Position numbers and translations under genes: made by a program. Shown piece after piece: positions 1 through 64,000 of a stretch of 64,000 nucleotides of DNA; positions within the stretch are counted from its first letter, which is position 1, and each line of letters opens with the position of its first letter. The notes below the pieces were generated by a model. It saw only the letters and a list, made by a program, of their open reading frames with translations. It did not search any database and was not told the origin of the DNA. The DNA lies in NCBI RefSeq assembly GCF_016937515.1, contig NZ_JAFHKM010000002.1, forward strand, positions 1,545,001 to 1,609,000, given 5' to 3'. Source of the stretch: Cohnella algarum (GTDB lineage Bacteria; Bacillota; Bacilli; Paenibacillales; Paenibacillaceae).

Positions 1-1213
1 TCAGCGCCTTGCTTTCCTCCATCCGCAGCTTGATGACGTACTCCCACAGGTTGTGCCCGGTATGTTTCTTGAACAGGTAGCTCAAATAGTTCGGACTGAC
101 GTGGGTTTTCCGCGCGACCTCGTGAATCGTCAGCCCTTTTTGGCCGTAATTTTCCTCGATGTACGCCTTGGCGCTTTCGACGATCCGGTTGTTTTGCGTG
201 TGAAGCTCTTCCCGGGAAGGGTCCCGGGCATAATGGTGCCAGTTGAAATCGCCGTAATAAAACACGTGGTAATCCCCGTGCTCGCCGCTCCACAGAATCG
301 CCTTGTCCGCCTGGCGGCTCAGCGCGCCGAGAAAGCGGACCCCCTGCATAATCTGGCTGATCCCGACCGTGCACAGGATGCCGAGATATTTATGGATGTG
401 GTGGTGCAGGCTGCGTCCGATCATTTCGAGCCGGTTGAGCTTGTTGACGCCGGGATCGGCGTATTCCGCCTCGCTCCACTGGACGATGACCGCGATCTCC
501 AAATCCCGCGTATAAAAGGACAGCGCGTTCCATTCCCCGTGCAGCAGCTCCTTGACGACGTTCAGCGCGGCATATTGAAACAGCCGGACGTCCCGGTCGG
601 GGGTCCCGGTCCGCTCCTTCTCCCCGGGAAGGGCGAGCTTGAGCTTGATCACGGCAAAATAAGGCCCGGACAGCCCCAGCTCCCGCAGGTCTTCCGCCGC
701 TTCGCCCGGGTCCGCCGCCGACGGCTCGCCCGCTTCCGCCAGCAGGCGGTTCAGTCGCTCGGCATTGTCGGCGTCCGGCTCCTCCATCCGGAAAGGCTCC
801 CGGTCCCCGGACAGCCATTCCTCCGGCTGCGGCGCCGGCTTATCCAATTTCAGCAGCGCGTTGCGCACCGAATCCAGAAACTGCTCGCCGTTGAGCGGCT
901 TGACCAGGTAGTCCCTGGCCCCGAGCCGGACGGCCATTTGGGCGTACTGGAACGTCTCGTGGGCTGAAATGATGATCGTCTGCACCCACGGCTTGAGAAT
1001 TTTCGCCTGGTGCATCAGCTCGATGCCGTCCATCTCTCCCATCCGGATGTCCGTCACGATCAGGTCGATCTCCTCCATCCGAACGTAGTCGAGCGCCTCA
1101 TGGCCGCTGCAGGCCGTCACGATCCGGCCGACCGGCAGGCCCGAGGACGCCAGCAGCCCGGCCAGCCCCTGGCAAATCAGCTTCTCGTCGTCCGCGACCA
1201 AAATGTTGTACAT
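1..1213 (-). CDS. AraC-type response regulator (YesN-like), C-terminus cut by window edge
   Basis: The reading frame starts at the ATG at 1213 and runs off the left edge, giving about 404 residues. It opens with a CheY-like receiver (MYNILVADDEKLICQG; acidic pair DDE, phospho-acceptor Asp in LIVTDIRM, Lys in YLVKPL). A long middle region follows. The visible end is the start of an AraC helix-turn-helix (VARKTHVSPNYLSYLFKKHTG). It should bind DNA after phosphorylation by the kinase encoded just upstream, 19 bp away on the same strand. The pair is divergent from the GH87 glucanase gene, so that gene is the likely target (inference). Confidence 0.93.
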   Translation of the reverse strand, partial: MYNILVADDEKLICQGLAGLLASSGLPVGRIVTACSGHEALDYVRMEEIDLIVTDIRMGEMDGIELMHQAKILKPWVQTIIISAHETFQYAQMAVRLGARDYLVKPLNGEQFLDSVRNALLKLDKPAPQPEEWLSGDREPFRMEEPDADNAERLNRLLAEAGEPSAADPGEAAEDLRELGLSGPYFAVIKLKLALPGEKERTGTPDRDVRLFQYAALNVVKELLHGEWNALSFYTRDLEIAVIVQWSEAEYADPGVNKLNRLEMIGRSLHHHIHKYLGILCTVGISQIMQGVRFLGALSRQADKAILWSGEHGDYHVFYYGDFNWHHYARDPSREELHTQNNRIVESAKAYIEENYGQKGLTIHEVARKTHVSPNYLSYLFKKHTGHNLWEYVIKLRMEESKAL

Positions 1214-1232
1214 GCCTTCGTCCCCCTCTGCG

Positions 1233-3068
1233 TTATGCGCCGAAGCTTTCCGTCCGGGGCAGCGCAATCGTCGCGACGGTGCCGCCCTCCGGCCGGGCCG
1301 CGTAGCTCAGGCCGTATTCCTCCCCGAAGTGCAGCCGGATGCGCTGATGAATGTTGCGGATGCCGTAACCGGCGGACGGGCTCGGATTCTCGTCGTTCAA
1401 CAGCCGGCCGATGGCCGCCGGATCCGGCGCTTTATACCCGTTGTCCTCGATGGCGATCCGCACGCGGCCTTCTTCTTCGGCGGCCCGGATCGCGATTTCG
1501 CCGTCTTCGCCCATGTTTTTCACGCCATGGATGATAGCGTTTTCAATCAGCGGCTGGAGCGTGATTTTCGGTATCGCGCACGAGCGCAAAGCCGCGGGAA
1601 TGTCCCAAATTACCCGGAAGCCGTATTCGTGCCGGTGCTCCTGCAGCTTGATGTAGGCGGAAGCGTGCTGCAGCTCCTCCTCCAGCGTAATCAGCTCCCG
1701 TCCGCGGCTCAGGCTGATTTTCATCAGCTTGGACAGCTCCTTGATCATTTCCGCCGAAGATTTGCCCCCCTCCATCGCGCTTTTCCAGTAGATGCTTTCC
1801 AGCGTGTTGTACAGCAAATGCGGATTGATCTGCTGGTACAGGATTTGCAGCTGCGCCTCCTTCTGCTTGATGTCCATTTGATATTTGTAGCGCACGAGCC
1901 CGTTCAGCCGGCGGGCCATGTCGTAGATGCTGGAGACGAGCACGCCGACTTCGTCGTTTCTTCGCTGCTTCGGCGTTTCCGGCACCGTTTTGCCCGGTTC
2001 GTATCTTCGCACGAAATAGACGAGCCGCTGCAGCGGAGCCATCAGCCCTCTCCAGAAGTACAGGATCAGGGCCAGCCCCACCGCGAAATAGGCCACGGAG
2101 ATGAGCCAAATGATCCGCTTGATTTCGTTTTGCTGCTGCAGCAGTCCCTTCAGCGGAACCTTGTAGACCAGCTTCTGCTGAAGCGCCGCGTTATGATGGA
2201 CGACGTAAATAAAATCGCGGGTGATGACGTCCCGGCTCCCGGCGACCGGGCCTCCCGCGGCCGCCTCCGCCGGCAATTCCAGCACCCGCCCCGCCTCCGG
2301 CGGCAGGGCGAGCTCCCCGTCCGCCCCCGGCATCGCCGCCGTCAAAATCCGGTTGTTCCAGTCGGTGAAATAAAGCTCGCCTTCCGGGACCGAAACGGTT
2401 TGCAGCGATTCTCCGATCCGCGCCTCCACGTTCGAGACGACCAGCACGCCGATCGTCCCGCCCTCGTCGATGCGGTTGATCGCCCGGACGTACGCGAGCG
2501 TTCGCTGATTTTTTTGCCCTTCGGCCGGAGGCGACAAATGCTCGATCAAGCGCAAATAGCCGTTCCCTTTTTTGGCGACGGCTTCATCGAACCATTCCGG
2601 CTTCTCCCGTTCAAGAAAAAAATAAACCCCGGCTTTTCCGGATTCCGGATAATAAGGAGCAAACGAATACGCGTTCGTCGGGTCGTACACAAACAGCGAA
2701 TAATAGAGCCGCTCATGCTGGCCGGCTTCCTCGGAATAACTGTTGAGCAGATTGCCCAGCCTCTCGTAGGTTTTCACCCGCTCCGTCACCGAACCGTCCG
2801 CGGCCGGATCCAGCTGCTGGACCAGCGGATGCTGAAACACCGTCGAGGCCACCTTGTGGATCGATTCGATATCCCGGCTGATCAGCCGAAAGTTTTGATT
2901 GTTCAACTCGAGATAGGCGTTGGTGACGTTTCGTTTCAAAATTTGATCCGCTTTATAGTTACCATACGAGTTCAAAATGAACAAAGGGACGACCAGCGCC
3001 AAAAACACCAGGATCAGCTGCTGCTTCAGGCCGATCCGCTTGAACGGGCTTTGGAATCCCGCATTCAC
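1233..3068 (-). CDS. Sensor histidine kinase, YesM type
   Basis: A 611-aa membrane kinase. An N-terminal membrane segment (about residues 17-36, QLILVFLALVVPLFILN) and a second one near residue 325-345 enclose an extracellular sensor of about 290 residues. A HAMP-like linker follows. The phospho-acceptor box is QINPHLLYNTLESIYW and the ATPase domain has PLIENAIIHG and GYGIRNIHQR. This is the classical layout of kinases that control extracellular polysaccharide use in Paenibacillus and Bacillus. It is co-transcribed with the response regulator behind it and divergent from the glucanase gene. Confidence 0.93.
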   Translation of the reverse strand: MNAGFQSPFKRIGLKQQLILVFLALVVPLFILNSYGNYKADQILKRNVTNAYLELNNQNFRLISRDIESIHKVASTVFQHPLVQQLDPAADGSVTERVKTYERLGNLLNSYSEEAGQHERLYYSLFVYDPTNAYSFAPYYPESGKAGVYFFLEREKPEWFDEAVAKKGNGYLRLIEHLSPPAEGQKNQRTLAYVRAINRIDEGGTIGVLVVSNVEARIGESLQTVSVPEGELYFTDWNNRILTAAMPGADGELALPPEAGRVLELPAEAAAGGPVAGSRDVITRDFIYVVHHNAALQQKLVYKVPLKGLLQQQNEIKRIIWLISVAYFAVGLALILYFWRGLMAPLQRLVYFVRRYEPGKTVPETPKQRRNDEVGVLVSSIYDMARRLNGLVRYKYQMDIKQKEAQLQILYQQINPHLLYNTLESIYWKSAMEGGKSSAEMIKELSKLMKISLSRGRELITLEEELQHASAYIKLQEHRHEYGFRVIWDIPAALRSCAIPKITLQPLIENAIIHGVKNMGEDGEIAIRAAEEEGRVRIAIEDNGYKAPDPAAIGRLLNDENPSPSAGYGIRNIHQRIRLHFGEEYGLSYAARPEGGTVATIALPRTESFGA

Positions 3069-3399
3069 CTGTTTTCCACCTCCGGCTCTTTCACTATAGC
3101 AAGCCCGAAAACCCGCAAGGGATGCGCATTTCTACGCATATCGTGGCGATTCCTAAGATTTGGCGCGGATTCAAAATGAAGTGTAATCAATCCGGCGGTT
3201 AAAAGCAACGAAGTTCGTTCGGCCGATGCATAGTCCCGCACACAAAAACGATAGAATCGCTCCTTCATCCGCATGCGCATCTATTTTATGATCGCCTTGC
3301 AACACGTCTTGGCAGGATGAAAAAGGAAAGGAGGGCAGCCGGTTTTTTTGATACCGCTTACATCCTCTAGAGGGATGGCTATTCCATTTCGAAGGGAGA
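3069..3399. other. Divergent control region between kinase and GH87 gene
   Basis: This 331-bp gap must hold the promoters of both the kinase/regulator operon and the glucanase gene. TATAGT-like and TAGAAT-like hexamers occur on the minus and plus sides (near 3095 and 3252), but I see no convincing paired -35 box with good spacing. A short dyad built on ATGCGCATTTCTACGCAT lies around 3122-3139. No ORF in this gap looks real. Confidence 0.4.
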
Positions 3400-6300
3400 A
3401 TGAAGTTCGTGAACATGCAAAGACGATTAGCCGCCTGGGTCTGCATCCTGTCCATAGCGGCGGGAATGTTCCTGGCCGCCATCGGCGCGCCCGGCCGCGT
3501 TCAGGCGGCGGGAGGACCGAATCTGGCGGCGGGCAAGCCCGCGACGGCTTCGAGCCACGCGGACGTGTACGTCGCATCCAACGCGACCGACGGCAATCCG
3601 GGCACATATTGGGAAAGCGCGAACCACGCTTTTCCGCAATGGATCCAGGTCGATCTCGGCAGCGCGGTCCCGATCGACCGGGTCGTGCTGAAGCTGCCCG
3701 CCGGATGGGAGAGCCGGTCGCAAACGCTGACCGTTCAGGGGAGCGCGGACGGAACGAGCTTCGCGACTTTGAAAGCGTCGGCCGGCTACGTCTTCGATCC
3801 GAACGCCGCGAATGCGGCGACGATCGACTTCGCTGCGGCCAGCGCGCGTTACGTGCGGATCCACATCGCCGCCAACACCGGCTGGCCGGCGGGGCAGGTG
3901 TCCGAGCTCGAGGTGTACGGCGCTTCCCCGTCCGGAGGCAACGAGACGAACCTGGCCGTCGGCAAGCCGATCGCCGCGTCCTCCTCCACTTTCACCTATG
4001 TCGCGGCCAATGCCAACGATAACGACCTCGGCACCTATTGGGAGGGCAACGGCCATCCGAGCACGCTCGCCGTCGACCTCGGAGCCAATGCCCACGTCTC
4101 GTCGGTCGTCGTCAAGCTGAATCCGGACCCGGTATGGGCGACGCGCACGCAGACGATCCAGGTGCTGGGGCGCGATCAGAGCTCCGCGGCGTTCGCGAAC
4201 CTGGTTTCCGCCGCCTCGTATACGTTCGACCCGGCTTCGCAAAATACCGTGACGATTCCCGTCAACGCTACGGCCGGCAGCGTGCAGCTGCGGTTCACGG
4301 CCAACTCGGGAGCGCCGGGCGGGCAAGTCGCCGAATTCCAGGTTATCGGCGCGCCGGCTCCGAATCCGGACCTGACGGTCACCGGAATCTCCTGGTCGCC
4401 CGCCTCTCCGCTGGAGACGGACGGCCTTACGCTGAGCGCAACCGTCCGAAATGCCGGTTCCGTCGCGTCCGCCGCGACCGAGGTGAACTTCTACCTCGGC
4501 GACGACCTTGCGGGAACGGCTTCCGTCGGCGCGCTTGCCGCCGGCGAGTCGGCGACCGTCTCCGCGAACGCCGGACCGAAGGACGCCGGCTCCTATGCCG
4601 TCACCGCCAAGGCGGACGAGAGCAACGCCGTCATCGAGACCGATGAAGCGAACAACAACTACACGCACCCCGAGCCGCTTGTCATCGGCCCGATTCAAAG
4701 CTCCGACCTGATCGGAACCGTGTCATGGACGCCCGGCAATCCGAACGGCGGCGATGCCGTCGCCTTCTCCGTCACCCTGAAGAACCAGGGCAACATCGCT
4801 TCCGCGGGCGGCGCTCACGGCGTTACGGTCGAGCTGAAGAACGCGGCGGGCGCCGTCGTTCAAACGTTTAGCGGCTCCTACAACGGAAGCCTGGCTCCGG
4901 GAGCGTCGGCCATCGTGACCTTGGGCTCCTGGACGGCGGCCGACGGCAGCTATACGGTCACGACGACGGTTGCGGCGGACGCGAACGAAGCCGCGGTCAA
5001 ACGCTCCAACAACGTCAGCACGTCCAGCCTGTATGCCGGCCGAGGCGCGAACATGCCGTTTACCGTCCTGGAGGCCGAGTCCTCCTCCAACGCCACGAAC
5101 GGCACGAGGCTCGCTCCGAACTTTACGCCGGGCGACTTCGCGGGCGAAGCCTCCGGACGTTCGGCCGTCTATCTGGATGCGACCGGAGAATACGTCGAGT
5201 TTACGCTGCCCTCCCCGGCCAATGCGTTCGTCCTGCGCAACGCCGTGGCGGAGAATACGGCCGGAACGATCAGCCTTTACGCGGACGGCGTCGACAAAGG
5301 CGACTTTTCCGTCACCTCCAAGTTCTCCTACGTGTACGCCACGCCTTCCACGCTCGGAGAGCTGGGCTATAACAACTCGGGCTCCAAAGCTTACTGGCTC
5401 TACGAGGATTCGCAGCTTTTGCTCGATCAAACGTATCCGGCCGGAACCAGGATCCGGATTCAGAAAGACGCCGGAGACGTTCCCTGGATCTACGTGGATA
5501 TGATCGAGACGGAGCATGTCGCGCCGCCCGCTTCGAATCCGGACCCGGACAAATACGTGGAAGTGTCGGGCGCCAAATCGATCGAGCAGGCGCTGAACGA
5601 GTTCAGGCAGGATTCGACCAAGAAAGGAATCTTCATTCCGGCCGGCGAATGGACGCTGTCGTCGAAAATTTACTTGTACGGCCGGGCGACCGAAATTATC
5701 GGCGCCGGTCCCTGGCACACGAAGCTGGTCGCTCCGCAAAACCAGACGAATACCGACATCGGCTTCAATATCGGCTCTTCCGCGAACGGCTCCACCATCA
5801 AAAACTTGTCCGCCTGGGGCAACTACGTCTACAGGGTGGACGGACCGGGGAAATTCATTGACGGGAACGGCATGCAGAACGTCACCGTCGAGAACGTCTG
5901 GGCCGAACACTTCGTCTGTCTGTATTGGGGAGTGAACTCTTCGCACAATACGTTCCGCAACAACCGGATCAAAAACATGTTCGCGGACGGCATCAACATG
6001 ACCAACGGTTCGTCCTACAACGTCATCGACAACAACTATGCCCGCGCCACCGGCGACGACTCGTTCGCCCTGTTCAGCGCCATCGATGCGGGCGGCTCCT
6101 ACAACGTCGGCAACGAATACACGAACCTTACGGCCGTCAACGTCCGGCGCGCTGCCGCTTTCGCCGTCTACGGCGGCCAGGACAACCGGTTTCAAAATTT
6201 GTACGGCGCGGATACGCTGACGTACCCGGGCCTGACGATCAGCAGCCTAAGCTTCGGATACAACACGCTGGGGTTCGGCGATCTCGATACCGTCATCGAC

Positions 6301-6717
6301 GGCGTAACGCTGGACCGCACGGGCGGCGATTTCTGGACCAGCGTCGGAGCGGACGACAAGATCAACGATTACCAGAACTTCGGCGCCATCTGGTTCTACG
6401 GAGGCGATCGGGACTTCAAGAACATTCTGGTGAAAAATGTGGACATCAACGATCCGGTTTACTTCGGCTTGATGTTCCAGTCCAAGTCGCCGGAGAACCT
6501 TCCGATGCAGAACGTTCGCCTGGAAAACATCGCGATTAACAACCCGGCCCGCTACGGCATCAAGCTTGTCGCCAAAGCCGAGGAAGGGCAAGGCCCGGTC
6601 GTCGGGTCGGCAAGCTTTACGAACGTCCAAGTGAACAATCCCGGCGTCGCAGCCATCTACGGCGAGGACAAATCCCCGAACTTCAACGTCATTCGGATGT
6701 CGGGGAATAACTGGTAG
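3400..6717 (+). CDS. Secreted modular GH87 alpha-1,3-glucanase (mutanase)
   Basis: A 1105-aa exported enzyme expected to cut alpha-1,3-glucan. After a signal peptide (likely cleavage near VQA-AGG, residue 36) come two discoidin-like F5/8C modules (about 37-175 and 180-320), two CARDB-like modules (about 325-430 and 435-545), a CBM6/35-like module (about 550-705) and a right-handed beta-helix (about 715-1105). In the helix, Asp in FADGINM is followed 23 and 24 residues later by the pair in TGDDSF. That matches the catalytic aspartate spacing I recall for GH87. AAGGGAG lies only 1 nt before the ATG, so the GTG at 3409 is an alternative start. Confidence 0.88.
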   Translation: MKFVNMQRRLAAWVCILSIAAGMFLAAIGAPGRVQAAGGPNLAAGKPATASSHADVYVASNATDGNPGTYWESANHAFPQWIQVDLGSAVPIDRVVLKLPAGWESRSQTLTVQGSADGTSFATLKASAGYVFDPNAANAATIDFAAASARYVRIHIAANTGWPAGQVSELEVYGASPSGGNETNLAVGKPIAASSSTFTYVAANANDNDLGTYWEGNGHPSTLAVDLGANAHVSSVVVKLNPDPVWATRTQTIQVLGRDQSSAAFANLVSAASYTFDPASQNTVTIPVNATAGSVQLRFTANSGAPGGQVAEFQVIGAPAPNPDLTVTGISWSPASPLETDGLTLSATVRNAGSVASAATEVNFYLGDDLAGTASVGALAAGESATVSANAGPKDAGSYAVTAKADESNAVIETDEANNNYTHPEPLVIGPIQSSDLIGTVSWTPGNPNGGDAVAFSVTLKNQGNIASAGGAHGVTVELKNAAGAVVQTFSGSYNGSLAPGASAIVTLGSWTAADGSYTVTTTVAADANEAAVKRSNNVSTSSLYAGRGANMPFTVLEAESSSNATNGTRLAPNFTPGDFAGEASGRSAVYLDATGEYVEFTLPSPANAFVLRNAVAENTAGTISLYADGVDKGDFSVTSKFSYVYATPSTLGELGYNNSGSKAYWLYEDSQLLLDQTYPAGTRIRIQKDAGDVPWIYVDMIETEHVAPPASNPDPDKYVEVSGAKSIEQALNEFRQDSTKKGIFIPAGEWTLSSKIYLYGRATEIIGAGPWHTKLVAPQNQTNTDIGFNIGSSANGSTIKNLSAWGNYVYRVDGPGKFIDGNGMQNVTVENVWAEHFVCLYWGVNSSHNTFRNNRIKNMFADGINMTNGSSYNVIDNNYARATGDDSFALFSAIDAGGSYNVGNEYTNLTAVNVRRAAAFAVYGGQDNRFQNLYGADTLTYPGLTISSLSFGYNTLGFGDLDTVIDGVTLDRTGGDFWTSVGADDKINDYQNFGAIWFYGGDRDFKNILVKNVDINDPVYFGLMFQSKSPENLPMQNVRLENIAINNPARYGIKLVAKAEEGQGPVVGSASFTNVQVNNPGVAAIYGEDKSPNFNVIRMSGNNW

Positions 6718-6741
6718 CCGCTTCCGCCATGCTGCGCTTTA

Positions 6742-6770
6742 GGGCCATCCGCAGCGGATGGCCCTTCGTT
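6742..6770 (+). terminator. Terminator of the GH87 gene
   Basis: A perfect 9-bp stem (GGGCCATCC at 6742-6750, GGATGGCCC at 6756-6764) closes a short loop 24 bp after the stop codon and is followed by the T-rich run TTCGTTTGAATTT. It may also serve the convergent HelD gene ending at 6781. Confidence 0.8.
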
Positions 6771-6780
6771 TGAATTTAAC

Positions 6781-9219
6781 CTATTGCCCCACCTCATACA
6801 AGGACTTATCCATCGCCTGAACGAACGGGCTCCACTCGCCGGCCGCGTAAAGCAGCAGCCGATGCATGGCGCGCGTGCACGCCGTATAAAACAGCTTGCG
6901 CTCGCTCTCCCGATAATACGTCCGCGAAGAGGCGTCGTAAATCAGAACGGCATCGAATTCGACGCCCTTGGCGAGATACACGGGAATGATCAAGGTTCCC
7001 TTCTCGAAGGCGGGCGTGTTCTTCGTCACATGCTTCAGCCCCCGGCAGCCCAGAGACGTCAAGAGATCGTAGGCCTCCTTGCTCTCGGCCGCCGTCTTCG
7101 TCACGACGCCGATGGAGGCGAAGCCTTCCGCCTGCAGAGCCGCGAGATCCTCCGCGATGCGCGCCGCCGACTGCTCCGCGCTGTCCGTCTTCGCGAGGAG
7201 CGGCTTCTTCCCGCTTCTTTCGAAGGGCACGATCTCCTCGCCGCCCGGCAGCAGCGATTTCGTGAACTCCACGATCTCGCGGGTCGACCGGTAACTGCGA
7301 ACGAGGCGGAACAACGTTGTTTCAGACTCGCCGTAAAGCCGGACGAGCGGCGAAGCTTCGCCGTACAGCTCCGTAGCCTGAGCGAAGATGGCCTGGCCGA
7401 AATCGCCAAGCACGGTCATGCGGGCGCGGGGGAACATTTTTTTGAGAAACTCGTATTGAAACATCGAATAATCCTGACCCTCGTCGACGAAAACGTGCCG
7501 GATCTCCGTGTTCGTCCGCACGCCCTCGACGAGCTCTTTTAAATACAGGTACGGCGTCGCATCCTCATAAAAAAGTTCGAGCCGGCCGAGCTTCTCCCGG
7601 GTCTGTCGGCAGATTTCCGGCCAGAGCGCGGGAAGGTCCGCTTCGTTCGTCCACTTTGGAAAGGCCCCTTCCTCTTCGAACAACTGGACGTAAAGGCCCG
7701 CCATATCGATGAACGACATCCGCTTCACGGCTCGTCTCAGCGGCTTAAAGCGCTCCTTCACGATCATCCGGCGCAGCAGTTCTTCTTCCCGCTCGGCAAA
7801 GTCGAAATCGCCCTCGTCCGATCGGCTTTGGCCGGTCAGCCTTTCGCGGACTTCCTCGTAATGTTCGGCAAAATCAAAAACGCCCCTCTCTTTTTGCAGT
7901 TGGCCGTACGCCTCGGCGTACTGATCCTTGTCGAGATAATCGAGCTCCTCCCGAACCCAGAACGCCTCCCGCTCCTTGCGCTCCAGCAAGGTCAATTCGC
8001 GCAGCAGCCACTCCTGCAGCTGAGCGACGCGGTTGTTCAGGCGAACGGAAGGATCATAGCCGTAAAACTTCGCTTCCATTTGCTCCGCCGTAATCAAATC
8101 GCGGTCCTGAAACCGAATGCTCTTGAATCGCATGCCCTCCCGCTCCAACCGCTCCGCATAATTCCGGAGGGCCCGGAGGAACGCCGCGGACGCCTTATAC
8201 CGCATCCCGTTCAGCCGAGCTTCGTACCCTTGCCCCGATGGTTCGGTCAACACGTATTCGATCTGATCGAAGGGATCCTCCAACCGGAACGTCTTGCCCA
8301 GCCAATGGTCCAGATATTCCTGGAAGGTCGTCTGCTGCATGTTTTCTTCGCCGAGCTCGGGAAGGACGGTCGAGACGTAACTGTTAAACATCGGATTCGG
8401 AGAAAAAAGAACGATCTGGTCCGCCTTGAGACGCTCGCGGTTTTTGTACAGAAGGTACGCAACGCGTTGTAGCGCCGCCGAGGTTTTCCCGCTGCCGGCC
8501 GCGCCCTGCACGATGAGCATGCGGCTTTCGTCGTCGCGGATTATGGCGTTTTGCTCCTTCTGGATCGTCGCGACGATGCTTTTCATCTGGTTGTCCGCGC
8601 CCTTGCCGAGCGCCTGCTGCAGCAATTCGTCACCGATCGTCAAGCTCGTGTCGAACACGTTCCGAAGCCTGCCCTCGCGAATCTGGTACTGCCGTTTCAG
8701 CGTCATCGTCCCCGCGACGCGTCCCCCCGGCGTGTCATATCCGGCCGCTCCCGGGGAATAGTCGTAGTACATGCTCGCGATCGGAGTGCGCCAGTCGTAC
8801 ACCAGAAAATCCATGCCGTCCGAATCGACGAAGGAGGACACGCCGATATAGATCTGCTCGGTAAAGCCCAAACCGTCCTCGCGAAAATCGATGCGCCCGA
8901 AATAAGGAGACGGCAGCAGCCGTTTCATGTTTTTCCATTGCTGCACCCGGAGGCGGTGGCTTCGCTCCCGTTCGGACAACAACGCTTCCTGCTGCTTGAT
9001 GCTATAGAAGGTCTCTTCAAAATCTTCGTCCGTGCTTGTGTTTACGGTCACTTCCTCCCAAAACCGTTTGCGAATGTCCGCGGCCTGATCGTACAGCCCG
9101 GACACCTCCGGCTCCAATTCGGCGATTCTCGCCTGCAGCTTTTCCATAACCGAATCCAGCCGCTCCTGTTCTTGCTTCCAATCCTCAGCGCCGATCATCT
9201 TTCGCACCCGCTCCTTCAT
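6781..9219 (-). CDS. helD: HelD-like UvrD/Rep-family ATPase (RNA polymerase recycling)
   Basis: An 812-aa superfamily 1 motor. An N-terminal coiled-coil (about residues 5-80) precedes the ATPase core with Walker A GAAGSGKTSAALQR and the DEGQDYS motif. C-terminal helicase motifs include RSYRSTREIVEF and KGVEFDAVLIYDA. In Bacillus, HelD pries stalled RNA polymerase from DNA with its coiled-coil and is not a processive helicase. I chose the ATG at 9219 because the family begins with this coiled-coil. The ATG at 9198, behind AGGAG, is also possible. The longer ATG at 9363 would overlap the small-RNA promoter and has no ribosome site. Confidence 0.88.
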   Translation of the reverse strand: MKERVRKMIGAEDWKQEQERLDSVMEKLQARIAELEPEVSGLYDQAADIRKRFWEEVTVNTSTDEDFEETFYSIKQQEALLSERERSHRLRVQQWKNMKRLLPSPYFGRIDFREDGLGFTEQIYIGVSSFVDSDGMDFLVYDWRTPIASMYYDYSPGAAGYDTPGGRVAGTMTLKRQYQIREGRLRNVFDTSLTIGDELLQQALGKGADNQMKSIVATIQKEQNAIIRDDESRMLIVQGAAGSGKTSAALQRVAYLLYKNRERLKADQIVLFSPNPMFNSYVSTVLPELGEENMQQTTFQEYLDHWLGKTFRLEDPFDQIEYVLTEPSGQGYEARLNGMRYKASAAFLRALRNYAERLEREGMRFKSIRFQDRDLITAEQMEAKFYGYDPSVRLNNRVAQLQEWLLRELTLLERKEREAFWVREELDYLDKDQYAEAYGQLQKERGVFDFAEHYEEVRERLTGQSRSDEGDFDFAEREEELLRRMIVKERFKPLRRAVKRMSFIDMAGLYVQLFEEEGAFPKWTNEADLPALWPEICRQTREKLGRLELFYEDATPYLYLKELVEGVRTNTEIRHVFVDEGQDYSMFQYEFLKKMFPRARMTVLGDFGQAIFAQATELYGEASPLVRLYGESETTLFRLVRSYRSTREIVEFTKSLLPGGEEIVPFERSGKKPLLAKTDSAEQSAARIAEDLAALQAEGFASIGVVTKTAAESKEAYDLLTSLGCRGLKHVTKNTPAFEKGTLIIPVYLAKGVEFDAVLIYDASSRTYYRESERKLFYTACTRAMHRLLLYAAGEWSPFVQAMDKSLYEVGQ

Positions 9220-9242
9220 TCGAATTTGAAGAACAAAAAGGT

Positions 9243-9272
9243 TTGACAAACCGTCATGCCGCATGGTAAGAT
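9243..9272 (+). promoter_or_regulatory. Sigma-A type promoter for a small transcript
   Basis: TTGACA at 9243-9248 and TAAGAT at 9267-9272 are 18 bp apart. This is a near-consensus vegetative promoter pointing right, divergent from helD, with no protein gene downstream before a strong terminator. Confidence 0.65.
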
Positions 9273-9278
9273 TAAATT

Positions 9279-9409
9279 GTAAATAAGATGGATTAACTTT
9301 GCGCAATTTTGAAAAACTGCGCACTGGTTCTCCAATCGTACCACAGTGCTTCTTTGCACGCAACTTTATTTATGCATATGTAAACCCGGCAGCTCTGCCG
9401 GGTTTTTTT
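9279..9409 (+). ncRNA. Predicted independent small RNA, about 130 nt
   Basis: Bounded by the promoter at 9243-9272 and the terminator at 9385-9409. The interval contains no ORF with a ribosome site; the ATG at 9288 meets TAA two codons later. It can fold into at least two hairpins before the terminator: GCGCA...TGCGC at 9301-9322 and CACTG...CAGTG near 9322-9348. I do not recognise it as 6S, SRP, tmRNA, RNase P or a known riboswitch. No gene follows on this strand for 1 kb, so a free-standing regulatory RNA is more likely than a leader. Confidence 0.5.
9385..9409 (+). terminator. Strong intrinsic terminator ending the small RNA
   Basis: CCCGGCAG at 9385-9392 pairs with CTGCCGGG at 9395-9402 and is followed directly by seven T residues. 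Confidence 0.85.
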
Positions 9410-9511
9410 GAATATAGCGGATTCAGCTCCGGCGGCGCCGGTCGGCCGAGGGGAAGTCCTCGTTGGGAGGCCTCGTATTGGAGTCTACTGAGTTTACTGT
9501 GGAGCCTTTTG

Positions 9512-9604
9512 GAAGGCTATTTGGGAGGCTATTGGGAGGCATTGGGAGGCATTGGGAGGCATTGGGAGGCATTGGGACTTTATTGAGGAGTCATTGGGAG
9601 CCTA
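9512..9604 (+). repeat. Tandem 10-bp repeat ATTGGGAGGC
   Basis: Four perfect head-to-tail copies of ATTGGGAGGC occupy 9531-9570. Degenerate copies flank them from about 9512 (GGAAGGCTATTTGGGAGGCT) to 9604. An ORF runs through the array but its sequence is only the translation of the repeat, so I do not call a gene. Confidence 0.85.
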
Positions 9605-9606
9605 TG

Positions 9607-9785
9607 TTGGATTTTATCCAATCGACGGAGCGAAAAACGAAAAAGCTTCGATCTAGAGTGGATTTTGTCCAACGAAGAACGGCCATTTCGGCCGAAATGA
9701 GCGAAACGGCCTCGCCAGATTGGACAAAATCCACCGAAGCTCAAGGATTTCGCGAAAATGCCGGTTTTGATTGGACAAAATCCAC
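9607..9785. repeat. Cluster of four interspersed 15-bp boxes (GTGGATTTTGTCCAA)
   Basis: The box occurs as TTGGATTTTATCCAA at 9607-9621, GTGGATTTTGTCCAA at 9658-9672, and in inverse orientation TTGGACAAAATCCAC at 9720-9734 and 9771-9785. Two copies point each way, about 50-60 bp apart. This pattern is typical of intergenic palindromic repeats in this bacterial group. No gene is visible between 9413 and 9861. Confidence 0.8.
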
Positions 9786-9861
9786 TGTAGCTCCGCCGCA
9801 CCGCGCTTCTCGATGAAGCTCTTCCGTCCGGATCCGGACAGAAATGCGCAAACAAGCCGAA

Positions 9862-10275
9862 CTATCGTTCCTCCAGAATTCCGCTCATTCTCACTTGCTC
9901 GATCATATGTCCGATATTTCCTTCGCCTGCATACAGGGACATATCGAAAAAGTCCCGATGCAAATCCGACCAATATAATTCATTCTCATCCCCGGACACC
10001 TGAACGTCGCGCATTAATTTGCCGGCGTACACTTCGACATAGCAATCTTGCAAATAGTAAGTAAAATCCATCAAGTGGCGCAGGACGATATCTTCCTTCG
10101 AAATGCCGGTCTCTTCGAACAGTTCCCGGTAAGCGGCGTCGATCCCCGATTCTCCGGGTTCGATTTTTCCGCCGACCAGGTTGCTTAGCCCCTTGTAGGG
10201 GTCTTTTAATCTTTTGCACATGAGCAAGCGGTCCATTTCGTTGTTGTAAACCATGAGAACATTATACCCTTGCAT
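9862..10275 (-). CDS. Nudix hydrolase (MutT-like)
   Basis: A 137-aa single-domain protein. The Nudix signature runs through GGKIEPGES and AYRELFEETGI (about residues 35-58), with all metal-binding glutamates present. It should hydrolyse a nucleoside diphosphate linked to another moiety, possibly an oxidised dNTP, in the cytoplasm; the substrate cannot be told from sequence. GGAGG lies 7 nt before the ATG. It stands alone between two repeat-rich gaps. Confidence 0.9.
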   Translation of the reverse strand: MQGYNVLMVYNNEMDRLLMCKRLKDPYKGLSNLVGGKIEPGESGIDAAYRELFEETGISKEDIVLRHLMDFTYYLQDCYVEVYAGKLMRDVQVSGDENELYWSDLHRDFFDMSLYAGEGNIGHMIEQVRMSGILEER

Positions 10276-10425
10276 GATGGACCTCCGTTTATTTTCTTAT
10301 GTATGTGTTTTATTCGCCGAATTCTAAAATCCTCCTTCGATCAGGCGCTCTTTGAACTTGCATCCGAGCTTCGAATCTTATACTCTTGTTGAAACGATGG
10401 CGATGGATATGAGGGGGCAGCAGCT

Positions 10426-10692
10426 TTGGAATGTAGAATCGGTTGCGCGGCTTGCTGTATCGTCATCTCGATCTCTTCCCCGATTCCCGGCATGCCCAGC
10501 GGCAAGCCGGCAGGCGTTCCCTGCGCGAACCTGACGCCAGACAGGCGCTGCGGCCTGTTCGGCAAGCCGGAACGCCCGGCCGTCTGCGGCAGCTTGCCGC
10601 CCTCTCCGGAGATGTGCGGATCGTCGAATGAGGAAGCCTTCGCGATTTTAAGCGAACTCGAACGGGCGACCCGGCCTGACGATGCGCGTTAG
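10426..10692 (+). CDS. YkgJ family cysteine-cluster protein
   Basis: An 88-aa protein starting at TTG, 8 nt behind GAGGGGG. Cysteines sit in CRIGCAACC, PCANL, RRCGLF and AVCG, followed by a Cys near EMCG. This is the zinc- or iron-binding pattern of the YkgJ family, and the ISSPIPGMP segment is also typical. The biochemical role of the family is not established. It is a free-standing gene. Confidence 0.8.
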   Translation: MECRIGCAACCIVISISSPIPGMPSGKPAGVPCANLTPDRRCGLFGKPERPAVCGSLPPSPEMCGSSNEEAFAILSELERATRPDDAR

Positions 10693-10708
10693 CCGCACTT
10701 CGCGAGCA

Positions 10709-10820
10709 AATAACGGTCCCCATACGCCGTTATTGGCGAATTTTCCCGCCTGATAAGCCAATAACGGCCCCGGGAGGCCGTATTGGCGAAAATATCCCCC
10801 GCCGCGAGCTAATAACAACC
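10709..10820. repeat. Second intergenic palindromic repeat cluster (GCCGTTATTGGCGAA type)
   Basis: About four alternating copies of one unit lie in this gap: TAACGG (10711), CGCCGTTATTGGCGAATTTT (10725-10744), GCCAATAACGGCCCC (10757-10771), GGCCGTATTGGCGAAAAT (10776-10793) and a decayed GCTAATAACAACC (10808-10820). The unit differs from the box at 9607-9785 but the arrangement is similar. Confidence 0.7.
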
Positions 10821-10829
10821 TCCGCTTCC

Positions 10830-11570
10830 CTACTCGTACAACCAGATCCCCGCTACCGTCATGACCGCCGGCAGCGCGGCTTCGTCCACCGGCACATCGT
10901 CAAACCAGCCGCCCACGGCCAGGTTGAGCACGAGGTAGAACGGCTGGTCGAAGGGCATGCCCGGCTCCAGACGGCGCTCGGCGAAGCAGTGCCCGTCGAC
11001 CAGCCAGCGGATGGAGCCGGCGTCCCATTCCAGCGCATAATCGCGGAATTGGTCGATGGCGCCGTTCTCGAACGCATAGGAAAACTCGTCGATGCTTTTG
11101 TTGTCCATATCCTTCCCGTAATGCAGCGTTCCGAGGACTTGCCGGGGCAAGCGGCCTCTCGCTTCCATGATATCGATCTCGCCGGAGGCGGGCCAAGGAC
11201 CGTAAGCCTGGTCCTGCGGCAACAGCCAGATGGCCGGCCATAGCCCCTGCCCGACCGGCAGCTTGGCGCGCACGACCAGCTTGCCGTTGCAAAAGGAAAG
11301 ATGGTCCCTCGTGTCCAGACGGGCCGAGGTATAGGCAAAGCTCCGCCCGTCCGTTTCGACGGTTTCGCGGCGGGCGCACAGGTTTAACCCGGATTCGTCG
11401 ATATACAGGTTGCCGGAATTCCCCGTATAAAACTGCCGCTCCCCGTTGCCCCAGCCCGGGCAGACCGGATTGCCGTCGTTATCGAGCAAATCGTTGCCCA
11501 GGCGAATGTTCCATGCGCTCAAATCGGCATGGCCGCCCGCAAAATCCTGCTGCCAAATCAGCTTGTTCAT
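10830..11570 (-). CDS. GH16 beta-glucanase without signal peptide
   Basis: A 246-aa GH16 catalytic domain alone, with the family active-site motif GEIDIMEARG (nucleophile and acid/base Glu) near residue 130. WPAIWLLPQD and the C-terminal FDQPFYLVLNLAVGG strand are also conserved. No signal peptide precedes it: the mature fold starts at MNKLIWQQDF. It is therefore probably cytoplasmic and may trim oligosaccharides brought in by the importer divergently encoded at 11719. The ATG at 11570 has GAAGGGAG upstream; the longer ATG at 11603 has none. Confidence 0.85.
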   Translation of the reverse strand: MNKLIWQQDFAGGHADLSAWNIRLGNDLLDNDGNPVCPGWGNGERQFYTGNSGNLYIDESGLNLCARRETVETDGRSFAYTSARLDTRDHLSFCNGKLVVRAKLPVGQGLWPAIWLLPQDQAYGPWPASGEIDIMEARGRLPRQVLGTLHYGKDMDNKSIDEFSYAFENGAIDQFRDYALEWDAGSIRWLVDGHCFAERRLEPGMPFDQPFYLVLNLAVGGWFDDVPVDEAALPAVMTVAGIWLYE

Positions 11571-11648
11571 CCTCTGCACGCTCCCTTCGTTTACCCTCAG
11601 CATACTTCATTTCCGCGCCCGGTCAAACGAATCCAAAAAAATGGGATA

Positions 11649-11684
11649 GGGTCAAAAATCATGGCCTTTTTTTCCTATGCCCCT
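11649..11684 (+). promoter_or_regulatory. Candidate operator ahead of the sugar importer
   Basis: GGTCAAAAATCATGGCC followed by TTTTTTTCC here resembles GACCAAAATGATTGTC followed by TCTTTTCACC at 18823-18850, upstream of the secreted GH16 gene. A shared site for the response regulator encoded at 17231 is a reasonable inference, but it rests on one pair of sequences. Confidence 0.35.
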
Positions 11685-11718
11685 TCTCTTACGATGAGAA
11701 AAGAAGGAGGCACGGAGC

Positions 11719-12639
11719 ATGCTTCAATCCAGGACAGGACAAATCAAAACCTTTTTCAGGCAGTGGCAGCTGCAAAGCATGGTCATCCCGGGCATTGTCT
11801 GGATGTTCATCTTCTGCTATATCCCCATGTTCTGGCTCATCATCGCCTTTATGGACTACAGCATCGCCAGGCCGATGCTGGAATCGCCCTTCGTCGGGCT
11901 GAAGCACTTCGAGGATTTCGCGACGGACGACCGCTTCTGGCGCTCGATCCGCAATACGCTGGGGATGAGCGCCATCAAGCTCGCGCTGGGCTTCCCCATT
12001 CCGATTTTGTTCGCCTTGCTGCTGAACGAAATCCGGAACGTTCGGTTCAAGCGCACGGTGCAGACCATTTCGTACCTGCCGCACTTTATCGCCTGGACGA
12101 TTTTCGGCGGCATTATCCTCAACTGGCTGGGCGAGGGCGGCGTAATCAACCAGCTGATGATGGGGCTGGGGCTTCAGGAGCGCGAAATTCTGTACAACAG
12201 CGACCCGAAGTACTTTTGGTGGACTATTTTTTTCTCCGATATTCTGAAAGAAACCGGCTGGAGCGCCATCATCTACATCGCGGCGATCACGAGCATCGAT
12301 CCGGGGCTGTACGAGGCGGCGGAGCTGGACGGGGCCAACCGCTGGCAGCGAATGTGGCATATCACCATTCAAAGCATCCGCCCCACGATCGCCATTCTGT
12401 TTATTCTGGCGGTCAGCGGGATGCTCGGCAGCAACTTCGAGCAAATCTTTATGCTGCAGAACAACATGAACCTGAGGATGGCGGAAAGCCTGGATTTGTA
12501 CATCTATAACATGGGCTTGGTATCCGGGCGCCATTCCTTCTCGACGGCCGTCCTGTTCGCCCGCTCGATCGTGGCGCTTGGGCTGCTGCTTCTGGCGAAC
12601 CAAACATCCAAAAAACTGACCGGCGACGGCATTTTCTGA
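11719..12639 (+). CDS. Sugar ABC transporter permease, LplB type
   Basis: A 306-aa inner-membrane subunit with six predicted helices (first near residues 22-45, VIPGIVWMFIFCYIPMFWL). The EAA loop that contacts the ATPase reads EAAELDGANRWQRMWHI near residue 200. AAGGAGG precedes the ATG. It forms an operon with a second permease and a binding protein. No ATPase is encoded nearby, as is usual for this subfamily, which shares an MsmX-type ATPase encoded elsewhere. Confidence 0.93.
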   Translation: MLQSRTGQIKTFFRQWQLQSMVIPGIVWMFIFCYIPMFWLIIAFMDYSIARPMLESPFVGLKHFEDFATDDRFWRSIRNTLGMSAIKLALGFPIPILFALLLNEIRNVRFKRTVQTISYLPHFIAWTIFGGIILNWLGEGGVINQLMMGLGLQEREILYNSDPKYFWWTIFFSDILKETGWSAIIYIAAITSIDPGLYEAAELDGANRWQRMWHITIQSIRPTIAILFILAVSGMLGSNFEQIFMLQNNMNLRMAESLDLYIYNMGLVSGRHSFSTAVLFARSIVALGLLLLANQTSKKLTGDGIF

Positions 12640-12658
12640 TCGGGGAGGCGGCGGATCC

Positions 12659-13543
12659 ATGAACATACGCAGAACGTATCGGCGCATCGGAGCCTTCGAG
12701 GTCTGCAATACCCTGCTGATGCTGGCCGTTTGCTTTATCACGCTGTACCCGATGTGGTTCGTCTTCATCAACTCGCTCAATTCGCCGGAGCAGGCGCTGC
12801 TCGGCACGGTCAACTGGTTTCCGAAGGAATGGTCGCTGGCCAGCTACAGCGTCGTGTTCAACGACAAAAGCCTGATGAACGGCTTTTATATCACGACTCT
12901 GCGCACCGTGATCGGAACCGCGGCGCACGTGCTGTTCACCGCCATCGTGGCTTACGGCATGAGCAAGACCCATTTGATCGGCCGCAAAGTGTACATGAAA
13001 ATCGCCTTGATCACGATGCTGTTCTCGGGCGGGCTGATTCCCACGTTTATCCTGATGACCAAGCTGGGCCTGTACGACAACTTTTTGGTCTTCATCATTC
13101 CGGCGATGTACACGTTTTTCAATATGGTCATTTTCATGAGCTTTTTTCGCACCATCCCCGAAAGCCTGGAGGAATCCGCAAAGGTGGACGGGGCTTCGGA
13201 CTACGGGGTCCTGTTCAAAATCGTCCTGCCCAACAGCATGGCCGTGATCGCCACCATTTCGCTTTTTTCGGCCGTTTACCACTGGAACGATTATTACCAG
13301 GGCGTCATCTACATCTACTCGCAGGAGAAGCTGCCGCTGCAAACCATTTTGTATAAAATCATTGCGGAGAACTCCATGTCGTTCATGCAGCAGCAAGCGA
13401 TGGCGCAGTTCGGCGCGAGATTGCCCGGCAATTCCATCAAGTTCGCCTCCATGATGGTGGCCACCCTGCCTATACTGGCGTTCTATCCCTTTATTCAGCG
13501 CTATCTCGTCAAAGGCGTGATGATCGGCGCCATTAAAGGGTAA
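12659..13543 (+). CDS. Sugar ABC transporter permease, LplC type
   Basis: A 294-aa partner permease with six membrane segments. The EAA loop reads EESAKVDGASDYGVLFKIV near residue 175. It ends in the family-typical KGVMIGAIKG. GGGGAGG lies ahead of the ATG and only 19 bp separate it from the first permease, so the two are translated from one message. Confidence 0.93.
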   Translation: MNIRRTYRRIGAFEVCNTLLMLAVCFITLYPMWFVFINSLNSPEQALLGTVNWFPKEWSLASYSVVFNDKSLMNGFYITTLRTVIGTAAHVLFTAIVAYGMSKTHLIGRKVYMKIALITMLFSGGLIPTFILMTKLGLYDNFLVFIIPAMYTFFNMVIFMSFFRTIPESLEESAKVDGASDYGVLFKIVLPNSMAVIATISLFSAVYHWNDYYQGVIYIYSQEKLPLQTILYKIIAENSMSFMQQQAMAQFGARLPGNSIKFASMMVATLPILAFYPFIQRYLVKGVMIGAIKG

Positions 13544-13573
13544 GCAATAGACAAACGAAAGGATGATCATGGA

Positions 13574-15238
13574 ATGAAAAGCAACTCCGTCAAGCAATGG
13601 ATGGCCGTCGCGATGGCCGTCGTCCTGATGCTGGGCTTGGCCGCGTGCACCGGGTCCGGGTCCAACGAAAGCACACCGAGCCCGCAGCCGTCGGGCAGCT
13701 CGCAGCAGCCCTCGGGCGAAGCGTCGCCGAACCCCGACGAACCCGGATGGAAGCTGGATACCAGCCCCGTGGATTTGACCTGGTTCGTAGGCGCCAACTG
13801 GTACGCCCATTCCTGGGGGGAAAGCCTGGCCTCCAAGTACGTCACGGAAAAAACGGGCGTCAACGTCAAGCTGGAAGTCCCCTCCGGCGAAGCGAACGAG
13901 CAGATCACGCTGATGATGACCTCCGGCAAGCTGCCGGACCTGATTACGCTGGGCTCGTGGGAAAACGCTGTCAAAAAGCTGTGGGAAGGCGATCACGTAT
14001 ATGCCCTGAACGAATTGGCGGACCAGTACGATCCCTACTTCTTCAAGGTGGCGGGCGACGGCGCGCTGAAGTGGTATCGCCAGGAAAACGGCAACACGTA
14101 CGGCGTTCCGAACGATTCCTACAGCCCAAGCCTGATGCGCGAAACCGGCATTTCGGCCGCCAACCAGACCTTCCTGGTGCGCAAAGACCTGTATGAGGAC
14201 ATGGGCAAGCCGGACTTGACCACCCCGGAGGGCTTCCTGAACGCGCTTCAAGTGCTGAAGGATCAGTATTCCGAGTACAAGGGCCAGCCCATCAGCCCCT
14301 TCTTCGCGCAGGGGAACGTGCCTTACGGGATGACCGAGTACCTGCAAAACCTGCTGGCCGTTCCGCACGAGAAGGACGGCAAAGTGTACGACCGCATGAC
14401 CGATCCGGATTATATCGCCTGGCTGAAAACGTTCCGAACCGCTTACGAGCGCGGGCTGATCAACGTGGATTTCCTGGTCGATTCCGATACCCAGGTCGAG
14501 GAAAAAACGAACAACGCCCGCTATTTTATGATGATTCGCGAGTGGACGGGAATGACGGCCGTCAACCCGATGCTGGCGGCAAGCGGCAACCCCGATTCGT
14601 ACTACATCGCCGTGGACGGACCGCAGAATAGCAACGGCGACAGCGCCAAGCTGTTCCCCGGCAACATGGACGGCTGGATGGTGACGATGATCAGCAAAAC
14701 CACGAAAAACCCGGAACGGGCCATCCGCTTCTTGTCCTATCTGGCAAGCGAAGAAGGCCAAAGGGATTTGTTCCTCGGCAAGGAAGGCGAAACGTGGGAC
14801 ATGGCGGACGGAAAGCCGCAATTGAAGGCTGAAATGGTGCAGCTGCTCGAAACCGATATCGAGAAGCTGGAAAAGGAATACGGCATCGTCGACACCTACT
14901 GGATGATGCGAAACCCGGTCCTCGTCAACCAGTGGAGACCGGAGAAAGCTTCGGTTATCAAGCAGATGGAGGACTTCGCCAACGGGCAGGCCGATATCGA
15001 CGGCGGCATTTACAAGGGCCTGGATCCGCTGGGCGACTCCGACGCGGCGGTAGCCTGGTCGCGAATCTCGCAAAATTGGGAGGAAGTGCTGCCCGAGCTC
15101 ATTACCGCCAAGGACGAAGCGGCCTTCGATAAAATCTTCGAGAGTTTTCTTGCCCGCCGCCAGGAATACGGCTTCGACAAGGTGATGGAATACCGTCAAG
15201 CCGAACTGGACGCGCGCAAAGCCAAAATGGCGGAGTAA
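13574..15238 (+). CDS. Extracellular sugar-binding lipoprotein, LplA type
   Basis: A 554-aa solute-binding protein. The signal ends in a lipobox (LGLAAC, Cys near residue 25), followed by a Ser/Pro/Gly-rich spacer that tethers the binding domain to the membrane. The length and motifs such as YGVPNDSY fit the large LplA group that accepts oligosaccharides. Given the glucanases on both sides, a beta-1,3- or alpha-1,3-gluco-oligosaccharide is a plausible ligand (inference). Confidence 0.92.
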   Translation: MKSNSVKQWMAVAMAVVLMLGLAACTGSGSNESTPSPQPSGSSQQPSGEASPNPDEPGWKLDTSPVDLTWFVGANWYAHSWGESLASKYVTEKTGVNVKLEVPSGEANEQITLMMTSGKLPDLITLGSWENAVKKLWEGDHVYALNELADQYDPYFFKVAGDGALKWYRQENGNTYGVPNDSYSPSLMRETGISAANQTFLVRKDLYEDMGKPDLTTPEGFLNALQVLKDQYSEYKGQPISPFFAQGNVPYGMTEYLQNLLAVPHEKDGKVYDRMTDPDYIAWLKTFRTAYERGLINVDFLVDSDTQVEEKTNNARYFMMIREWTGMTAVNPMLAASGNPDSYYIAVDGPQNSNGDSAKLFPGNMDGWMVTMISKTTKNPERAIRFLSYLASEEGQRDLFLGKEGETWDMADGKPQLKAEMVQLLETDIEKLEKEYGIVDTYWMMRNPVLVNQWRPEKASVIKQMEDFANGQADIDGGIYKGLDPLGDSDAAVAWSRISQNWEEVLPELITAKDEAAFDKIFESFLARRQEYGFDKVMEYRQAELDARKAKMAE

Positions 15239-15388
15239 CCCTGCCTATATCCCGATTGCTGCCGGCCGCCGATAGGGCGGCCGGTGTCCCTGCTTTTTCG
15301 GTCCGGAAGGTTTTGGCCGCAACGCCCGGTTACCCGCCAGCCGGTTTGTAATATATGGTATATTACAGAGGTGGGGAGGGCGTTTGCC

Positions 15389-17227
15389 ATGAACGTTTTG
15401 CTGACGAAAACGAGGAAGCTTTACCGCAATGCCCGCATCTCGCAAAAGCTGTTTCTGGCCTTCAGCCTGGCGATTGCCATCCCGGCCATTCTGGTCTCCT
15501 TTTTATTTATCCGCACGCAGGAAGTTCAGTTGTACGAGGAGGCGATGGCGGCCGGAAACAGCCATGTCTCGCGGTTGAACGAGCAGCTGCGCAACCGGAT
15601 GGACATGATTGAAAACGCTTCCTCTACGGCGCTGACGCAGAAGGCGTTCGTGGATTTTATCCACTCCAACATGCGCGGGGACGGCCTGGGGCTGGTGAAA
15701 TTCCGGCAGAACCAGTTCGAGCAGATGCACAACATTATTCAGAGCAACGAGATGATCAGCCAGCTCAGCTTTTATGTCGACAACCCGAACCTGCATGAAA
15801 TCTGGCCCGAAATCTATCATTACGACAGGTTTTGGCCGCAGGATTACTGGGCGGAGCTTCGGGAGGAGGGCGGCTCGGCCTACCGCTTGTTCGCTTTCAA
15901 GGACGGCGAGCATACGCTGTCCTACTACCGGCTGGTCCGCCTTCAGGGCCAGCAGATCAAGCGCCCCAGCATTATGGAAATTCGGGTGGAGCACGAGGCG
16001 TTGTTCGGCGACCTGCTGGAGGAGAGCGAGGGAGACTTCTTTTCGGTCGTAATGGAGGGAACGAATCCATCCCGTTATATATACAACCCGGAGCATGCGT
16101 TTGCCCGGAACGCCGGGGAGGCGCTGAACGACATCCTCGACCGCGTTCACCGGGAGCTGGACGTGCTTCAGCAGAACAGCCCCATCAAGGTCAGGGCGGG
16201 CGATCATGCTTACTATGCGCTGTACCGCTACATCGCCCCGCTGAACGCTTATGTGGTGGACATTGCCTCGCATGACGCGCTGATGAAGGGCCCGCGCAGC
16301 TGGTACGGACTGGTGTTGGCGATTACCTTTTGCGTGCTGCTGCTGATCATGCTGCTCGTGTCGCACACGACGCGGCGCATGTTCCGCCGGTTGGACAGCG
16401 TGCTGGTTTCGATGCGCCAGGTGCGAAAAGGCCGGCTGGACGCGAAGATCGATACCGGCCTGGGCGAAAATGAAATCGGCGACGAGATCGACGAGGTGGC
16501 CGTGAGCTACAACAACATGCTTGACGAAATCCAACGCCTGATGACGCAGGTGGTCGATAAGCAGCTGATCGCCAAAAACGCGCAGCTGCACTCGCTGCAT
16601 TCGCAGATCAATTCGCATTTTTTGTACAACGCGTTGGAATCGATCCGGATGAAGGCGGAAGTTCAGCGGCAGCCCGCCATCGCCGATGCGCTGGTGTCGT
16701 TAGGCTCGCTGCTGCGATACAGCATGCAGTGGCGCAGCGATACCGTCGCCCTCCGCGAGGAGCTGGCCAACATCCGGAGCTATATCCGGTTCGTCAACTT
16801 TATGGAAGGCGGCAGCATCGAGCTTGCGGCGGATCTTCCCGAGGAGGTGCTTCGGTATGCCATTCCGAAAATGTGTTTGCAGCCCATCGTCGAAAACGCC
16901 GTTCACCACGCGGCGCCCTCGGGCGGCAGCGTACGCATCCGAATCGCCGTGCGGGTAGAGAACGACAGCCGGTTGCTCATCGAGGTCCGGGACGACGGCG
17001 CGGGCGTCGATCCGGAGATCCTTTCCCGCCTGCAAGCCGTGCTGCAGGGCGACTCGGATACGCCGATCGTCGCCGGCAACAACGGACTGGGCCTGGAGAA
17101 CGTGCATAAACGCCTGCAGCTTCATTACGGCAAGGGCTGCGGCCTTTGGATCGACAGCGTACAGGGCTCCTATACCTGCGTGACGATACGCTTGCCTTGG
17201 GAAAATGCGAACCTGGGAGGATGGTAG
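15389..17227 (+). CDS. Sensor histidine kinase, YesM type
   Basis: A 612-aa membrane kinase starting at the ATG at 15389 behind GGGGAGGG. Membrane helices lie near residues 17-37 and 300-325 and flank an extracellular sensor. A HAMP linker follows. The phospho-acceptor His is in SQINSHFLYNALESIRM, and PIVENAVHH and GLGLENVHKR belong to the ATP domain. It lies between the transporter operon and its cognate regulator, 3 bp from the latter. Confidence 0.93.
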   Translation: MNVLLTKTRKLYRNARISQKLFLAFSLAIAIPAILVSFLFIRTQEVQLYEEAMAAGNSHVSRLNEQLRNRMDMIENASSTALTQKAFVDFIHSNMRGDGLGLVKFRQNQFEQMHNIIQSNEMISQLSFYVDNPNLHEIWPEIYHYDRFWPQDYWAELREEGGSAYRLFAFKDGEHTLSYYRLVRLQGQQIKRPSIMEIRVEHEALFGDLLEESEGDFFSVVMEGTNPSRYIYNPEHAFARNAGEALNDILDRVHRELDVLQQNSPIKVRAGDHAYYALYRYIAPLNAYVVDIASHDALMKGPRSWYGLVLAITFCVLLLIMLLVSHTTRRMFRRLDSVLVSMRQVRKGRLDAKIDTGLGENEIGDEIDEVAVSYNNMLDEIQRLMTQVVDKQLIAKNAQLHSLHSQINSHFLYNALESIRMKAEVQRQPAIADALVSLGSLLRYSMQWRSDTVALREELANIRSYIRFVNFMEGGSIELAADLPEEVLRYAIPKMCLQPIVENAVHHAAPSGGSVRIRIAVRVENDSRLLIEVRDDGAGVDPEILSRLQAVLQGDSDTPIVAGNNGLGLENVHKRLQLHYGKGCGLWIDSVQGSYTCVTIRLPWENANLGGW

Positions 17228-17230
17228 AAC

Positions 17231-18802
17231 ATGATCAATCTTCTGATTGTGGACGATCAAAAGCACATCCGCGACGGCCTGCAGGCGATGCTGCGCCAAT
17301 TTCCTCTGCAGCTGGACAACATTTACTGCGCCGCCAGCGGAATCGAGGCGTTGCAATTGCTGCGTCAGACCGGCATCCAGCTCGTCATTACCGATATCCG
17401 AATGCCGGATATGGACGGGCTGGCGCTAATGGCGCAAACCCGAGAAGAACGCCTCAAAGTCGATTACCTGATTATAAGCGGCTACGGCGATTTTGCCTAT
17501 GCGCAAAAAGCCATCGAGCTCGGGGCCAAGGGCTACCTGCTCAAGCCCGTGAAACGGGAGGATCTGCAAGCCGCGGTCGAGCATGCCTGGCAGGAGATCC
17601 GGACGCGGCAGGCGCTCTCGCGCAATATGAAGCATTTCTCCCGCCGCGCCCAGGAGACCGACCGCAAAGAGCTGCGCATGTTCATGCAGGGCGCGGCAAA
17701 CGATGAGGCGTGGGTCCTTCAGACCCAGCGGCAGCATCCGGAGCTGTGGCGGAACTACCGCCTGTTCCTGCTCCGGGAGAAACGATGGATCAACCAGCCG
17801 GGGGCCAGCAGCGCCCACGGCATGGAGTCCATTGCCTACCGGGTTTACGGCAGGCGGGGGTGCCTCTGCCTGCAGCACCGCCCGTACCTGATCCTCGCGG
17901 TGGACGCGGCCGCAGATCCGGACGCTTTGCCCGCCGCGCTCGAAGCCGCGCAAATTGACGCGATTGCGGCGATAACCGGCCCGCAGCAAGGCTTGAAGGC
18001 GCTGCCGGACAGTTACGCGCAAGCGCTGGAGCTGTACCGCCACAGTTACCTGTTCCCGGATAAGCGCAGCATCCTGCCGCCGCATATCGAGCGGCTGGAG
18101 CAGCAGTGGCAGCTTCCCTATGAGGAGCTGTACGCCCTGTTCCAGCTGATCGGCACCAAAAACAGCGGCAAAATCGCCCAAGGGATTTCCATGTTGTTCC
18201 ACAAGGACGTGCTGCAGCGCTACCACATCCGCTACACGCAGCAGCTATGCCGCGCCGCGGTGGAGATGCTGGAGGAATATGAGCGCGTAATCCGTCCCTA
18301 CATGGGGGAAGAAGCGCTGGATATCGAGTGCTTGCGCAATTTGTTCGATTATTCGGGCATTCGCGATTATATCCAGGCGCTGCAGCAGCAGCTGCTTCGG
18401 CTGAACCAGTTTTATTACGAATATAAGTGCAGCTATCGCAACTCGCAGGACTTGAAGGAAGCCATCCGCTTTATCCACGAAAGTTATCATAAGCCGCTGG
18501 ACCTGGCGATGGTATCCAACCACGTGTCTTTGAATTATGCCTATTTTTCCAACCTGTTCAAGAAAAATATCGGCAAAGGCTTTGCCGAATACCTTCGCGA
18601 CGTGCGCCTGGATAAAGCCCGGCGGCTGCTGGCCGAAACCGAATACAAGATCGTCGAGATCGCCGCCATGGTCGGGTACGAAAGCTACAAAAGCTTTACC
18701 CGGGCGTTTCGGGACGTGATGAACATGCAGCCGACGGAGTACCGGCAGCTGATGCGGCAGAAGGAGGAAAGCGAGGAGAAATATCGGGATACGGCGCTAT
18801 AA
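17231..18802 (+). CDS. AraC-type response regulator (YesN-like)
   Basis: A 523-aa regulator. The receiver (residues 1-120) has the DDQ acidic pair, the phospho-acceptor Asp in LVITDIRMPD and the Lys in YLLKPVKRED. A long variable region follows, then two AraC helix-turn-helix units (about 410-510; VSNHVSLNYAYFSNLFKK and IVEIAAMVGYESYKSFTRAF). It should respond to the kinase before it and act on the importer operon and/or the GH16 gene behind it. Confidence 0.93.
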   Translation: MINLLIVDDQKHIRDGLQAMLRQFPLQLDNIYCAASGIEALQLLRQTGIQLVITDIRMPDMDGLALMAQTREERLKVDYLIISGYGDFAYAQKAIELGAKGYLLKPVKREDLQAAVEHAWQEIRTRQALSRNMKHFSRRAQETDRKELRMFMQGAANDEAWVLQTQRQHPELWRNYRLFLLREKRWINQPGASSAHGMESIAYRVYGRRGCLCLQHRPYLILAVDAAADPDALPAALEAAQIDAIAAITGPQQGLKALPDSYAQALELYRHSYLFPDKRSILPPHIERLEQQWQLPYEELYALFQLIGTKNSGKIAQGISMLFHKDVLQRYHIRYTQQLCRAAVEMLEEYERVIRPYMGEEALDIECLRNLFDYSGIRDYIQALQQQLLRLNQFYYEYKCSYRNSQDLKEAIRFIHESYHKPLDLAMVSNHVSLNYAYFSNLFKKNIGKGFAEYLRDVRLDKARRLLAETEYKIVEIAAMVGYESYKSFTRAFRDVMNMQPTEYRQLMRQKEESEEKYRDTAL

Positions 18803-18885
18803 AAGCCAAAAAATTGGGGCAAGACCAAAATGATTGTCTCTTTTCACCCGATCGATCCTTTCGATAGAATAAAGGTGATCTTCCG

Positions 18886-18899
18886 TGTAAGCGGTTTCC
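18886..18899 (+). promoter_or_regulatory. Candidate cre site (CcpA) before the GH16 gene
   Basis: TGTAAGCGGTTTCC closely matches the catabolite-responsive element consensus TGNNARCGNWWWCA. It lies about 40 bp upstream of the ribosome site, just downstream of a TTTCAC/TAGAAT promoter-like pair (-10 at 18865-18870, spacing 17). Binding here would act as a roadblock under rich carbon supply. Confidence 0.55.
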
Positions 18900-18936
18900 T
18901 CTATTGCCATTTATTTTATCGAAGGAGGCAAGGATG

Positions 18937-21555
18937 ATGCGATTTCACGATCCGGAGAAACGGCTTCAGCGAAAGGTATTGAGCCTGTGGCTGGCGGTCG
19001 TCATGCTGGCCGGCGCCGGCCTGTGGCCGGGAGCTCGGGCCGCCGAGGCGGCGGGAACCGCCGTGACCTCGATGGCCTACTTTTCGGCGGCGGACGGACC
19101 TGTCATCACGAAATCGGGAGTCGGGCAAGCGAGCTTCGGTTTCGTCATGCCGATCTTCAACGGAGGTTCCGCCACCTGGGCGGACGTTTCCGACGACGTG
19201 GGCGTCCGGGTGAAAGCAGGCGGCAACTGGGTCGATATCGACAGCGCCGGCGGCTTCGTCTACAACCAGAATTGGGGGCATTGGAACGACGGCGGCTTTT
19301 ACGGCTATTGGTTCACCCTTTCCGCTACGACCGAGATCCAGCTCTACTCCAAGGCGAACGGGGTCACGCTGGATTACACGCTTGTTTTTCAAAACCTAAA
19401 CGAAACCACGATCACGGCGATGACGCCTACGCAAGGGCCGCAGATTACGGCGGGCTTTACGGGCGGCGCGGGCTTTACCTATCCGATTTTCAACAACGAT
19501 CCGGCCATCACATATGAAGCCGTGGCCGACGACTTGAAGGTGTACGTAAAACCCGTCAACAGCGGCACCTGGGTCGATATCGACAACAATCCGGCCAGCG
19601 GCTGGATCTACGACAGCAACTTCGGCCAATTTACCGATGGAGGCGGCGGCTACTGGTTTACCGTAACCGAATCGATCAATGTCAAGCTGGAGTCCAAAAC
19701 CTCCTCGGCCAGCCTGGTTTATACCATCATCTTTAACGAACCGGTCCGCAACGCCTACACCTTGACCCCCTATGACGGAACGACTTATTCGGCCGACGCG
19801 AGCGGCGCCATCGGCATCCCGCTGCCCAAGATCGACGGAGGGGCGCCGATCGGCACCGAGCTCGGGAATTTCGTCTATCAAATCAACGTCGACGGACAAT
19901 GGGTCGAGCTGGCGAACTCCGGCCAAAGCGGATTCGTCTACTCCGGCAACGGCTACAATAACCTGTCGGCCGCCAATCAATGGGGCTATTGGGCCGACTA
20001 TATTTACGGGCTTTGGTTCCAGCCCATCCAGGAGGATATGCAGATCCGGATCGGCTATCCGTTGAACGGGCAGGCGGGCGGAAACGTCGGGAACAATTTC
20101 GTCACCTACACGTTGATCGGAAACCCGAACGCTCCCCGTCCGGACGAATCCGATCAGGAGGATGTCGCGATCGGAACGCCAAGCGATCCGACCATCGCGG
20201 GCATGACGCTCGTCTGGCAGGACGAATTCGACGGAACGGCGCTCGATACGAGCAAATGGAACTATGAGCTGGGCTATTATATCAGCGACGATCCCAACAG
20301 CTGGGGTTGGGGCAACGCGGAGCTGCAGCACTATACGAACAGCGCGCAGAACGTATTCTTGCAGGACGGAATGCTGAACATCCGGGCGTTGAACGATCCG
20401 AAGTCCTTCCCGCAGGATCCGAGCCGGTATGCGCAATATTCGTCCGGCAGAATCAACACCAAGGACAAATTCTCCTTCCAGTACGGAAGAGTGGATTTCC
20501 GGGCAAAGCTGCCTACAGGCGACGGACTGTGGCCGGCCTTCTGGATGCTTCCGGAAGATGCCGTATACGGCGCGTGGGCGGCATCCGGGGAAATCGACGT
20601 CATGGAAGCGAAAGGACGGCTGCCCGGCACGGTCAGCGGCGCGGTGCACTTCGGCGGGCAGTGGCCGGTAAACCGGTATATTGCCGGCGAATATCACTTC
20701 CCCGCCGGGCAAACCTTTGCGAACGATCACCATGTCTATACCTTGATCTGGGAAGAAGATGACTTCAAATGGTACGTGGACGGCAAGTTCTTCTTTAAAG
20801 TCACCCGGGATCAATGGTATTCCGTGGCGGCGCCGAACAACCCGAACGCCCCGTTCGACCAGCCTTTCTATCTCATTATGAACCTGGCGGTCGGCGGGCA
20901 CTTCGACGGGGGCCGGACCCCGGATCCCTCCGATATCCCGGCGACGATGCAAGTCGATTACGTGCGGGTTTATCATCCGAGCGGCGGCGAGAACCCCGGA
21001 AACGTGGCGGTTACCGGCGTTACGTTGAATCCGGCCTCCGCGCAGGTGGAAGTCGGACAGAACGTACAGCTGACCGCCAACGTAGCGCCGTCCAATGCGA
21101 CGAACAAGCAGGTCTCCTGGTCGGTTTCCAACCCGGCCGTCGCTTCCGTGAATGCGCAAGGCGTCGTGACGGGGCTCTCTCCGGGCACGGCAACCGTGAC
21201 CGTGACGACCGCGGACGGCAATAAAACGGCCGTCAGCGCCATTACGGTCGTGCCGGAGCCCCCCGCCGTCATCGTCATCGGCGACGAGGTGCGCGGCCTG
21301 AAGAAAATCGGCGACGACCTGCTGTTCTACGTGAACGGCGCAACCTTTGCCGATTTGCACTACAAGATTAATAACGGCGTGCAACTGAACGTAGCCATGA
21401 ACCCGACGGGGAACGGAAATTACACCTACCCCGTCAACAACCTGCAGCACGGGGATACCGTCGAGTACTTCTTCACCTACAATCCGGGGCAGGGAGCGCT
21501 GGATACCCCTTGGCAAACGTACGTCCACGGGGTGACGCAGGGGACGCCGGAGTAA
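18937..21555 (+). CDS. Secreted GH16 endo-beta-1,3-glucanase with CBM56-like module
   Basis: An 872-aa secreted enzyme. A signal peptide (cleavage near ARAAEA) leads into three related beta-rich modules of about 105 residues each (each with a WVDID- or WVELA-like motif and an aromatic FGYWF-like strand). The GH16 domain (about 425-675) has the active site GEIDVMEAKG. A Big2 immunoglobulin-like domain (about 690-760) and a C-terminal CBM56-like beta-1,3-glucan-binding module (about 770-870; DEVRGLKKIGDDLLFYVNG) follow. AAGGAGG is 8 nt from the second of two adjacent ATGs; the first is at 18934. Confidence 0.92.
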   Translation: MRFHDPEKRLQRKVLSLWLAVVMLAGAGLWPGARAAEAAGTAVTSMAYFSAADGPVITKSGVGQASFGFVMPIFNGGSATWADVSDDVGVRVKAGGNWVDIDSAGGFVYNQNWGHWNDGGFYGYWFTLSATTEIQLYSKANGVTLDYTLVFQNLNETTITAMTPTQGPQITAGFTGGAGFTYPIFNNDPAITYEAVADDLKVYVKPVNSGTWVDIDNNPASGWIYDSNFGQFTDGGGGYWFTVTESINVKLESKTSSASLVYTIIFNEPVRNAYTLTPYDGTTYSADASGAIGIPLPKIDGGAPIGTELGNFVYQINVDGQWVELANSGQSGFVYSGNGYNNLSAANQWGYWADYIYGLWFQPIQEDMQIRIGYPLNGQAGGNVGNNFVTYTLIGNPNAPRPDESDQEDVAIGTPSDPTIAGMTLVWQDEFDGTALDTSKWNYELGYYISDDPNSWGWGNAELQHYTNSAQNVFLQDGMLNIRALNDPKSFPQDPSRYAQYSSGRINTKDKFSFQYGRVDFRAKLPTGDGLWPAFWMLPEDAVYGAWAASGEIDVMEAKGRLPGTVSGAVHFGGQWPVNRYIAGEYHFPAGQTFANDHHVYTLIWEEDDFKWYVDGKFFFKVTRDQWYSVAAPNNPNAPFDQPFYLIMNLAVGGHFDGGRTPDPSDIPATMQVDYVRVYHPSGGENPGNVAVTGVTLNPASAQVEVGQNVQLTANVAPSNATNKQVSWSVSNPAVASVNAQGVVTGLSPGTATVTVTTADGNKTAVSAITVVPEPPAVIVIGDEVRGLKKIGDDLLFYVNGATFADLHYKINNGVQLNVAMNPTGNGNYTYPVNNLQHGDTVEYFFTYNPGQGALDTPWQTYVHGVTQGTPE

Positions 21556-21560
21556 GGCGA

Positions 21561-21882
21561 GGATCCCGATATAGGCCGCGAACAGGCGAGGGGGAAGTCT
21601 TACGTCTTCTCTCTTGCCTGAAAGCCTTCCCTCTCCCTCCCGAGACCCGAAGTCGCGCAACAAGCGGATCGACCCATAACGGTGGAGAACCCAGCTTACG
21701 GCGAAAAAGCTCGCGAACGACAGGGCCGCGAATCCCCCAATTACTCCGCTGTAGAACGATGCCGGCAGCCCGATCCGATTCAACAGGTCCACTTGATCGA
21801 CCGTCAAATAAAAAAAATCGTCGCCTCGCTTTGGGGAATCGCCTATATCGGCATGGGGCATGCCGTCTGGTCCGCTCGACAA
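21561..21882 (-). pseudogene. Possible remnant of a small membrane protein
   Basis: Opposite the 3' flank of the GH16 gene, the minus frame from about 21860 to 21561 reads like a real protein (FFYLTVDQVDLLNRIGLP, then a hydrophobic stretch GVIGGFAALSFASFFAV). The same open frame then continues antisense through the GH16 gene, where it is not believable. It may be the N-terminal part of a decayed gene. I recognise no family, and it could be chance. The rest of the gap up to 22088 holds nothing I can name. Confidence 0.25.
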
Positions 21883-22088
21883 TCGGCGAAAACCCCTTAA
21901 GCTGACGCTCCCGCAACCATTAAAATTCCCTCACCATTATCAGAAAAGGAAGACCCCCTATCTGCGGAAAACCCGCATCCTGCCGCGTTTGTTGCGCCTT
22001 CGAGGACCCGCTGCCGAATCTCATCATCCTCAATCTTCCAGTCGGACGGCCTTCAATTATGTCGTATGATGTTGCGTTGGGAGGGGAA

Positions 22089-22964
22089 ATGATCGTGTTG
22101 AACAAACGTTGGACGATGCCTTTGGGGTTATTGTTGGCTATGGTTGTTTTGGCTTGGCCGGCGCATGGCGTTTCGGCGCAAACGCCGGACCGTACCGCGG
22201 TGTACGTCGACGGCCAACGAGTCTCGACGACCGCAATCGTGCAGAACGGATTTCAACTGGTGCCGGCCTCGTTTTTTCGCGGCTTGAACGTCTCGGTCGG
22301 CTGGAGCGAGCGTTACCGCTCCGCGGTGCTCGGAACGCCGGCGATCCAAATCGGGTTTCCCGCCGGCGAGCGCCACACCGACTATCAGCATGCCGGAGCG
22401 GCGGCCTGGCAGCGGGACTTCCTGGACACGCGGACGACGCTGATCGGCGGAATTGCCTACGTGCCTCTCGCCTATACGGCGAAAAAACTCGGCCTAAGCG
22501 TTCATTACGATACGGGGAAACGCGCGCCGGTCATCTCGACGGGAGAAAGCGGTCCCATCGCGCTGGCGAAGCAGAGCCAGCCGACCGACGAAGAGCTTCG
22601 CTGGCTTTACCGGATTACGGAAGCGGAGGCGGGAGGCGAGAGCTACGCCGGCAAGGTCGCGGTCGCGGCGTCGATCTTGAACCGGGTCGATCACCCCGAT
22701 TGGCCGGATACGATCATCGATACGATTTTTCAGGTCGACTATTATAATGGAAAAGCTTACTATCAGTACTCTCCGGTGTTGGACAAGCGCATTCATGCGG
22801 TGACGCCGACCCAGGAGACGATTCGCGCCGTGCGCGATGCGCTGAACGGCTCCGATCCGGGGCTGGGAGCCATCGTCTTCTACAATCCGGATAAAACGGA
22901 CAACGCCTGGGTGCGGAGCCGTCCGGTCACGGTGCGGATCGGGAATCATATCTTTGCGAAATAG
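22089..22964 (+). CDS. SleB-type cell wall hydrolase with copper-amine-oxidase-like N-domain
   Basis: About 291 aa. The signal peptide ends near VSAQ. The region of about 30-150 matches the copper amine oxidase N-terminal-like domain common in Paenibacillus surface proteins (VDGQRVST, GIAYVPLAYTAKKLGL). The C-terminal half is a Hydrolase_2/SleB domain with the catalytic Glu in RITEAEAGGESYAGKVAVA and the late motif GAIVFYNPDKT. It probably cuts peptidoglycan as a lytic transglycosylase. GGGAGGGG is very close to the ATG, so the in-frame GTG at 22095 is an alternative start. Confidence 0.88.
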   Translation: MIVLNKRWTMPLGLLLAMVVLAWPAHGVSAQTPDRTAVYVDGQRVSTTAIVQNGFQLVPASFFRGLNVSVGWSERYRSAVLGTPAIQIGFPAGERHTDYQHAGAAAWQRDFLDTRTTLIGGIAYVPLAYTAKKLGLSVHYDTGKRAPVISTGESGPIALAKQSQPTDEELRWLYRITEAEAGGESYAGKVAVAASILNRVDHPDWPDTIIDTIFQVDYYNGKAYYQYSPVLDKRIHAVTPTQETIRAVRDALNGSDPGLGAIVFYNPDKTDNAWVRSRPVTVRIGNHIFAK

Positions 22965-23019
22965 TGCAGGCTCGGCGGTTCCCCCGATCCGGGGGGTTCC
23001 CTTCATAAAATGCGCAAAT

Positions 23020-23048
23020 GGCCGCCGAAGTCATCGGCGGCCTTTCCG
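23020..23048. terminator. Terminator between the convergent hydrolase and kinase genes
   Basis: GGCCGCCGA at 23020-23028 pairs with TCGGCGGCC at 23034-23042 and is followed by TTTCC. It sits between two convergent genes and may serve both. Confidence 0.65.
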
Positions 23049-23087
23049 CATGGCCGGGCAAACGGGCGGTTCTCTCCCCCGCCGTCA

Positions 23088-24872
23088 TCAAGTCAGGCTT
23101 TCGACCCTCGCTTTTTCAACGGCTTGTTCCCTTCCGTCGACTTGCAGCTTCAGGTAAATGGATGAAATATAATTGCGTACCGTGCCTTCCGACAAATGCA
23201 GTCTCAGCGCGATTTCCTTGTTGCGGATCCCTTCCGTCAGGCACCGGAGAACATTCGCTTCCTGCTCGGTCAGCCCGTACGGGTTCGGCGCCTTGTCCCC
23301 CGTCTGGTATTGGAACAATCGATGGGCCACGTTTTGAGAGATCATCGTTCCCCCGCCGTAGATGAGCCGGATGGTCGCGGCGAGCTCCTTGGGGTGGATC
23401 GATTTCAGCAAATACCCTTCCGCCCCGATCCGAAGCGCCTCGGACGCCAAAGAAACGTCCTCGATCGTCGTCATCATGATGATCCGGATATCCGGCCACG
23501 TCTCTTTGATTGACTTGGTCGCCGCAATCCCGTCCATTTCCGGCATGTTGATGTCCATCAAGACGACGTCGGGGCGATCGCTCCCGCAGTGCGCGACCGC
23601 CTCCTTGCCGTCGCCGGCGACCGCGACTTCGAAGTCCCTTTCTTCGCCCAGCAGCAGCCGCAGGCTCTCGCGGATCAAGGGCTGGTCGTCCGCGAGCAAA
23701 ATGCGGATCTTCCGCCCGCTTTCGCGGGACGAATTGGGAATCGTGCAGGTGACTACCGTGCCCGCATCCGCTTGCGAGTGGATATAGAGCTTGCCCTGCA
23801 ACGGAGCCAGCCGCTCCTTCATGCCGTTCAGCCCGAACCCGTACTGCAGGTTATCGTCGCCTTTGCCGTTATCCTGCACCTGCAGCATCACCTGGGCCTG
23901 GTCATATTGGAGAAGGACTTGAATTTTGCCGGCCTGCCCGTGACGGCTGGCATTGGTCAGAGCCTCCTGCAGGCACCGATACAACGCCAGCTTGGCCTGC
24001 TTCATAACCGGGTAGGGTTCGCCCATCGTGCGGAACACGACCCGAATCCCGGTGTTTGCCTTGAATTCGTCGATCATCTGCAGCAGCGACCGATCCAGGG
24101 GCAGCGCCTCCTCGATCGGATCCATCTGATGAACCTGACGGCGAATGTCGTCCAGCCCCGTTCTCGCCAGCTTGAGCATTCCCTGCAGCTTGGCCTCCCC
24201 CTCGCCCGATCGAAGATGGGATTTCAACGTCTCCATCCCCAGGATCAAGGAAGTAAACGTATGCCCGATCGTATCGTGCAGCTCCCGAGCCATGCGGTAG
24301 CGTTCCTCCAGCAGCGTCATTCGCTCGATCTGGGAGGAGTACTGCTCCAAAATCGTATACTGCTCTTTGATCAGCGCCAGCTTCTGCCGGATGCCGTTGA
24401 TTGCCAAGGCTCCTTTTTGCAGAGCGTAACTTATGCCGTAGAGGAAGCTCGCATCGAATAAGCTTTGCCAGATGACGGCGTGCGATAGCGACGAGCCGAC
24501 GGAATTTCCCGCGCTCAGAACGAACAGCGTCACGGCGACGGGCATCGCGGCCCCATGGGCCCGGCCCCGGCTGTAGAAGGCGACCGTAAAAAGAGCCGGG
24601 GGAAACAGCCGGACCAGGCCGAGATCGTAAGCAAGAAATAAAGATACCCCTCCGGCAAAGAAGCACTCCGCAAGCAGGTAGGGATAGTAGCGGCCTTTTA
24701 TAAACCAAAAAGGGACCAGATGGCACAGCAAAAGAGGAACGAACACCGTCCAAAAAGGAAAGGAAGGCTGATCCCGATACATCAAAATGATGACGGCAAC
24801 GACCCACAGAACGCGAATCGCAAGCAGAGTCCAATCCTGCCATGACCACCGATGAAGAGCAAGGAAACGCAT
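23088..24872 (-). CDS. Histidine kinase-response regulator fusion (NarX/NarL or LiaS/LiaR style)
   Basis: One 594-aa chain. Five or six membrane helices (residues 10-165) and a coiled-coil lead to a HisKA_3 phospho-acceptor box (RELHDTIGHTFTSLILGM) and an ATPase domain (EALTNASRHGQAG, YGFGLNGMKERL). After a short linker a full receiver begins (IRILLADDQPLIRESL; Asp in VVLMDINMPEMDG) and a LuxR/NarL helix-turn-helix ends it (LTEQEANVLRCLTEG). These two proteins are normally separate genes. The start is the ATG behind GGAG; the longer GTG at 24890 is weaker. It is divergent from an ABC exporter. Confidence 0.9.
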   Translation of the reverse strand: MRFLALHRWSWQDWTLLAIRVLWVVAVIILMYRDQPSFPFWTVFVPLLLCHLVPFWFIKGRYYPYLLAECFFAGGVSLFLAYDLGLVRLFPPALFTVAFYSRGRAHGAAMPVAVTLFVLSAGNSVGSSLSHAVIWQSLFDASFLYGISYALQKGALAINGIRQKLALIKEQYTILEQYSSQIERMTLLEERYRMARELHDTIGHTFTSLILGMETLKSHLRSGEGEAKLQGMLKLARTGLDDIRRQVHQMDPIEEALPLDRSLLQMIDEFKANTGIRVVFRTMGEPYPVMKQAKLALYRCLQEALTNASRHGQAGKIQVLLQYDQAQVMLQVQDNGKGDDNLQYGFGLNGMKERLAPLQGKLYIHSQADAGTVVTCTIPNSSRESGRKIRILLADDQPLIRESLRLLLGEERDFEVAVAGDGKEAVAHCGSDRPDVVLMDINMPEMDGIAATKSIKETWPDIRIIMMTTIEDVSLASEALRIGAEGYLLKSIHPKELAATIRLIYGGGTMISQNVAHRLFQYQTGDKAPNPYGLTEQEANVLRCLTEGIRNKEIALRLHLSEGTVRNYISSIYLKLQVDGREQAVEKARVESLT

Positions 24873-25072
24873 GAATCCAACTCCGTTCACTCTTGTTCAA
24901 TTGAGCGGCAACCCGTCCGGGCAAGCCCGATTTTCCTTGTCATGCAAGGCGATGACGCTTTGTCACTGGGCTTTATGACAACCGTTCGGTTACGGTGAGG
25001 ATGGCCGAGATGATTCCGTCGGAACACGGAAATTATATCTCATTCCAAATGCTAATAAAAGGAGCGGTTAGA

Positions 25073-25984
25073 TTGTCGCTGCTGCAAATTCGCGAGCTGA
25101 CGAAAAAAATCGGAAACAAGACGCTCGTCGATCGGGTAACGCTGGAGATGGAGAAGGGAGAAATTCTGGGACTGCTCGGTCCGAACGGGGCCGGAAAAAC
25201 GACGACGATCCGGATGATCGTCGGCCTCATGTCCAAATCGGGAGGCCAGGTGTTCATTAACGGCATGGACGCCCACAAAAACTTCGAACAAGCGATGCGG
25301 CATGTCGGCGTCATCGTGGAAAACCCGGACTTGTACAAATATTTATCGGGCTACGACAATTTGCTTCATTTCTCCCGCATGACCCCGGGCGTGACGGAAG
25401 CCAGAATCCGGGAAGCGATCGCTCTCGTCGGGCTGGAGAACAGCATCCATGACAAGGTGGCCACCTATTCGCTGGGCATGCGGCAGCGGCTGGGCCTCGC
25501 GGTCGTTCTCGTCCATAAGCCTTCCCTGCTTGTGCTCGACGAACCGACCAACGGACTCGATCCGGCGGGGATTCGCGAGCTGAGAAACCATTTGAAGCAG
25601 TTGGCCCATCAGGAAGGCGTCGGCATCATGATCTCGAGTCACTTGATGTCCGAGATGGAAATGATGTGCGACCGCGTCGCGATTTTGCAAAAAGGAAAGC
25701 TGGTCGGCGTTCATCCCATAGCGGACATGGCGGACGACGAGCGAACCGAAGTCCGATTCGAGGTCGATCGGCCGGACGCGGCGGTGCAAATCCTGCAAAC
25801 GATCATGGCCGGCGACGAAATCGCGGCCGATCAGCGCCATATTCAAATCCGCATCGACAAATCGCGCATTCCGGAGATCAGCCGAAAGCTGATGGGCGCG
25901 GGAATCAACGTGTACGGCGTGAATGCCGTCAAGAAGACGCTGGAAGACAAGTTCATGGAGATTACGGGAGGAGAAGACCATTGA
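25073..25984 (+). CDS. ABC transporter ATP-binding protein (BcrA-like)
   Basis: A 303-aa ATPase with Walker A LLGPNGAGKTTTIRM, signature YSLGMRQRLGLA, Walker B LLVLDEPTNGLDP and the switch His in ISSHLMSEME. A C-terminal extension of about 80 residues is typical of drug or peptide exporters. The start is the TTG at 25073, 8 nt after GGAG; the upstream ATGs extend the protein into a region unlike the family. It overlaps the permease gene and lies divergent to the sensor fusion, suggesting an envelope-stress or antimicrobial response unit. Confidence 0.92.
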   Translation: MSLLQIRELTKKIGNKTLVDRVTLEMEKGEILGLLGPNGAGKTTTIRMIVGLMSKSGGQVFINGMDAHKNFEQAMRHVGVIVENPDLYKYLSGYDNLLHFSRMTPGVTEARIREAIALVGLENSIHDKVATYSLGMRQRLGLAVVLVHKPSLLVLDEPTNGLDPAGIRELRNHLKQLAHQEGVGIMISSHLMSEMEMMCDRVAILQKGKLVGVHPIADMADDERTEVRFEVDRPDAAVQILQTIMAGDEIAADQRHIQIRIDKSRIPEISRKLMGAGINVYGVNAVKKTLEDKFMEITGGEDH

Positions 25985-26916
25985 TTCCGTTCATTCGCAA
26001 TGAAAACATGAAGATTTACAAGCGGAAACGCACGTGGGTGATGGTGGCGATCGTTCTGCTGTACGTGCTGCTGCAAATCGTGAATTTGCGGACGGCCGGC
26101 GAAGGCACGGCGAGCGACAATTGGCGGGAGCAGCTGGAACGGGAAAATGCGCAGCTCGGCCTGGAAGCGGCCGAACCGGATGCGCTGCCGATTGAAATCA
26201 AGCAGGCCGAGAAACAGATCCTGCTGAATCAGTACCATCTGGACCAAAATACCCCGCCCGGCACCAGCGGGTGGAGCTTTGCGGTAGATCAGGTTCGGAA
26301 TATTCTATTCGCGGCGTCTTTGATCGCCGTCATCATCGCGGGCGAGATCGTGGCGGCCGAATTCGCGTCCGGGACGATCAAGCTGCTGCTGACCCGTTCG
26401 GCCAGCCGCACCAAAATCCATCTGTCCAAGTACATCGCCGCCATCCTGTTCGGCCTGTTGGTATCCGCGGCCGGCTTGCTCGCTTCCATTCTCCTCGGAG
26501 GGTTCATCTTCGGGTTCGACGGACTGACGGACAGCTTCCTCTATGTCAAAGACCAGGCGGTAAGGGAAGCTCCCGCGCTGCAAGCTTTGCTGTCGGGTTA
26601 TGCGCTTAATATACCGTTCCTGCTGATCGCCGTTACGCTCGCTTTTATGATTTCCGCCGCCTTTCGCAGCGCGACCTTCTCGATCGTCATTTCCCTGCTG
26701 GTCTCGGTCGCCGGATTCGTGATCGCGATCGCCATGGACGGCTGGGCCTGGACGAAATACTTCGTCTTCTCGCACACCGATCTTACGCCGTTACTCTATG
26801 GAAATCCTTCCGTCGACGGGGTCACGTTAGGGTTTTCGTCGGCGCTGATCGTGCTTCATCTTGCCGTCATGCATCTGGTCTCGTACCCCTTGTTCGTCAA
26901 GCGCGACGTCGTCTGA
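25981..26916 (+). CDS. ABC transporter permease (ABC-2 type)
   Basis: A 311-aa membrane protein with six hydrophobic segments (first near residues 18-35; others around 105-125, 150-175, 200-225, 230-255, 280-300). The TTG start overlaps the stop of the ATPase gene as TTGA and is preceded by GGGAGGAG at 25966-25973, so the two are translationally coupled. It forms the channel of the two-gene exporter. Confidence 0.88.
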   Translation: MIPFIRNENMKIYKRKRTWVMVAIVLLYVLLQIVNLRTAGEGTASDNWREQLERENAQLGLEAAEPDALPIEIKQAEKQILLNQYHLDQNTPPGTSGWSFAVDQVRNILFAASLIAVIIAGEIVAAEFASGTIKLLLTRSASRTKIHLSKYIAAILFGLLVSAAGLLASILLGGFIFGFDGLTDSFLYVKDQAVREAPALQALLSGYALNIPFLLIAVTLAFMISAAFRSATFSIVISLLVSVAGFVIAIAMDGWAWTKYFVFSHTDLTPLLYGNPSVDGVTLGFSSALIVLHLAVMHLVSYPLFVKRDVV

Positions 26917-26969
26917 GAAGCCTGCCGACTTATAGAGTCAAAAAAATTCACAACGAACGGAGAATCCAC

Positions 26970-27683
26970 ATGATCAAAGCGAAAATCGTGCAGGGCGCCG
27001 TGCTTGCGGCGTTGCTGCTCTTGACGGCGGCCTGCGGGGCAAAGGAACCGTCCGCCGCGACGCCCGCCGAGAACCTGGAGCTGCAGGCGGACGGTCTGAC
27101 GAAGCTCGTCATCGACCATCGGAACGGGGACATTCGGATTGCCGGCAGCGCCGATACGGATAAAATCGAGGTCGTTCCGCTGGTCAGAGCGGGCGGAGCC
27201 GACATGGACAAATTGGAGTTGAGCCTGGAGCAACAGGAGGATGCCGCCTATTTGAAGGCGCAGTTTAAAGCGCAATTCCTGGCCATGGGATCGGGGTCCG
27301 TCGATCTGGAAATCCGAGTTCCGGAGCAGCTCGAGCTGGAGATCCGGTCCCATCGGGACGGCCATATCCGCCTTTCGGATCTGTCGTCCGGGGCCAAGAT
27401 CGACAACGTCAACGGCGATATTCAGGTGTCCGGTCTTTCCGGCCCGCTCGAGATCGAGAATCGGGACGGCGACGTTACGGTTGCCGATATCGGTTCGGAC
27501 GTAACCATCCGCAATCTCAACGGACATCTTCAGATCGATCGCGTCGGCGGCTCGGCCCGGATCGATGTAGGCGACGGCAGTCTCGAGATCGACCACGTGG
27601 AGAAAGATGTGACCGTTACGCAATCCGGCAACGGGGATATTGCCATTGGCGAGGTAGGGGGCCAAATCTTTCGGAAAAATTAG
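26970..27683 (+). CDS. Lipoprotein with DUF4097-like beta-strand repeats
   Basis: A 237-aa lipoprotein; the signal ends in LLLTAAC (Cys near residue 23). The remainder is a run of short beta-strand repeats (KIDNVNGDIQVSGLSG, EIENRDGDVTVADIGS and so on), as in the DUF4097 adhesin-like family. Such proteins often follow LiaFSR-like or ABC-exporter genes, and this one lies 53 bp after the permease, so it is probably in the same operon. Function unknown. Confidence 0.82.
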   Translation: MIKAKIVQGAVLAALLLLTAACGAKEPSAATPAENLELQADGLTKLVIDHRNGDIRIAGSADTDKIEVVPLVRAGGADMDKLELSLEQQEDAAYLKAQFKAQFLAMGSGSVDLEIRVPEQLELEIRSHRDGHIRLSDLSSGAKIDNVNGDIQVSGLSGPLEIENRDGDVTVADIGSDVTIRNLNGHLQIDRVGGSARIDVGDGSLEIDHVEKDVTVTQSGNGDIAIGEVGGQIFRKN

Positions 27684-27687
27684 CCAT

Positions 27688-28590
27688 TTAGATATTTTCG
27701 GCAACCTTCCGTGCCTGCTCGTCCAACTTTCGGGCAAAGGCAACGATGCCGTCGAAGTCTTCCATGGTCACGCGTATCTGATGTTGACTTTCCGCGATCG
27801 AGGACTGGATACGGCCGATCCCGTCCGACATCCCGGATATTTCCTTCGTAATGCCGCTAATGGTGCCCTGAACTTGGATGATGGATTCCGACACTTCATT
27901 GGCCAGCTTGCGCACCTCCGAAGCGACGACATCGAACCCTCTGCCATGCGGACCTGCGTGGGCGGCCTCGATGGCGGCATTCAAGGCGAGCAGATGGGTC
28001 TGGGAGGCGATGTCGCGGATCGTTCGCACAATTCCCTGGATCGACTTCGCCTGCTCCTGCAGGCTCTTGAGCGCAAGGTTGTTATCCTCCGAAACCTCGG
28101 CTATCCGGTCCACGCCGAACAGGAGCTCCCGGCTCCGGTCGATCCCCGCTTCGGCGCGCCGGTTCAAATCATGGGAAGTCGTTTCCAATTCCTTGACCAC
28201 GGTGGACAAGCTGAATTGGCGTTGCGTGATATCCGTTGCAATTTTCAAGATCCCGATGACTTCGGAATCCCGTTCATCGAATATCGGCATATACGTGGCC
28301 TCCAGCCACACCGTTTCGCCGCGGGCATTTTTTCGTTCGATTTTATCCTGAAAGCTTTGCCCGGACCTGAGCTCTCTCCAGAACCGCTCATAGGCCGGCG
28401 AGTCGGCAAACGAGTCGAAGCAGAAGTCCCGATGCTGCATCTTGAGTATGTCTTCGATGGAATACCCCATCGTTTTCGCGAATACGTCGTTTACATAGGC
28501 AACCTTTCGATCGAGGCTAAAACGAATAACCGCCAGATTCCTCTCCATGGCTCTTACGACCCGTTCGTTCATCGCCGCTTGTTGGATCAT
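27688..28590 (-). CDS. PAS domain/methyl-accepting-type signalling protein, soluble
   Basis: About 300 aa from the ATG at 28590. An N-terminal PAS domain ([18 protein letters not shown], to about residue 115) is followed by a short MCP signalling region with the HAMP-less coiled-coil, including [19 protein letters not shown] and [13 protein letters not shown]. There is no membrane segment, so it senses inside the cell. The PAS plus shortened MCP layout fits an energy or redox taxis receptor. The start is uncertain, since the ribosome site is weak. Confidence 0.8.
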
Positions 28591-29653
28591 CCTTGAATTA
28601 GCCGACCTCCATTGAACATGATAAGAAACATTTGGCCTCCTGCGCCCTATCCTCACTTTACCAACGCTATATGCACAAAAAATAAACAAGCTGTAAACGC
28701 GAAAATTTTTATTTTCCGGTATGTCTCCGCCTAAGAGGTTCCTGGGCTTCGCTTAGCCCAGGCGGATAATCGGGTAGGAGGCTACCCATTAATTGGGCAG
28801 CCGACCTCCCACACCACCGTACGTACCGTTCGGTATACGGCGGTTCCATTAGGAATGCGCAGTAACTTGTCGATAATAATCAGAAAAGAAAAGGAATCCG
28901 AGGTTCTTCAGCCTATTGTTACCGAGGGACTTCGAGAGGATTGGGCTATTGGAGATTCTCCAATAGCCCTTTCTTGTGTTTGCGTATTCCCACGCCTTCT
29001 GTTCATGAATTCCGAGCGATATAAGCCTTTCGAGTTTCGTCCTCACTCGTTTCCATTGCTTCCAGAAGACCATTCGGATACGCCTTCTCATCCATTTATC
29101 AGTGGTTTGGAGTAGTTGTTTCATGTCAGCAAGCTTGAAATAATTTACCCATCCCATGATGTAACGCCTAAGCTTCAGCGCCCGGTCGGTGTTGCCCATT
29201 CCGTTGCTTCTCGACGTTAGCTCTTTCACTTTAGCTTTCATCTTGGATACGGATTTGGGATGGATTCTGACCCGCGTTTCCCCTTTGCTCTGGTAGAATG
29301 AGAAGCCAAGAAATTTAACTTTTGTCGCATCGTCCACAATCGTTTTCTCCCGGTTTACCTTGAGAAACAACTTCTTCTCGATGTAAGGGAGAATTTTCGT
29401 CAGGGTACGCTCCGCACTCCTCCTGCTCCGGCAGAATATGAGCATATCGTCTGCGTATCGCACGAATCGATGTCCTCTTGCTTCCAGTTCCTTGTCCAAT
29501 TCATTCAGCATGATATTGCTGAGAATCGGACTTAGGTTCCCTCCCTGCGGTACGCCGATTTCCGTGTCCTCAAACTTATGCTTCACGACGACTCCCGCCC
29601 GGAGATACTTATGGATGAGCGAGATCACTCGTCCGTCTTTGATCGTTCTTGAA

Positions 29654-31240
29654 CCTGAATTACGAAAGTACCACCTCATAAAAACATGAAAAAGTGCCCA
29701 GATCTTTGGTAGAATGGTGTTTGCCTAGAACATCACCAACCAAGAGAGGAGCACCCTTAAGGTGAAGTCTACCACAAAAATCGCGTCATTGAAAACGGCA
29801 TTTTCTATGAGAAATGCAACAAATTTTGCAGGAAGCAAGGTGATCCTCGGATTTCTTGAAAACATCGGTTTGAATCAAGCCCTTCGGAGCCTTGGACTAG
29901 CCAAAGCGGCGAATGCCATCTTTCCGACGCATCGCATTCTGCAGATGCTCATCATCGGCTGGATTTTGGGCTGCGAACGTCTCTTTCATTTCAAATCCCT
30001 ACAAGGTGATGCCTTGATCGCCCAGGCGCTGGGCGGCCGGGTGCCGCATCACACATTGTTAAACAAGGAATTGCTTCGTCTGGGCAAAGCCCACGACCAT
30101 TTAGCGCCAGCCCTGCGAAACCTGAATGTCGAAATCATTGCACCGCAGCTACCCGACTCCTTGATTCTCGATCTGGATTCGACTGTTGAGACGGTGTACG
30201 GCAACCAGCAGGGAGCGGAAGTCGGTTTTAACAGTCAGAAGCGCGGCCGAAAGAGCTATCATCCCCTTCTCGTGTACGAAGGGCAGTCGCGAATGCTAGT
30301 GAATGCCGCGCTGCGTCCCGGCAACACGAGCAGTTCGACCGACGTCCTTTCGTTTGCCCGGCAAACGCTGGCGTTGTTGGAATCCCACCACGTACGCTAT
30401 GCCCGGTTTGACAAAGGCTTTGGCGGAGAAGACTTCTACGCGTTCTGGGAGTCCCGTCAGATCGGCTACGTCGGCAAGCTGAAATGGACAAGTCGTCTCC
30501 AGGACCAAGTCAAAACCTGTGCGCATTGGACACGCTTTGTGGACGAGGACTGGATCATTGAAGGCATCGTGCTGGCCTACCAAGCGATCGGTTGGAAGAA
30601 GATGCGTCGTGTTGCTGTCATCCGCAAAATGCCGCGTTGGGACGGGGATCAGTCTCAGTTGGAACTGGATTTGCTTTGGCAATACGAAGCCATGGTCACA
30701 ACGGAGGAATGGGAAGCCATCGATGTGTGGCGGTTCTACAACCAGCGCTGCTGCATGGAGAACTACATCAAGGAAGGCAAGAATGGCTTTGCCATCCACC
30801 GCATTCCAACGCAGTCGTTTGCCGCCAATGAAATCGACCTGCTCTTAAAGCTGCTCGCCTATAATCTCTTTGAGCGATTCAAGCATCATTGTTGTGAGCC
30901 GATTCACCGATCCTACACCATCCAGCGGTTCCGGCGAACGTTTTTTGTTTGTGCAGGTGTGTTTGTCCAGCATGCCCGCCAAATGACATTGAAACTGAGT
31001 ACGTCTTTCCAAAACCAGTGGGCATGGCGACGAATGGAGCGAAAAAGTATTTTATTGGAATAAACGATAATCCCAATTTGTGTCTTGGAAATCCCGTTGC
31101 CCCTTCATGTGGGGAGGGGGAAAGTAACGGCATTTTTGCTCGCATTCCATTTTAACTGCATATTCTGCCTCCATAATTGGTTGTGAAATCCAAGTTCTGC
31201 GTCTTCAAAAGCCTGATTCTATAGGCTTTCGTAATTTAGG
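29654..31240 (+). mobile_element. IS1380-family insertion sequence, copy 1 (1587 bp)
   Basis: The ends are CCTGAATTACGAAAG and, inverted, CCTAAATTACGAAAG (one mismatch). The 5-bp target duplication TTGAA is intact at 29649-29653 and 31241-31245. The copy at 47921-49507 has the same length and encodes an identical protein. The element lies inside the group II intron reverse transcriptase. Confidence 0.95.
29762..31063 (+). CDS. IS1380 family transposase (copy 1)
   Basis: A 433-aa DDE transposase. The first catalytic Asp is in ILDLDSTVETVYG, followed by the family block GNQQGAEVGFNSQKRGRK. A second Asp is in YARFDKGFGGEDF. The late Glu is in CCMENYIKEGKNGF. The start is GTG behind GAGAGGAG. 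It is intact and identical to copy 2, so both insertions are recent. Confidence 0.95.
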   Translation: MKSTTKIASLKTAFSMRNATNFAGSKVILGFLENIGLNQALRSLGLAKAANAIFPTHRILQMLIIGWILGCERLFHFKSLQGDALIAQALGGRVPHHTLLNKELLRLGKAHDHLAPALRNLNVEIIAPQLPDSLILDLDSTVETVYGNQQGAEVGFNSQKRGRKSYHPLLVYEGQSRMLVNAALRPGNTSSSTDVLSFARQTLALLESHHVRYARFDKGFGGEDFYAFWESRQIGYVGKLKWTSRLQDQVKTCAHWTRFVDEDWIIEGIVLAYQAIGWKKMRRVAVIRKMPRWDGDQSQLELDLLWQYEAMVTTEEWEAIDVWRFYNQRCCMENYIKEGKNGFAIHRIPTQSFAANEIDLLLKLLAYNLFERFKHHCCEPIHRSYTIQRFRRTFFVCAGVFVQHARQMTLKLSTSFQNQWAWRRMERKSILLE

Positions 31241-32270
31241 TTGAAAGCACCTCGATGAGCTTGCTTTGGTTGACGGTGTCAAAGTATTTCTCCAAGTCCA
31301 TATCCACCACGTAACGATATCCCTCTTGCACGTATTGTTGGCTTCGTTTCATCGCGTGGTGTGCGCTCCGTTTGGGTCGGAATCCGTAGCTGTTGTCTGA
31401 AAACTGCCTCTCATAAATTGGCGTAAGCACTTGGGCGATTGCCTGCTGGATGACTCGGTCAACCACTGTTGGAATGCCAAGGTTTCTCTTCTTTCCGTTC
31501 TCTTTGGGAATCTCTACCCTTCGAACGGGATTCGGGCGGTACTTGCCGCCCAAGATCAGTTGCTTGATGGTCTCGCCGTTGTCTCTGAGATATTGTAGAA
31601 GTTCATCTACTCCCATCCCGTCGATTCCGTGCGATCCCTTGTTCGCTTTGACTCTCTTGAATGCTTCGTTCAAGTTGTCCCTGCTAACGATTTTCTCAAG
31701 CAACCGGTCCTTCGACTCGGTTGCGTTGGTGTCGTCGGTTTCGGTTATCCTCGCAGGACTGTGCACTCCCGCATATCCTTCGTGTTCCGCACTATTCTTT
31801 TGCAAAGAGTCTTCCGTTAGAAGTTGGCTGCCCTTGGCTCCTGTTTCGGTAACTTTCATTGACTTCACCTCCTAAGGTTCAGCCCTTCCCTCGAACCGTC
31901 GACTGTTCGCGGTACTATGGCGTCTGCTGACTTCTCATGATAAATCTTGTTTCAACCGTGATTCGAAGTGCATCTCCTCACGTCCATGAGACCTCCCACG
32001 GTAAGACGATTCACTTTCCTTCCATATACCCACATCATTTACATTGGTACGTCCGTGTAGTTAATTGGACTTCGTCTTGTTTAGCAGACTCATCCCGTAT
32101 CCTATGCCTGATGATGTTCGTGTTCCTTGGGCCGGAAGTTTGCCTCCAGCTTCCTTTGGATTCCACCTCGCGGTGGACACCCTTGCTCTTGGCTAGTGGT
32201 TGGTAACTACAAACCCCCACAGTGGACTTTCACCACCTAGTTAATCGCCATGCGTGGCACACTAAAAGAA

Positions 32271-32289
32271 CCAAGCCGTTCAGGCTTGG
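32271..32289 (-). terminator. Terminator of the AraC gene and insertion target of the intron
   Basis: On the minus strand CCAAGCC, loop TGAAC, GGCTTGG is followed by TTCTTTTA and then the intron 5' end. It lies 11 bp after the AraC stop codon. Confidence 0.75.
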
Positions 32290-32299
32290 TCAGTCAGGA

Positions 32300-33178
32300 T
32301 CAGTGAGCTTTTTTCAAAACCGGGATCCAAATTTCGCTTTTGAAGGTCGGCGAAGCGACGTCCTTGCTCTCGTTCCATAAGATTTCCGGTCCCTTCGCCA
32401 CCTCGTAGCCGGAGGAGGGAAACCATTCGGAATAGATGCGTCCCCAGACATTTTGCAGCGTATCGGGAAAAGGTCCGACAGCTTCGAATACGGCCCATGC
32501 GGAAGCCGGAACGTCCAAACTCGCGAAAGATTCGGGGCACTCTTCGGTCGTGGCCGTGCCGATATAGTGGTCAAGCTCTCCTTTTTCCTCCATTCGCCCC
32601 TCGGAAAAATTCGTCGACGCTTGAATCAGGCCCGGAGGTTCGACATTCGAGAGCCGTTTGAGCCTGTCGATGTCGTCGCCGGTCAGGCTTTTCCACATGG
32701 ACTCGATTTCGGGGTTCACGCCGTTAAATTGAATCGGCACCCTTCTCCTGAGGCCCACGATCCGAAACGGTTCTTTCTCTACGATACGGTATTTCATGGC
32801 ATCGCCTCCCTGAATGGTTAATTGAAAGGTCAGGCGAGGATAGGCTTTCAAGGACGGGCCATGCGACTTTACCGAAGAGGGCGGAATGCCGTGCAAGCCT
32901 TGAAAGGCCCTGGAAAAGGCGTCCGCCGAGCTGTATCCGTATTTGACCGCCACGTCCATAATTCTTGAACCCCCGGTTTGAAGGTCAAACGCGGCAAGCG
33001 TCAGGCGTCTGCGGCGAATGTACTCCGACAGCGGGATGCCCGCAAGAAACGAGAACATTCTGGACAAATGATATTCGGAACAGCGTGCCAGCCTCGCCGC
33101 TTCTTTGAGGTCTACCTCTTCGGCAAGGTTTTCTTCAATATAACGCATGGCCTCATTCAAATTCGCAAGCCAGTTCAT
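32300..33178 (-). CDS. AraC family regulator with GyrI-like effector domain
   Basis: A 292-aa regulator. Two helix-turn-helix units lie at residues 8-105 ([20 protein letters not shown] and [20 protein letters not shown]). A GyrI-like small-molecule-binding domain fills the C-terminal half (from about 135, [18 protein letters not shown]). MarA/Rob- and BmrR-like proteins of this build bind drugs or lipophilic compounds. The ATG at 33178 has GGAAGGAAGG 8 nt upstream; longer starts lack a site. Confidence 0.88.
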
Positions 33179-33368
33179 TCGGATGACCTTCCTTCCGTAA
33201 ACAGGATAACAAGTTTCGGCTGCGCCGGTCCGACATTTCGTGCACCGTTTTGCGGGGTCGCTTATTCTCCTTATATTTGCCTCTCGTCTATTATAGAGAG
33301 AAAAAAGCACTGAATTAATTGTAACGAATCCTAAGATTTGCGGATATATAGTCGAAGGGAGTGAGAAG

Positions 33369-33839
33369 GTGGCGAAGGATTTGGAGGAAATCTATAAAAG
33401 TTATGCCAAAAGCGTTTACCGATATTTGCTCAGCCTTACGCATGATAAAGATTTAGCCGAGGAATTGACGGGGGAAACCTTTTACCGCGCCGTATACTCG
33501 ATACATACCTATAACGGTTCCTGCAAAATAAGCGTTTGGCTTTGCCAAATCGCCAAGCATGTGTGGTATCAGGAGCTTGGGAAAAGAAAAAGGCATCTGA
33601 ACCAGGAGCTGCGCGAGGACATTCCTTCGCCGAATATGTCGCCGGAGGAAGCCAGCCTGTTCCAGATCGACAAAATGGATTTGTATCGCGCTATTCACCA
33701 ATTGAGCGAACCGATGCGGGAAATTGTCCATATGCGGATAACCGGCGAATTTTCCTTCGCGGAAATAGGCGAAATCCTGGGCAAAAGCGAAAACTGGGCG
33801 CGTGTCACTTTCTACCGGCTTCGGCGAGCGCGATTATAA
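33369..33839 (+). CDS. ECF-type RNA polymerase sigma factor
   Basis: A 156-aa sigma factor with region 2 ([31 protein letters not shown], residues 8-38) and region 4 ([22 protein letters not shown], about 115-150). It ends soon after region 4 at RLRRARL. No anti-sigma gene follows: after the stop there are only short frames before the terminator at 33944. Either the anti-sigma gene has been lost or control is by other means. Divergent from the AraC gene. Confidence 0.85.
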
Positions 33840-33918
33840 AGTCATTCTCCGGTTAGGAGATGGCGACATTGTTTTTACATTGGACAACGATGACGAGCGG
33901 CACCCTTAGGCGCAAAGG

Positions 33919-33976
33919 AGAATGACGGGCTCTAAAAGAAAAGCCCCCGCATCGGGGGCCCGTCATCGGGATTCTC
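33919..33976. terminator. Nested bidirectional terminator
   Basis: A GC-rich hairpin (CCCCCG-CAT-CGGGGG, 33944-33958) is nested in a wider dyad (AATGACGGGC at 33921-33930 with GCCCGTCAT at 33958-33966). It lies between the sigma factor and the convergent DUF4386 gene. Confidence 0.6.
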
Positions 33977-34676
33977 ACCTTCCGGTCAGCTTTTCGAGAT
34001 TTTGCTTATGAAACCCCTTCGCGATCAGCCAGACGGCCAAGCTCATCTCATATACGCCCACGGGCAGGGCAATGAATCCTTTGGCCGCGGAGAGAGGTTC
34101 CACGATACCGAACATTTCCAAAAGTCCCGCCACGAATACGAGCACGGCCGTAACCATGCCGAACAGCGCTAACGGTCGGGGCACCAACCCCGTTCGGAAA
34201 AGCAAGTAGCTGTACAAGACGGTATTGATCCCCAACATAAAGTTCGGGCCCAACATCGACGTCCAACGGTGGAAAGCTTGCAGCATGTATCCGATCTCGA
34301 GAAGATTTTCTTTATTTGCCAAGCCGTTAGCCTCATAATGGATACTGAGCTGCAACAAACCTAAAATGCTTACCACGCCGATTGCGATAAGAATGGCTTC
34401 CATAAATCGGAAGCACAGATGTCCTAAAGCGATCTGTTCATTCCAACGGCGAAGATACGGAAACAGCATCGCCGCCGTGCCTACGGCCGACACCACGAGC
34501 AGCAGATCGTTCACGACGCCGAGCAGTACCCTTGTTTTAAATCCGTTTGCCGCGGACATGTACCATTGTTCCGACAATACCGGCTCGTAAGAAATAACGG
34601 CGATGATCGAAGAGACCGCAGCTACAATATAAAAAATGCCGATCAGAATTCCGTTTCTTCTGTCTTGCGTCATCAT
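33975..34676 (-). CDS. DUF4386 family membrane protein
   Basis: A 233-aa protein with six or seven hydrophobic helices (for example ILIGIFYIVAAVSSIIAVI near residue 9 and LLGVVNDLLLVVSAVGTAAM near 50). RNGILIGIFYIVA and the FMEAILIAIGVV segment are typical of DUF4386; the family has no known biochemical role. GGAGG lies 5 or 8 nt before two adjacent ATGs (34676, 34673). It begins 21 bp from the start of the divergent AraC regulator. Confidence 0.85.
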   Translation of the reverse strand: MMTQDRRNGILIGIFYIVAAVSSIIAVISYEPVLSEQWYMSAANGFKTRVLLGVVNDLLLVVSAVGTAAMLFPYLRRWNEQIALGHLCFRFMEAILIAIGVVSILGLLQLSIHYEANGLANKENLLEIGYMLQAFHRWTSMLGPNFMLGINTVLYSYLLFRTGLVPRPLALFGMVTAVLVFVAGLLEMFGIVEPLSAAKGFIALPVGVYEMSLAVWLIAKGFHKQNLEKLTGR

Positions 34677-34697
34677 TCTTGCCTCCTGGAGGTTATT
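34677..34697. promoter_or_regulatory. Palindromic ribosome site shared by divergent genes
   Basis: CCTCC-T-GGAGG at 34682-34692 supplies GGAGG to the plus gene (5 nt before the ATG at 34698) and, read in reverse, to the DUF4386 gene. Only 21 bp separate the start codons, so neither promoter fits in the gap; each must lie inside the other gene. Confidence 0.7.
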
Positions 34698-35576
34698 ATG
34701 GACCATCATGAAGCGATAGAGAGCGCTTTGCTCCATATCGAGAACAACTTAGACCAGCCTTTATCCCTGGAATCGGTGGCCGCTGCCTTCAACATGTCCA
34801 AGTTTTACTTTCACCGGCTTTTTTCCGCTATGATGGGTTGTTCTTTGAATCAATACATCCTGTCCAGAAGATTGAACGCCTCGCTGAAGCTCATTCAAGC
34901 CGGGCGGGTTCCGCTAACCGATATCGCTTACCAGCTGAACTTCGGAACTCCATCCTCTTTCACCCGCGCTTTCAAACGCCAATACGGCGTGGCTCCAAGC
35001 TCTCTGAAAGCCAAAAGTTCGATCTTGCCTGCAAGTCCGGTGCCTGCCGTCGTGAAAAGACCGATTAAAAACATCAACGGCGATGTCGTCGCGGATTTTA
35101 CCCTGGCGGAGTTCGAATCCATCCGATTGAGCGGGATCGCCTTCGAGGTTGACCTGGCAACGGACGATTACAAAGCGAAAATTCGGTCCCGTTCGGACCA
35201 GCTGTTAAAAGAGATCGATCAAACCGTCAACGGCCCCGGTTATGTCGTTTATTCGAATTGCCAGCCCGATTCGACCCGTTTCAAGGTTCTGTTCGGAATT
35301 CCTGGCGACATCCGGATCGAGAAGCCGTTTTATTTTACCGTTGACGTGCCGCAGCTGTTCTGTGCCCGATTCAACTACTTCGGCGATCTCCTCGAGATCG
35401 GCGATGTCCTCAAAACGGATTACGCAAGGTTTTTGAAAATTTCCAGGCAGGAAACGGAGGACTCGCCGATCGAACTGATTCAGGCTTTCGACGATGTCCG
35501 CCGGCTTGATTCTGCTTACCGCATCTATGCGCCGGTCAAAAAATTGCCGATGGACTCGGAATGCGAAGAGCTCTGA
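34698..35576 (+). CDS. AraC family regulator with GyrI-like effector domain
   Basis: A 292-aa regulator: helix-turn-helix pair at residues 5-105 (VAAAFNMSKFYFHRLFSAMM and LTDIAYQLNFGTPSSFTRAF) and a C-terminal effector-binding domain (about 130-290; FESIRLSGIAFEVDL). Same architecture as the gene at 32300, but the sequences are clearly diverged. It probably controls the divergent DUF4386 gene (inference from the tight spacing). Confidence 0.88.
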   Translation: MDHHEAIESALLHIENNLDQPLSLESVAAAFNMSKFYFHRLFSAMMGCSLNQYILSRRLNASLKLIQAGRVPLTDIAYQLNFGTPSSFTRAFKRQYGVAPSSLKAKSSILPASPVPAVVKRPIKNINGDVVADFTLAEFESIRLSGIAFEVDLATDDYKAKIRSRSDQLLKEIDQTVNGPGYVVYSNCQPDSTRFKVLFGIPGDIRIEKPFYFTVDVPQLFCARFNYFGDLLEIGDVLKTDYARFLKISRQETEDSPIELIQAFDDVRRLDSAYRIYAPVKKLPMDSECEEL

Positions 35577-35627
35577 ACACAAAATAACACAGCGGACTGA
35601 AGATCCACTTTCCAAATCTTGCTGTAA

Positions 35628-35654
35628 TGAAAAAAGCACCTCTTTCGAGGTGCT
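35628..35654 (-). terminator. Terminator reading leftward
   Basis: AGCACCTC at 35635-35642 pairs with GAGGTGCT at 35647-35654. On the minus strand the stem is followed by TTTTTTCATT, so it would end transcription from the remnant gene at 35703. Confidence 0.7.
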
Positions 35655-35702
35655 GCCGCTCGCTCCTATTTGTCCAACATCTGCTTGTTCCTCCTCGCGC
35701 TT

Positions 35703-35832
35703 TTAAAACAAACTTGCCAGATGCTCCTTCAGGCGATCCATCGTCTGTTCGGCGCCCGGGACGGCATAGGTCTTCACCTTATCGAAGGTAGCGGCCGTTT
35801 CTTCAAAAACCGTGCGATAAGTAAGTATGGTC
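35703..35832 (-). pseudogene. 3' remnant of an SRPBCC (AHSA1-like) gene
   Basis: The minus frame ending at 35703 encodes about 42 residues (TYRTVFEETAATFDKVKTY ... TMDRLKEHLASLF) that look like the C-terminal helix region of SRPBCC/AHSA1 proteins. Upstream of about 35832 the similarity stops and no start is present. The gene has lost its 5' two thirds; its leftward terminator is still there. Confidence 0.55.
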
Positions 35833-35886
35833 TTGCATCATAACAAATAAATCATGCGTTCATTTCTTTCCGATTGCTCTCTCGAA

Positions 35887-36420
<534 letters not shown>

Positions 36421-36566
36421 TTATCATCCTTTTATCCGACTCTGGCCGGTACTGAAAAGTAACTCCTCCGAACTGCCGAGACGGGCTTTGAGTTCGGTTC
36501 TCCCGGCTTGCATTTTGTGCATTATACATCGTGGTACCGGCTCCAAGTCAAGTCTCTTGGCCTAAC

Positions 36567-36597
36567 TTGACCTGGAGTCGACTCCAAGTTGTAGAGT
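36567..36597 (+). promoter_or_regulatory. MerR-type promoter with 19-bp spacer
   Basis: TTGACC (36567-36572) and TAGAGT (36592-36597) are 19 bp apart, and the spacer contains the perfect palindrome TGGAGTCGACTCCA (36573-36586). MerR proteins activate exactly this geometry. No MerR gene is adjacent; the nearest is at 39250. Confidence 0.7.
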
Positions 36598-36641
36598 ATG
36601 CATGATCAGGAGAAGATCCCGAGATGAGGAGGAGACGCGCA

Positions 36642-37514
36642 ATGAACAAGGTACGACGCGACAATATCGCGGCGATTACGGGCGCAAGCGCCGGGATCGG
36701 GCTGGCCTTAACCCGGAAATTGCTGTCGGAGGATTGGCAGGTGGTCGCTTTGAACCGCTCCGACTTTCCGCCGGACGATAGGACAATCCGGGAAGCGGTC
36801 AAGAGCGGACGGCTTCGAGTGTATAAAACGGCCGATCTTGCCGATTATGCCAGCTTGAGACGGACTTTGGAAGAAATCAAAAGCAAGGAGCGGCGAATCG
36901 ATATTTTGTTCAACAACGCCGGCGGGTCCTTTCCCGAGCTGAGCTATTCGAAACAAGGACGCGAAAAGCATTATGAGCTGATGACGGTCGTCCCGTATAT
37001 CATTCTGATGGAACTAAAGGAACTCCTGAAAAACGGCCGCTTAAAAACGGTAATCAACACCTCGTCTGCGGCGTTAAAATTTACGAAAGAGTTTACGATT
37101 GAAACGCTGGAGAGCCCGAAAATTTTCCGCAAGCTGATCGGTCCTTACGCCACCTCGAAGCTGGCGCTTTCGCTGTGGACTCAGGCCATCGCGCCGCAGC
37201 TTGCCAAGGACGGCATCAAGATCCGCAGCGTAGACCCGGGCAGCAACAATACATTAAGAAAAGGGAAAAAATCCGGCCTTCCCCTATTGGTGTTCCCGTT
37301 GATGAAGCTGTTTTTCTCGCCGCCAACCCACGGCGCAAACAAGCTGTACGAGGGCGCTCTCGGGGAACATCGCAATGAGACCGGCGTGTTTCTGCTGAAA
37401 GGCCGGGTTGCGGAATTAAAATTCAAGGATCAAGCGCGGAACGTTCTGGAAAGGATTCAGGCGATTTACGAACGCGAATTTTTACGGGTTGCCCCTGGCT
37501 TTTACGAAAATTGA
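36642..37514 (+). CDS. Short-chain dehydrogenase/reductase
   Basis: A 290-aa SDR. The nucleotide-binding loop is TGASAGIGLAL (residues 13-23), NNAGG follows near residue 90, and the catalytic YATSK sits near residue 175. The downstream PGSNNT and the C-terminal region resemble protochlorophyllide reductase/retinol dehydrogenase-like SDRs. The start is the second ATG (36642) behind AGGAGGAG; the ATG at 36624 overlaps that site. Controlled by a MerR-type promoter. Confidence 0.88.
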   Translation: MNKVRRDNIAAITGASAGIGLALTRKLLSEDWQVVALNRSDFPPDDRTIREAVKSGRLRVYKTADLADYASLRRTLEEIKSKERRIDILFNNAGGSFPELSYSKQGREKHYELMTVVPYIILMELKELLKNGRLKTVINTSSAALKFTKEFTIETLESPKIFRKLIGPYATSKLALSLWTQAIAPQLAKDGIKIRSVDPGSNNTLRKGKKSGLPLLVFPLMKLFFSPPTHGANKLYEGALGEHRNETGVFLLKGRVAELKFKDQARNVLERIQAIYEREFLRVAPGFYEN

Positions 37515-38821
37515 GAACAGCCGGATGCTCGAGTTCACGAAATCGGCCTGCCCGGAGGCGCGATCGCAAATGTCTCGATTATTTCGCTGCCTCCGGATGT
37601 CCCCATAAATACGAAATAACTGAATGTATAGCAAGATACTGATGAACGAAAATACTAAAATGATACTGAATATGCCGATAGGCGGCACCCAACCAGACAG
37701 GAAAACGGTCACCGGCGCCAGAAATTTCCCGATCGTGGACTGCAAACTATTGGCTCCCATGTATTGTCCTCTTGCATGCTCAGGGGCATAGTTGCTAATA
37801 AAGCTCTGGCTCACCGGGGATCGCACCAGCTCGCCAAAGGTGAAGATTATCGTAACGATAAATAAGAACCATATATTGTTGTTGAGACCAACGGCGAATG
37901 TCCCCGCTCCGGACAACAGCGATGAAAGAATAAAGACATTACGCTCTTTCCAATTGCTAAACCACTTCGTAACGGGAAGGATAAACAGGACAAACAAAAG
38001 ACCGTTGAGACCTAGTACCCATCCAAATATCTCTGAACTGGATAGCATAAGGGAATCGCCATTCCACCTGAATATTGCCTGGGCAGGGACTTCATTGATC
38101 ACGTATACGGGTAAATAAAGATCCAATTGCATGATAGGTACCAGAGCAAAGATGCCAGCCAAGATATAAAGGAGGAACGCTTTATCCCGAAAAATAATGC
38201 GATATCCTTTCCACTGTTCCTTGAATATACGGAAAATCAAAGTTGAATCTTTCTGGAGTTTCGCCGAATTTGGCAATGTTTCATGAACCAAGAAATAAAT
38301 GGCGATGGAATACAGCAGCAAGACCAATGCACAAGTCCCCAACAGTTCTTCCCGGTAATGGAAGAAGAAGATGGCCCCAAGCGCGGGCCCAAGCACTGCG
38401 CCGATGTTATTAGCCGTCGTAAACGTCGCGAATATCTGGCGACGGTTATGTGCGGGAACCACGTCAGCAACCATAGCTGAACTGGCAGGACTATAGAGGG
38501 CTCCCCCCAGCCCAATGCCAATAAATGCGATATAATCAATCCAATGGGACGGTGACACCGCAAACCATGCAAACATAACCGTCTGAAGCGAAGCTCCCAG
38601 CAACATTACCGGTCTTCGTCCTAACCGATCTGCTAAAGCTCCCCGAGCAGAGTTCCTATCATACTGAATAGAGGAGGGACGATCATTAAAATACCTGCGA
38701 TATGATTGCCTATAGCCGCGCCAAAATATACGGTCATAAACGGGAAGTACATCCAAAACAGCATGTTATACAAAGCTTCTCCGATTAACCGGACTTTCAA
38801 GTTGTTATCCCATAACCGCAT
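37482..38821 (-). pseudogene. MFS transporter with a single-base frameshift
   Basis: The start at 38821 (behind AGGAGGA) gives the first helices (MRLWDNNLKVRLIGEALYNM to MIGTLLGEL) and then meets TAG. The rest continues in another frame from the conserved ALADRLGRRP loop to the end (about 12 helices in total). Adding one G to the GGGG run near 38640 restores LGGALADRLGRR. It is a drug-type major facilitator that would be non-functional unless the base is a sequencing error. Its 3' end overlaps the convergent SDR by 33 bp. Confidence 0.8.
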
Positions 38822-39000
38822 TTGCACATTCCTCCTCCTCTCTCCGTCACACCAGCTCCAAGCAAACAAACTATAGAGCTTTTTCCAGAAAAAATATAGA
38901 CTTATAATTAAGGCTGGTTTATACTAATAATATGAAAGTCAAATTTACGCCGATTTTTTTTAATTGCTTCAAAAACCGAACATTCGTTCCGCAATATGAA

Positions 39001-39028
39001 AGACGCTCCCATCGGAAGCGTCTTTTTT
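39001..39028 (+). terminator. Orphan terminator
   Basis: AGACGCTCCC-ATC-GGAAGCGTCT followed by six T residues. No gene on the plus strand leads into it; the gap at 38822-39176 otherwise shows nothing. It may end an unseen short transcript or be left from a deleted gene. Confidence 0.65.
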
Positions 39029-39176
39029 GATGATCATCAAGCTGGCACCGCTCTAAAACCGCCCTTTAGCTTAATGAAAACGGCAGCTCATCTTTTGGCC
39101 CCATGCAAACATTATTTTCGTTATTTTCCCCTTCAAGCGTTCACGTCAGCCTGCCCGTTTGCATGAAACTTCCCTG

Positions 39177-39207
39177 TTGACTTAAACCATGGTTTAAGTC
39201 GTATCAT
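39177..39207 (+). promoter_or_regulatory. MerR-type autoregulated promoter
   Basis: TTGACT (39177-39182) and TATCAT (39202-39207) are 19 bp apart. The perfect dyad GACTTAAACC/GGTTTAAGTC (39179-39200) fills the spacer. It lies 42 bp before the MerR gene. Confidence 0.8.
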
Positions 39208-39249
39208 AACCTTGTCGACAACCGAAATAAAAAATTTGGGGGCCTCCGA

Positions 39250-39621
39250 ATGAAGTATTTTTCCATCGGCGAAGCTTCAGCCCAGTCCAGCATTCCGGAA
39301 TCCGCATTGCGGTATTATGAGAAGAAAGGGCTCCTTCCTCTGGTCGAGCGCGACGAAGCGGGCAGACGGTTATTTTCGGAACGTCAGATGGCGCTCCTTC
39401 AAGCCGTTACTTGCTTAAAAAATACGCACATGCCAATAAGCGACATTAAGCAGTATATGGAATGGGTTGTAGAAGGAGATGCCACCATCGAACGCCGGCT
39501 TGACATGATGAAAGCGCACAGGCAGAAAGTTTTGGATGAAATTTCATTGATGACGCAGTACCTGCAAGGAATTGATGAAAAGATTGAACGCTACCATAAA
39601 CAAATCGAGGCGATGCGGTGA
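39250..39621 (+). CDS. MerR family regulator
   Basis: A 123-aa regulator with the MerR winged helix (FSIGEASAQSSIPESALRYY, then EKKGLLP) at residues 4-30 and a C-terminal dimerisation coiled-coil. It lacks a clear metal-binding cysteine set and looks like the aldehyde/electrophile group (AdhR-like). It overlaps the next SDR gene by one base (TGATG), so the two are co-regulated. Confidence 0.9.
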   Translation: MKYFSIGEASAQSSIPESALRYYEKKGLLPLVERDEAGRRLFSERQMALLQAVTCLKNTHMPISDIKQYMEWVVEGDATIERRLDMMKAHRQKVLDEISLMTQYLQGIDEKIERYHKQIEAMR

Positions 39622-40382
39622 TGAAGCTTTCCGGCAATACCATACTGATTACGGGCGGCGGCTCCGGAATAGGGCTTTCGTTTGCGGAACGATTTATGAA
39701 CGCGGGGAATCGGGTAATCGTTTGCGGCCGGCGCGAAAACGCGCTCCAACAAGCCAAGGAAAAACTGCCCGGCCTTATTACTCGCGTAAGCGATCTCGAT
39801 TTGGAATCGGATCGTATCGCGTTGTTTGACTGGGTAACTGGGAGCTTTCCGGAAGTCAACGTGTTGGTGAATAATGCCGGAACCCAACAACGCTTTAATG
39901 TGCTCAAAACGGATGCGAAAAACGATTGGGATTATTACCGCAAAGAAATTACCACGAACTTAGACGCCCCTGTCCATCTGTCCATGCTGTTTGCTCCTTA
40001 TTTTGCGACCAAAGAAACGGCGGCCATCCTAAACGTTACATCCGGACTGGCTTTTACGCCTTTCGCGATTGCCCCGATCTATTCGGCAACCAAAGCGGCG
40101 CTTCATTCCTTTACCATGAGTCTCAGACATCAGCTTTCCGATACGTCCGTCGAAGTCATTGAAGTCGCTCCTCCCGCCGTGAATACCGATCTCGGAGGGG
40201 CAGGATTGCATGTCCAAGGAGAACCGCTGGACGAATTCTCGGACGGAATATTCAGCCAATTGGCCGAAGGCAAGCAGGAAATCGGGTATGGCACTTCTGC
40301 CGCCCGCTTGCGCATGTCTCGAGACGAAATAGACGCATACACGGAGAAAATGTATCAGGCAACGAAAAGCTTGCTGGAATAA
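39621..40382 (+). CDS. Short-chain dehydrogenase (DltE-like)
   Basis: A 253-aa SDR: GGGSGIG near residue 12, NNAGTQQRF near 85, catalytic Ser in NVTSGLAF and YSATKAALHSF near 155, PPAVNTDLGG after. The group is annotated as DltE-like after a Bacillus dlt-operon member, but no dlt genes are here. Start ATG overlaps the MerR stop; GTG at 39618 is also in frame. Confidence 0.88.
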   Translation: MKLSGNTILITGGGSGIGLSFAERFMNAGNRVIVCGRRENALQQAKEKLPGLITRVSDLDLESDRIALFDWVTGSFPEVNVLVNNAGTQQRFNVLKTDAKNDWDYYRKEITTNLDAPVHLSMLFAPYFATKETAAILNVTSGLAFTPFAIAPIYSATKAALHSFTMSLRHQLSDTSVEVIEVAPPAVNTDLGGAGLHVQGEPLDEFSDGIFSQLAEGKQEIGYGTSAARLRMSRDEIDAYTEKMYQATKSLLE

Positions 40383-40384
40383 TC

Positions 40385-40560
40385 TGCCTTGGCTTGGCAC
40401 AGGACGAGCAGATCGTTCCCATCCCGGGAACGAACGATTGGACCGTGTCCATGAGAACCTTGGCGCGCTGCAAGTGAAGCTGACAGCCGACGATTTGGCA
40501 GAGATTGAACGCATATCTCCCAAAGGCGTGGCCGCAGGCAGCCGCTTTGGGGCCTTTTGA
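40385..40560 (+). pseudogene. C-terminal remnant of an aldo/keto reductase
   Basis: The sequence encodes AQDEQIVPIPGT, then, one frame over, LDRVHENLGALQVKLTADDL and the end RISPKGVAAGSRFGAF. This is the NADP-binding C-terminus of aldo/keto reductases. One base is missing after ACGAA (near 40433) and the first 260 or so residues are absent. Confidence 0.65.
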
Positions 40561-40626
40561 TACCTTTAGCCGTACGGGTGAACTCCCGTACGGCTAAAAT
40601 TGGCTGTATCGCAACGTTGCTCAGGC

Positions 40627-41178
40627 TTACCACTCGTTTATCCCCGCTTCGATCAGTTTCCAGACCGCTTCGAATTCGGCTTTGAAATCCATCCTCAGCC
40701 AATTGTCCGCGTAAGCCGGCGCGGAAAAATAAGAAAAAGCCAACAAAATCGCATGCAGACGCCCAGTGTCCTCAATGCCGCTCGCCGCCTTCAAGCTGCC
40801 CGCCAAATCGCCGATGTGCCGAGCGAGTACCGCCGGATTTCGATCGATATAGGCCGTATACAGCTTAAACATTTCCGGCTCTCGCACATAAGCTTCATAT
40901 TTCGATTGGCTTACGATCCATAGCCAGTCGTGCACGATGTCCTTCGTAGACGAATACTTATCCGTGTCAAATGGAAAAATCCTCGCCAGTTCACGGTCCA
41001 GCCACGACAATGCAAGCTCGGTCCACAACTCTTCCTTGCCCGAAAAATACTTGTAGATCGCAGCGTGAGTCGTCCCCAGCTCGGAGCCGACCTTGGACAG
41101 ATTCACTTTCTCCATCCCGTGTTCGACGACCATTCGATGTGCGGTTTCCAAAATAAGTTCTCTGCTTAACGTTTTCAT
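40627..41178 (-). CDS. TetR/AcrR family repressor
   Basis: A 183-aa repressor with an N-terminal helix-turn-helix (MVVEHGMEKVNLSKVGSELG, then TTHAAIYKYFSGKEELW) at residues 13-50 and a helical ligand domain (TetR_C-like). It is divergent from an SDR of the same kind as the MerR-linked one, with two matching dyads in the gap. Confidence 0.9.
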   Translation of the reverse strand: MKTLSRELILETAHRMVVEHGMEKVNLSKVGSELGTTHAAIYKYFSGKEELWTELALSWLDRELARIFPFDTDKYSSTKDIVHDWLWIVSQSKYEAYVREPEMFKLYTAYIDRNPAVLARHIGDLAGSLKAASGIEDTGRLHAILLAFSYFSAPAYADNWLRMDFKAEFEAVWKLIEAGINEW

Positions 41179-41206
41179 GGTCTTATTATAAAGATTGACG
41201 CGATCA

Positions 41207-41283
41207 GTTACAACTATTGACTTTTGTAACTTGGCATTGTATGCTGAATTTGCTCGCAGGTTACAAATATTAAAATGTGTAAC
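41207..41283. promoter_or_regulatory. Two TetR operator-like dyads and SDR promoter
   Basis: GTTACAA...TTGTAAC (41207-41230) and GTTACA...TGTAAC (41260-41283) are both 24 bp long. The SDR promoter TTGACT (41217-41222), 17 bp, TATGCT (41240-41245) overlaps the first dyad. Repressor on the dyads would block both divergent genes. Confidence 0.75.
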
Positions 41284-41303
41284 TCGAAAAGGAGAGACAT
41301 CTT

Positions 41304-42059
41304 ATGAAGCTTTCAAATCGTACGATCGTCATTACCGGCGGCACTTCGGGCATCGGACTTGCATTCGCCTTGAAATTGCTGAGTCTTGGCAATAAAGTTA
41401 TCGTCATCGGCCGGAATCAAGCAACACTCGATCAAGCGACAACCAAACATAAGGGGCTTATCGGGCTGCAAGGCGATGTCTCCAATGCGAACTCCGTTCG
41501 CGAAATGGCCGCATTCCTTCGGGACCGCTACCCGGAAGCCTCGATCTTGTTCAACTCGGCAGGGATTATGCGCGCATTCGAACTGATGGACGATAACCTC
41601 GATTTGGAGCGAACTACCGCGGAGGTTGACACGAACTTAAACGGGACCATCTGGATGACGGAAGCGCTGCTCCCGCAATTGGCCCAACAAGACGAAGCCA
41701 TGATCGTAACCGTAAGCTCCGGTCTTTCCTACGTCACTTCGCCCATTCATCCCGTCTATTCGGCTACTAAGGCAGGAGTTCATATGTTTACCGACGCGCT
41801 GCGAATCCAACTCAAGAAATCAGGAAAAAATATCCACGTTATGGAGCTTGTCCCGCCCCTCGTTGCGGAAACCAATCTTGAATCGGACAGCCAAAGCGGC
41901 GGCCGCGCTCCCAATATGAGCCTGGATACGCTCGTGAACCACGGAATCCGAGGAATGGAGCGCAACAAAAAAAGGGTTGTTCCGGGCTTCTCCAAATTTT
42001 TGCGCTTTGCCGGGAAATACTTTCCGGATGCCCTTTCGAATGCAATGGCTCGGGGGTGA
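41304..42059 (+). CDS. Short-chain dehydrogenase (DltE-like), TetR-controlled
   Basis: A 251-aa SDR with GGTSGIGLAF (residues 11-20), NSAGIMRAFEL near 85 (Asn-Ser in place of the usual Asn-Asn), and YSATKAGVHMF near 150. AAAAGGAGAG precedes the ATG. It is closest in layout to the SDR at 39621, suggesting an old duplication with different regulators. Confidence 0.88.
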   Translation: MKLSNRTIVITGGTSGIGLAFALKLLSLGNKVIVIGRNQATLDQATTKHKGLIGLQGDVSNANSVREMAAFLRDRYPEASILFNSAGIMRAFELMDDNLDLERTTAEVDTNLNGTIWMTEALLPQLAQQDEAMIVTVSSGLSYVTSPIHPVYSATKAGVHMFTDALRIQLKKSGKNIHVMELVPPLVAETNLESDSQSGGRAPNMSLDTLVNHGIRGMERNKKRVVPGFSKFLRFAGKYFPDALSNAMARG

Positions 42060-42165
42060 GAGGTTAATCTTAGCAAAGCCAGGATAATGAGGACACGCCG
42101 TCGAATTAGAACTACATGCGGGTTCTTCCTGTCAAGCTTCCCGATTTTTATTGGAGTTGATTCGA

Positions 42166-42897
42166 GTGGATTTGGAACAACGAAGGGCCTGGAATGAAAA
42201 CCATAAGCTGTTAACCGAAATCATTCTAAAACCAAACGAACATTTCCGGGCGCTTGAATTATTTCTTCATCATCACGCTTTGTTGCATTCCTCAAAGATG
42301 AGCAACGAATGCATCCCTACATTGGAGGATGTCGTTCTGGAACGCCTGGAGGAACGTACATTCAGGAGATATCCGGTAAATGCTCCGGATACCAAAAATT
42401 CAATCGCGTGGCATCTCTGGCACATGGCAAGGGTCGAGGACATGACGATGAATATTTTGGTCGCTGACGGTCAGCAGGTGCTTCACTCCGATCATTGGCT
42501 GCAAAAATTGAACATCCGATTTCCCCATAGCGGCAACAGCATGAGCGATGACGATATCGCGGAATTAAGTTCGCATATTCATATAGATGCGCTTTTCGAA
42601 TATAGAATCGCCGTGGGAAAACAAACGCGGCAAATCATTTCGTCACGGCAACCGGGCGAATTCAGAGACAAAATTCCAGATCGCAGAATCAAAAGGCTGT
42701 TCGAAGAAAACGCCATTCTTCCGGAAGCAAGCGGCATTGCCGAATATTGGAGCAAAAAAACGATTGCAGGACTCGTGTTAATGCCGGCAACAAGACATAA
42801 CTTTTTACACTTGAACAAATGTGTCCGCATAAAGAATAAATGGCAAAAGCAAACTAGCAAATCAAATGGATTCGAGACTAGCTCCCGCCTCCGTTAA
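42166..42897 (+). CDS. DinB-like four-helix protein
   Basis: About 243 aa. The region AWHLWHMARVEDMTMNIL (about residue 80) carries the metal-binding His residues of the DinB/YfiT superfamily, with further helices before and after. DinB-like proteins are often thiol-dependent enzymes; the activity here is unknown. The GTG at 42166 is 9 nt after GGAG; the TTG at 42151 lies before that site. Confidence 0.7.
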   Translation: MDLEQRRAWNENHKLLTEIILKPNEHFRALELFLHHHALLHSSKMSNECIPTLEDVVLERLEERTFRRYPVNAPDTKNSIAWHLWHMARVEDMTMNILVADGQQVLHSDHWLQKLNIRFPHSGNSMSDDDIAELSSHIHIDALFEYRIAVGKQTRQIISSRQPGEFRDKIPDRRIKRLFEENAILPEASGIAEYWSKKTIAGLVLMPATRHNFLHLNKCVRIKNKWQKQTSKSNGFETSSRLR

Positions 42898-42904
42898 AGC
42901 CAAA

Positions 42905-42937
42905 TCGGAGGGCATACCCAATCAGGTATCCCTCCGA
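42905..42937. terminator. Stem-loop after the DinB gene
   Basis: TCGGAGGGCATACC pairs with GGTATCCCTCCGA around a short loop. No T-run follows on either strand, so it may stabilise or weakly terminate transcripts. Confidence 0.5.
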
Positions 42938-43039
42938 CTCGTTGCAGCCATGCCTAAATCACCTTTTTACCGCAGACAACGCCAAATATCCGCCGCCAAT
43001 AAGGGTTAGCTCCGCGATTTCTTCCGCTGTTTAAAATCC

Positions 43040-44018
43040 CTACTCCGTTACAAGAATTCTCGCCAGGCCCGCGCTAACGCCCCCATTCAGGACGAGCGGC
43101 AGTTGTACGATTCCATATGCGGACAACACCTGCTCCAAAATAACGGGCAGCACGTAAATTCCGACAAATATGCCGACAATGGCGCCAATCGCGCTAACAA
43201 CCGCGCTCCCGGTCGCAAGAGCCAACCGAACCCCGTTGGCGGTCATTCCGACGCTATACACCGGATCGATAAGCGTCTGCTGCGGGACGATCGTTGCCGA
43301 ATTCTGGAATTCGGCATTGTTCGTTTGCGACTGCGGTGGCCTGCGCGTTGTCCTTCAATCGGATCATATAGTCTAGCAAGCCTTCACTGGTTAGCGGCAA
43401 CGCATTCGATGCCGAAAACGGGGTTTCCCCTGTTAATCGCGCTGAATTGGACATGTTCGCAATGGCCTGATAAATACCGGTTACCAGGTATCGGTTTCGC
43501 TGACCCTGTATATACACGACCACGGTGTCGCCGACATCATTGTTGAACGTTCGCGCCACGTTTACCCCGATGGCAATCTCGTTCTTATATTGCGGGTTGC
43601 GGCCGGATAATGTTGCATAGCCGAATTCGTCGAGGCTTCCTTCGAATGTCATAATGGCAATCCCGGCCGATTCCGAATCGGAATCGCCCTCCACAATGCC
43701 GGTCAGGCTGTGAGCCCGTCCGATGGACAGGATACGACTGTCGGATTGAAGCGCCCGCTCGAATTCATCTCGATTAAAGCCCGACGGATTGAATACGGTG
43801 GCGACAACGTCGGAGGTATCGTACCCCCATTGACCCGCTTTCTCCTGCAGGGCAGACATGCTGCTCGTGATCGCATAACCGAACACGATCACGGCGGATG
43901 ACAAAGCCGCCATGACAAGCATAAGCAAGGAGCCTTTCCGATTGCGCAGAAGGCTTCGAATCCCAATGACGAGGGATACCGGAAGCTTGTCGAAGCCCCA
44001 AAATGGCGAGCCTAAGGA
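43040..44018 (-). pseudogene. FtsX-like ABC permease, truncated and frameshifted
   Basis: The minus strand encodes part of a MacB/FtsX permease: helix LLMLVMAALSSAVIVFGYAI, an extracellular region (SIGRAHSLTGIVEGDSDS to SEGLLDYMIRLKDNAQATAV), and, one frame over from about 43270, PQQTLIDPVYSVGMTANGVR and two more helices. One frameshift lies near 43310. The N-terminal half is cut off at 44018 by an ISAzo13 element, and its other side (45374) is not this gene, so a deletion or rearrangement accompanied the insertion. Confidence 0.75.
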
Positions 44019-45373
44019 ACTGTAGCAAATTAAACTACCTATTTCTAGGTGAAATCGTGTAATTCCATTCTCCATGAAAGTAATTTTTTTCTAGGTTTAC
44101 TTGGGCCAGTTCTTCATCCGTTACTTTGATTCCTTTTGGGTACGCTGTTGTGTCCAACTCGGCCTGTACCTTCAGCCCGGTTGTTGTCGTCGTGGACGCA
44201 ATCAGATTGACAATGACCTCGTGGCTGGTTAGCGGCTTTCCCCGCCAATTCTGGGTGATGCATGAAAACAGACGATGCTCAATCTTGTTCCATTTGCTCG
44301 TCCCCGGTGGAAAGTGGCAGACCGATAGGGACAACCCCGTTTCGTCCGACAACGTCTGCAACTCCGTCTTCCACAGCCGTACACGAGAGCCGTTGCTTCC
44401 GCCTCCATCCGCTGTGATCAGGAGCTTCGTGGCGTTTGGATAGGTAGCTTGACCCATCGCCGTCCACCAACGGCGGATGCTTTCTACCGCAAAAGCTGCC
44501 GTATCGTGATCCGTGCCTACGCTCACCCATCCGGCATTCGCGCTGAGATCATAGACGCCGTATGGATTGACTTTTCCGAGCTCGGGGATTTGAAAATCAT
44601 GAACGCGTACCTTCTCCGGGCTGCCTTTGGGTTGCCATTCGACACCGCCGTTTTTGAAGTCGCCGAGCAACTCTTTTTTCTTGGTATCCACGGAGATCAC
44701 CGGCTCTCCTTCGTTTTGGAAGGCCTGCACCTGATCGTGAATATGCTGAAATTGCGCATCACGGTCTTCATGACGACCGCCTTCTTCTGTTTTTCGATTG
44801 GCCTGCAGACTGTAGCCGAGCTCGTGTAATAGCGTGGCTACCATCTTGTTGTCGGTCTTGTGCCCCATTTCATTCAAGGCGGCAGCGAGTTTACGCGTAC
44901 TCTTGTTCGTCCAGCGCAGAGGCGAGTCGGGTTCACCTCGGGTAGCGGGATCAATCAACTTCTCCAGATCGCTCAGCAGCGTCGGATCCGTATCCACCGT
45001 TCGCTTCCGACCCCCACCCGATTTCCGAATCCGTTCAGGGTCGATCTGCTCCGGGTTCTTCAATTCCCGAATGCCCGCTTGGATGACTTTATGACTGATT
45101 CCCAATTCTCGTTCGACGAATGCGATCCCTCCACGACCATAAGCGAGGGCTTCAGTTGCCGCAAATAATCGTCTCTGACGTTCATTCAGAAAGGGGCTCA
45201 ATTGTTCGTAACGTTGCTTCAACGTATTCTGCATGAGAGGATTCCTCCTTCGGGTTGGAGGCCGTTCTCCTGCCAAGCCGTTGTTTCTACCAGTCTACCA
45301 GATTTCGCTACATCGCGCTTTCTTCATTTCCAGCCTTATGTGTAATTTATTAGGGTGTTTATTTCGCTACAGT
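44019..45373 (-). mobile_element. ISAzo13-family element
   Basis: The ends are imperfect inverted repeats: ACTGTAGCAAATTAAAC at 44019 and, inverted from 45373, ACTGTAGCGAAATAAAC. No target duplication is visible. The left flank is an FtsX gene and the right flank a recombinase gene, so the element marks a rearrangement junction. Confidence 0.75.
44035..45234 (-). CDS. ISAzo13-type transposase
   Basis: A 399-aa DDE transposase. N-terminal helix-turn-helix (AFVERELGISHKVIQAGIRE), then catalytic blocks with Asp in PVISVDTKKKELLGDF and LLITADGGGSNGSR, and the late CHFPPGTSKWNKIEHRLFS with Glu. These are the hallmark motifs of the ISAzo13/Rhodopirellula-type family. AAGGAGGAA precedes the ATG at 45234; it appears intact. 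Confidence 0.9.
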   Translation of the reverse strand: MQNTLKQRYEQLSPFLNERQRRLFAATEALAYGRGGIAFVERELGISHKVIQAGIRELKNPEQIDPERIRKSGGGRKRTVDTDPTLLSDLEKLIDPATRGEPDSPLRWTNKSTRKLAAALNEMGHKTDNKMVATLLHELGYSLQANRKTEEGGRHEDRDAQFQHIHDQVQAFQNEGEPVISVDTKKKELLGDFKNGGVEWQPKGSPEKVRVHDFQIPELGKVNPYGVYDLSANAGWVSVGTDHDTAAFAVESIRRWWTAMGQATYPNATKLLITADGGGSNGSRVRLWKTELQTLSDETGLSLSVCHFPPGTSKWNKIEHRLFSCITQNWRGKPLTSHEVIVNLIASTTTTTGLKVQAELDTTAYPKGIKVTDEELAQVNLEKNYFHGEWNYTISPRNR

Positions 45374-46211
45374 CCCTGAGGCACTTTGGGAGAAAGTTCA
45401 GTACCTCCGTAGCAAGAAGTCTTTCGAGTCACCTAAGCACTTTGACGGCAAGTTCCTGCTGACAGGCCTCCTCCGCTGCCCACAATGCGGCGCAGCCATG
45501 ACCGCCAGCGTCACCAAGAACACCGCGAAGGACGGCAGCAAGATAGTACGAACCTACTATTCCTGCGGCAACTTCCGCAGCAAGGGGAGCGCCGTGTGCA
45601 GCGCCAACAGCATCCGCAAGGACGACGCCGAGCGGTTCGTAACTGACCGAATCCGGGAAGTGCTCGTCAAGCCACACATCCTCCGAGGCATCGTCGCCAG
45701 CATCAACAATCGGAAGAAGAACCGGATCAAACCGCTCCAGGAGGAACTCGAGGCGATCAGCGAAAGGATCGCGAACATCGAGGAAAAACGGAAGAAATAC
45801 TTCGATCTTTATGAGATGGATGACTTCGACCGTGAGCTCTTTTCAGGAAGGATGAGCGAGCTTGACGCCGAACGCGACCAACTGCTTACGCGGAGGTCCG
45901 AGATTGAGTTCGAGCTAAGCGGCGATAATTCTCAGACGGTCAGCTACGAGCAAGTGAGCTCCCTGATCGAGCGTTTCGAGTACCTTCTACAAAAGTCATC
46001 CTTTGACCAGCGTAAGACCCTGTTGCATCTCATCATCCAGAAAATCACGCTAAATGACAAGCGTCGGATCGACAAGATCGAGATGGCCTTCGACGAGACA
46101 ACCGAACACCATTTTTTAAGCGTGGCCCCTTCTGCCGACATTGCGGAAGGGGCATTTTCTTTCAACGGGAAAGCCCCAAAAATCAAACACAAGCTAATAA
46201 TCATCATTTAA
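45374..46211 (+). pseudogene. Large serine recombinase, 5' truncated
   Basis: The open frame begins directly at the ISAzo13 end (PEALWEKVQYLRSKKSFES) and runs to 46211, about 278 residues. It contains the recombinase zinc ribbon (LLRCPQCGAAMTA ... YYSCGNFRSKGSAVCSANSI) and the coiled-coil tail (EELEAISERIANIEEKRKKY). The catalytic N-terminal domain with the active Ser is missing. Proteins of this type integrate phages and SCC-like islands, so the fragment points to a former integrative element. Confidence 0.85.
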
Positions 46212-46306
46212 TCATTTAATCGAACGTAAAGATCATCCTTATCACCGATCGACGATCCAACCCCTACACCGGAAGAAAATGCGTGAAACTAAATTACAGA
46301 TAGTAT

Positions 46307-47829
46307 CTAACTCAACTTTCGCAGAGCAATAATGACGATAATCCTTTGATAGGATTGGGTTTGTGCTGATTTGGTTCTGGGGTTGACGAAATGAAAAACA
46401 CCGTTCTGTGTGGTATAATTGGAATTGTCGAGATCCCAAAACCACGCAGAAAAGGTGTTTCCTACATGATAAAACAAAATGAGCTATTCAATCAACTGCC
46501 AAAAGAAATCAAGCCGGCCTTTCAAGACTTGAACGTCATCAAACACTTGAACGGCGCGGGTTTCAAGAAGAAATTCGGATTTACTTGCGCGTTTTTGTTT
46601 ACGCTTGTATTTGTTCTTCTCTTCCACCAGAAGAACTGGTTTCGCCTGCTGGAGAGCAAGAAAGGCGAGTCTCTTCCGGGAAAGGATACGCTCTATCGAT
46701 TTCTCAATCATAGCGGGCACCCGCGGCGGAAATTTTTGTTATCGCTGAGCAGCGACATAATTCAGCGCGTCGAAAAGTTGACCTCCAACGACCGGGATAC
46801 CGCGTTCATTTTTGACGACTCGATGTTCGAACGCAATCGAAGCAAAAAAGTGGAACTGCTCGCCCGCTTTAAAGATCATGCGACGGGTGCGTTCTACAAG
46901 GGATTTCGCATGCTGACGATGGGCTGGTCTGATGGCCATTCGTTTATCCCGGTCGATTTTAGTTTGCTGAGCTCCGTGAAGTCCAATATCAACGGGATGA
47001 TGAAGGAAATCGATAAGCGAACTTCCGGCTATAAGCGTCGCCAGGAAGCGCTTCTCCCCGCACCGCAAGTTGTCGCGGCTATGCTGGACCGCGCGATTGC
47101 CGCAGGGATGACTGCTTCCTATGCCCTGATGGACAGTTGGTTTACTCATGCGCCTCTTATTCGAGAAATCGTCGAGCGCGGCGTCCATGTGATTGGCATG
47201 GTTAAAAACGATACCAAGCGCTACATCGTTGACGGCCAACGACTTTGCTTGAAGTCGCTGTATGAAGCTGCGCCACGAGTGGAAGGCAAGAACCGCAACA
47301 TTCTGCGTCTTATTCGAACGGAGCTCGCGCCGGGCATTCCCGTGACGGTGTTGTTTGTCCGCCATCGCTCCAAGAAAAACGAAGGGCTCGCCATCCTTTC
47401 GACTGACCTCGCCTTGACTGCTGAGGAGATCATCCGGATCTACAAAATGCGCTGGGACATAGAAGTTTTCTTTAAGTGCGCAAAGTCTTTGCTGCGCCTG
47501 CAAAAAGAGTTTCAAGGCCGTTCGTATGACTTGCTGGTCAGCCACACGACGGTTGTGTTTACGCGGTACATTCTGCTCGCTTGGCAACATCGACAAAGCA
47601 CCGATCAACGCTCGTTTGGCGGCCTGTTCTATTTGCTATGCGATGAAGTTGGCGCAATTGACTGGGCAGTTGCCTTGCAACAACTGATTGATCTGATCAA
47701 CGAAATCGCTACGAAAGCCGGTAAGAAGATTTCAACGCTTATTCAGCGTCAACTCCAGCAATGGATTGCGGCTTTACCCAACTACATCAAGGCTTATCTG
47801 CCGATTTCAAGCTGCGAAAGTTGAGTTAG
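46307..47829 (+). mobile_element. IS4-family element (1523 bp)
   Basis: Perfect 18-bp terminal inverted repeats CTAACTCAACTTTCGCAG at 46307-46324 and 47812-47829. Flanking bases (AGTAT left, GAAGT right) do not match, so no target duplication is evident. Confidence 0.88.
46466..47824 (+). CDS. IS4 family transposase
   Basis: A 452-aa transposase. DDE blocks: FIFDDSMFERNRSKKVELL, YALMDSWFTHAPLI and the Y-(2)-R-(3)-E-(6)-K-like block YKMRWDIEVFFKCAKSLL. The ATG at 46466 (AAAGGTG upstream) fits family starts; an earlier ATG at 46391 is less likely. Intact. Confidence 0.92.
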   Translation: MIKQNELFNQLPKEIKPAFQDLNVIKHLNGAGFKKKFGFTCAFLFTLVFVLLFHQKNWFRLLESKKGESLPGKDTLYRFLNHSGHPRRKFLLSLSSDIIQRVEKLTSNDRDTAFIFDDSMFERNRSKKVELLARFKDHATGAFYKGFRMLTMGWSDGHSFIPVDFSLLSSVKSNINGMMKEIDKRTSGYKRRQEALLPAPQVVAAMLDRAIAAGMTASYALMDSWFTHAPLIREIVERGVHVIGMVKNDTKRYIVDGQRLCLKSLYEAAPRVEGKNRNILRLIRTELAPGIPVTVLFVRHRSKKNEGLAILSTDLALTAEEIIRIYKMRWDIEVFFKCAKSLLRLQKEFQGRSYDLLVSHTTVVFTRYILLAWQHRQSTDQRSFGGLFYLLCDEVGAIDWAVALQQLIDLINEIATKAGKKISTLIQRQLQQWIAALPNYIKAYLPISSCES

Positions 47830-47920
47830 GAAGTCCCTCTGCCTTAATCTTCTTTTTTTTTCTTAATAACATTCAGCAATTCTTTTTGTATTTCCAGAAG
47901 ATCATTAAATTTTTTATTAA

Positions 47921-49507
47921 CCTGAATTACGAAAGTACCACCTCATAAAAACATGAAAAAGTGCCCAGATCTTTGGTAGAATGGTGTTTGCCTAGAACAT
48001 CACCAACCAAGAGAGGAGCACCCTTAAGGTGAAGTCTACCACAAAAATCGCGTCATTGAAAACGGCATTTTCTATGAGAAATGCAACAAATTTTGCAGGA
48101 AGCAAGGTGATCCTCGGATTTCTTGAAAACATCGGTTTGAATCAAGCCCTTCGGAGCCTTGGACTAGCCAAAGCGGCGAATGCCATCTTTCCGACGCATC
48201 GCATTCTGCAGATGCTCATCATCGGCTGGATTTTGGGCTGCGAACGTCTCTTTCATTTCAAATCCCTACAAGGTGATGCCTTGATCGCCCAGGCGCTGGG
48301 CGGCCGGGTGCCGCATCACACATTGTTAAACAAGGAATTGCTTCGTCTGGGCAAAGCCCACGACCATTTAGCGCCAGCCCTGCGAAACCTGAATGTCGAA
48401 ATCATTGCACCGCAGCTACCCGACTCCTTGATTCTCGATCTGGATTCGACTGTTGAGACGGTGTACGGCAACCAGCAGGGAGCGGAAGTCGGTTTTAACA
48501 GTCAGAAGCGCGGCCGAAAGAGCTATCATCCCCTTCTCGTGTACGAAGGGCAGTCGCGAATGCTAGTGAATGCCGCGCTGCGTCCCGGCAACACGAGCAG
48601 TTCGACCGACGTCCTTTCGTTTGCCCGGCAAACGCTGGCGTTGTTGGAATCCCACCACGTACGCTATGCCCGGTTTGACAAAGGCTTTGGCGGAGAAGAC
48701 TTCTACGCGTTCTGGGAGTCCCGTCAGATCGGCTACGTCGGCAAGCTGAAATGGACAAGTCGTCTCCAGGACCAAGTCAAAACCTGTGCGCATTGGACAC
48801 GCTTTGTGGACGAGGACTGGATCATTGAAGGCATCGTGCTGGCCTACCAAGCGATCGGTTGGAAGAAGATGCGTCGTGTTGCTGTCATCCGCAAAATGCC
48901 GCGTTGGGACGGGGATCAGTCTCAGTTGGAACTGGATTTGCTTTGGCAATACGAAGCCATGGTCACAACGGAGGAATGGGAAGCCATCGATGTGTGGCGG
49001 TTCTACAACCAGCGCTGCTGCATGGAGAACTACATCAAGGAAGGCAAGAATGGCTTTGCCATCCACCGCATTCCAACGCAGTCGTTTGCCGCCAATGAAA
49101 TCGACCTGCTCTTAAAGCTGCTCGCCTATAATCTCTTTGAGCGATTCAAGCATCATTGTTGTGAGCCGATTCACCGATCCTACACCATCCAGCGGTTCCG
49201 GCGAACGTTTTTTGTTTGTGCAGGTGTGTTTGTCCAGCATGCCCGCCAAATGACATTGAAACTGAGTACGTCTTTCCAAAACCAGTGGGCATGGCGACGA
49301 ATGGAGCGAAAAAGTATTTTATTGGAATAAACGATAATCCCAATTTGTGTCTTGGAAATCCCGTTGCCCCTTCATGTGGGGAGGGGGAAAGTAACGGCAT
49401 TTTTGCTCGCATTCCATTTTGACTGCATATTCTGCCTCCATAATTGGTTGTGAAATCCAAGTTCTGCGTCTTCAAAAGCCTGATTCTATAGGCTTTCGTA
49501 ATTTAGG
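47921..49507 (+). mobile_element. IS1380-family insertion sequence, copy 2 (1587 bp)
   Basis: Same ends and length as the copy at 29654. The target duplication ATTAA is at 47916-47920 and 49508-49512. It splits a small membrane peptide gene. Confidence 0.95.
48029..49330 (+). CDS. IS1380 family transposase (copy 2)
   Basis: A 433-aa DDE transposase (LDLDSTVETVYG; CCMENYIKEGKNGF) with GTG start, identical in sequence to copy 1. Both copies are complete and each has a perfect duplication, so either could be active. Confidence 0.95.
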   Translation: MKSTTKIASLKTAFSMRNATNFAGSKVILGFLENIGLNQALRSLGLAKAANAIFPTHRILQMLIIGWILGCERLFHFKSLQGDALIAQALGGRVPHHTLLNKELLRLGKAHDHLAPALRNLNVEIIAPQLPDSLILDLDSTVETVYGNQQGAEVGFNSQKRGRKSYHPLLVYEGQSRMLVNAALRPGNTSSSTDVLSFARQTLALLESHHVRYARFDKGFGGEDFYAFWESRQIGYVGKLKWTSRLQDQVKTCAHWTRFVDEDWIIEGIVLAYQAIGWKKMRRVAVIRKMPRWDGDQSQLELDLLWQYEAMVTTEEWEAIDVWRFYNQRCCMENYIKEGKNGFAIHRIPTQSFAANEIDLLLKLLAYNLFERFKHHCCEPIHRSYTIQRFRRTFFVCAGVFVQHARQMTLKLSTSFQNQWAWRRMERKSILLE

Positions 49508-49989
49508 ATTAATATTCCTTAAAGATATCTCTATTCCTAGAAGAATCAATATTAGGAAAATAAGCACAACATTTGACAACATACAATCCCCCCTTTCCCG
49601 AAAAACCAATTATACATAAATCTACAAAAAAATACAAAAATTATAAAAAAATAGTACCACCGGTCCTGTAATTAATTTGCAAAACATTTAAAATAAAGCA
49701 AGGTGGTGCAGATGAATGAAAATGGTTAAACTTATTCTTATAATGTCTATGTGCTTTGTGTTACTTTCATGTACATCGAATAGTGAAACTCAAAGTCATC
49801 AAGTTCCCAAATTAGTTAAAACAATAGATCTATACAACGCTTTTTATTATTCAAAGATATCCCAAATAATTGATAAGAGTTTTTGTTATATTGATTTAAG
49901 TTATTACTGTTACTGCCAACGCATAATGCCCGCCAGTTGACGGTGTAAGTTGTCCTGCTGGTGATGGTCAATCTGTCCCCTGATGTTTA

Positions 49990-50019
49990 AGGAAAAGGGA
50001 GAATCACGATAATTCTCCC
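49990..50019 (-). terminator. Terminator of transposon 1 operon
   Basis: On the minus strand GGGAGAAT-TATCGTG-ATTCTCCC is followed by TTTTCC. The ATPase stop codon lies inside the stem. Confidence 0.7.
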
Positions 50020-50804
50020 TGGATGACACGCTTGACCATATGATCGTCAATGATCCGATGTTTGTTCTGTGAGCCGTAGATGAGTGCATGTGTACATACT
50101 TTGTTGATCAGCCTTGCGGCGCCGCTCGAGAATCGGTAGATGTCGTCGATCGCGCTGTCGGTAAAGATGTCATGCTCCGCGCCAGCGAACGTCATGTGAC
50201 GCCTAATGTAATCGCCGGTCTGGGCACGATCATAGTGCGGCAGCTTGCACTGCAGGTCGATCCGCTGGCGGATCGCCGCATACGCTTGCATATTCAGGCG
50301 ATCCCACAGCTCGCTTTGACCGACCAGGATGAGCGCCATAGGGCTCTGTGCATCCATCTTGAAATTGAGCAGGAAACGCACTTCCTCCAGCATTTCGCGA
50401 TCCAGCAGATGGGCCTCGTCGACGACGACAACCGGCTGCAATCGATGAATACCGCGCATAAGCTCAATCTCGCGGTGCAGCTGGCGCTTGGCATCGCCGC
50501 GGTAGAACTTCGATTCGCAGCCGAGTTGTTCGAGCAACCCCTTGTAAAAATGCCGCGGCGTCAGCTTAGAGTCCGATAGGTAGAGCACCTTGTACTTTGC
50601 CGGATCCAGCACTTCGGTGAACCGCCGAATCGTCGTCGTCTTCCCCGTGCCGCAATCGCCGGTAACAACCGCAAACCACTGCCGCTGGGCAGCGTACTCC
50701 AGACGCCCGAGCGTTTCCTCGAGCGTGACCGATTCGTACAACTCGCTGGTCGAGATGTCCCGGGAGAATGGTGAGCGGGTAAGGCCGTAGAAGGACTCAA
50801 ACAT
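50004..50804 (-). CDS. AAA ATPase of transposon 1 (ExeA/TnsC/TniB-like)
   Basis: 266 aa. Walker A TGDCGTGKTTTIRR (about residue 50), Walker B PVVVVDEAHLL (about 125), sensor LILVGQSELWDRL and an arginine-rich RQRIDLQCKLPHY stretch. Proteins of this group form filaments on DNA and present the target site to the transposase. The start overlaps the transposase end by 8 bp. Confidence 0.9.
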   Translation of the reverse strand: MFESFYGLTRSPFSRDISTSELYESVTLEETLGRLEYAAQRQWFAVVTGDCGTGKTTTIRRFTEVLDPAKYKVLYLSDSKLTPRHFYKGLLEQLGCESKFYRGDAKRQLHREIELMRGIHRLQPVVVVDEAHLLDREMLEEVRFLLNFKMDAQSPMALILVGQSELWDRLNMQAYAAIRQRIDLQCKLPHYDRAQTGDYIRRHMTFAGAEHDIFTDSAIDDIYRFSSGAARLINKVCTHALIYGSQNKHRIIDDHMVKRVIQGELS

Positions 50805-52149
50805 GACCGTCCTCCTTGGTCATCCGGCGATAAGCCACGGCCGGCGCCTGCTCCGCTTTGCGACTCCTGCTGCGATCCTCCGCTGCCGCGAGCAGCCTTG
50901 ACGCATCTGCCGGCAGCGGACCGATATGCTCCGGAAGCTGCGGCCGCTTGCCTGCGCGTTCGCCGATGATGAGTTCCCGCACGCGCCAAGGTATATGGCC
51001 TTCGTACTCGATCGTAAGCTCGGTGATGTCCGCAGGGTCGAACACCACATCCACCGTGCAGCCGATGAACGGCAGGCCGACCTCGTACTTCCGGTCCATG
51101 AAGCTGATGCAGCCGGATTTGTCGACCTTGCGTGTCTCGCAGTGCAGGAATGCATTCGCGAGCTCGTCCGGATCCACGAACCGAAGCGCTTGCTTGTCGC
51201 TACGGTACGCCGTTTCCGGACTACGCTTGTTCTCCAGCGCCGAATGCGGCTTGTTCTGATAGCACTCCGACAGCCATACGGCAAACAGTTCGTTGAGCCG
51301 CTCGAGCGTTTTCGGTTTCTCAAGCGCGGACTCGCTCAGGAACGCATCCACCACGCGATTAAACCGTTCGACCTTGCCGGTCGCCTCCGGCGAGTAGGGC
51401 CTCGCGAATAGCAGCCGGATCCCGAGCTTGGAGCATGCCCTCGTCATCCATTTGGTCCGGTACTGCTTGCCGTTGTCGAAATAGACCGCCTCGGGAGCGC
51501 CGAACTTCTGAATGGCTTGGCGGAAGCAGTGCTCCACGATGGTCTTGTCCATGACCGGGTAGAATTCGCCATGAAGCACAAACCGCGTCGCGTCGTCGAT
51601 AAACGTCACCAGAAATACCTGCTTCATGGTACCTCCGGGGCCGATGGGCAAGTACGGGCCATACTTGATATCCGAGTGCCACAAGCGATTACGATGGCGC
51701 TTTTGGAACCGCCGTGCGGCGACGCCCGATTCGGCGTACATGCGCATATGGCGCGTGCTGTAACCGCGCTCTGCTAATCTTTCCTGCAGCGTGCTGCGCT
51801 TGATCTGCCCGGGTTTTATACGGCCTTCCCATTCCAGGATCTGAATGAGCTGGGCAACGCTTCGGCCGGGCACCTCCCGGCGCAGCAAAATGGCCTGCTC
51901 CACAATTTCTGGTGGAATGATCTCCTCTGACGGCTGGCGTCCCTTGCCTCGTGGCTTCAGGCCGCCGAAGCCGTCTTGGCGATACTTGGCCAGATACCGG
52001 CGCAGCGTCCGCTCGGAGAGTCCAGTTTGCTCACATATCTGTCGCTTGATCTGGCTGGCTTTGGCGGTGTCCAGCCCTTCCGCCAGCAGCGGCGACAGGA
52101 GCTGCATGCGTTCCGACGCGACGGCCTCTGCTTTCTTCTGATCTTTCAT
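50797..52149 (-). CDS. DDE transposase of transposon 1 (Mu/TnsB-like integrase core)
   Basis: 450 aa. N-terminal helix-turn-helix region (KRQICEQTGLSERTLRRYLA), then the rve core with Asp in LWHSDIKYGPYLP, Asp in AVYFDNGKQYRT and Glu in EATGKVERFNRVV. A C-terminal beta-barrel (about 340-420) follows as in Mu-type transposases. The ATG at 52149 sits behind GAGGTG; the longer frame to 52263 is not supported. Intact. Confidence 0.9.
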   Translation of the reverse strand: MKDQKKAEAVASERMQLLSPLLAEGLDTAKASQIKRQICEQTGLSERTLRRYLAKYRQDGFGGLKPRGKGRQPSEEIIPPEIVEQAILLRREVPGRSVAQLIQILEWEGRIKPGQIKRSTLQERLAERGYSTRHMRMYAESGVAARRFQKRHRNRLWHSDIKYGPYLPIGPGGTMKQVFLVTFIDDATRFVLHGEFYPVMDKTIVEHCFRQAIQKFGAPEAVYFDNGKQYRTKWMTRACSKLGIRLLFARPYSPEATGKVERFNRVVDAFLSESALEKPKTLERLNELFAVWLSECYQNKPHSALENKRSPETAYRSDKQALRFVDPDELANAFLHCETRKVDKSGCISFMDRKYEVGLPFIGCTVDVVFDPADITELTIEYEGHIPWRVRELIIGERAGKRPQLPEHIGPLPADASRLLAAAEDRSRSRKAEQAPAVAYRRMTKEDGHV

Positions 52150-52186
52150 CTGTTCTGCACCTCGCTTGGTAGACTTCCAGATGAGT

Positions 52187-52732
52187 CTACCGCAGCATCT
52201 TGCCGGACAAGAATGCAGAACGGGTATGTAACCACAAATTTGAATTTGCGACCGGGCGGACAATTCGCGCCAGCCAGCCGGGGGCGTCCCCGACGTAGTG
52301 TCCGAAAGGGTGATGTGCAGTCTGCGTAGAGACGGACGGCTTCTTCGCAGGGTCCTGATGAAAGCGAATGGCGATAGATCTTAGAGCTCCGAGCAGGTAT
52401 GTGGTCTGTTCGCGAAACCAGTTCTTCCAGCGAAGCAAAGTCGCGTCATCTGCCGCTACCGTAGATGGAGCCGCATGTTCCGATACGACTTGTTCCACGC
52501 ATGCCGATTCGTACCGTTTGTACGGCACCACACAATCCGGGAGCTCATGGTGGATCTTCCGGCATTGTGTACAACGCAGCCGGCGAATGACGAGCAAGCG
52601 GCGATCTCCGTCCTCGCTGGTGAGCTTCCGCTTCCGACTGCCAATGACACTAAGCGCTTCTCCACAGCAGGGAGAGGGAACCAATTCTGCACATCGAACA
52701 AAAAACGCCGGGTGACTTCTCATCCAGCTCAT
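52187..52732 (-). CDS. DUF6431-type zinc-ribbon protein of transposon 1
   Basis: About 181 aa. Cysteine pairs in CAELVPSPCCGEAL and RRLRCTQCRKIHHELPDC form a zinc ribbon; a helical region with WKNWFREQTTYLLGAL follows. It matches what I know as DUF6431, found at the head of this kind of transposon. The role is not described; a DNA-binding target selector or regulator is a reasonable guess. The start is uncertain among ATGs at 52798, 52732 and 52723, since none has a strong ribosome site. Confidence 0.7.
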   Translation of the reverse strand: MSWMRSHPAFFVRCAELVPSPCCGEALSVIGSRKRKLTSEDGDRRLLVIRRLRCTQCRKIHHELPDCVVPYKRYESACVEQVVSEHAAPSTVAADDATLLRWKNWFREQTTYLLGALRSIAIRFHQDPAKKPSVSTQTAHHPFGHYVGDAPGWLARIVRPVANSNLWLHTRSAFLSGKMLR

Positions 52733-53723
52733 ACTTTGATACAATGACCATGTTGTTTGGGGGATGCATCCCGTGAGCCTGTTCCCGCAGGCCCACATAC
52801 ATGGGAGGCATCCTTTTCCTTTTCTGTGATACGGTCATTATATTCAGCAACTCTCGGACAGGCAATCCCGCCAGCAATTGGACGTTATCTTTCGGCGGCA
52901 ACATTATTACACAAACACTCCTTCATTCTTTATTAATAGTAGCAATTTTGACAATTTGTCCAATATTTATTATACACTGAGTATTTTGAATTATCAAAAG
53001 GATGAATTGGAAGATGATTTTAAAAAGGCCATATTCAATTACTTGGAGAGTTTACAGTCGAATATAGGGAACTTTGGGTTCTCTATAATTGATAGGGAAA
53101 ATATCGATAGAGAAAAAAACGGTGGGAAGGAAACGTATTTATCAACCTACTATGCAATAGAGTCGTATCATCTCTTAGGAATGGAGATGAAAGATAGTAC
53201 AAAATATAAATTAATGAATTGGTTTAAAAGTAAACTTGAGGATGATGCCTTCTGGAGAGAAATAAACTTTTCTGGGATTGGACATTTTTATATTTTTTTA
53301 AAAAGCGCAAAAGCTGTAAATTTTGACTTAACGAATTATAATCAAAAAATTAAACAAAAGATTAGTGGATCTATCGCTGAAATGAAACAATCTTATGATA
53401 CTGAAGAAATTACAATGCTAGATATAAATAGCTTATCTCATTTAGGGGCAGATTATAAGTTGAATTTAACCGATATATTTAATCCTGCTTTTTTTAAGGA
53501 TTATGTTTTGGAAGACGGCGGTTATTCACTTTTTAAGGACGAAGAAAACAGCCATATTCTTGCAACTAATTTAGCGTTGGAAGCTCAAGTAATTAATGGG
53601 ATTCGAATCCAAGAATTGAGCAATTATGATGATCTTGTGAATACTTTGGACAATTTTGGTAGTGCGTCCTTTTGTAATCTTTAGCCCCCACTTATTTCAA
53701 ATAAAAAAAATGGAGGAAGATTA

Positions 53724-53906
53724 ATGAAATTAAACAAGGTTGTCTTGTCATTATTTTGTATGATTTTATTTGCTGGAACTACAAGTGCATATGCAAAATC
53801 TAATTCACAAGATCCTGTGTTTCACAAGATAATTGTGAATGGACAACAAGTTACAATTAAAGAGTATGAAGACAAGGGTATAAAAATTTGTCATCAGCCA
53901 CTTTAA
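53724..53906 (+). CDS. 60-aa secreted peptide, unknown
   Basis: GGAGGAAG lies before the ATG at 53724. A clear signal peptide (VVLSLFCMILFAGTTSAYA) leaves a mature peptide of about 36 residues with one Cys. It is AT-rich and directly follows the lipoprotein gene (39 bp), so the two were probably one operon. The end abuts the terminal repeat of transposon 2 at 53908, so the C-terminus may have been changed by that insertion. No family recognised. Confidence 0.55.
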   Translation: MKLNKVVLSLFCMILFAGTTSAYAKSNSQDPVFHKIIVNGQQVTIKEYEDKGIKICHQPL

Positions 53907-54001
53907 TTGACGGTAGATTCGGAACCGCCAATGACGGTGGCTTTTTGCTTTCCTCACCGCCGTTTCGGAGACAATTATATTTCGCCTTTGTTTGTCGGCG
54001 T

Positions 54002-54026
54002 AAAAAAACTGCTCCGAAGAGCAGTT
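54002..54026 (-). terminator. Terminator of transposon 2 operon
   Basis: On the minus strand AACTGCTC-TTCG-GAGCAGTT is followed by seven T residues, directly at the DUF5348 stop codon. Confidence 0.85.
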
Positions 54027-54087
54027 AGAACAGCGGTCGGACGCGGTACTTGGCATGTCGGTGGAGCCAGAACTTCGAATTTCCAAA

Positions 54088-55445
54088 GAGTCTGTAAAAT
54101 ACTTTGTGTAAACTCTCAAACCTACTAAAATGAAATCATGGAGAGGTTGGGGAGCACACATGGGATTATGGACGAAAGAGCAGCTGCGGAGTTTCATCAA
54201 GGAGAATAATCTGGTCACCGCACAGGATGCGCAGAATGCGCTAAAGGACCTGTTTGCCGAAACGCTGCAAGAAATGCTAGAGGCCGAAATGGATACGCAC
54301 CTGGGCTATAGCAAGCATGACGTGCAGAACAAGCAGACGAAGAACAGTCGCAACGGTAAGAGCAAGAAAATCGTCACTAGCGAGTACGGCGACCAGGAGA
54401 TTGCCGTGCCACGGGATCGCCTGGGCGAGTTCGAGCCGCTCGTGGTGAAGAAGCATCAGTCCAACGTGACGGGGATCGAGGATCAGATCGTCGCCCTGTA
54501 CGCCAAAGGCGTCAGCACGCGGGAGATCCAGGACCATCTGCAGAATCTCTATGGTTTGGAGGTCTCGCCAACCTTTATTTCCAATGTCACGAATAAGATC
54601 ATTCCGCTCATCAAAGAGTGGCAGAATCGGCCGTTGCAGGGCGTATACGCGGTCGTCTTCCTGGACGCCATCCACTTCAAGGTGAAGCAAGACGGGGCGA
54701 TCGTGAACAAAGCTGCCTACATGGTCATTGGGATCGACATGGACGGCAACAAGGACGTGCTGGGCATGTGGATCGGCGAGAACGAGTCCGCGAAGTTCTG
54801 GCTGAGCGTCTTGAACGATCTTAAGAATCGCGGCGTTCAGGACATCCTTATCACCTGTGTCGACAACCTCACGGGCTTCTCCCAGGCGATCTCTGCCTGT
54901 TATCCGAAGACGGAGATTCAGAAGTGCATCATCCACCAGATCCGCAACTCCACGCGCTACGTCTCCTACAAGGATCTGAAGAAGGTGACGGCCGATCTGA
55001 AGCCCATCTACAAGGCTGCTACGGAGGAAATGGCTCTGCTGGAACTCGACCGCTTTGAGGAGACGTGGGGCGCCAAGTATCCCCTTATTGTCCGCTCATG
55101 GCGCAGCAATTGGGACGAACTCGCCACCTTCTTCAAGTATCCGCCTGAGCTTCGTAAGCTCATCTACACGACGAACATGATTGAGAGCTATCATCGCCAA
55201 TTGCGAAAAGTCACCAAAGGGAAAAGCATCTTCCCAAGCGACGAGGCGCTACTGAAAATGCTGTACTTAGTCACGATGGACGTCACCCGCAAATGGACCG
55301 GTCGTGTTCAAAACTGGGGACAGATGCTCCTGCAGCTCTCCGTCTTCTTTCCGGACCGGATCGGCCAGCACTTACCTTGAGGAGGCTAATCTCCCCTTCG
55401 GAGAGATGCCTATAAAAGAGTTTACACAAAATTATTGACAGACCC
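54088..55445 (+). mobile_element. IS256-family insertion sequence, copy 1 (1358 bp)
   Basis: Ends GAGTCTGTAAAATACTTTG and, inverted, GGGTCTGTCAATAATTTTG share the inner TTTGTGTAAACTC. A perfect 8-bp duplication TTTCCAAA flanks it (54080-54087, 55446-55453). An identical copy in the opposite direction is at 59917. Confidence 0.95.
54160..55380 (+). CDS. IS256 family transposase (copy 1)
   Basis: 406 aa from the ATG behind GGGGAG. Family blocks: VVFLDAIHFKVKQDG (first Asp), ITCVDNLTGFSQAI (second Asp), KCIIHQIRNSTRYV and TNMIESYHRQLRKVTK with the catalytic Glu. Complete and identical to copy 2. Confidence 0.95.
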   Translation: MGLWTKEQLRSFIKENNLVTAQDAQNALKDLFAETLQEMLEAEMDTHLGYSKHDVQNKQTKNSRNGKSKKIVTSEYGDQEIAVPRDRLGEFEPLVVKKHQSNVTGIEDQIVALYAKGVSTREIQDHLQNLYGLEVSPTFISNVTNKIIPLIKEWQNRPLQGVYAVVFLDAIHFKVKQDGAIVNKAAYMVIGIDMDGNKDVLGMWIGENESAKFWLSVLNDLKNRGVQDILITCVDNLTGFSQAISACYPKTEIQKCIIHQIRNSTRYVSYKDLKKVTADLKPIYKAATEEMALLELDRFEETWGAKYPLIVRSWRSNWDELATFFKYPPELRKLIYTTNMIESYHRQLRKVTKGKSIFPSDEALLKMLYLVTMDVTRKWTGRVQNWGQMLLQLSVFFPDRIGQHLP

Positions 55446-55624
55446 TTTCCAAACTTCACGTACCAGTCCGTATCGAGCTCAAGGTTGGATGGCAAGAAGT
55501 GCTTTCCTACTTGAATCATCACGGCATCACCACAACGTAGCGAGCAAAGCAACTCTTCTCCATCGTACACGTTCCAACGCTCGGTATCTCCATGAAATCG
55601 TATCTCATTCATATTTGTCATCCC

Positions 55625-56427
55625 TCACTGTTCCTTAAATTCAGCTAGGATCCTCGTCACATGGACGGTATCAATCATTTTGTCTTTTCGCAGCACTGCA
55701 TCCAGAAGCGCAGCGGTGCAGACGTTATTTATCTCTCGGCATATCCCCGAGCATGCGCGTATATGGCGTCCATCGCTTCTGTCGTAAACACCGGCCCTGT
55801 ACTTCCGGCAACCTCCAATTGGTGGGAGATGTAATCGCGGCACTCCTCGAGCGACAAGCCTTCCAAATGAAAACGCACGTTCATCCGCTGTGTAATCGGC
55901 TTGAAGATTCTCAGTTGCAACGTGGCCTGTAGTTCCGGCTGTCCAATGAGCAGCAGGGCAAGCGGCGAAATCGAGTCCATACGAAAATTCGTCAAAAAGC
56001 GTATTTCTTGCAGCATGTCTCCTGAAAGCAGGTGCGCTTCATCCACGACAATAATGGCGACCTTCTGCTGGTTCTCGTACAAATCCCATACGAGGTGCTG
56101 GAATTGCCGTTTGGCTTCGCTGCGCAGAAACTTGGGCGGCAAGCCGAAGTGGTGGAGGAGTTCACGGTAAAAGTCCCTTGGTTTCAGATTCGCATCCGAC
56201 AGATAGATAAACCGGTACTTGTTCGGATCCAGTTGGTCTTTCAAGTAGCGAACGGCTGTCGACTTGCCGCAGCCAATTTCACCGGTGACGCAGCCAATCG
56301 AGCGAGTCATCACCATATACTGCATCCGTGCTACACATTCTTCGAATCGCTTGGAGCGGTGCAGATGCCGTGTTTCAATCTCCCGGGTGAACGGAACGCG
56401 CTCCCACCCGAAGAAACCACGAATCAT
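55625..56427 (-). pseudogene. AAA ATPase of transposon 2, frameshifted
   Basis: Same family as the ATPase at 50004: Walker A TGEIGCGKSTAVRY, Walker B VAIIVVDEAHLLSG, LLIGQPELQATL. The frame breaks at about 55745, where AYAHARGYAER meets a stop. The neighbouring frame supplies the missing end (REINNVCTAALLDAVLRKDK to FKEQ), matching the NKVCTHALIYG region of transposon 1. One base is missing, so transposon 2 probably cannot move by itself. Confidence 0.85.
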
Positions 56428-57806
56428 GAGCGATTCACCTCTTTCATCGCTCGCGAAAGCGCAGCGCCTTGCGCTTCGCGGGTCTGCCGTTTCTGTTCTT
56501 CCACCAATAATTCCACATAGTTGAGGCCCGTCTTCGGCGGTTGCATGACGGCCTTCGGTTCATCCTGCTTCGGCCGGTTTTTCGGATCGCGGAGCTTCAT
56601 TGGCTTCGCGTCTTCATAGCGCTGGCCGTCCTTCCACACCTGGATGACGGACAGGTCGTGCGGATCGAATCGCACCTGAATCTTCGAGCCGGCAAGCTCT
56701 GTCTGGACCTCGAATATCGTGCCCAGCAGCGAGATGCATCCCGTTTTGTCCACTTTGCGGGATTCCTCCAGCAAGAATACTTCTATGAGTTCATGCGGCG
56801 GCAACATGCGAATCGGGTGGTCGTCTTTTTGGTATCGGTCGACTGGGCGCTGCTTAAAGCTGTTGTGGACTTTCTGGTGGTAAGCAATCTCAAGCCACGC
56901 CGAGAAGAATCGATTCAAATCGTTAAGCGTCTGGATCTTCCCTTGTTCAATCAGGTCGTATGCCTCCGGCACAAAGCTCTGGTCGACAAATCGGAAGAAC
57001 TTTTCTTGCTTCCCGCGTCCCATAGGACGTCCGGGGCGAGTATGCTTAAGCTCTGCCCCCAGTCGCCCGCAAATCCGCTCAAAATGGTGTGAAGAATAGA
57101 TGGCGCCGTTATCGACATAGATCATTTCCGGCACTCCGTTCTTTAAAATCGCCTTCTTCAGGCAATCCTCCAGCCGGGCCACACGTTCCTCGAAATAGAA
57201 CTGGCCATGCACAACGAAGCGAGAGTAATCGTCAATGAAAATAACCAGATAGGCCATGACCTTCTTGCCGGGCTTGTCCGGATGCGGAAGGTAAAGGGTA
57301 TGCTGCACATCGCCTTGCCACATGCTATTTCGGTGCGTGGCTTCAAACCGGCGAAAGTGGCTCCACCCCGTATTCAGTAACGCTTTGCGCGTGACGCCGC
57401 GGCGGCGAAGCTGCTTGCTAAGCGTGCTTTCTTTCAGGGTGCCGGGGGCCACGAATGCCGCCAGTTCCAGAATCGCAATAATCTGCCTGACGCTTCGGCC
57501 GGGTTGCTCCTGCTTTAAGGCAATCGCTTTGGCAAGCACATCCTCGGGGATTTCCCTGGTCGTGAGTTTGTCTGCTCGGACGGAGGGCAACAGCGCCTCC
57601 CATCCGCCTTCGCGATACGCTTTTAAATATCGCTCAAGCGTTCGTAGACTAATTCTCCTTCGCTGTCCCGACGACGTTTCATACTCATGGCTTACAATTT
57701 CGCGCATCAACGCCATCTGTTCTCCGGGATCCAATTTGCGGCTAACCAGTGATGCAATTAAGCCATAACGGAAGTTGGCTTCTTGCTGCCTTGCTTGCTC
57801 ATCCAT
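56424..57806 (-). CDS. DDE transposase of transposon 2 (Mu/TnsB-like)
   Basis: 460 aa. Helix-turn-helix region (RRRISLRTLERYLKAYREGG), core Asp in MWQGDVQHTLYLP, Asp in MIYVDNGAIYSS and Glu in MGRGKQEKFFRFVDQ (the usual GKVER is replaced by GKQEK). A C-terminal barrel and a basic tail follow. It overlaps the ATPase start by 4 bp. Open throughout. Confidence 0.9.
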   Translation of the reverse strand: MDEQARQQEANFRYGLIASLVSRKLDPGEQMALMREIVSHEYETSSGQRRRISLRTLERYLKAYREGGWEALLPSVRADKLTTREIPEDVLAKAIALKQEQPGRSVRQIIAILELAAFVAPGTLKESTLSKQLRRRGVTRKALLNTGWSHFRRFEATHRNSMWQGDVQHTLYLPHPDKPGKKVMAYLVIFIDDYSRFVVHGQFYFEERVARLEDCLKKAILKNGVPEMIYVDNGAIYSSHHFERICGRLGAELKHTRPGRPMGRGKQEKFFRFVDQSFVPEAYDLIEQGKIQTLNDLNRFFSAWLEIAYHQKVHNSFKQRPVDRYQKDDHPIRMLPPHELIEVFLLEESRKVDKTGCISLLGTIFEVQTELAGSKIQVRFDPHDLSVIQVWKDGQRYEDAKPMKLRDPKNRPKQDEPKAVMQPPKTGLNYVELLVEEQKRQTREAQGAALSRAMKEVNRS

Positions 57807-57978
57807 GCTAAATCTCCTCTCCCTGTGGTCTATGAGAGTATCGCATAGACGCTAGAAGCCAGGGAGGGCGCATATTTTGTGGGATCAGGAGGGCAACTTG
57901 CCGTCCAGGCGATTTTTAAAGCAATTTTGGAGGCGATTTTCGTTTGCCTTGCTCCTTGGCGGTGGATGCTGAAGGGAT

Positions 57979-58581
57979 TTATAAGCGTGATGCTACAGGT
58001 AACCTCGCATTTAGAAACGTCCAATAGCCCCGTCTGGATGCGCCAGCGGGGATGAATCGGGGTAACAGTTTGTCCAGCCAATCCAATGTATCCATTGGCG
58101 TTGGGTTCATCATGGTGGGGTAAAGGTGGAGCATATCCGTGTCGTCCCCCTGGGCTACGAGTTTCCCAGCAACCCATAGTGCTGCATCCGCTGCGCGGCG
58201 CAGATGTCTTGCCCACCAGCGTTTCAACGTACGGCGGCTATAACGCACGGCAGGAGTTGTTGTGCTTTCTGTCGTCTGCCGCCAAGAGAATCCCTTGTGC
58301 TTGCGCTTTAATGCCGCTTCTCGCACCCAAGTCGCATACCGGGCCCATGGAATCAGGAACTCCGGCAGGAGGGAGATTGTTATTCTACAGGTAGGACAAT
58401 ATCGACGGTAGATCGGGATCTGGATGACCTCATGCTTCGTCACAATTCCTCGCCAATAACGACCGTGTTTATGGAGAAGCCGACCGCAGTTTTCACAGCA
58501 GAGCTGGACGTCAGGAGATTGATTTCCGAATGTGCGTAAATAAGCCTTGCAAGAAAGGCCGAAATAAAGTATTTTTGACAT
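57979..58581 (-). CDS. DUF6431-type zinc-ribbon protein of transposon 2
   Basis: 200 aa. Two Cys pairs (LCCENCGRLLHKHGRYW and YRRYCPTCRITISL) form a zinc ribbon, followed by a helical, basic region (WVREAALKRKHKGFSWRQ). It is an evident relative of the gene at 52187 and occupies the same first position in the operon. A 10-bp inverted repeat AATGCTCCCG/CGGGAGCATT (58591-58629) lies just upstream and could control expression. Confidence 0.7.
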   Translation of the reverse strand: MSKILYFGLSCKAYLRTFGNQSPDVQLCCENCGRLLHKHGRYWRGIVTKHEVIQIPIYRRYCPTCRITISLLPEFLIPWARYATWVREAALKRKHKGFSWRQTTESTTTPAVRYSRRTLKRWWARHLRRAADAALWVAGKLVAQGDDTDMLHLYPTMMNPTPMDTLDWLDKLLPRFIPAGASRRGYWTFLNARLPVASRL

Positions 58582-58641
58582 GATGAAGTGAATGCTCCCG
58601 GGGATCCTCGCCAAAGGTTCGGGAGCATTTTCCTTTTTAAT

Positions 58642-58693
58642 CGACAATAGCCTAATCCACCGTCATTGTACAGAAGGGATTAGGCTATTGTCG
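58642..58693. repeat. 17-bp perfect inverted repeat at the right end of transposon 2
   Basis: CGACAATAGCCTAATCC (58642-58658) and GGATTAGGCTATTGTCG (58677-58693) are exact inverted copies 18 bp apart. The inner copy is the transposon's own end region; the outer one lies beyond its terminal repeat. Confidence 0.85.
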
Positions 58694-58736
58694 GCTGTTT
58701 ATTCGGTTTGGCTCCGCCACACCGAATGGCGAATTC

Positions 58737-59756
58737 ATGCCTTTTTCCCGCCATAAAGTCAGGCGGCGAACAATTTTTGACCCTCAGTTATATTTCCCAA
58801 GAACAGAGCGAGGGAAACTAAGGGAGTGGTCTTATTTTCCATCAGATATTGACACGACAATTATTTCCAATGAATCGTGGTGGCAGAAAGTTGTTCGAGA
58901 TATTGTAGTTACTTGTCAAAGGATCAACTGTCACTCAGCTTGTTCTCCAGTGTTTGCTCCTAGGTCATATACCAACGATTATTACTCTATGATGATCAAT
59001 ATTGGAAATTACTTTGCTGGTGAAATTAATAAAATAAATGTAACTCCGCTCCAAACAGTTTTAGTAAGTCTAAATGATTTATCATCTGAACAGAGATCGC
59101 AATATATTGCATCAGTTGTTAGTCAAACAATTGCAGAACGAGTTTATTTAGTCTTTGTAAGTGATGTTGTTCCACGTAGAGAGTTTACGAATGCTGATGA
59201 GCTAAAGAATGCAATGAAGCTGATAAGTATTTTGGAGGATTCTGGAATAGAAATCCTCGTTGGTTTCTGTTCATCTGATTTTGTTCTTTGGAAGGCAGCC
59301 GGAGCTACATCGTGCGCTACTGGGAAGTTTTTCAACTTACGAAGATTTACAAGTTCTAGATTTGATGAACCAACCGCGGGCGGAGGACAGTTGCCCTACT
59401 GGTTTGAAGAAAACTTAATGGCATTCCTGCGAGAATCGGATGTTATTCGTATTCAAAGAAGTAACTTAATAAGCGAGGTAAGCCAAAACAACCCTTTTTC
59501 TCAATTGATTTTAGAGCATATGAGGATGTCGCCGGGAACGGCATGGTTAAGTCTAAGTTGGAGACAGTATATGTATGCTTTTGCTGATCTTGAAAATCGA
59601 ATAGACCTGGGTAAAGTTGTGGTTAGCAAGCTGTTGAAACAAGCAGAGGACAATTGGTTAGAGTTGGAAGATAAAAACATACTTTTGGAAGAGGCTAGGA
59701 ATAATGGAGAATGGATAAGATTGTGGAGACGAGCTTTGTCTGAATATTCGCAGTAG
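58737..59756 (+). pseudogene. C-terminal part of an unrecognised AT-rich protein (third gene of the rlmH-adjacent operon)
   Basis: The open frame covers 339 codons, but the believable protein begins at TIFDPQLYFPRTERG (about 58770). Before that the residues look like foreign, mobile-element-derived sequence. Conserved-looking blocks include EWSYFPSDIDTT, SYTNDYYSMM, VYLVFVSDVVPRREF, CATGKFFNLRRFTSSR and LSLSWRQYMYAF. I cannot name the family; alternating strands and helices suggest an alpha/beta barrel-like enzyme. The matching N-terminal piece is at 61451-61618 on the other strand, so this gene was split and inverted. Confidence 0.65.
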
Positions 59757-59817
59757 CAAGCTTAAGGTCTTGACTAAAATTGATAGTGGAAGCTAGAACT
59801 CGAACAAGGAACGTAGT

Positions 59818-59847
59818 AAAGCATGTCTCGTGTCGAGGACATGCTTT
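59818..59847 (+). terminator. Terminator-like hairpin after the split gene
   Basis: AAAGCATGTC at 59818-59827 pairs with GACATGCTTT at 59838-59847, about 60 bp after the stop codon. It was probably the end of the original operon. The remaining bases up to the IS256 at 59917 show no gene. Confidence 0.6.
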
Positions 59848-59916
59848 AGATATTCGCTTATGTCCAGAGAAGTCTCTAGCTAATTACAAGTTGGTCGCTA
59901 TTTAGGCGCAACGTGA

Positions 59917-61274
59917 GGGTCTGTCAATAATTTTGTGTAAACTCTTTTATAGGCATCTCTCCGAAGGGGAGATTAGCCTCCTCAAGGTAAGTGCTGGCCG
60001 ATCCGGTCCGGAAAGAAGACGGAGAGCTGCAGGAGCATCTGTCCCCAGTTTTGAACACGACCGGTCCATTTGCGGGTGACGTCCATCGTGACTAAGTACA
60101 GCATTTTCAGTAGCGCCTCGTCGCTTGGGAAGATGCTTTTCCCTTTGGTGACTTTTCGCAATTGGCGATGATAGCTCTCAATCATGTTCGTCGTGTAGAT
60201 GAGCTTACGAAGCTCAGGCGGATACTTGAAGAAGGTGGCGAGTTCGTCCCAATTGCTGCGCCATGAGCGGACAATAAGGGGATACTTGGCGCCCCACGTC
60301 TCCTCAAAGCGGTCGAGTTCCAGCAGAGCCATTTCCTCCGTAGCAGCCTTGTAGATGGGCTTCAGATCGGCCGTCACCTTCTTCAGATCCTTGTAGGAGA
60401 CGTAGCGCGTGGAGTTGCGGATCTGGTGGATGATGCACTTCTGAATCTCCGTCTTCGGATAACAGGCAGAGATCGCCTGGGAGAAGCCCGTGAGGTTGTC
60501 GACACAGGTGATAAGGATGTCCTGAACGCCGCGATTCTTAAGATCGTTCAAGACGCTCAGCCAGAACTTCGCGGACTCGTTCTCGCCGATCCACATGCCC
60601 AGCACGTCCTTGTTGCCGTCCATGTCGATCCCAATGACCATGTAGGCAGCTTTGTTCACGATCGCCCCGTCTTGCTTCACCTTGAAGTGGATGGCGTCCA
60701 GGAAGACGACCGCGTATACGCCCTGCAACGGCCGATTCTGCCACTCTTTGATGAGCGGAATGATCTTATTCGTGACATTGGAAATAAAGGTTGGCGAGAC
60801 CTCCAAACCATAGAGATTCTGCAGATGGTCCTGGATCTCCCGCGTGCTGACGCCTTTGGCGTACAGGGCGACGATCTGATCCTCGATCCCCGTCACGTTG
60901 GACTGATGCTTCTTCACCACGAGCGGCTCGAACTCGCCCAGGCGATCCCGTGGCACGGCAATCTCCTGGTCGCCGTACTCGCTAGTGACGATTTTCTTGC
61001 TCTTACCGTTGCGACTGTTCTTCGTCTGCTTGTTCTGCACGTCATGCTTGCTATAGCCCAGGTGCGTATCCATTTCGGCCTCTAGCATTTCTTGCAGCGT
61101 TTCGGCAAACAGGTCCTTTAGCGCATTCTGCGCATCCTGTGCGGTGACCAGATTATTCTCCTTGATGAAACTCCGCAGCTGCTCTTTCGTCCATAATCCC
61201 ATGTGTGCTCCCCAACCTCTCCATGATTTCATTTTAGTAGGTTTGAGAGTTTACACAAAGTATTTTACAGACTC
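59917..61274 (-). mobile_element. IS256-family insertion sequence, copy 2 (1358 bp, inverted)
   Basis: Same length and ends as copy 1, opposite orientation. Flanks are CAACGTGA (59909-59916) and TCGCGATA (61275-61282), so there is no duplication. Its right side cuts an IS110 gene. Loss of one flank by deletion or recombination is the simplest reading. Confidence 0.93.
59982..61202 (-). CDS. IS256 family transposase (copy 2)
   Basis: 406 aa, identical to the transposase at 54160 (VVFLDAIHFKVKQDG; ITCVDNLTGFSQAI; TNMIESYHRQLRKVTK). Complete. Confidence 0.95.
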   Translation of the reverse strand: MGLWTKEQLRSFIKENNLVTAQDAQNALKDLFAETLQEMLEAEMDTHLGYSKHDVQNKQTKNSRNGKSKKIVTSEYGDQEIAVPRDRLGEFEPLVVKKHQSNVTGIEDQIVALYAKGVSTREIQDHLQNLYGLEVSPTFISNVTNKIIPLIKEWQNRPLQGVYAVVFLDAIHFKVKQDGAIVNKAAYMVIGIDMDGNKDVLGMWIGENESAKFWLSVLNDLKNRGVQDILITCVDNLTGFSQAISACYPKTEIQKCIIHQIRNSTRYVSYKDLKKVTADLKPIYKAATEEMALLELDRFEETWGAKYPLIVRSWRSNWDELATFFKYPPELRKLIYTTNMIESYHRQLRKVTKGKSIFPSDEALLKMLYLVTMDVTRKWTGRVQNWGQMLLQLSVFFPDRIGQHLP

Positions 61275-61450
61275 TCGCGATATCCGTCCCGATGACCAAT
61301 GTTGTTTCAGAAATTCTCGAAATCCGTTGATTTTGCTTGCTCGATTGGTTAAACTTCATAGTGAGCGTCCTCCTCTTAATTAGGGCAGTGAATGTGCACC
61401 ATTCCGAGACCCAGCATACAGGAGGCGCTTTTTGTTTTGCAAACCGCATT
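61275..61450 (-). pseudogene. IS110 family transposase remnant (N-terminus)
   Basis: From the ATG at 61359 the minus strand encodes about 28 residues (MKFNQSSKQNQRISRISETT, LVIGTDIA) typical of IS110 transposase N-termini, including the first Asp of the DEDD site. It is cut at 61274 by IS256 copy 2. The stretch 61360-61450 should be the left end of that IS110. The rest of the element is not on the other side of IS256. Confidence 0.65.
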
Positions 61451-61618
61451 TTAATTCATTACAGGAATGGCTCCTTTTTGCCTCATTCCTACCACTTGAG
61501 CAATAACTTTTTCCTCGTTGTAGTTAACCGGACTAAGAACTGCTCCTTTATATTGATTCAGATTTTGATCTGATACAAGATTAATCGTGTCATGTCCCAT
61601 CTGATGATAGCTACCCAT
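61451..61618 (-). pseudogene. N-terminal part of the unrecognised third operon gene
   Basis: From the ATG at 61618 (AGGGGGA upstream, overlapping the kinase stop) the frame encodes 55 residues (MGSYHQMGHDTINLVSDQ, YKGAVLSPVNYNEEKV, VVGMRQKGA), then breaks into IS110 sequence. It lies 12 nt after the kinase gene, the same gap as between nuclease and kinase, so the three formed one operon. The fragment at 58770 supplies the missing part (RQKGA to TIFDPQLY). Confidence 0.55.
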
Positions 61619-61630
61619 ACATAAATCCCC

Positions 61631-62479
61631 CTATACTTTGTATAAGTTCCAAGCATCCTTCAGTTGTTTCGGTGTTCTATATCTACCAATCGGCCAAGGG
61701 GAGACCATTTTGAATAATACGTCTAGCTTACATTCTCGGCAAAAGTGTTCAAATTCTGTACTAAAATTGCTACGTCTTATTATTCTATTAACAACATCAC
61801 CTGGATCATCTCCGATAAAACCGTAAGGATGCATACCTAACAAAGATAACGAAAAAGTAATGCCTAGGGAAAATTGATCGGACCTCCAGTCAATTAGTTC
61901 TTTTTGATTGTTAAGTTGTTCTGGAGATGAAAAATATGGTGAACCTGGACCTTGCATCAGCCAAGTTTGAGTTAATGACTCGCTGTTCAAATCCCTGACT
62001 AAACCAAAATCAACAATGACGGGGGTTAAACCATCTTCCCTGAACATAATATTATCAGGTTTTATGTCCCTATGTACTAAGCCATGAGACGAAATATGAG
62101 AAAGTGCGTCGATTAATGAATTACCTATAAGATAGAACTCGCTAATATTCATGGTTCTGAGCTTTAATTTTTCTGTCAATGTGCCGCCTAGCAGAAACTC
62201 TTCAAGTAAATATAAATAATTCTGACCTTTGTACTCGTATTTAGTAACCTGAATAAGCTTCCCTATGTTGGGATGATTACAAACAAGCATTGCATCTATT
62301 TCTCGTTTCGTTCTCTCGCTTATTTTACCAGATTTGAAAACCTTTAAAGCAATGTTAAATCCATGCTGATTAATGACATGGTATGTCTCCTTAAATGTTC
62401 CCTCCCCGCTGCCACCAATAAAATCTAAATTTAACTCATCACATATAGCCCGAGCGACATCCTCCAGAACAGTCGACAT
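61631..62479 (-). CDS. Hanks-type Ser/Thr protein kinase, soluble
   Basis: 282 aa, a kinase domain alone. Gly-rich loop GGSGEGTFKET (residue 22 on), the ATP Lys in IALKVFKSG, catalytic loop LVHRDIKPDNIMF (near 135), DFGLVRDL, and a truncated APE-type SPEQLNN. All catalytic residues are present. There is no membrane helix or PASTA domain, unlike the housekeeping PrkC. AGGGGGA precedes the ATG. It is AT-rich and sits in the middle of a three-gene operon. A signalling role in a defence module is inference. Confidence 0.88.
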   Translation of the reverse strand: MSTVLEDVARAICDELNLDFIGGSGEGTFKETYHVINQHGFNIALKVFKSGKISERTKREIDAMLVCNHPNIGKLIQVTKYEYKGQNYLYLLEEFLLGGTLTEKLKLRTMNISEFYLIGNSLIDALSHISSHGLVHRDIKPDNIMFREDGLTPVIVDFGLVRDLNSESLTQTWLMQGPGSPYFSSPEQLNNQKELIDWRSDQFSLGITFSLSLLGMHPYGFIGDDPGDVVNRIIRRSNFSTEFEHFCRECKLDVLFKMVSPWPIGRYRTPKQLKDAWNLYKV

Positions 62480-62491
62480 AAGATCGTCCCC

Positions 62492-62920
62492 CTAGCATTG
62501 AACAAACTCTAATGCTCTCTCCCTAAGCCATGGTTGCAGTGGTTCAGAGTCACTTGCATCCTGAACAATACTTATACCCTGATCCGTAATACAGCACAGA
62601 CCAACACCTCTCTTACTGAACTCTAAATTATGCTTAACAGCGTTATCCACTTCCGTTTCAGGGAGAAGCACATATGATAAGTCGGCAAAACACTGATTGC
62701 GATAAGCTTGCTGTAATGCTTGTTTCCATTTAATGAGCTTGGCCTCAATTGCAATAACTTTTCCGTTTGTAGAGACAGCAACGATGTCTGTTCTTCCTCG
62801 CTGGTAATCAAATTCCGTTGCACACTTGACTTCACCCCACGGTGAGATATTAGTATGTAGTTGACTCACAAAACTTAGTACCAAAGTTTTTTCATCTGAA
62901 AACACCCTATGTTCCCCCAT
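62492..62920 (-). CDS. Small PD-(D/E)XK-like nuclease
   Basis: 142 aa. GRTDIVAVSTNGKVIAIEAK (about residues 37-56) carries the D...EAK catalytic pattern of the PD-(D/E)XK superfamily, with a helix QALQQAYRNQCFADLSYVLL behind it as in restriction-like nucleases. An N-terminal helical part may bind DNA or a partner. It is the first gene of the operon, 12 nt ahead of the kinase. The target (DNA or RNA) is unknown. Confidence 0.7.
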   Translation of the reverse strand: MGEHRVFSDEKTLVLSFVSQLHTNISPWGEVKCATEFDYQRGRTDIVAVSTNGKVIAIEAKLIKWKQALQQAYRNQCFADLSYVLLPETEVDNAVKHNLEFSKRGVGLCCITDQGISIVQDASDSEPLQPWLRERALEFVQC

Positions 62921-62969
62921 TCAATTGCAATTCATGTTGGTTCGTGCCTCAAGACATCTGATACCCCTA

Positions 62970-62998
62970 ATTTTACCATATAAATTATGGTTACTGAA
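62970..62998 (-). promoter_or_regulatory. Probable promoter of the nuclease-kinase operon
   Basis: On the minus strand TTCAGT (62998-62993) and TAAAAT (62975-62970) are 17 bp apart, with TGG directly before the -10 box. It lies in the 93-bp AT-rich gap between rlmH and the nuclease gene. Confidence 0.5.
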
Positions 62999-63013
62999 TA
63001 AAAATCGTTGCCG

Positions 63014-63493
63014 TTATTTATGATACGGTTCCCCCCGATTAATCCGAAACGCCCGATACACCTGCTCCACCAGGATCAGCCTCATCAGTTGGTGCGGGTA
63101 GGTGAGACGGCCGAAGGAAAGCTTCTTGTCGGCGCGCTTTAAGACGGCGTCGGACAGGCCGAGGGAGCCGCCGATGACGAAGGCGACGTGGCTGGAGCCG
63201 TAGGTGGCGAGTTTGTCGAGATGGGAAGCGAGGTCTTCGGACGACCAGAGCTCGCCGCCGATGGCGAGGGCGATGACGTGCGCGTCGTCCTTCAATTGCA
63301 AAAGGATGCGCTCGCCCTCTTTGTCCTTGACCTGGCGTTCTTCGGCGGGGCTGAGGATTTCGGGGGCTTTTTCGTCGGGGACTTCGGTTAGGGTGATGCG
63401 GGCGTAGGGGCCGAGGCGCTTGACGTATTCGGCGATGCCCTGGACGAGGTATTTTTCCTTCAGCTTGCCGACGGAGACGATCTGGATATGCAA
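63014..63493 (-). CDS. rlmH: 23S rRNA pseudouridine-1915 N3-methyltransferase
   Basis: 159 aa, the usual length. It starts at TTG (63493) 10 nt after AAAGGAAG; the in-frame ATG at 63697 would add a non-homologous extension. SPOUT motifs: [30 protein letters not shown] and the C-terminal knot [20 protein letters not shown] ending NRGEPYHK. It methylates pseudouridine 1915 in helix 69 of 23S rRNA. The last codons (CCGTATCATAAATAA) correspond to the SCC attachment core in staphylococcal rlmH (orfX). Foreign DNA starts right behind it. Confidence 0.95.
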
Positions 63494-63674
63494 AAAGGGT
63501 TCTTCCTTTCCGGCCAAGCCGCGCGGCGGCCCGGGTTCTGAGTGAAGGGGATATCGCGATAAAGCGAAAAAAAGGGAACGATGACGCACCGGCCCCGAAG
63601 ACCGCGCACCCCGCGATTCCTCCTCCCGGGACGCGGCCATCGTTCCCTTTCCGAAATCCGGCATCTCCGGACGG
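63494..63674. other. Gap between topB and rlmH
   Basis: 181 bp. An open frame upstream of rlmH runs through it but has no homology I recognise. I see no convincing promoter. Confidence 0.3.
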
Positions 63675-64000
63675 TCAAGCTTCCAGCGCCAGCTCACCCG
63701 TGCCCGGATTGACCAATAAAATGCGAGCCTCGTACGCTTCGCCAGCGCCGTTCTTGAATTTAAGTTTGCCCGTTTTGCCCTTTTCGATCAGGCTGCGGAC
63801 CATGGCGTCGGTGAGGCTGCGGCCGAAGCTCATCTTCCAGATGACGAAGGAGCAGCCGGTTTTGTAGTGGCTGCAGCCGTAGCCTTTGCGGCCCATGAAG
63901 ATTTGGCCGCCGCAGCCCGGGCGCGGGCACGCGCCGATGACGGCGGGCGCGGCAGGGGCGGCGGACGGCGCGGGGGCCGCGGCTGTCGCGACCGCGCTGC
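63675..64000 (-). CDS. topB: DNA topoisomerase III, C-terminal part (cut by window edge)
   Basis: The frame enters from the right edge and ends at 63675. An Ala/Pro-rich linker ([15 protein letters not shown]) is followed by a C-terminal zinc ribbon-type repeat: [17 protein letters not shown] and [16 protein letters not shown], then [16 protein letters not shown]. This is the tail found on many Bacillales topoisomerase III proteins. The catalytic part lies outside the window, so the assignment rests on the tail alone. Confidence 0.7.

Follow-up and report, generated by a model that had tools for sequence, protein, structure and literature searches.

A nuclease domain (PD-(D/E)XK-type, NERD) is joined to Ser/Thr kinase domains in the type 2 BREX protein PglW and in certain DndF proteins, as described in excerpts of two sources (PMC12839542, PMC10853773). 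In Dpd systems, the DpdA protein is a homologue of tRNA-guanine transglycosylase (TGT) according to an excerpt of section 36 of PMC12839542, and the KKP module consists of two kinases and a phosphatase (PMC11341870, in excerpt). The three-gene locus described here, comprising a small nuclease, a Hanks-type kinase and a third gene (gene 3), resembles each of these systems only in part. Whereas PglW and DndF unite nuclease and kinase in one defence protein, the trio encodes them as separate genes next to a protein of predicted TGT-type fold, and unlike BREX and Dnd with their partner genes, it has no neighbour family in more than three of 40 loci. Dpd and BREX-related capture (BRC) are defence systems that also contain a TGT-fold protein; in gene 3, however, no sequence similarity to TGT is detectable, there is no conserved zinc site, and the trio has no recurring further partner. 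In contrast to KKP, there is one kinase beside gene 3 per locus, and 453 neighbour ORFs yielded no further match to the profile of this kinase. The trio has no name in any of the four profile libraries searched, and no description of it was found in the literature searched, mostly papers available outside subscription. It is rather probable that these genes make up a module of three proteins not described before, which spreads horizontally and whose target is most likely phages or invading DNA of other kinds.

Organization of the locus

The window, that is, the whole analysed stretch of 64,000 nucleotides from Cohnella algarum, contains the four open reading frames reported in the initial annotation, at 62492-62920, 61631-62479 and 61451-61618 on the minus strand and at 58737-59756 on the plus strand. 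The features of the region are as follows.

54087..55446 (+), second, identical IS256 copy, flanked by a TTCCAA repeat
55729..58647 (-), transposon-type genes (AAA_22 ATPase, rve/Mu-type transposase, DUF6431), now adjoining the gene 3 remainder
58764..59756 (+), gene 3 remainder, inverted; start approximate (ORF 58737-59756); profile positions 46-380, 859 homologues
59916..61275 (-), complete IS256-family element without a flanking target repeat; transposase at 59982-61232 (NF033543, E 5e-132)
61276..~61477 (-), IS110-type element remnant (transposase start) of about 200 bp; family name by our reading
61478..61618 (-), start of gene 3, about 47 codons, of the family with predicted TIM-barrel, TGT-like fold; profile positions 1-51; element boundary at 61476-61479
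61631..62479 (-), gene 2 of the trio, Hanks-type Ser/Thr kinase (Pkinase E 9.2e-32 plus conserved residues)
62492..62920 (-), gene 1 of the trio, PD-(D/E)XK nuclease; probable start GTG at 62905
63014..63697 (-), rlmH, chromosomal, directly upstream of the trio

The nuclease, the kinase and the start of gene 3 lie on the same strand as an operon, and both intergenic gaps measure 12 nt, identical as had been noted. Ribosome sites of the GGGGGA type, earlier judged good, precede the kinase, gene 3 and a GTG inside the nuclease ORF. This GTG (62905) is the probable start of the nuclease, in preference to 62920, and gives 137 aa as in the homologous locus L040. The GC content also agrees with the initial annotation in being far below that of the chromosome: it is 0.39-0.42 in the 1-kb steps holding the trio, whereas 26 of the first 28 steps of the window have 0.55-0.67 and the remaining two 0.50 and 0.53. 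Two further claims, a single promoter and a terminator belonging to the gene 3 remainder, were not borne out, since consensus scans detected neither a promoter ahead of the nuclease nor a terminator behind the remainder. No RNA families were found at 53000-64000. An SCC-type attachment repeat at the end of rlmH was considered and rejected; besides the end itself, there was a single match with two mismatches, which is at chance level.

Interruption of gene 3

The two separated pieces had been taken for one gene, and both indeed match a single family of about 380 aa, at profile positions 1-51 and 46-380. The break had been ascribed to an IS110. Gene 3 is broken, its rest is inverted and an IS110-type remnant is present, but the main insert is a complete IS256 element. 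The ORF at 61451-61618 continues past the gene 3 codons into the remnant as far as 61451, so that only about 47 of its codons belong to gene 3. Over 61276-61477 the remnant is 99.5-100% identical to three other sites of the genome that carry a transposase of 462-468 aa; the assignment to IS110 is our own reading, and Pfam gave no match for the fragment.

The IS256 copy beside gene 3 is one of eight near-identical full copies in the genome. Because this copy has no target repeat while the copy at 54087-55446 keeps its TTCCAA flanks, gene 3 was probably parted by a rearrangement at the adjoining IS256 copy and not by simple insertion. The window's two IS256 copies give no support to an inversion between them, given that one retains its flanking repeat. 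With gene 3 broken, the module in this window is probably inactive.

Kinase and nuclease

The kinase, proposed earlier as a Hanks kinase, is a true Pkinase (E 9.2e-32). Its residues R137, D138, N143, D157, G159, T170 and E187 are conserved in 31/31 sequences, and K46 in 28/31, where three rows are fragments; the signature of active Hanks-type kinases (VAIK Lys, HRD Asp, DFG Asp, APE Glu) is complete. Fused forms were absent by length, the best 120 of 1236 kinase matches measuring 264-298 aa. Among PADLOC models the kinase matched mad6 (3e-37), PD-T4-6 (4e-29) and Stk2 (3.5e-17), and it failed the cut-off of MADS MAD6 with 77 bits against 460. Stk2 had been offered as a parallel, which holds for the common kinase domain and for nothing beyond it. 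The same applies to PD-T4-6 and MAD6; the kinase of the trio pairs with a nuclease and gene 3.

The first gene was correctly described as a PD-(D/E)XK-like nuclease, with its D-ExK motif and predicted fold both placing it in this superfamily. By sequence, the Pfam match is weak (PDDEXK_4, E 0.022, below the cut-off), and a search for solved relatives returned only matches of E 0.25 and above. Judged from the aligned sequences, the catalytic motifs of both nuclease and kinase are intact in the family.

Gene 3 encodes a predicted TIM barrel

Gene 3 belongs to a highly conserved family of about 380 aa with 859 homologues, the best 120 of which have no listed Pfam domain; 43 of these 120 make up alignment A1. 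The initial annotation had called the product an alpha/beta protein, which can be refined to a predicted TIM barrel with the TGT-type fold along the whole chain. The active sites of TIM barrels sit at strand ends, and the invariant residues of this barrel lie mostly after predicted strand ends. A search of viral structures with gene 3 returned mixed TIM barrels, 4/50 of them named TGT.

Homology to TGT at the sequence level found no support from Pfam or hhalign. None of the 43 members matched PF01702 (TGT) under filters that remove most matches above 0.1. Comparison by hhalign with 11 TGTs (two long ORFs trimmed to their last 400 residues) gave probabilities of 0.0-0.4%, and identity to TGT is 6-10%. 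Solved relatives detected by sequence reached E 0.026 and 0.25 at best, and distant gene 3 proteins had only NCBIfam matches far under the cut-off. A base-related role is therefore suggested by the predicted fold, and not by sequence.

This fold also invites a Dpd-like modification-restriction system, in which gene 3 would mark host DNA with a modified base, leaving unmarked DNA to be cut by the nuclease, as DpdA is likewise a TGT homologue (PMC12839542, section 36, in excerpt). Several observations make such a scheme very improbable. G237, invariant in 35/35 members, occupies what we take, by hand mapping, to be the place of the nucleophilic Asp on strand 8, and D56 (35/35) presumably that of the other active Asp. 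No Cys or His is conserved after residue 245 in the 43 or in the 35 members, which speaks against the C-terminal Cys/Cys/Cys/His zinc site of TGT. Dpd has several genes, whereas no further gene occurs in more than 3/40 loci of the trio, and the DpdF model was matched by one neighbour and equally by one control protein. Compared with TGT proper, gene 3 differs in profile match, zinc site and, by the hand mapping, possibly also the nucleophile. Phosphorylation of the loop after G237 was also considered and rejected: T246 is T/S in 43/43 close members, but in 22/35 with distant ones included.

Distribution and co-divergence of the trio

The trio is a real unit, probably spread by horizontal transfer, with rare occurrences in bacteria only distantly related to one another and in an archaeon. 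Homologues of gene 3 were predicted to have a kinase and a nuclease as recurrent neighbours, and this held in 36/37 evaluable loci; all loci were collected via gene 3, so that the count covers kinases and nucleases in its company. The order nuclease-kinase-gene 3 occurs in 33/36, and the three exceptions (L010, L039, L076) keep the partners with the nuclease moved. More than ten phyla and a haloarchaeal plasmid carry the trio, as does a Polaromonas plasmid; the collection of species genomes alone yielded 27 loci, which span more than ten phyla as judged from record titles and of which two retain no more than an end of gene 3. Carriage amounts to 4/394 in Paenibacillaceae and 7/398 in Bacillota, the Cohnella genome and remnants included, with further counts of 3/349 and 7/347. 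The Paenibacillaceae figure rules out a housekeeping protein, in agreement with the earlier expectation. Decayed remnants were seen at L027, L028 and L072. A short match at L082 (G1381), without partner genes, was discarded.

The three proteins have diverged together. Over 35 of the 36 loci the distance correlations are 0.93 (kinase-gene 3), 0.90 (nuclease-gene 3) and 0.87 (nuclease-kinase), each reached in 0/2000 permutations, and within the 27 close-type loci they are 0.76, 0.76 and 0.70, respectively. There is no fixed fourth gene, the most widespread neighbours being three families in 3/40 loci each (blastp 1e-8, ORFs of at least 80 aa). The unit therefore consists of exactly these three genes. 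The tight operon and rare carriage would also suit a toxin-antitoxin or mobile-element stability module, in which the nuclease or the kinase is toxic alone and a partner restrains it, as may be compared with KKP. This is nevertheless rather improbable, because the recurring unit comprises three enzyme-type proteins and no small fourth gene among ORFs of at least 80 aa.

Genomic neighbours and proposed function

Neighbours were scanned at 40 loci, with five left out, giving 272 proteins (150 + 122) after exclusion of three ORFs above 1300 aa. The control set comprised 132 proteins, out of 207 in 17 arbitrarily chosen stretches that came mostly from trio-bearing genomes. The neighbours include type I, IIG and III restriction-modification, Thoeris ThsB and, about 65 bp upstream in L074, HmaB-HmaC. 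Hallmark defence proteins, a class set by our own judgement, number at least 8/272 among the neighbours, against none among the listed matches of the controls (best 25 of 62 families, reaching to about 3e-25). This enrichment is modest (p ~0.04, calculated by hand, one-sided, from proteins that are not independent), and the numbers of PADLOC families matched hardly differ: one set of 150 neighbours gave 75 and the other of 122 gave 80, against 62 from the 132 controls. The control families listed include DpdF, GajB, PsyrT, RTasHel, C3a193, mad3 and PDC-S28, the first five of which we take to be helicase-type models. PglZ, BrxC and PglX are not among the families listed for the 272 neighbours (best 25 of 75 and best 25 of 80).

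These neighbours bear on a further explanation, a module for nucleic-acid repair or RNA quality control whose barrel would act on damaged or unusual bases, with the nuclease cutting and the kinase regulating. It appears unlikely, as defence genes occur among the neighbours, and the rare, patchy and partly plasmid-borne carriage with its remnants better suits accessory genes of conflict. A defence role is plausible, and we infer it together with the order of signalling and the substrate. By analogy, the nuclease-kinase fusions of PglW and DndF may be cited in favour of defence. In a defence module, the TGT-fold protein would bind or process bases in nucleic acid, reporting the invader or marking self; the Hanks kinase, activated via phosphorylation of its activation loop, would set the state of its partners, and the small PD-(D/E)XK nuclease would be the effector. 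A more specific and tentative proposal, possible at best, is phospho-controlled restriction of a new type, common to bacteria and haloarchaea via horizontal transfer, where a TGT-fold protein devoid of the transglycosylase nucleophile would recognise or cut out one kind of base in the DNA or tRNA of the invader (or the host), with the adjacent kinase licensing the nuclease. If the trio is a defence system, it would combine a TGT-type fold with phosphorylation control of a nuclease in a stand-alone immune module, and annotation tools would gain a new, easily recognised gene set.

Conservation of the trio

The initial annotation grouped a PD-(D/E)XK nuclease, a Hanks-type Ser/Thr kinase and a third gene (gene 3; our analysis predicts a TIM barrel of TGT-like fold), and kinase and nuclease were indeed found beside gene 3 homologues as a recurring set. 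Using profiles for the three proteins, 45 homologous loci were scored, every one reached via gene 3. After setting aside a duplicate (L079, of L015), three loci cut by contig ends (L023, L025, L073) and four with truncated gene 3 (L026, L027, L028, L072), all three genes occurred together in 36 of the 37 evaluable loci. The exception, L005, is without nuclease and without the kinase start; L013 has a disrupted kinase reading frame. The order nuclease, kinase, gene 3 is kept in 33 of the 36, while the nuclease is convergent in L010 and L039 and last in L076, indicating that the partners are retained despite changed order. No neighbour family was present in more than three loci (453 neighbour ORFs, 40 loci), and thus a fixed fourth gene is absent. 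Pairwise distances of the three proteins correlated at 0.93, 0.90 and 0.87 (35 of the 36 loci, L013 omitted) and at 0.76, 0.76 and 0.70 inside the 27 loci of close type; in each case 0 of 2000 permutations reached the observed correlation.

The copy in the window

Features of the trio copy in the window
62492-62920, minus: nuclease gene, first of the trio, directly after rlmH
61631-62479, minus: kinase gene, second of the trio
61451-61618, minus: ORF with the start of gene 3 (~47 codons), then IS110-type remnant
61276 to ~61477: IS110-type remnant, directly after the ~47 codons
59916-61275: complete IS256 copy, beyond the remnant
~58764-59756, opposite strand to the gene 3 start: remainder of gene 3, adjoining the transposon-type gene set
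55729-58647: transposon-type gene set

The gaps between nuclease, kinase and gene 3 start are 12 nt each, and GC at the trio is 0.39-0.42, compared with values of 0.55-0.67 for 26 of the initial 28 1-kb steps of the window. The window copy is disrupted and unlikely to be active. The break in gene 3, earlier ascribed to an IS110, does carry an IS110-type remnant, but the main insert is the complete IS256 copy. The latter lacks a target repeat, whereas the other IS256 copy (54087-55446) has one, suggesting a likely rearrangement here.

Distribution and variants

At an E-value limit of 1e-3, the gene 3 remainder retrieved 859 homologues. The top full-length proteins are 380-392 aa long with up to 86% identity, and the best match with a species name is from Paenibacillus woosongensis (73%). 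Scanning a species-genome collection with two peptide patterns, and hence as a lower bound, revealed at least 27 loci, two with the gene 3 end only, assigned by record title to Planctomycetota, Rubrobacter, Acidobacteria, Eisenbacteria, Gemmatimonadetes, Armatimonadetes, Clostridiales, Myxococcales, Hydrogenedentota, Eremiobacterota, Verrucomicrobia, Deferribacteres and several proteobacterial classes. Two of 72,556 plasmid records (one Polaromonas, one haloarchaeal), none of 50,697 phage records and two viral contigs were positive. Whole-genome searches matched 4/394 genomes in Paenibacillaceae, 7/398 in Bacillota, 3/349 in the order of a Burkholderia genome (G404) and 7/347 in the phylum of a Bryobacterales genome (G396); these totals also count the genomes from which the searches began, remnants, and a single short match that lacks the partner genes.

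Among distant types, L032 and L039 carry a nuclease whose catalytic strands are separated by a long insert, and the nucleases of L074, L075, L081, L083 and L084 measure 235-273 aa. L039:7732-10632 is a sister type with convergent nuclease; 47 homologues of its gene 3 were retrieved, among them entries assigned to Bacillus wiedmannii and Cytobacillus. L028:7478-8279 is a decaying copy with an internal deletion: the nuclease is intact, and after it a kinase start is fused to a gene 3 end.

Genomic neighbourhood

PADLOC models were run on 272 proteins within ~4.5 kb of the trio at 40 loci. Matches included two type III methyltransferases, one type III and one type I restriction enzyme, HmaB, HmaC, a type IIG enzyme and Thoeris ThsB; by our count among the matches listed, at least 8 of the 272 are hallmark defence proteins. 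None of these hallmarks appeared among the matches listed for 132 control proteins; those matches were to helicase-type models, mad3 and PDC-S28. Defence enrichment is modest, since plain numbers of matched families hardly differ (75 for 150 and 80 for 122 neighbours, 62 for 132 controls).

In L074:192-9239, the Hma defence genes HmaB-HmaC are followed after ~65 bp by a distant trio, possibly an accessory module of the Hma system. The trios of L021, L077 and L078, from one bacterial order, have a ~298-aa neighbour in common; in addition, a ~656-aa neighbour occurs in both L021 and L077, and a further one, TniQ-like by our reading, in both L077 and L078. A Tn7-like transposon may therefore carry these trios. 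Two TnsB matches occurred in the neighbour scan. Related ~1600-aa proteins, too long to enter the neighbour scans, lie near two trios (L014:1398-6170, L020:1069-6147).

Possible function and relation to known systems

The scattered occurrence of the trio across phyla, its presence on plasmids, the defence genes nearby and the effector-type character of the nuclease suggest a module directed against invaders, from which we infer a defence role. The kinase would likely be its switch, and the barrel likely its recognition or base-processing part. The tested features of KKP and of MADS were absent from the trio, and gene 3 showed neither a sequence match to TGT/DpdA nor their conserved zinc site. 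PglW and some DndF proteins unite a nuclease domain with kinase domains on a single polypeptide (PMC12839542, PMC10853773), and TGT proteins are found in Dpd and BRC systems (PMC12839542). Of the three folds in the trio, two are well established; the third is also known, but its family is not.

Other elements in the window

Staphylococcal SCC elements use rlmH as their site. In the window, a low-GC region ending at rlmH contains a large serine recombinase fragment (45498-46211; PF13408 zinc ribbon, phrog_95); a search for a second att-like repeat gave no convincing candidate. Direct copies of a 1589-bp element (29652-31240 and 47919-49507, 99.9% identical) encode a 433-aa DDE transposase (Pfam). 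A TniB-like ATPase, a Mu/rve-type transposase and a DUF6431 protein follow consecutively at 50004-52798, mirrored by the set at 55729-58647 of similar make-up. In addition, the very AT-rich 52878-53684 (GC 0.33 for 53-54 kb) encodes a 268-aa prenyltransferase-toroid-like protein (PF00432, E 9e-7).
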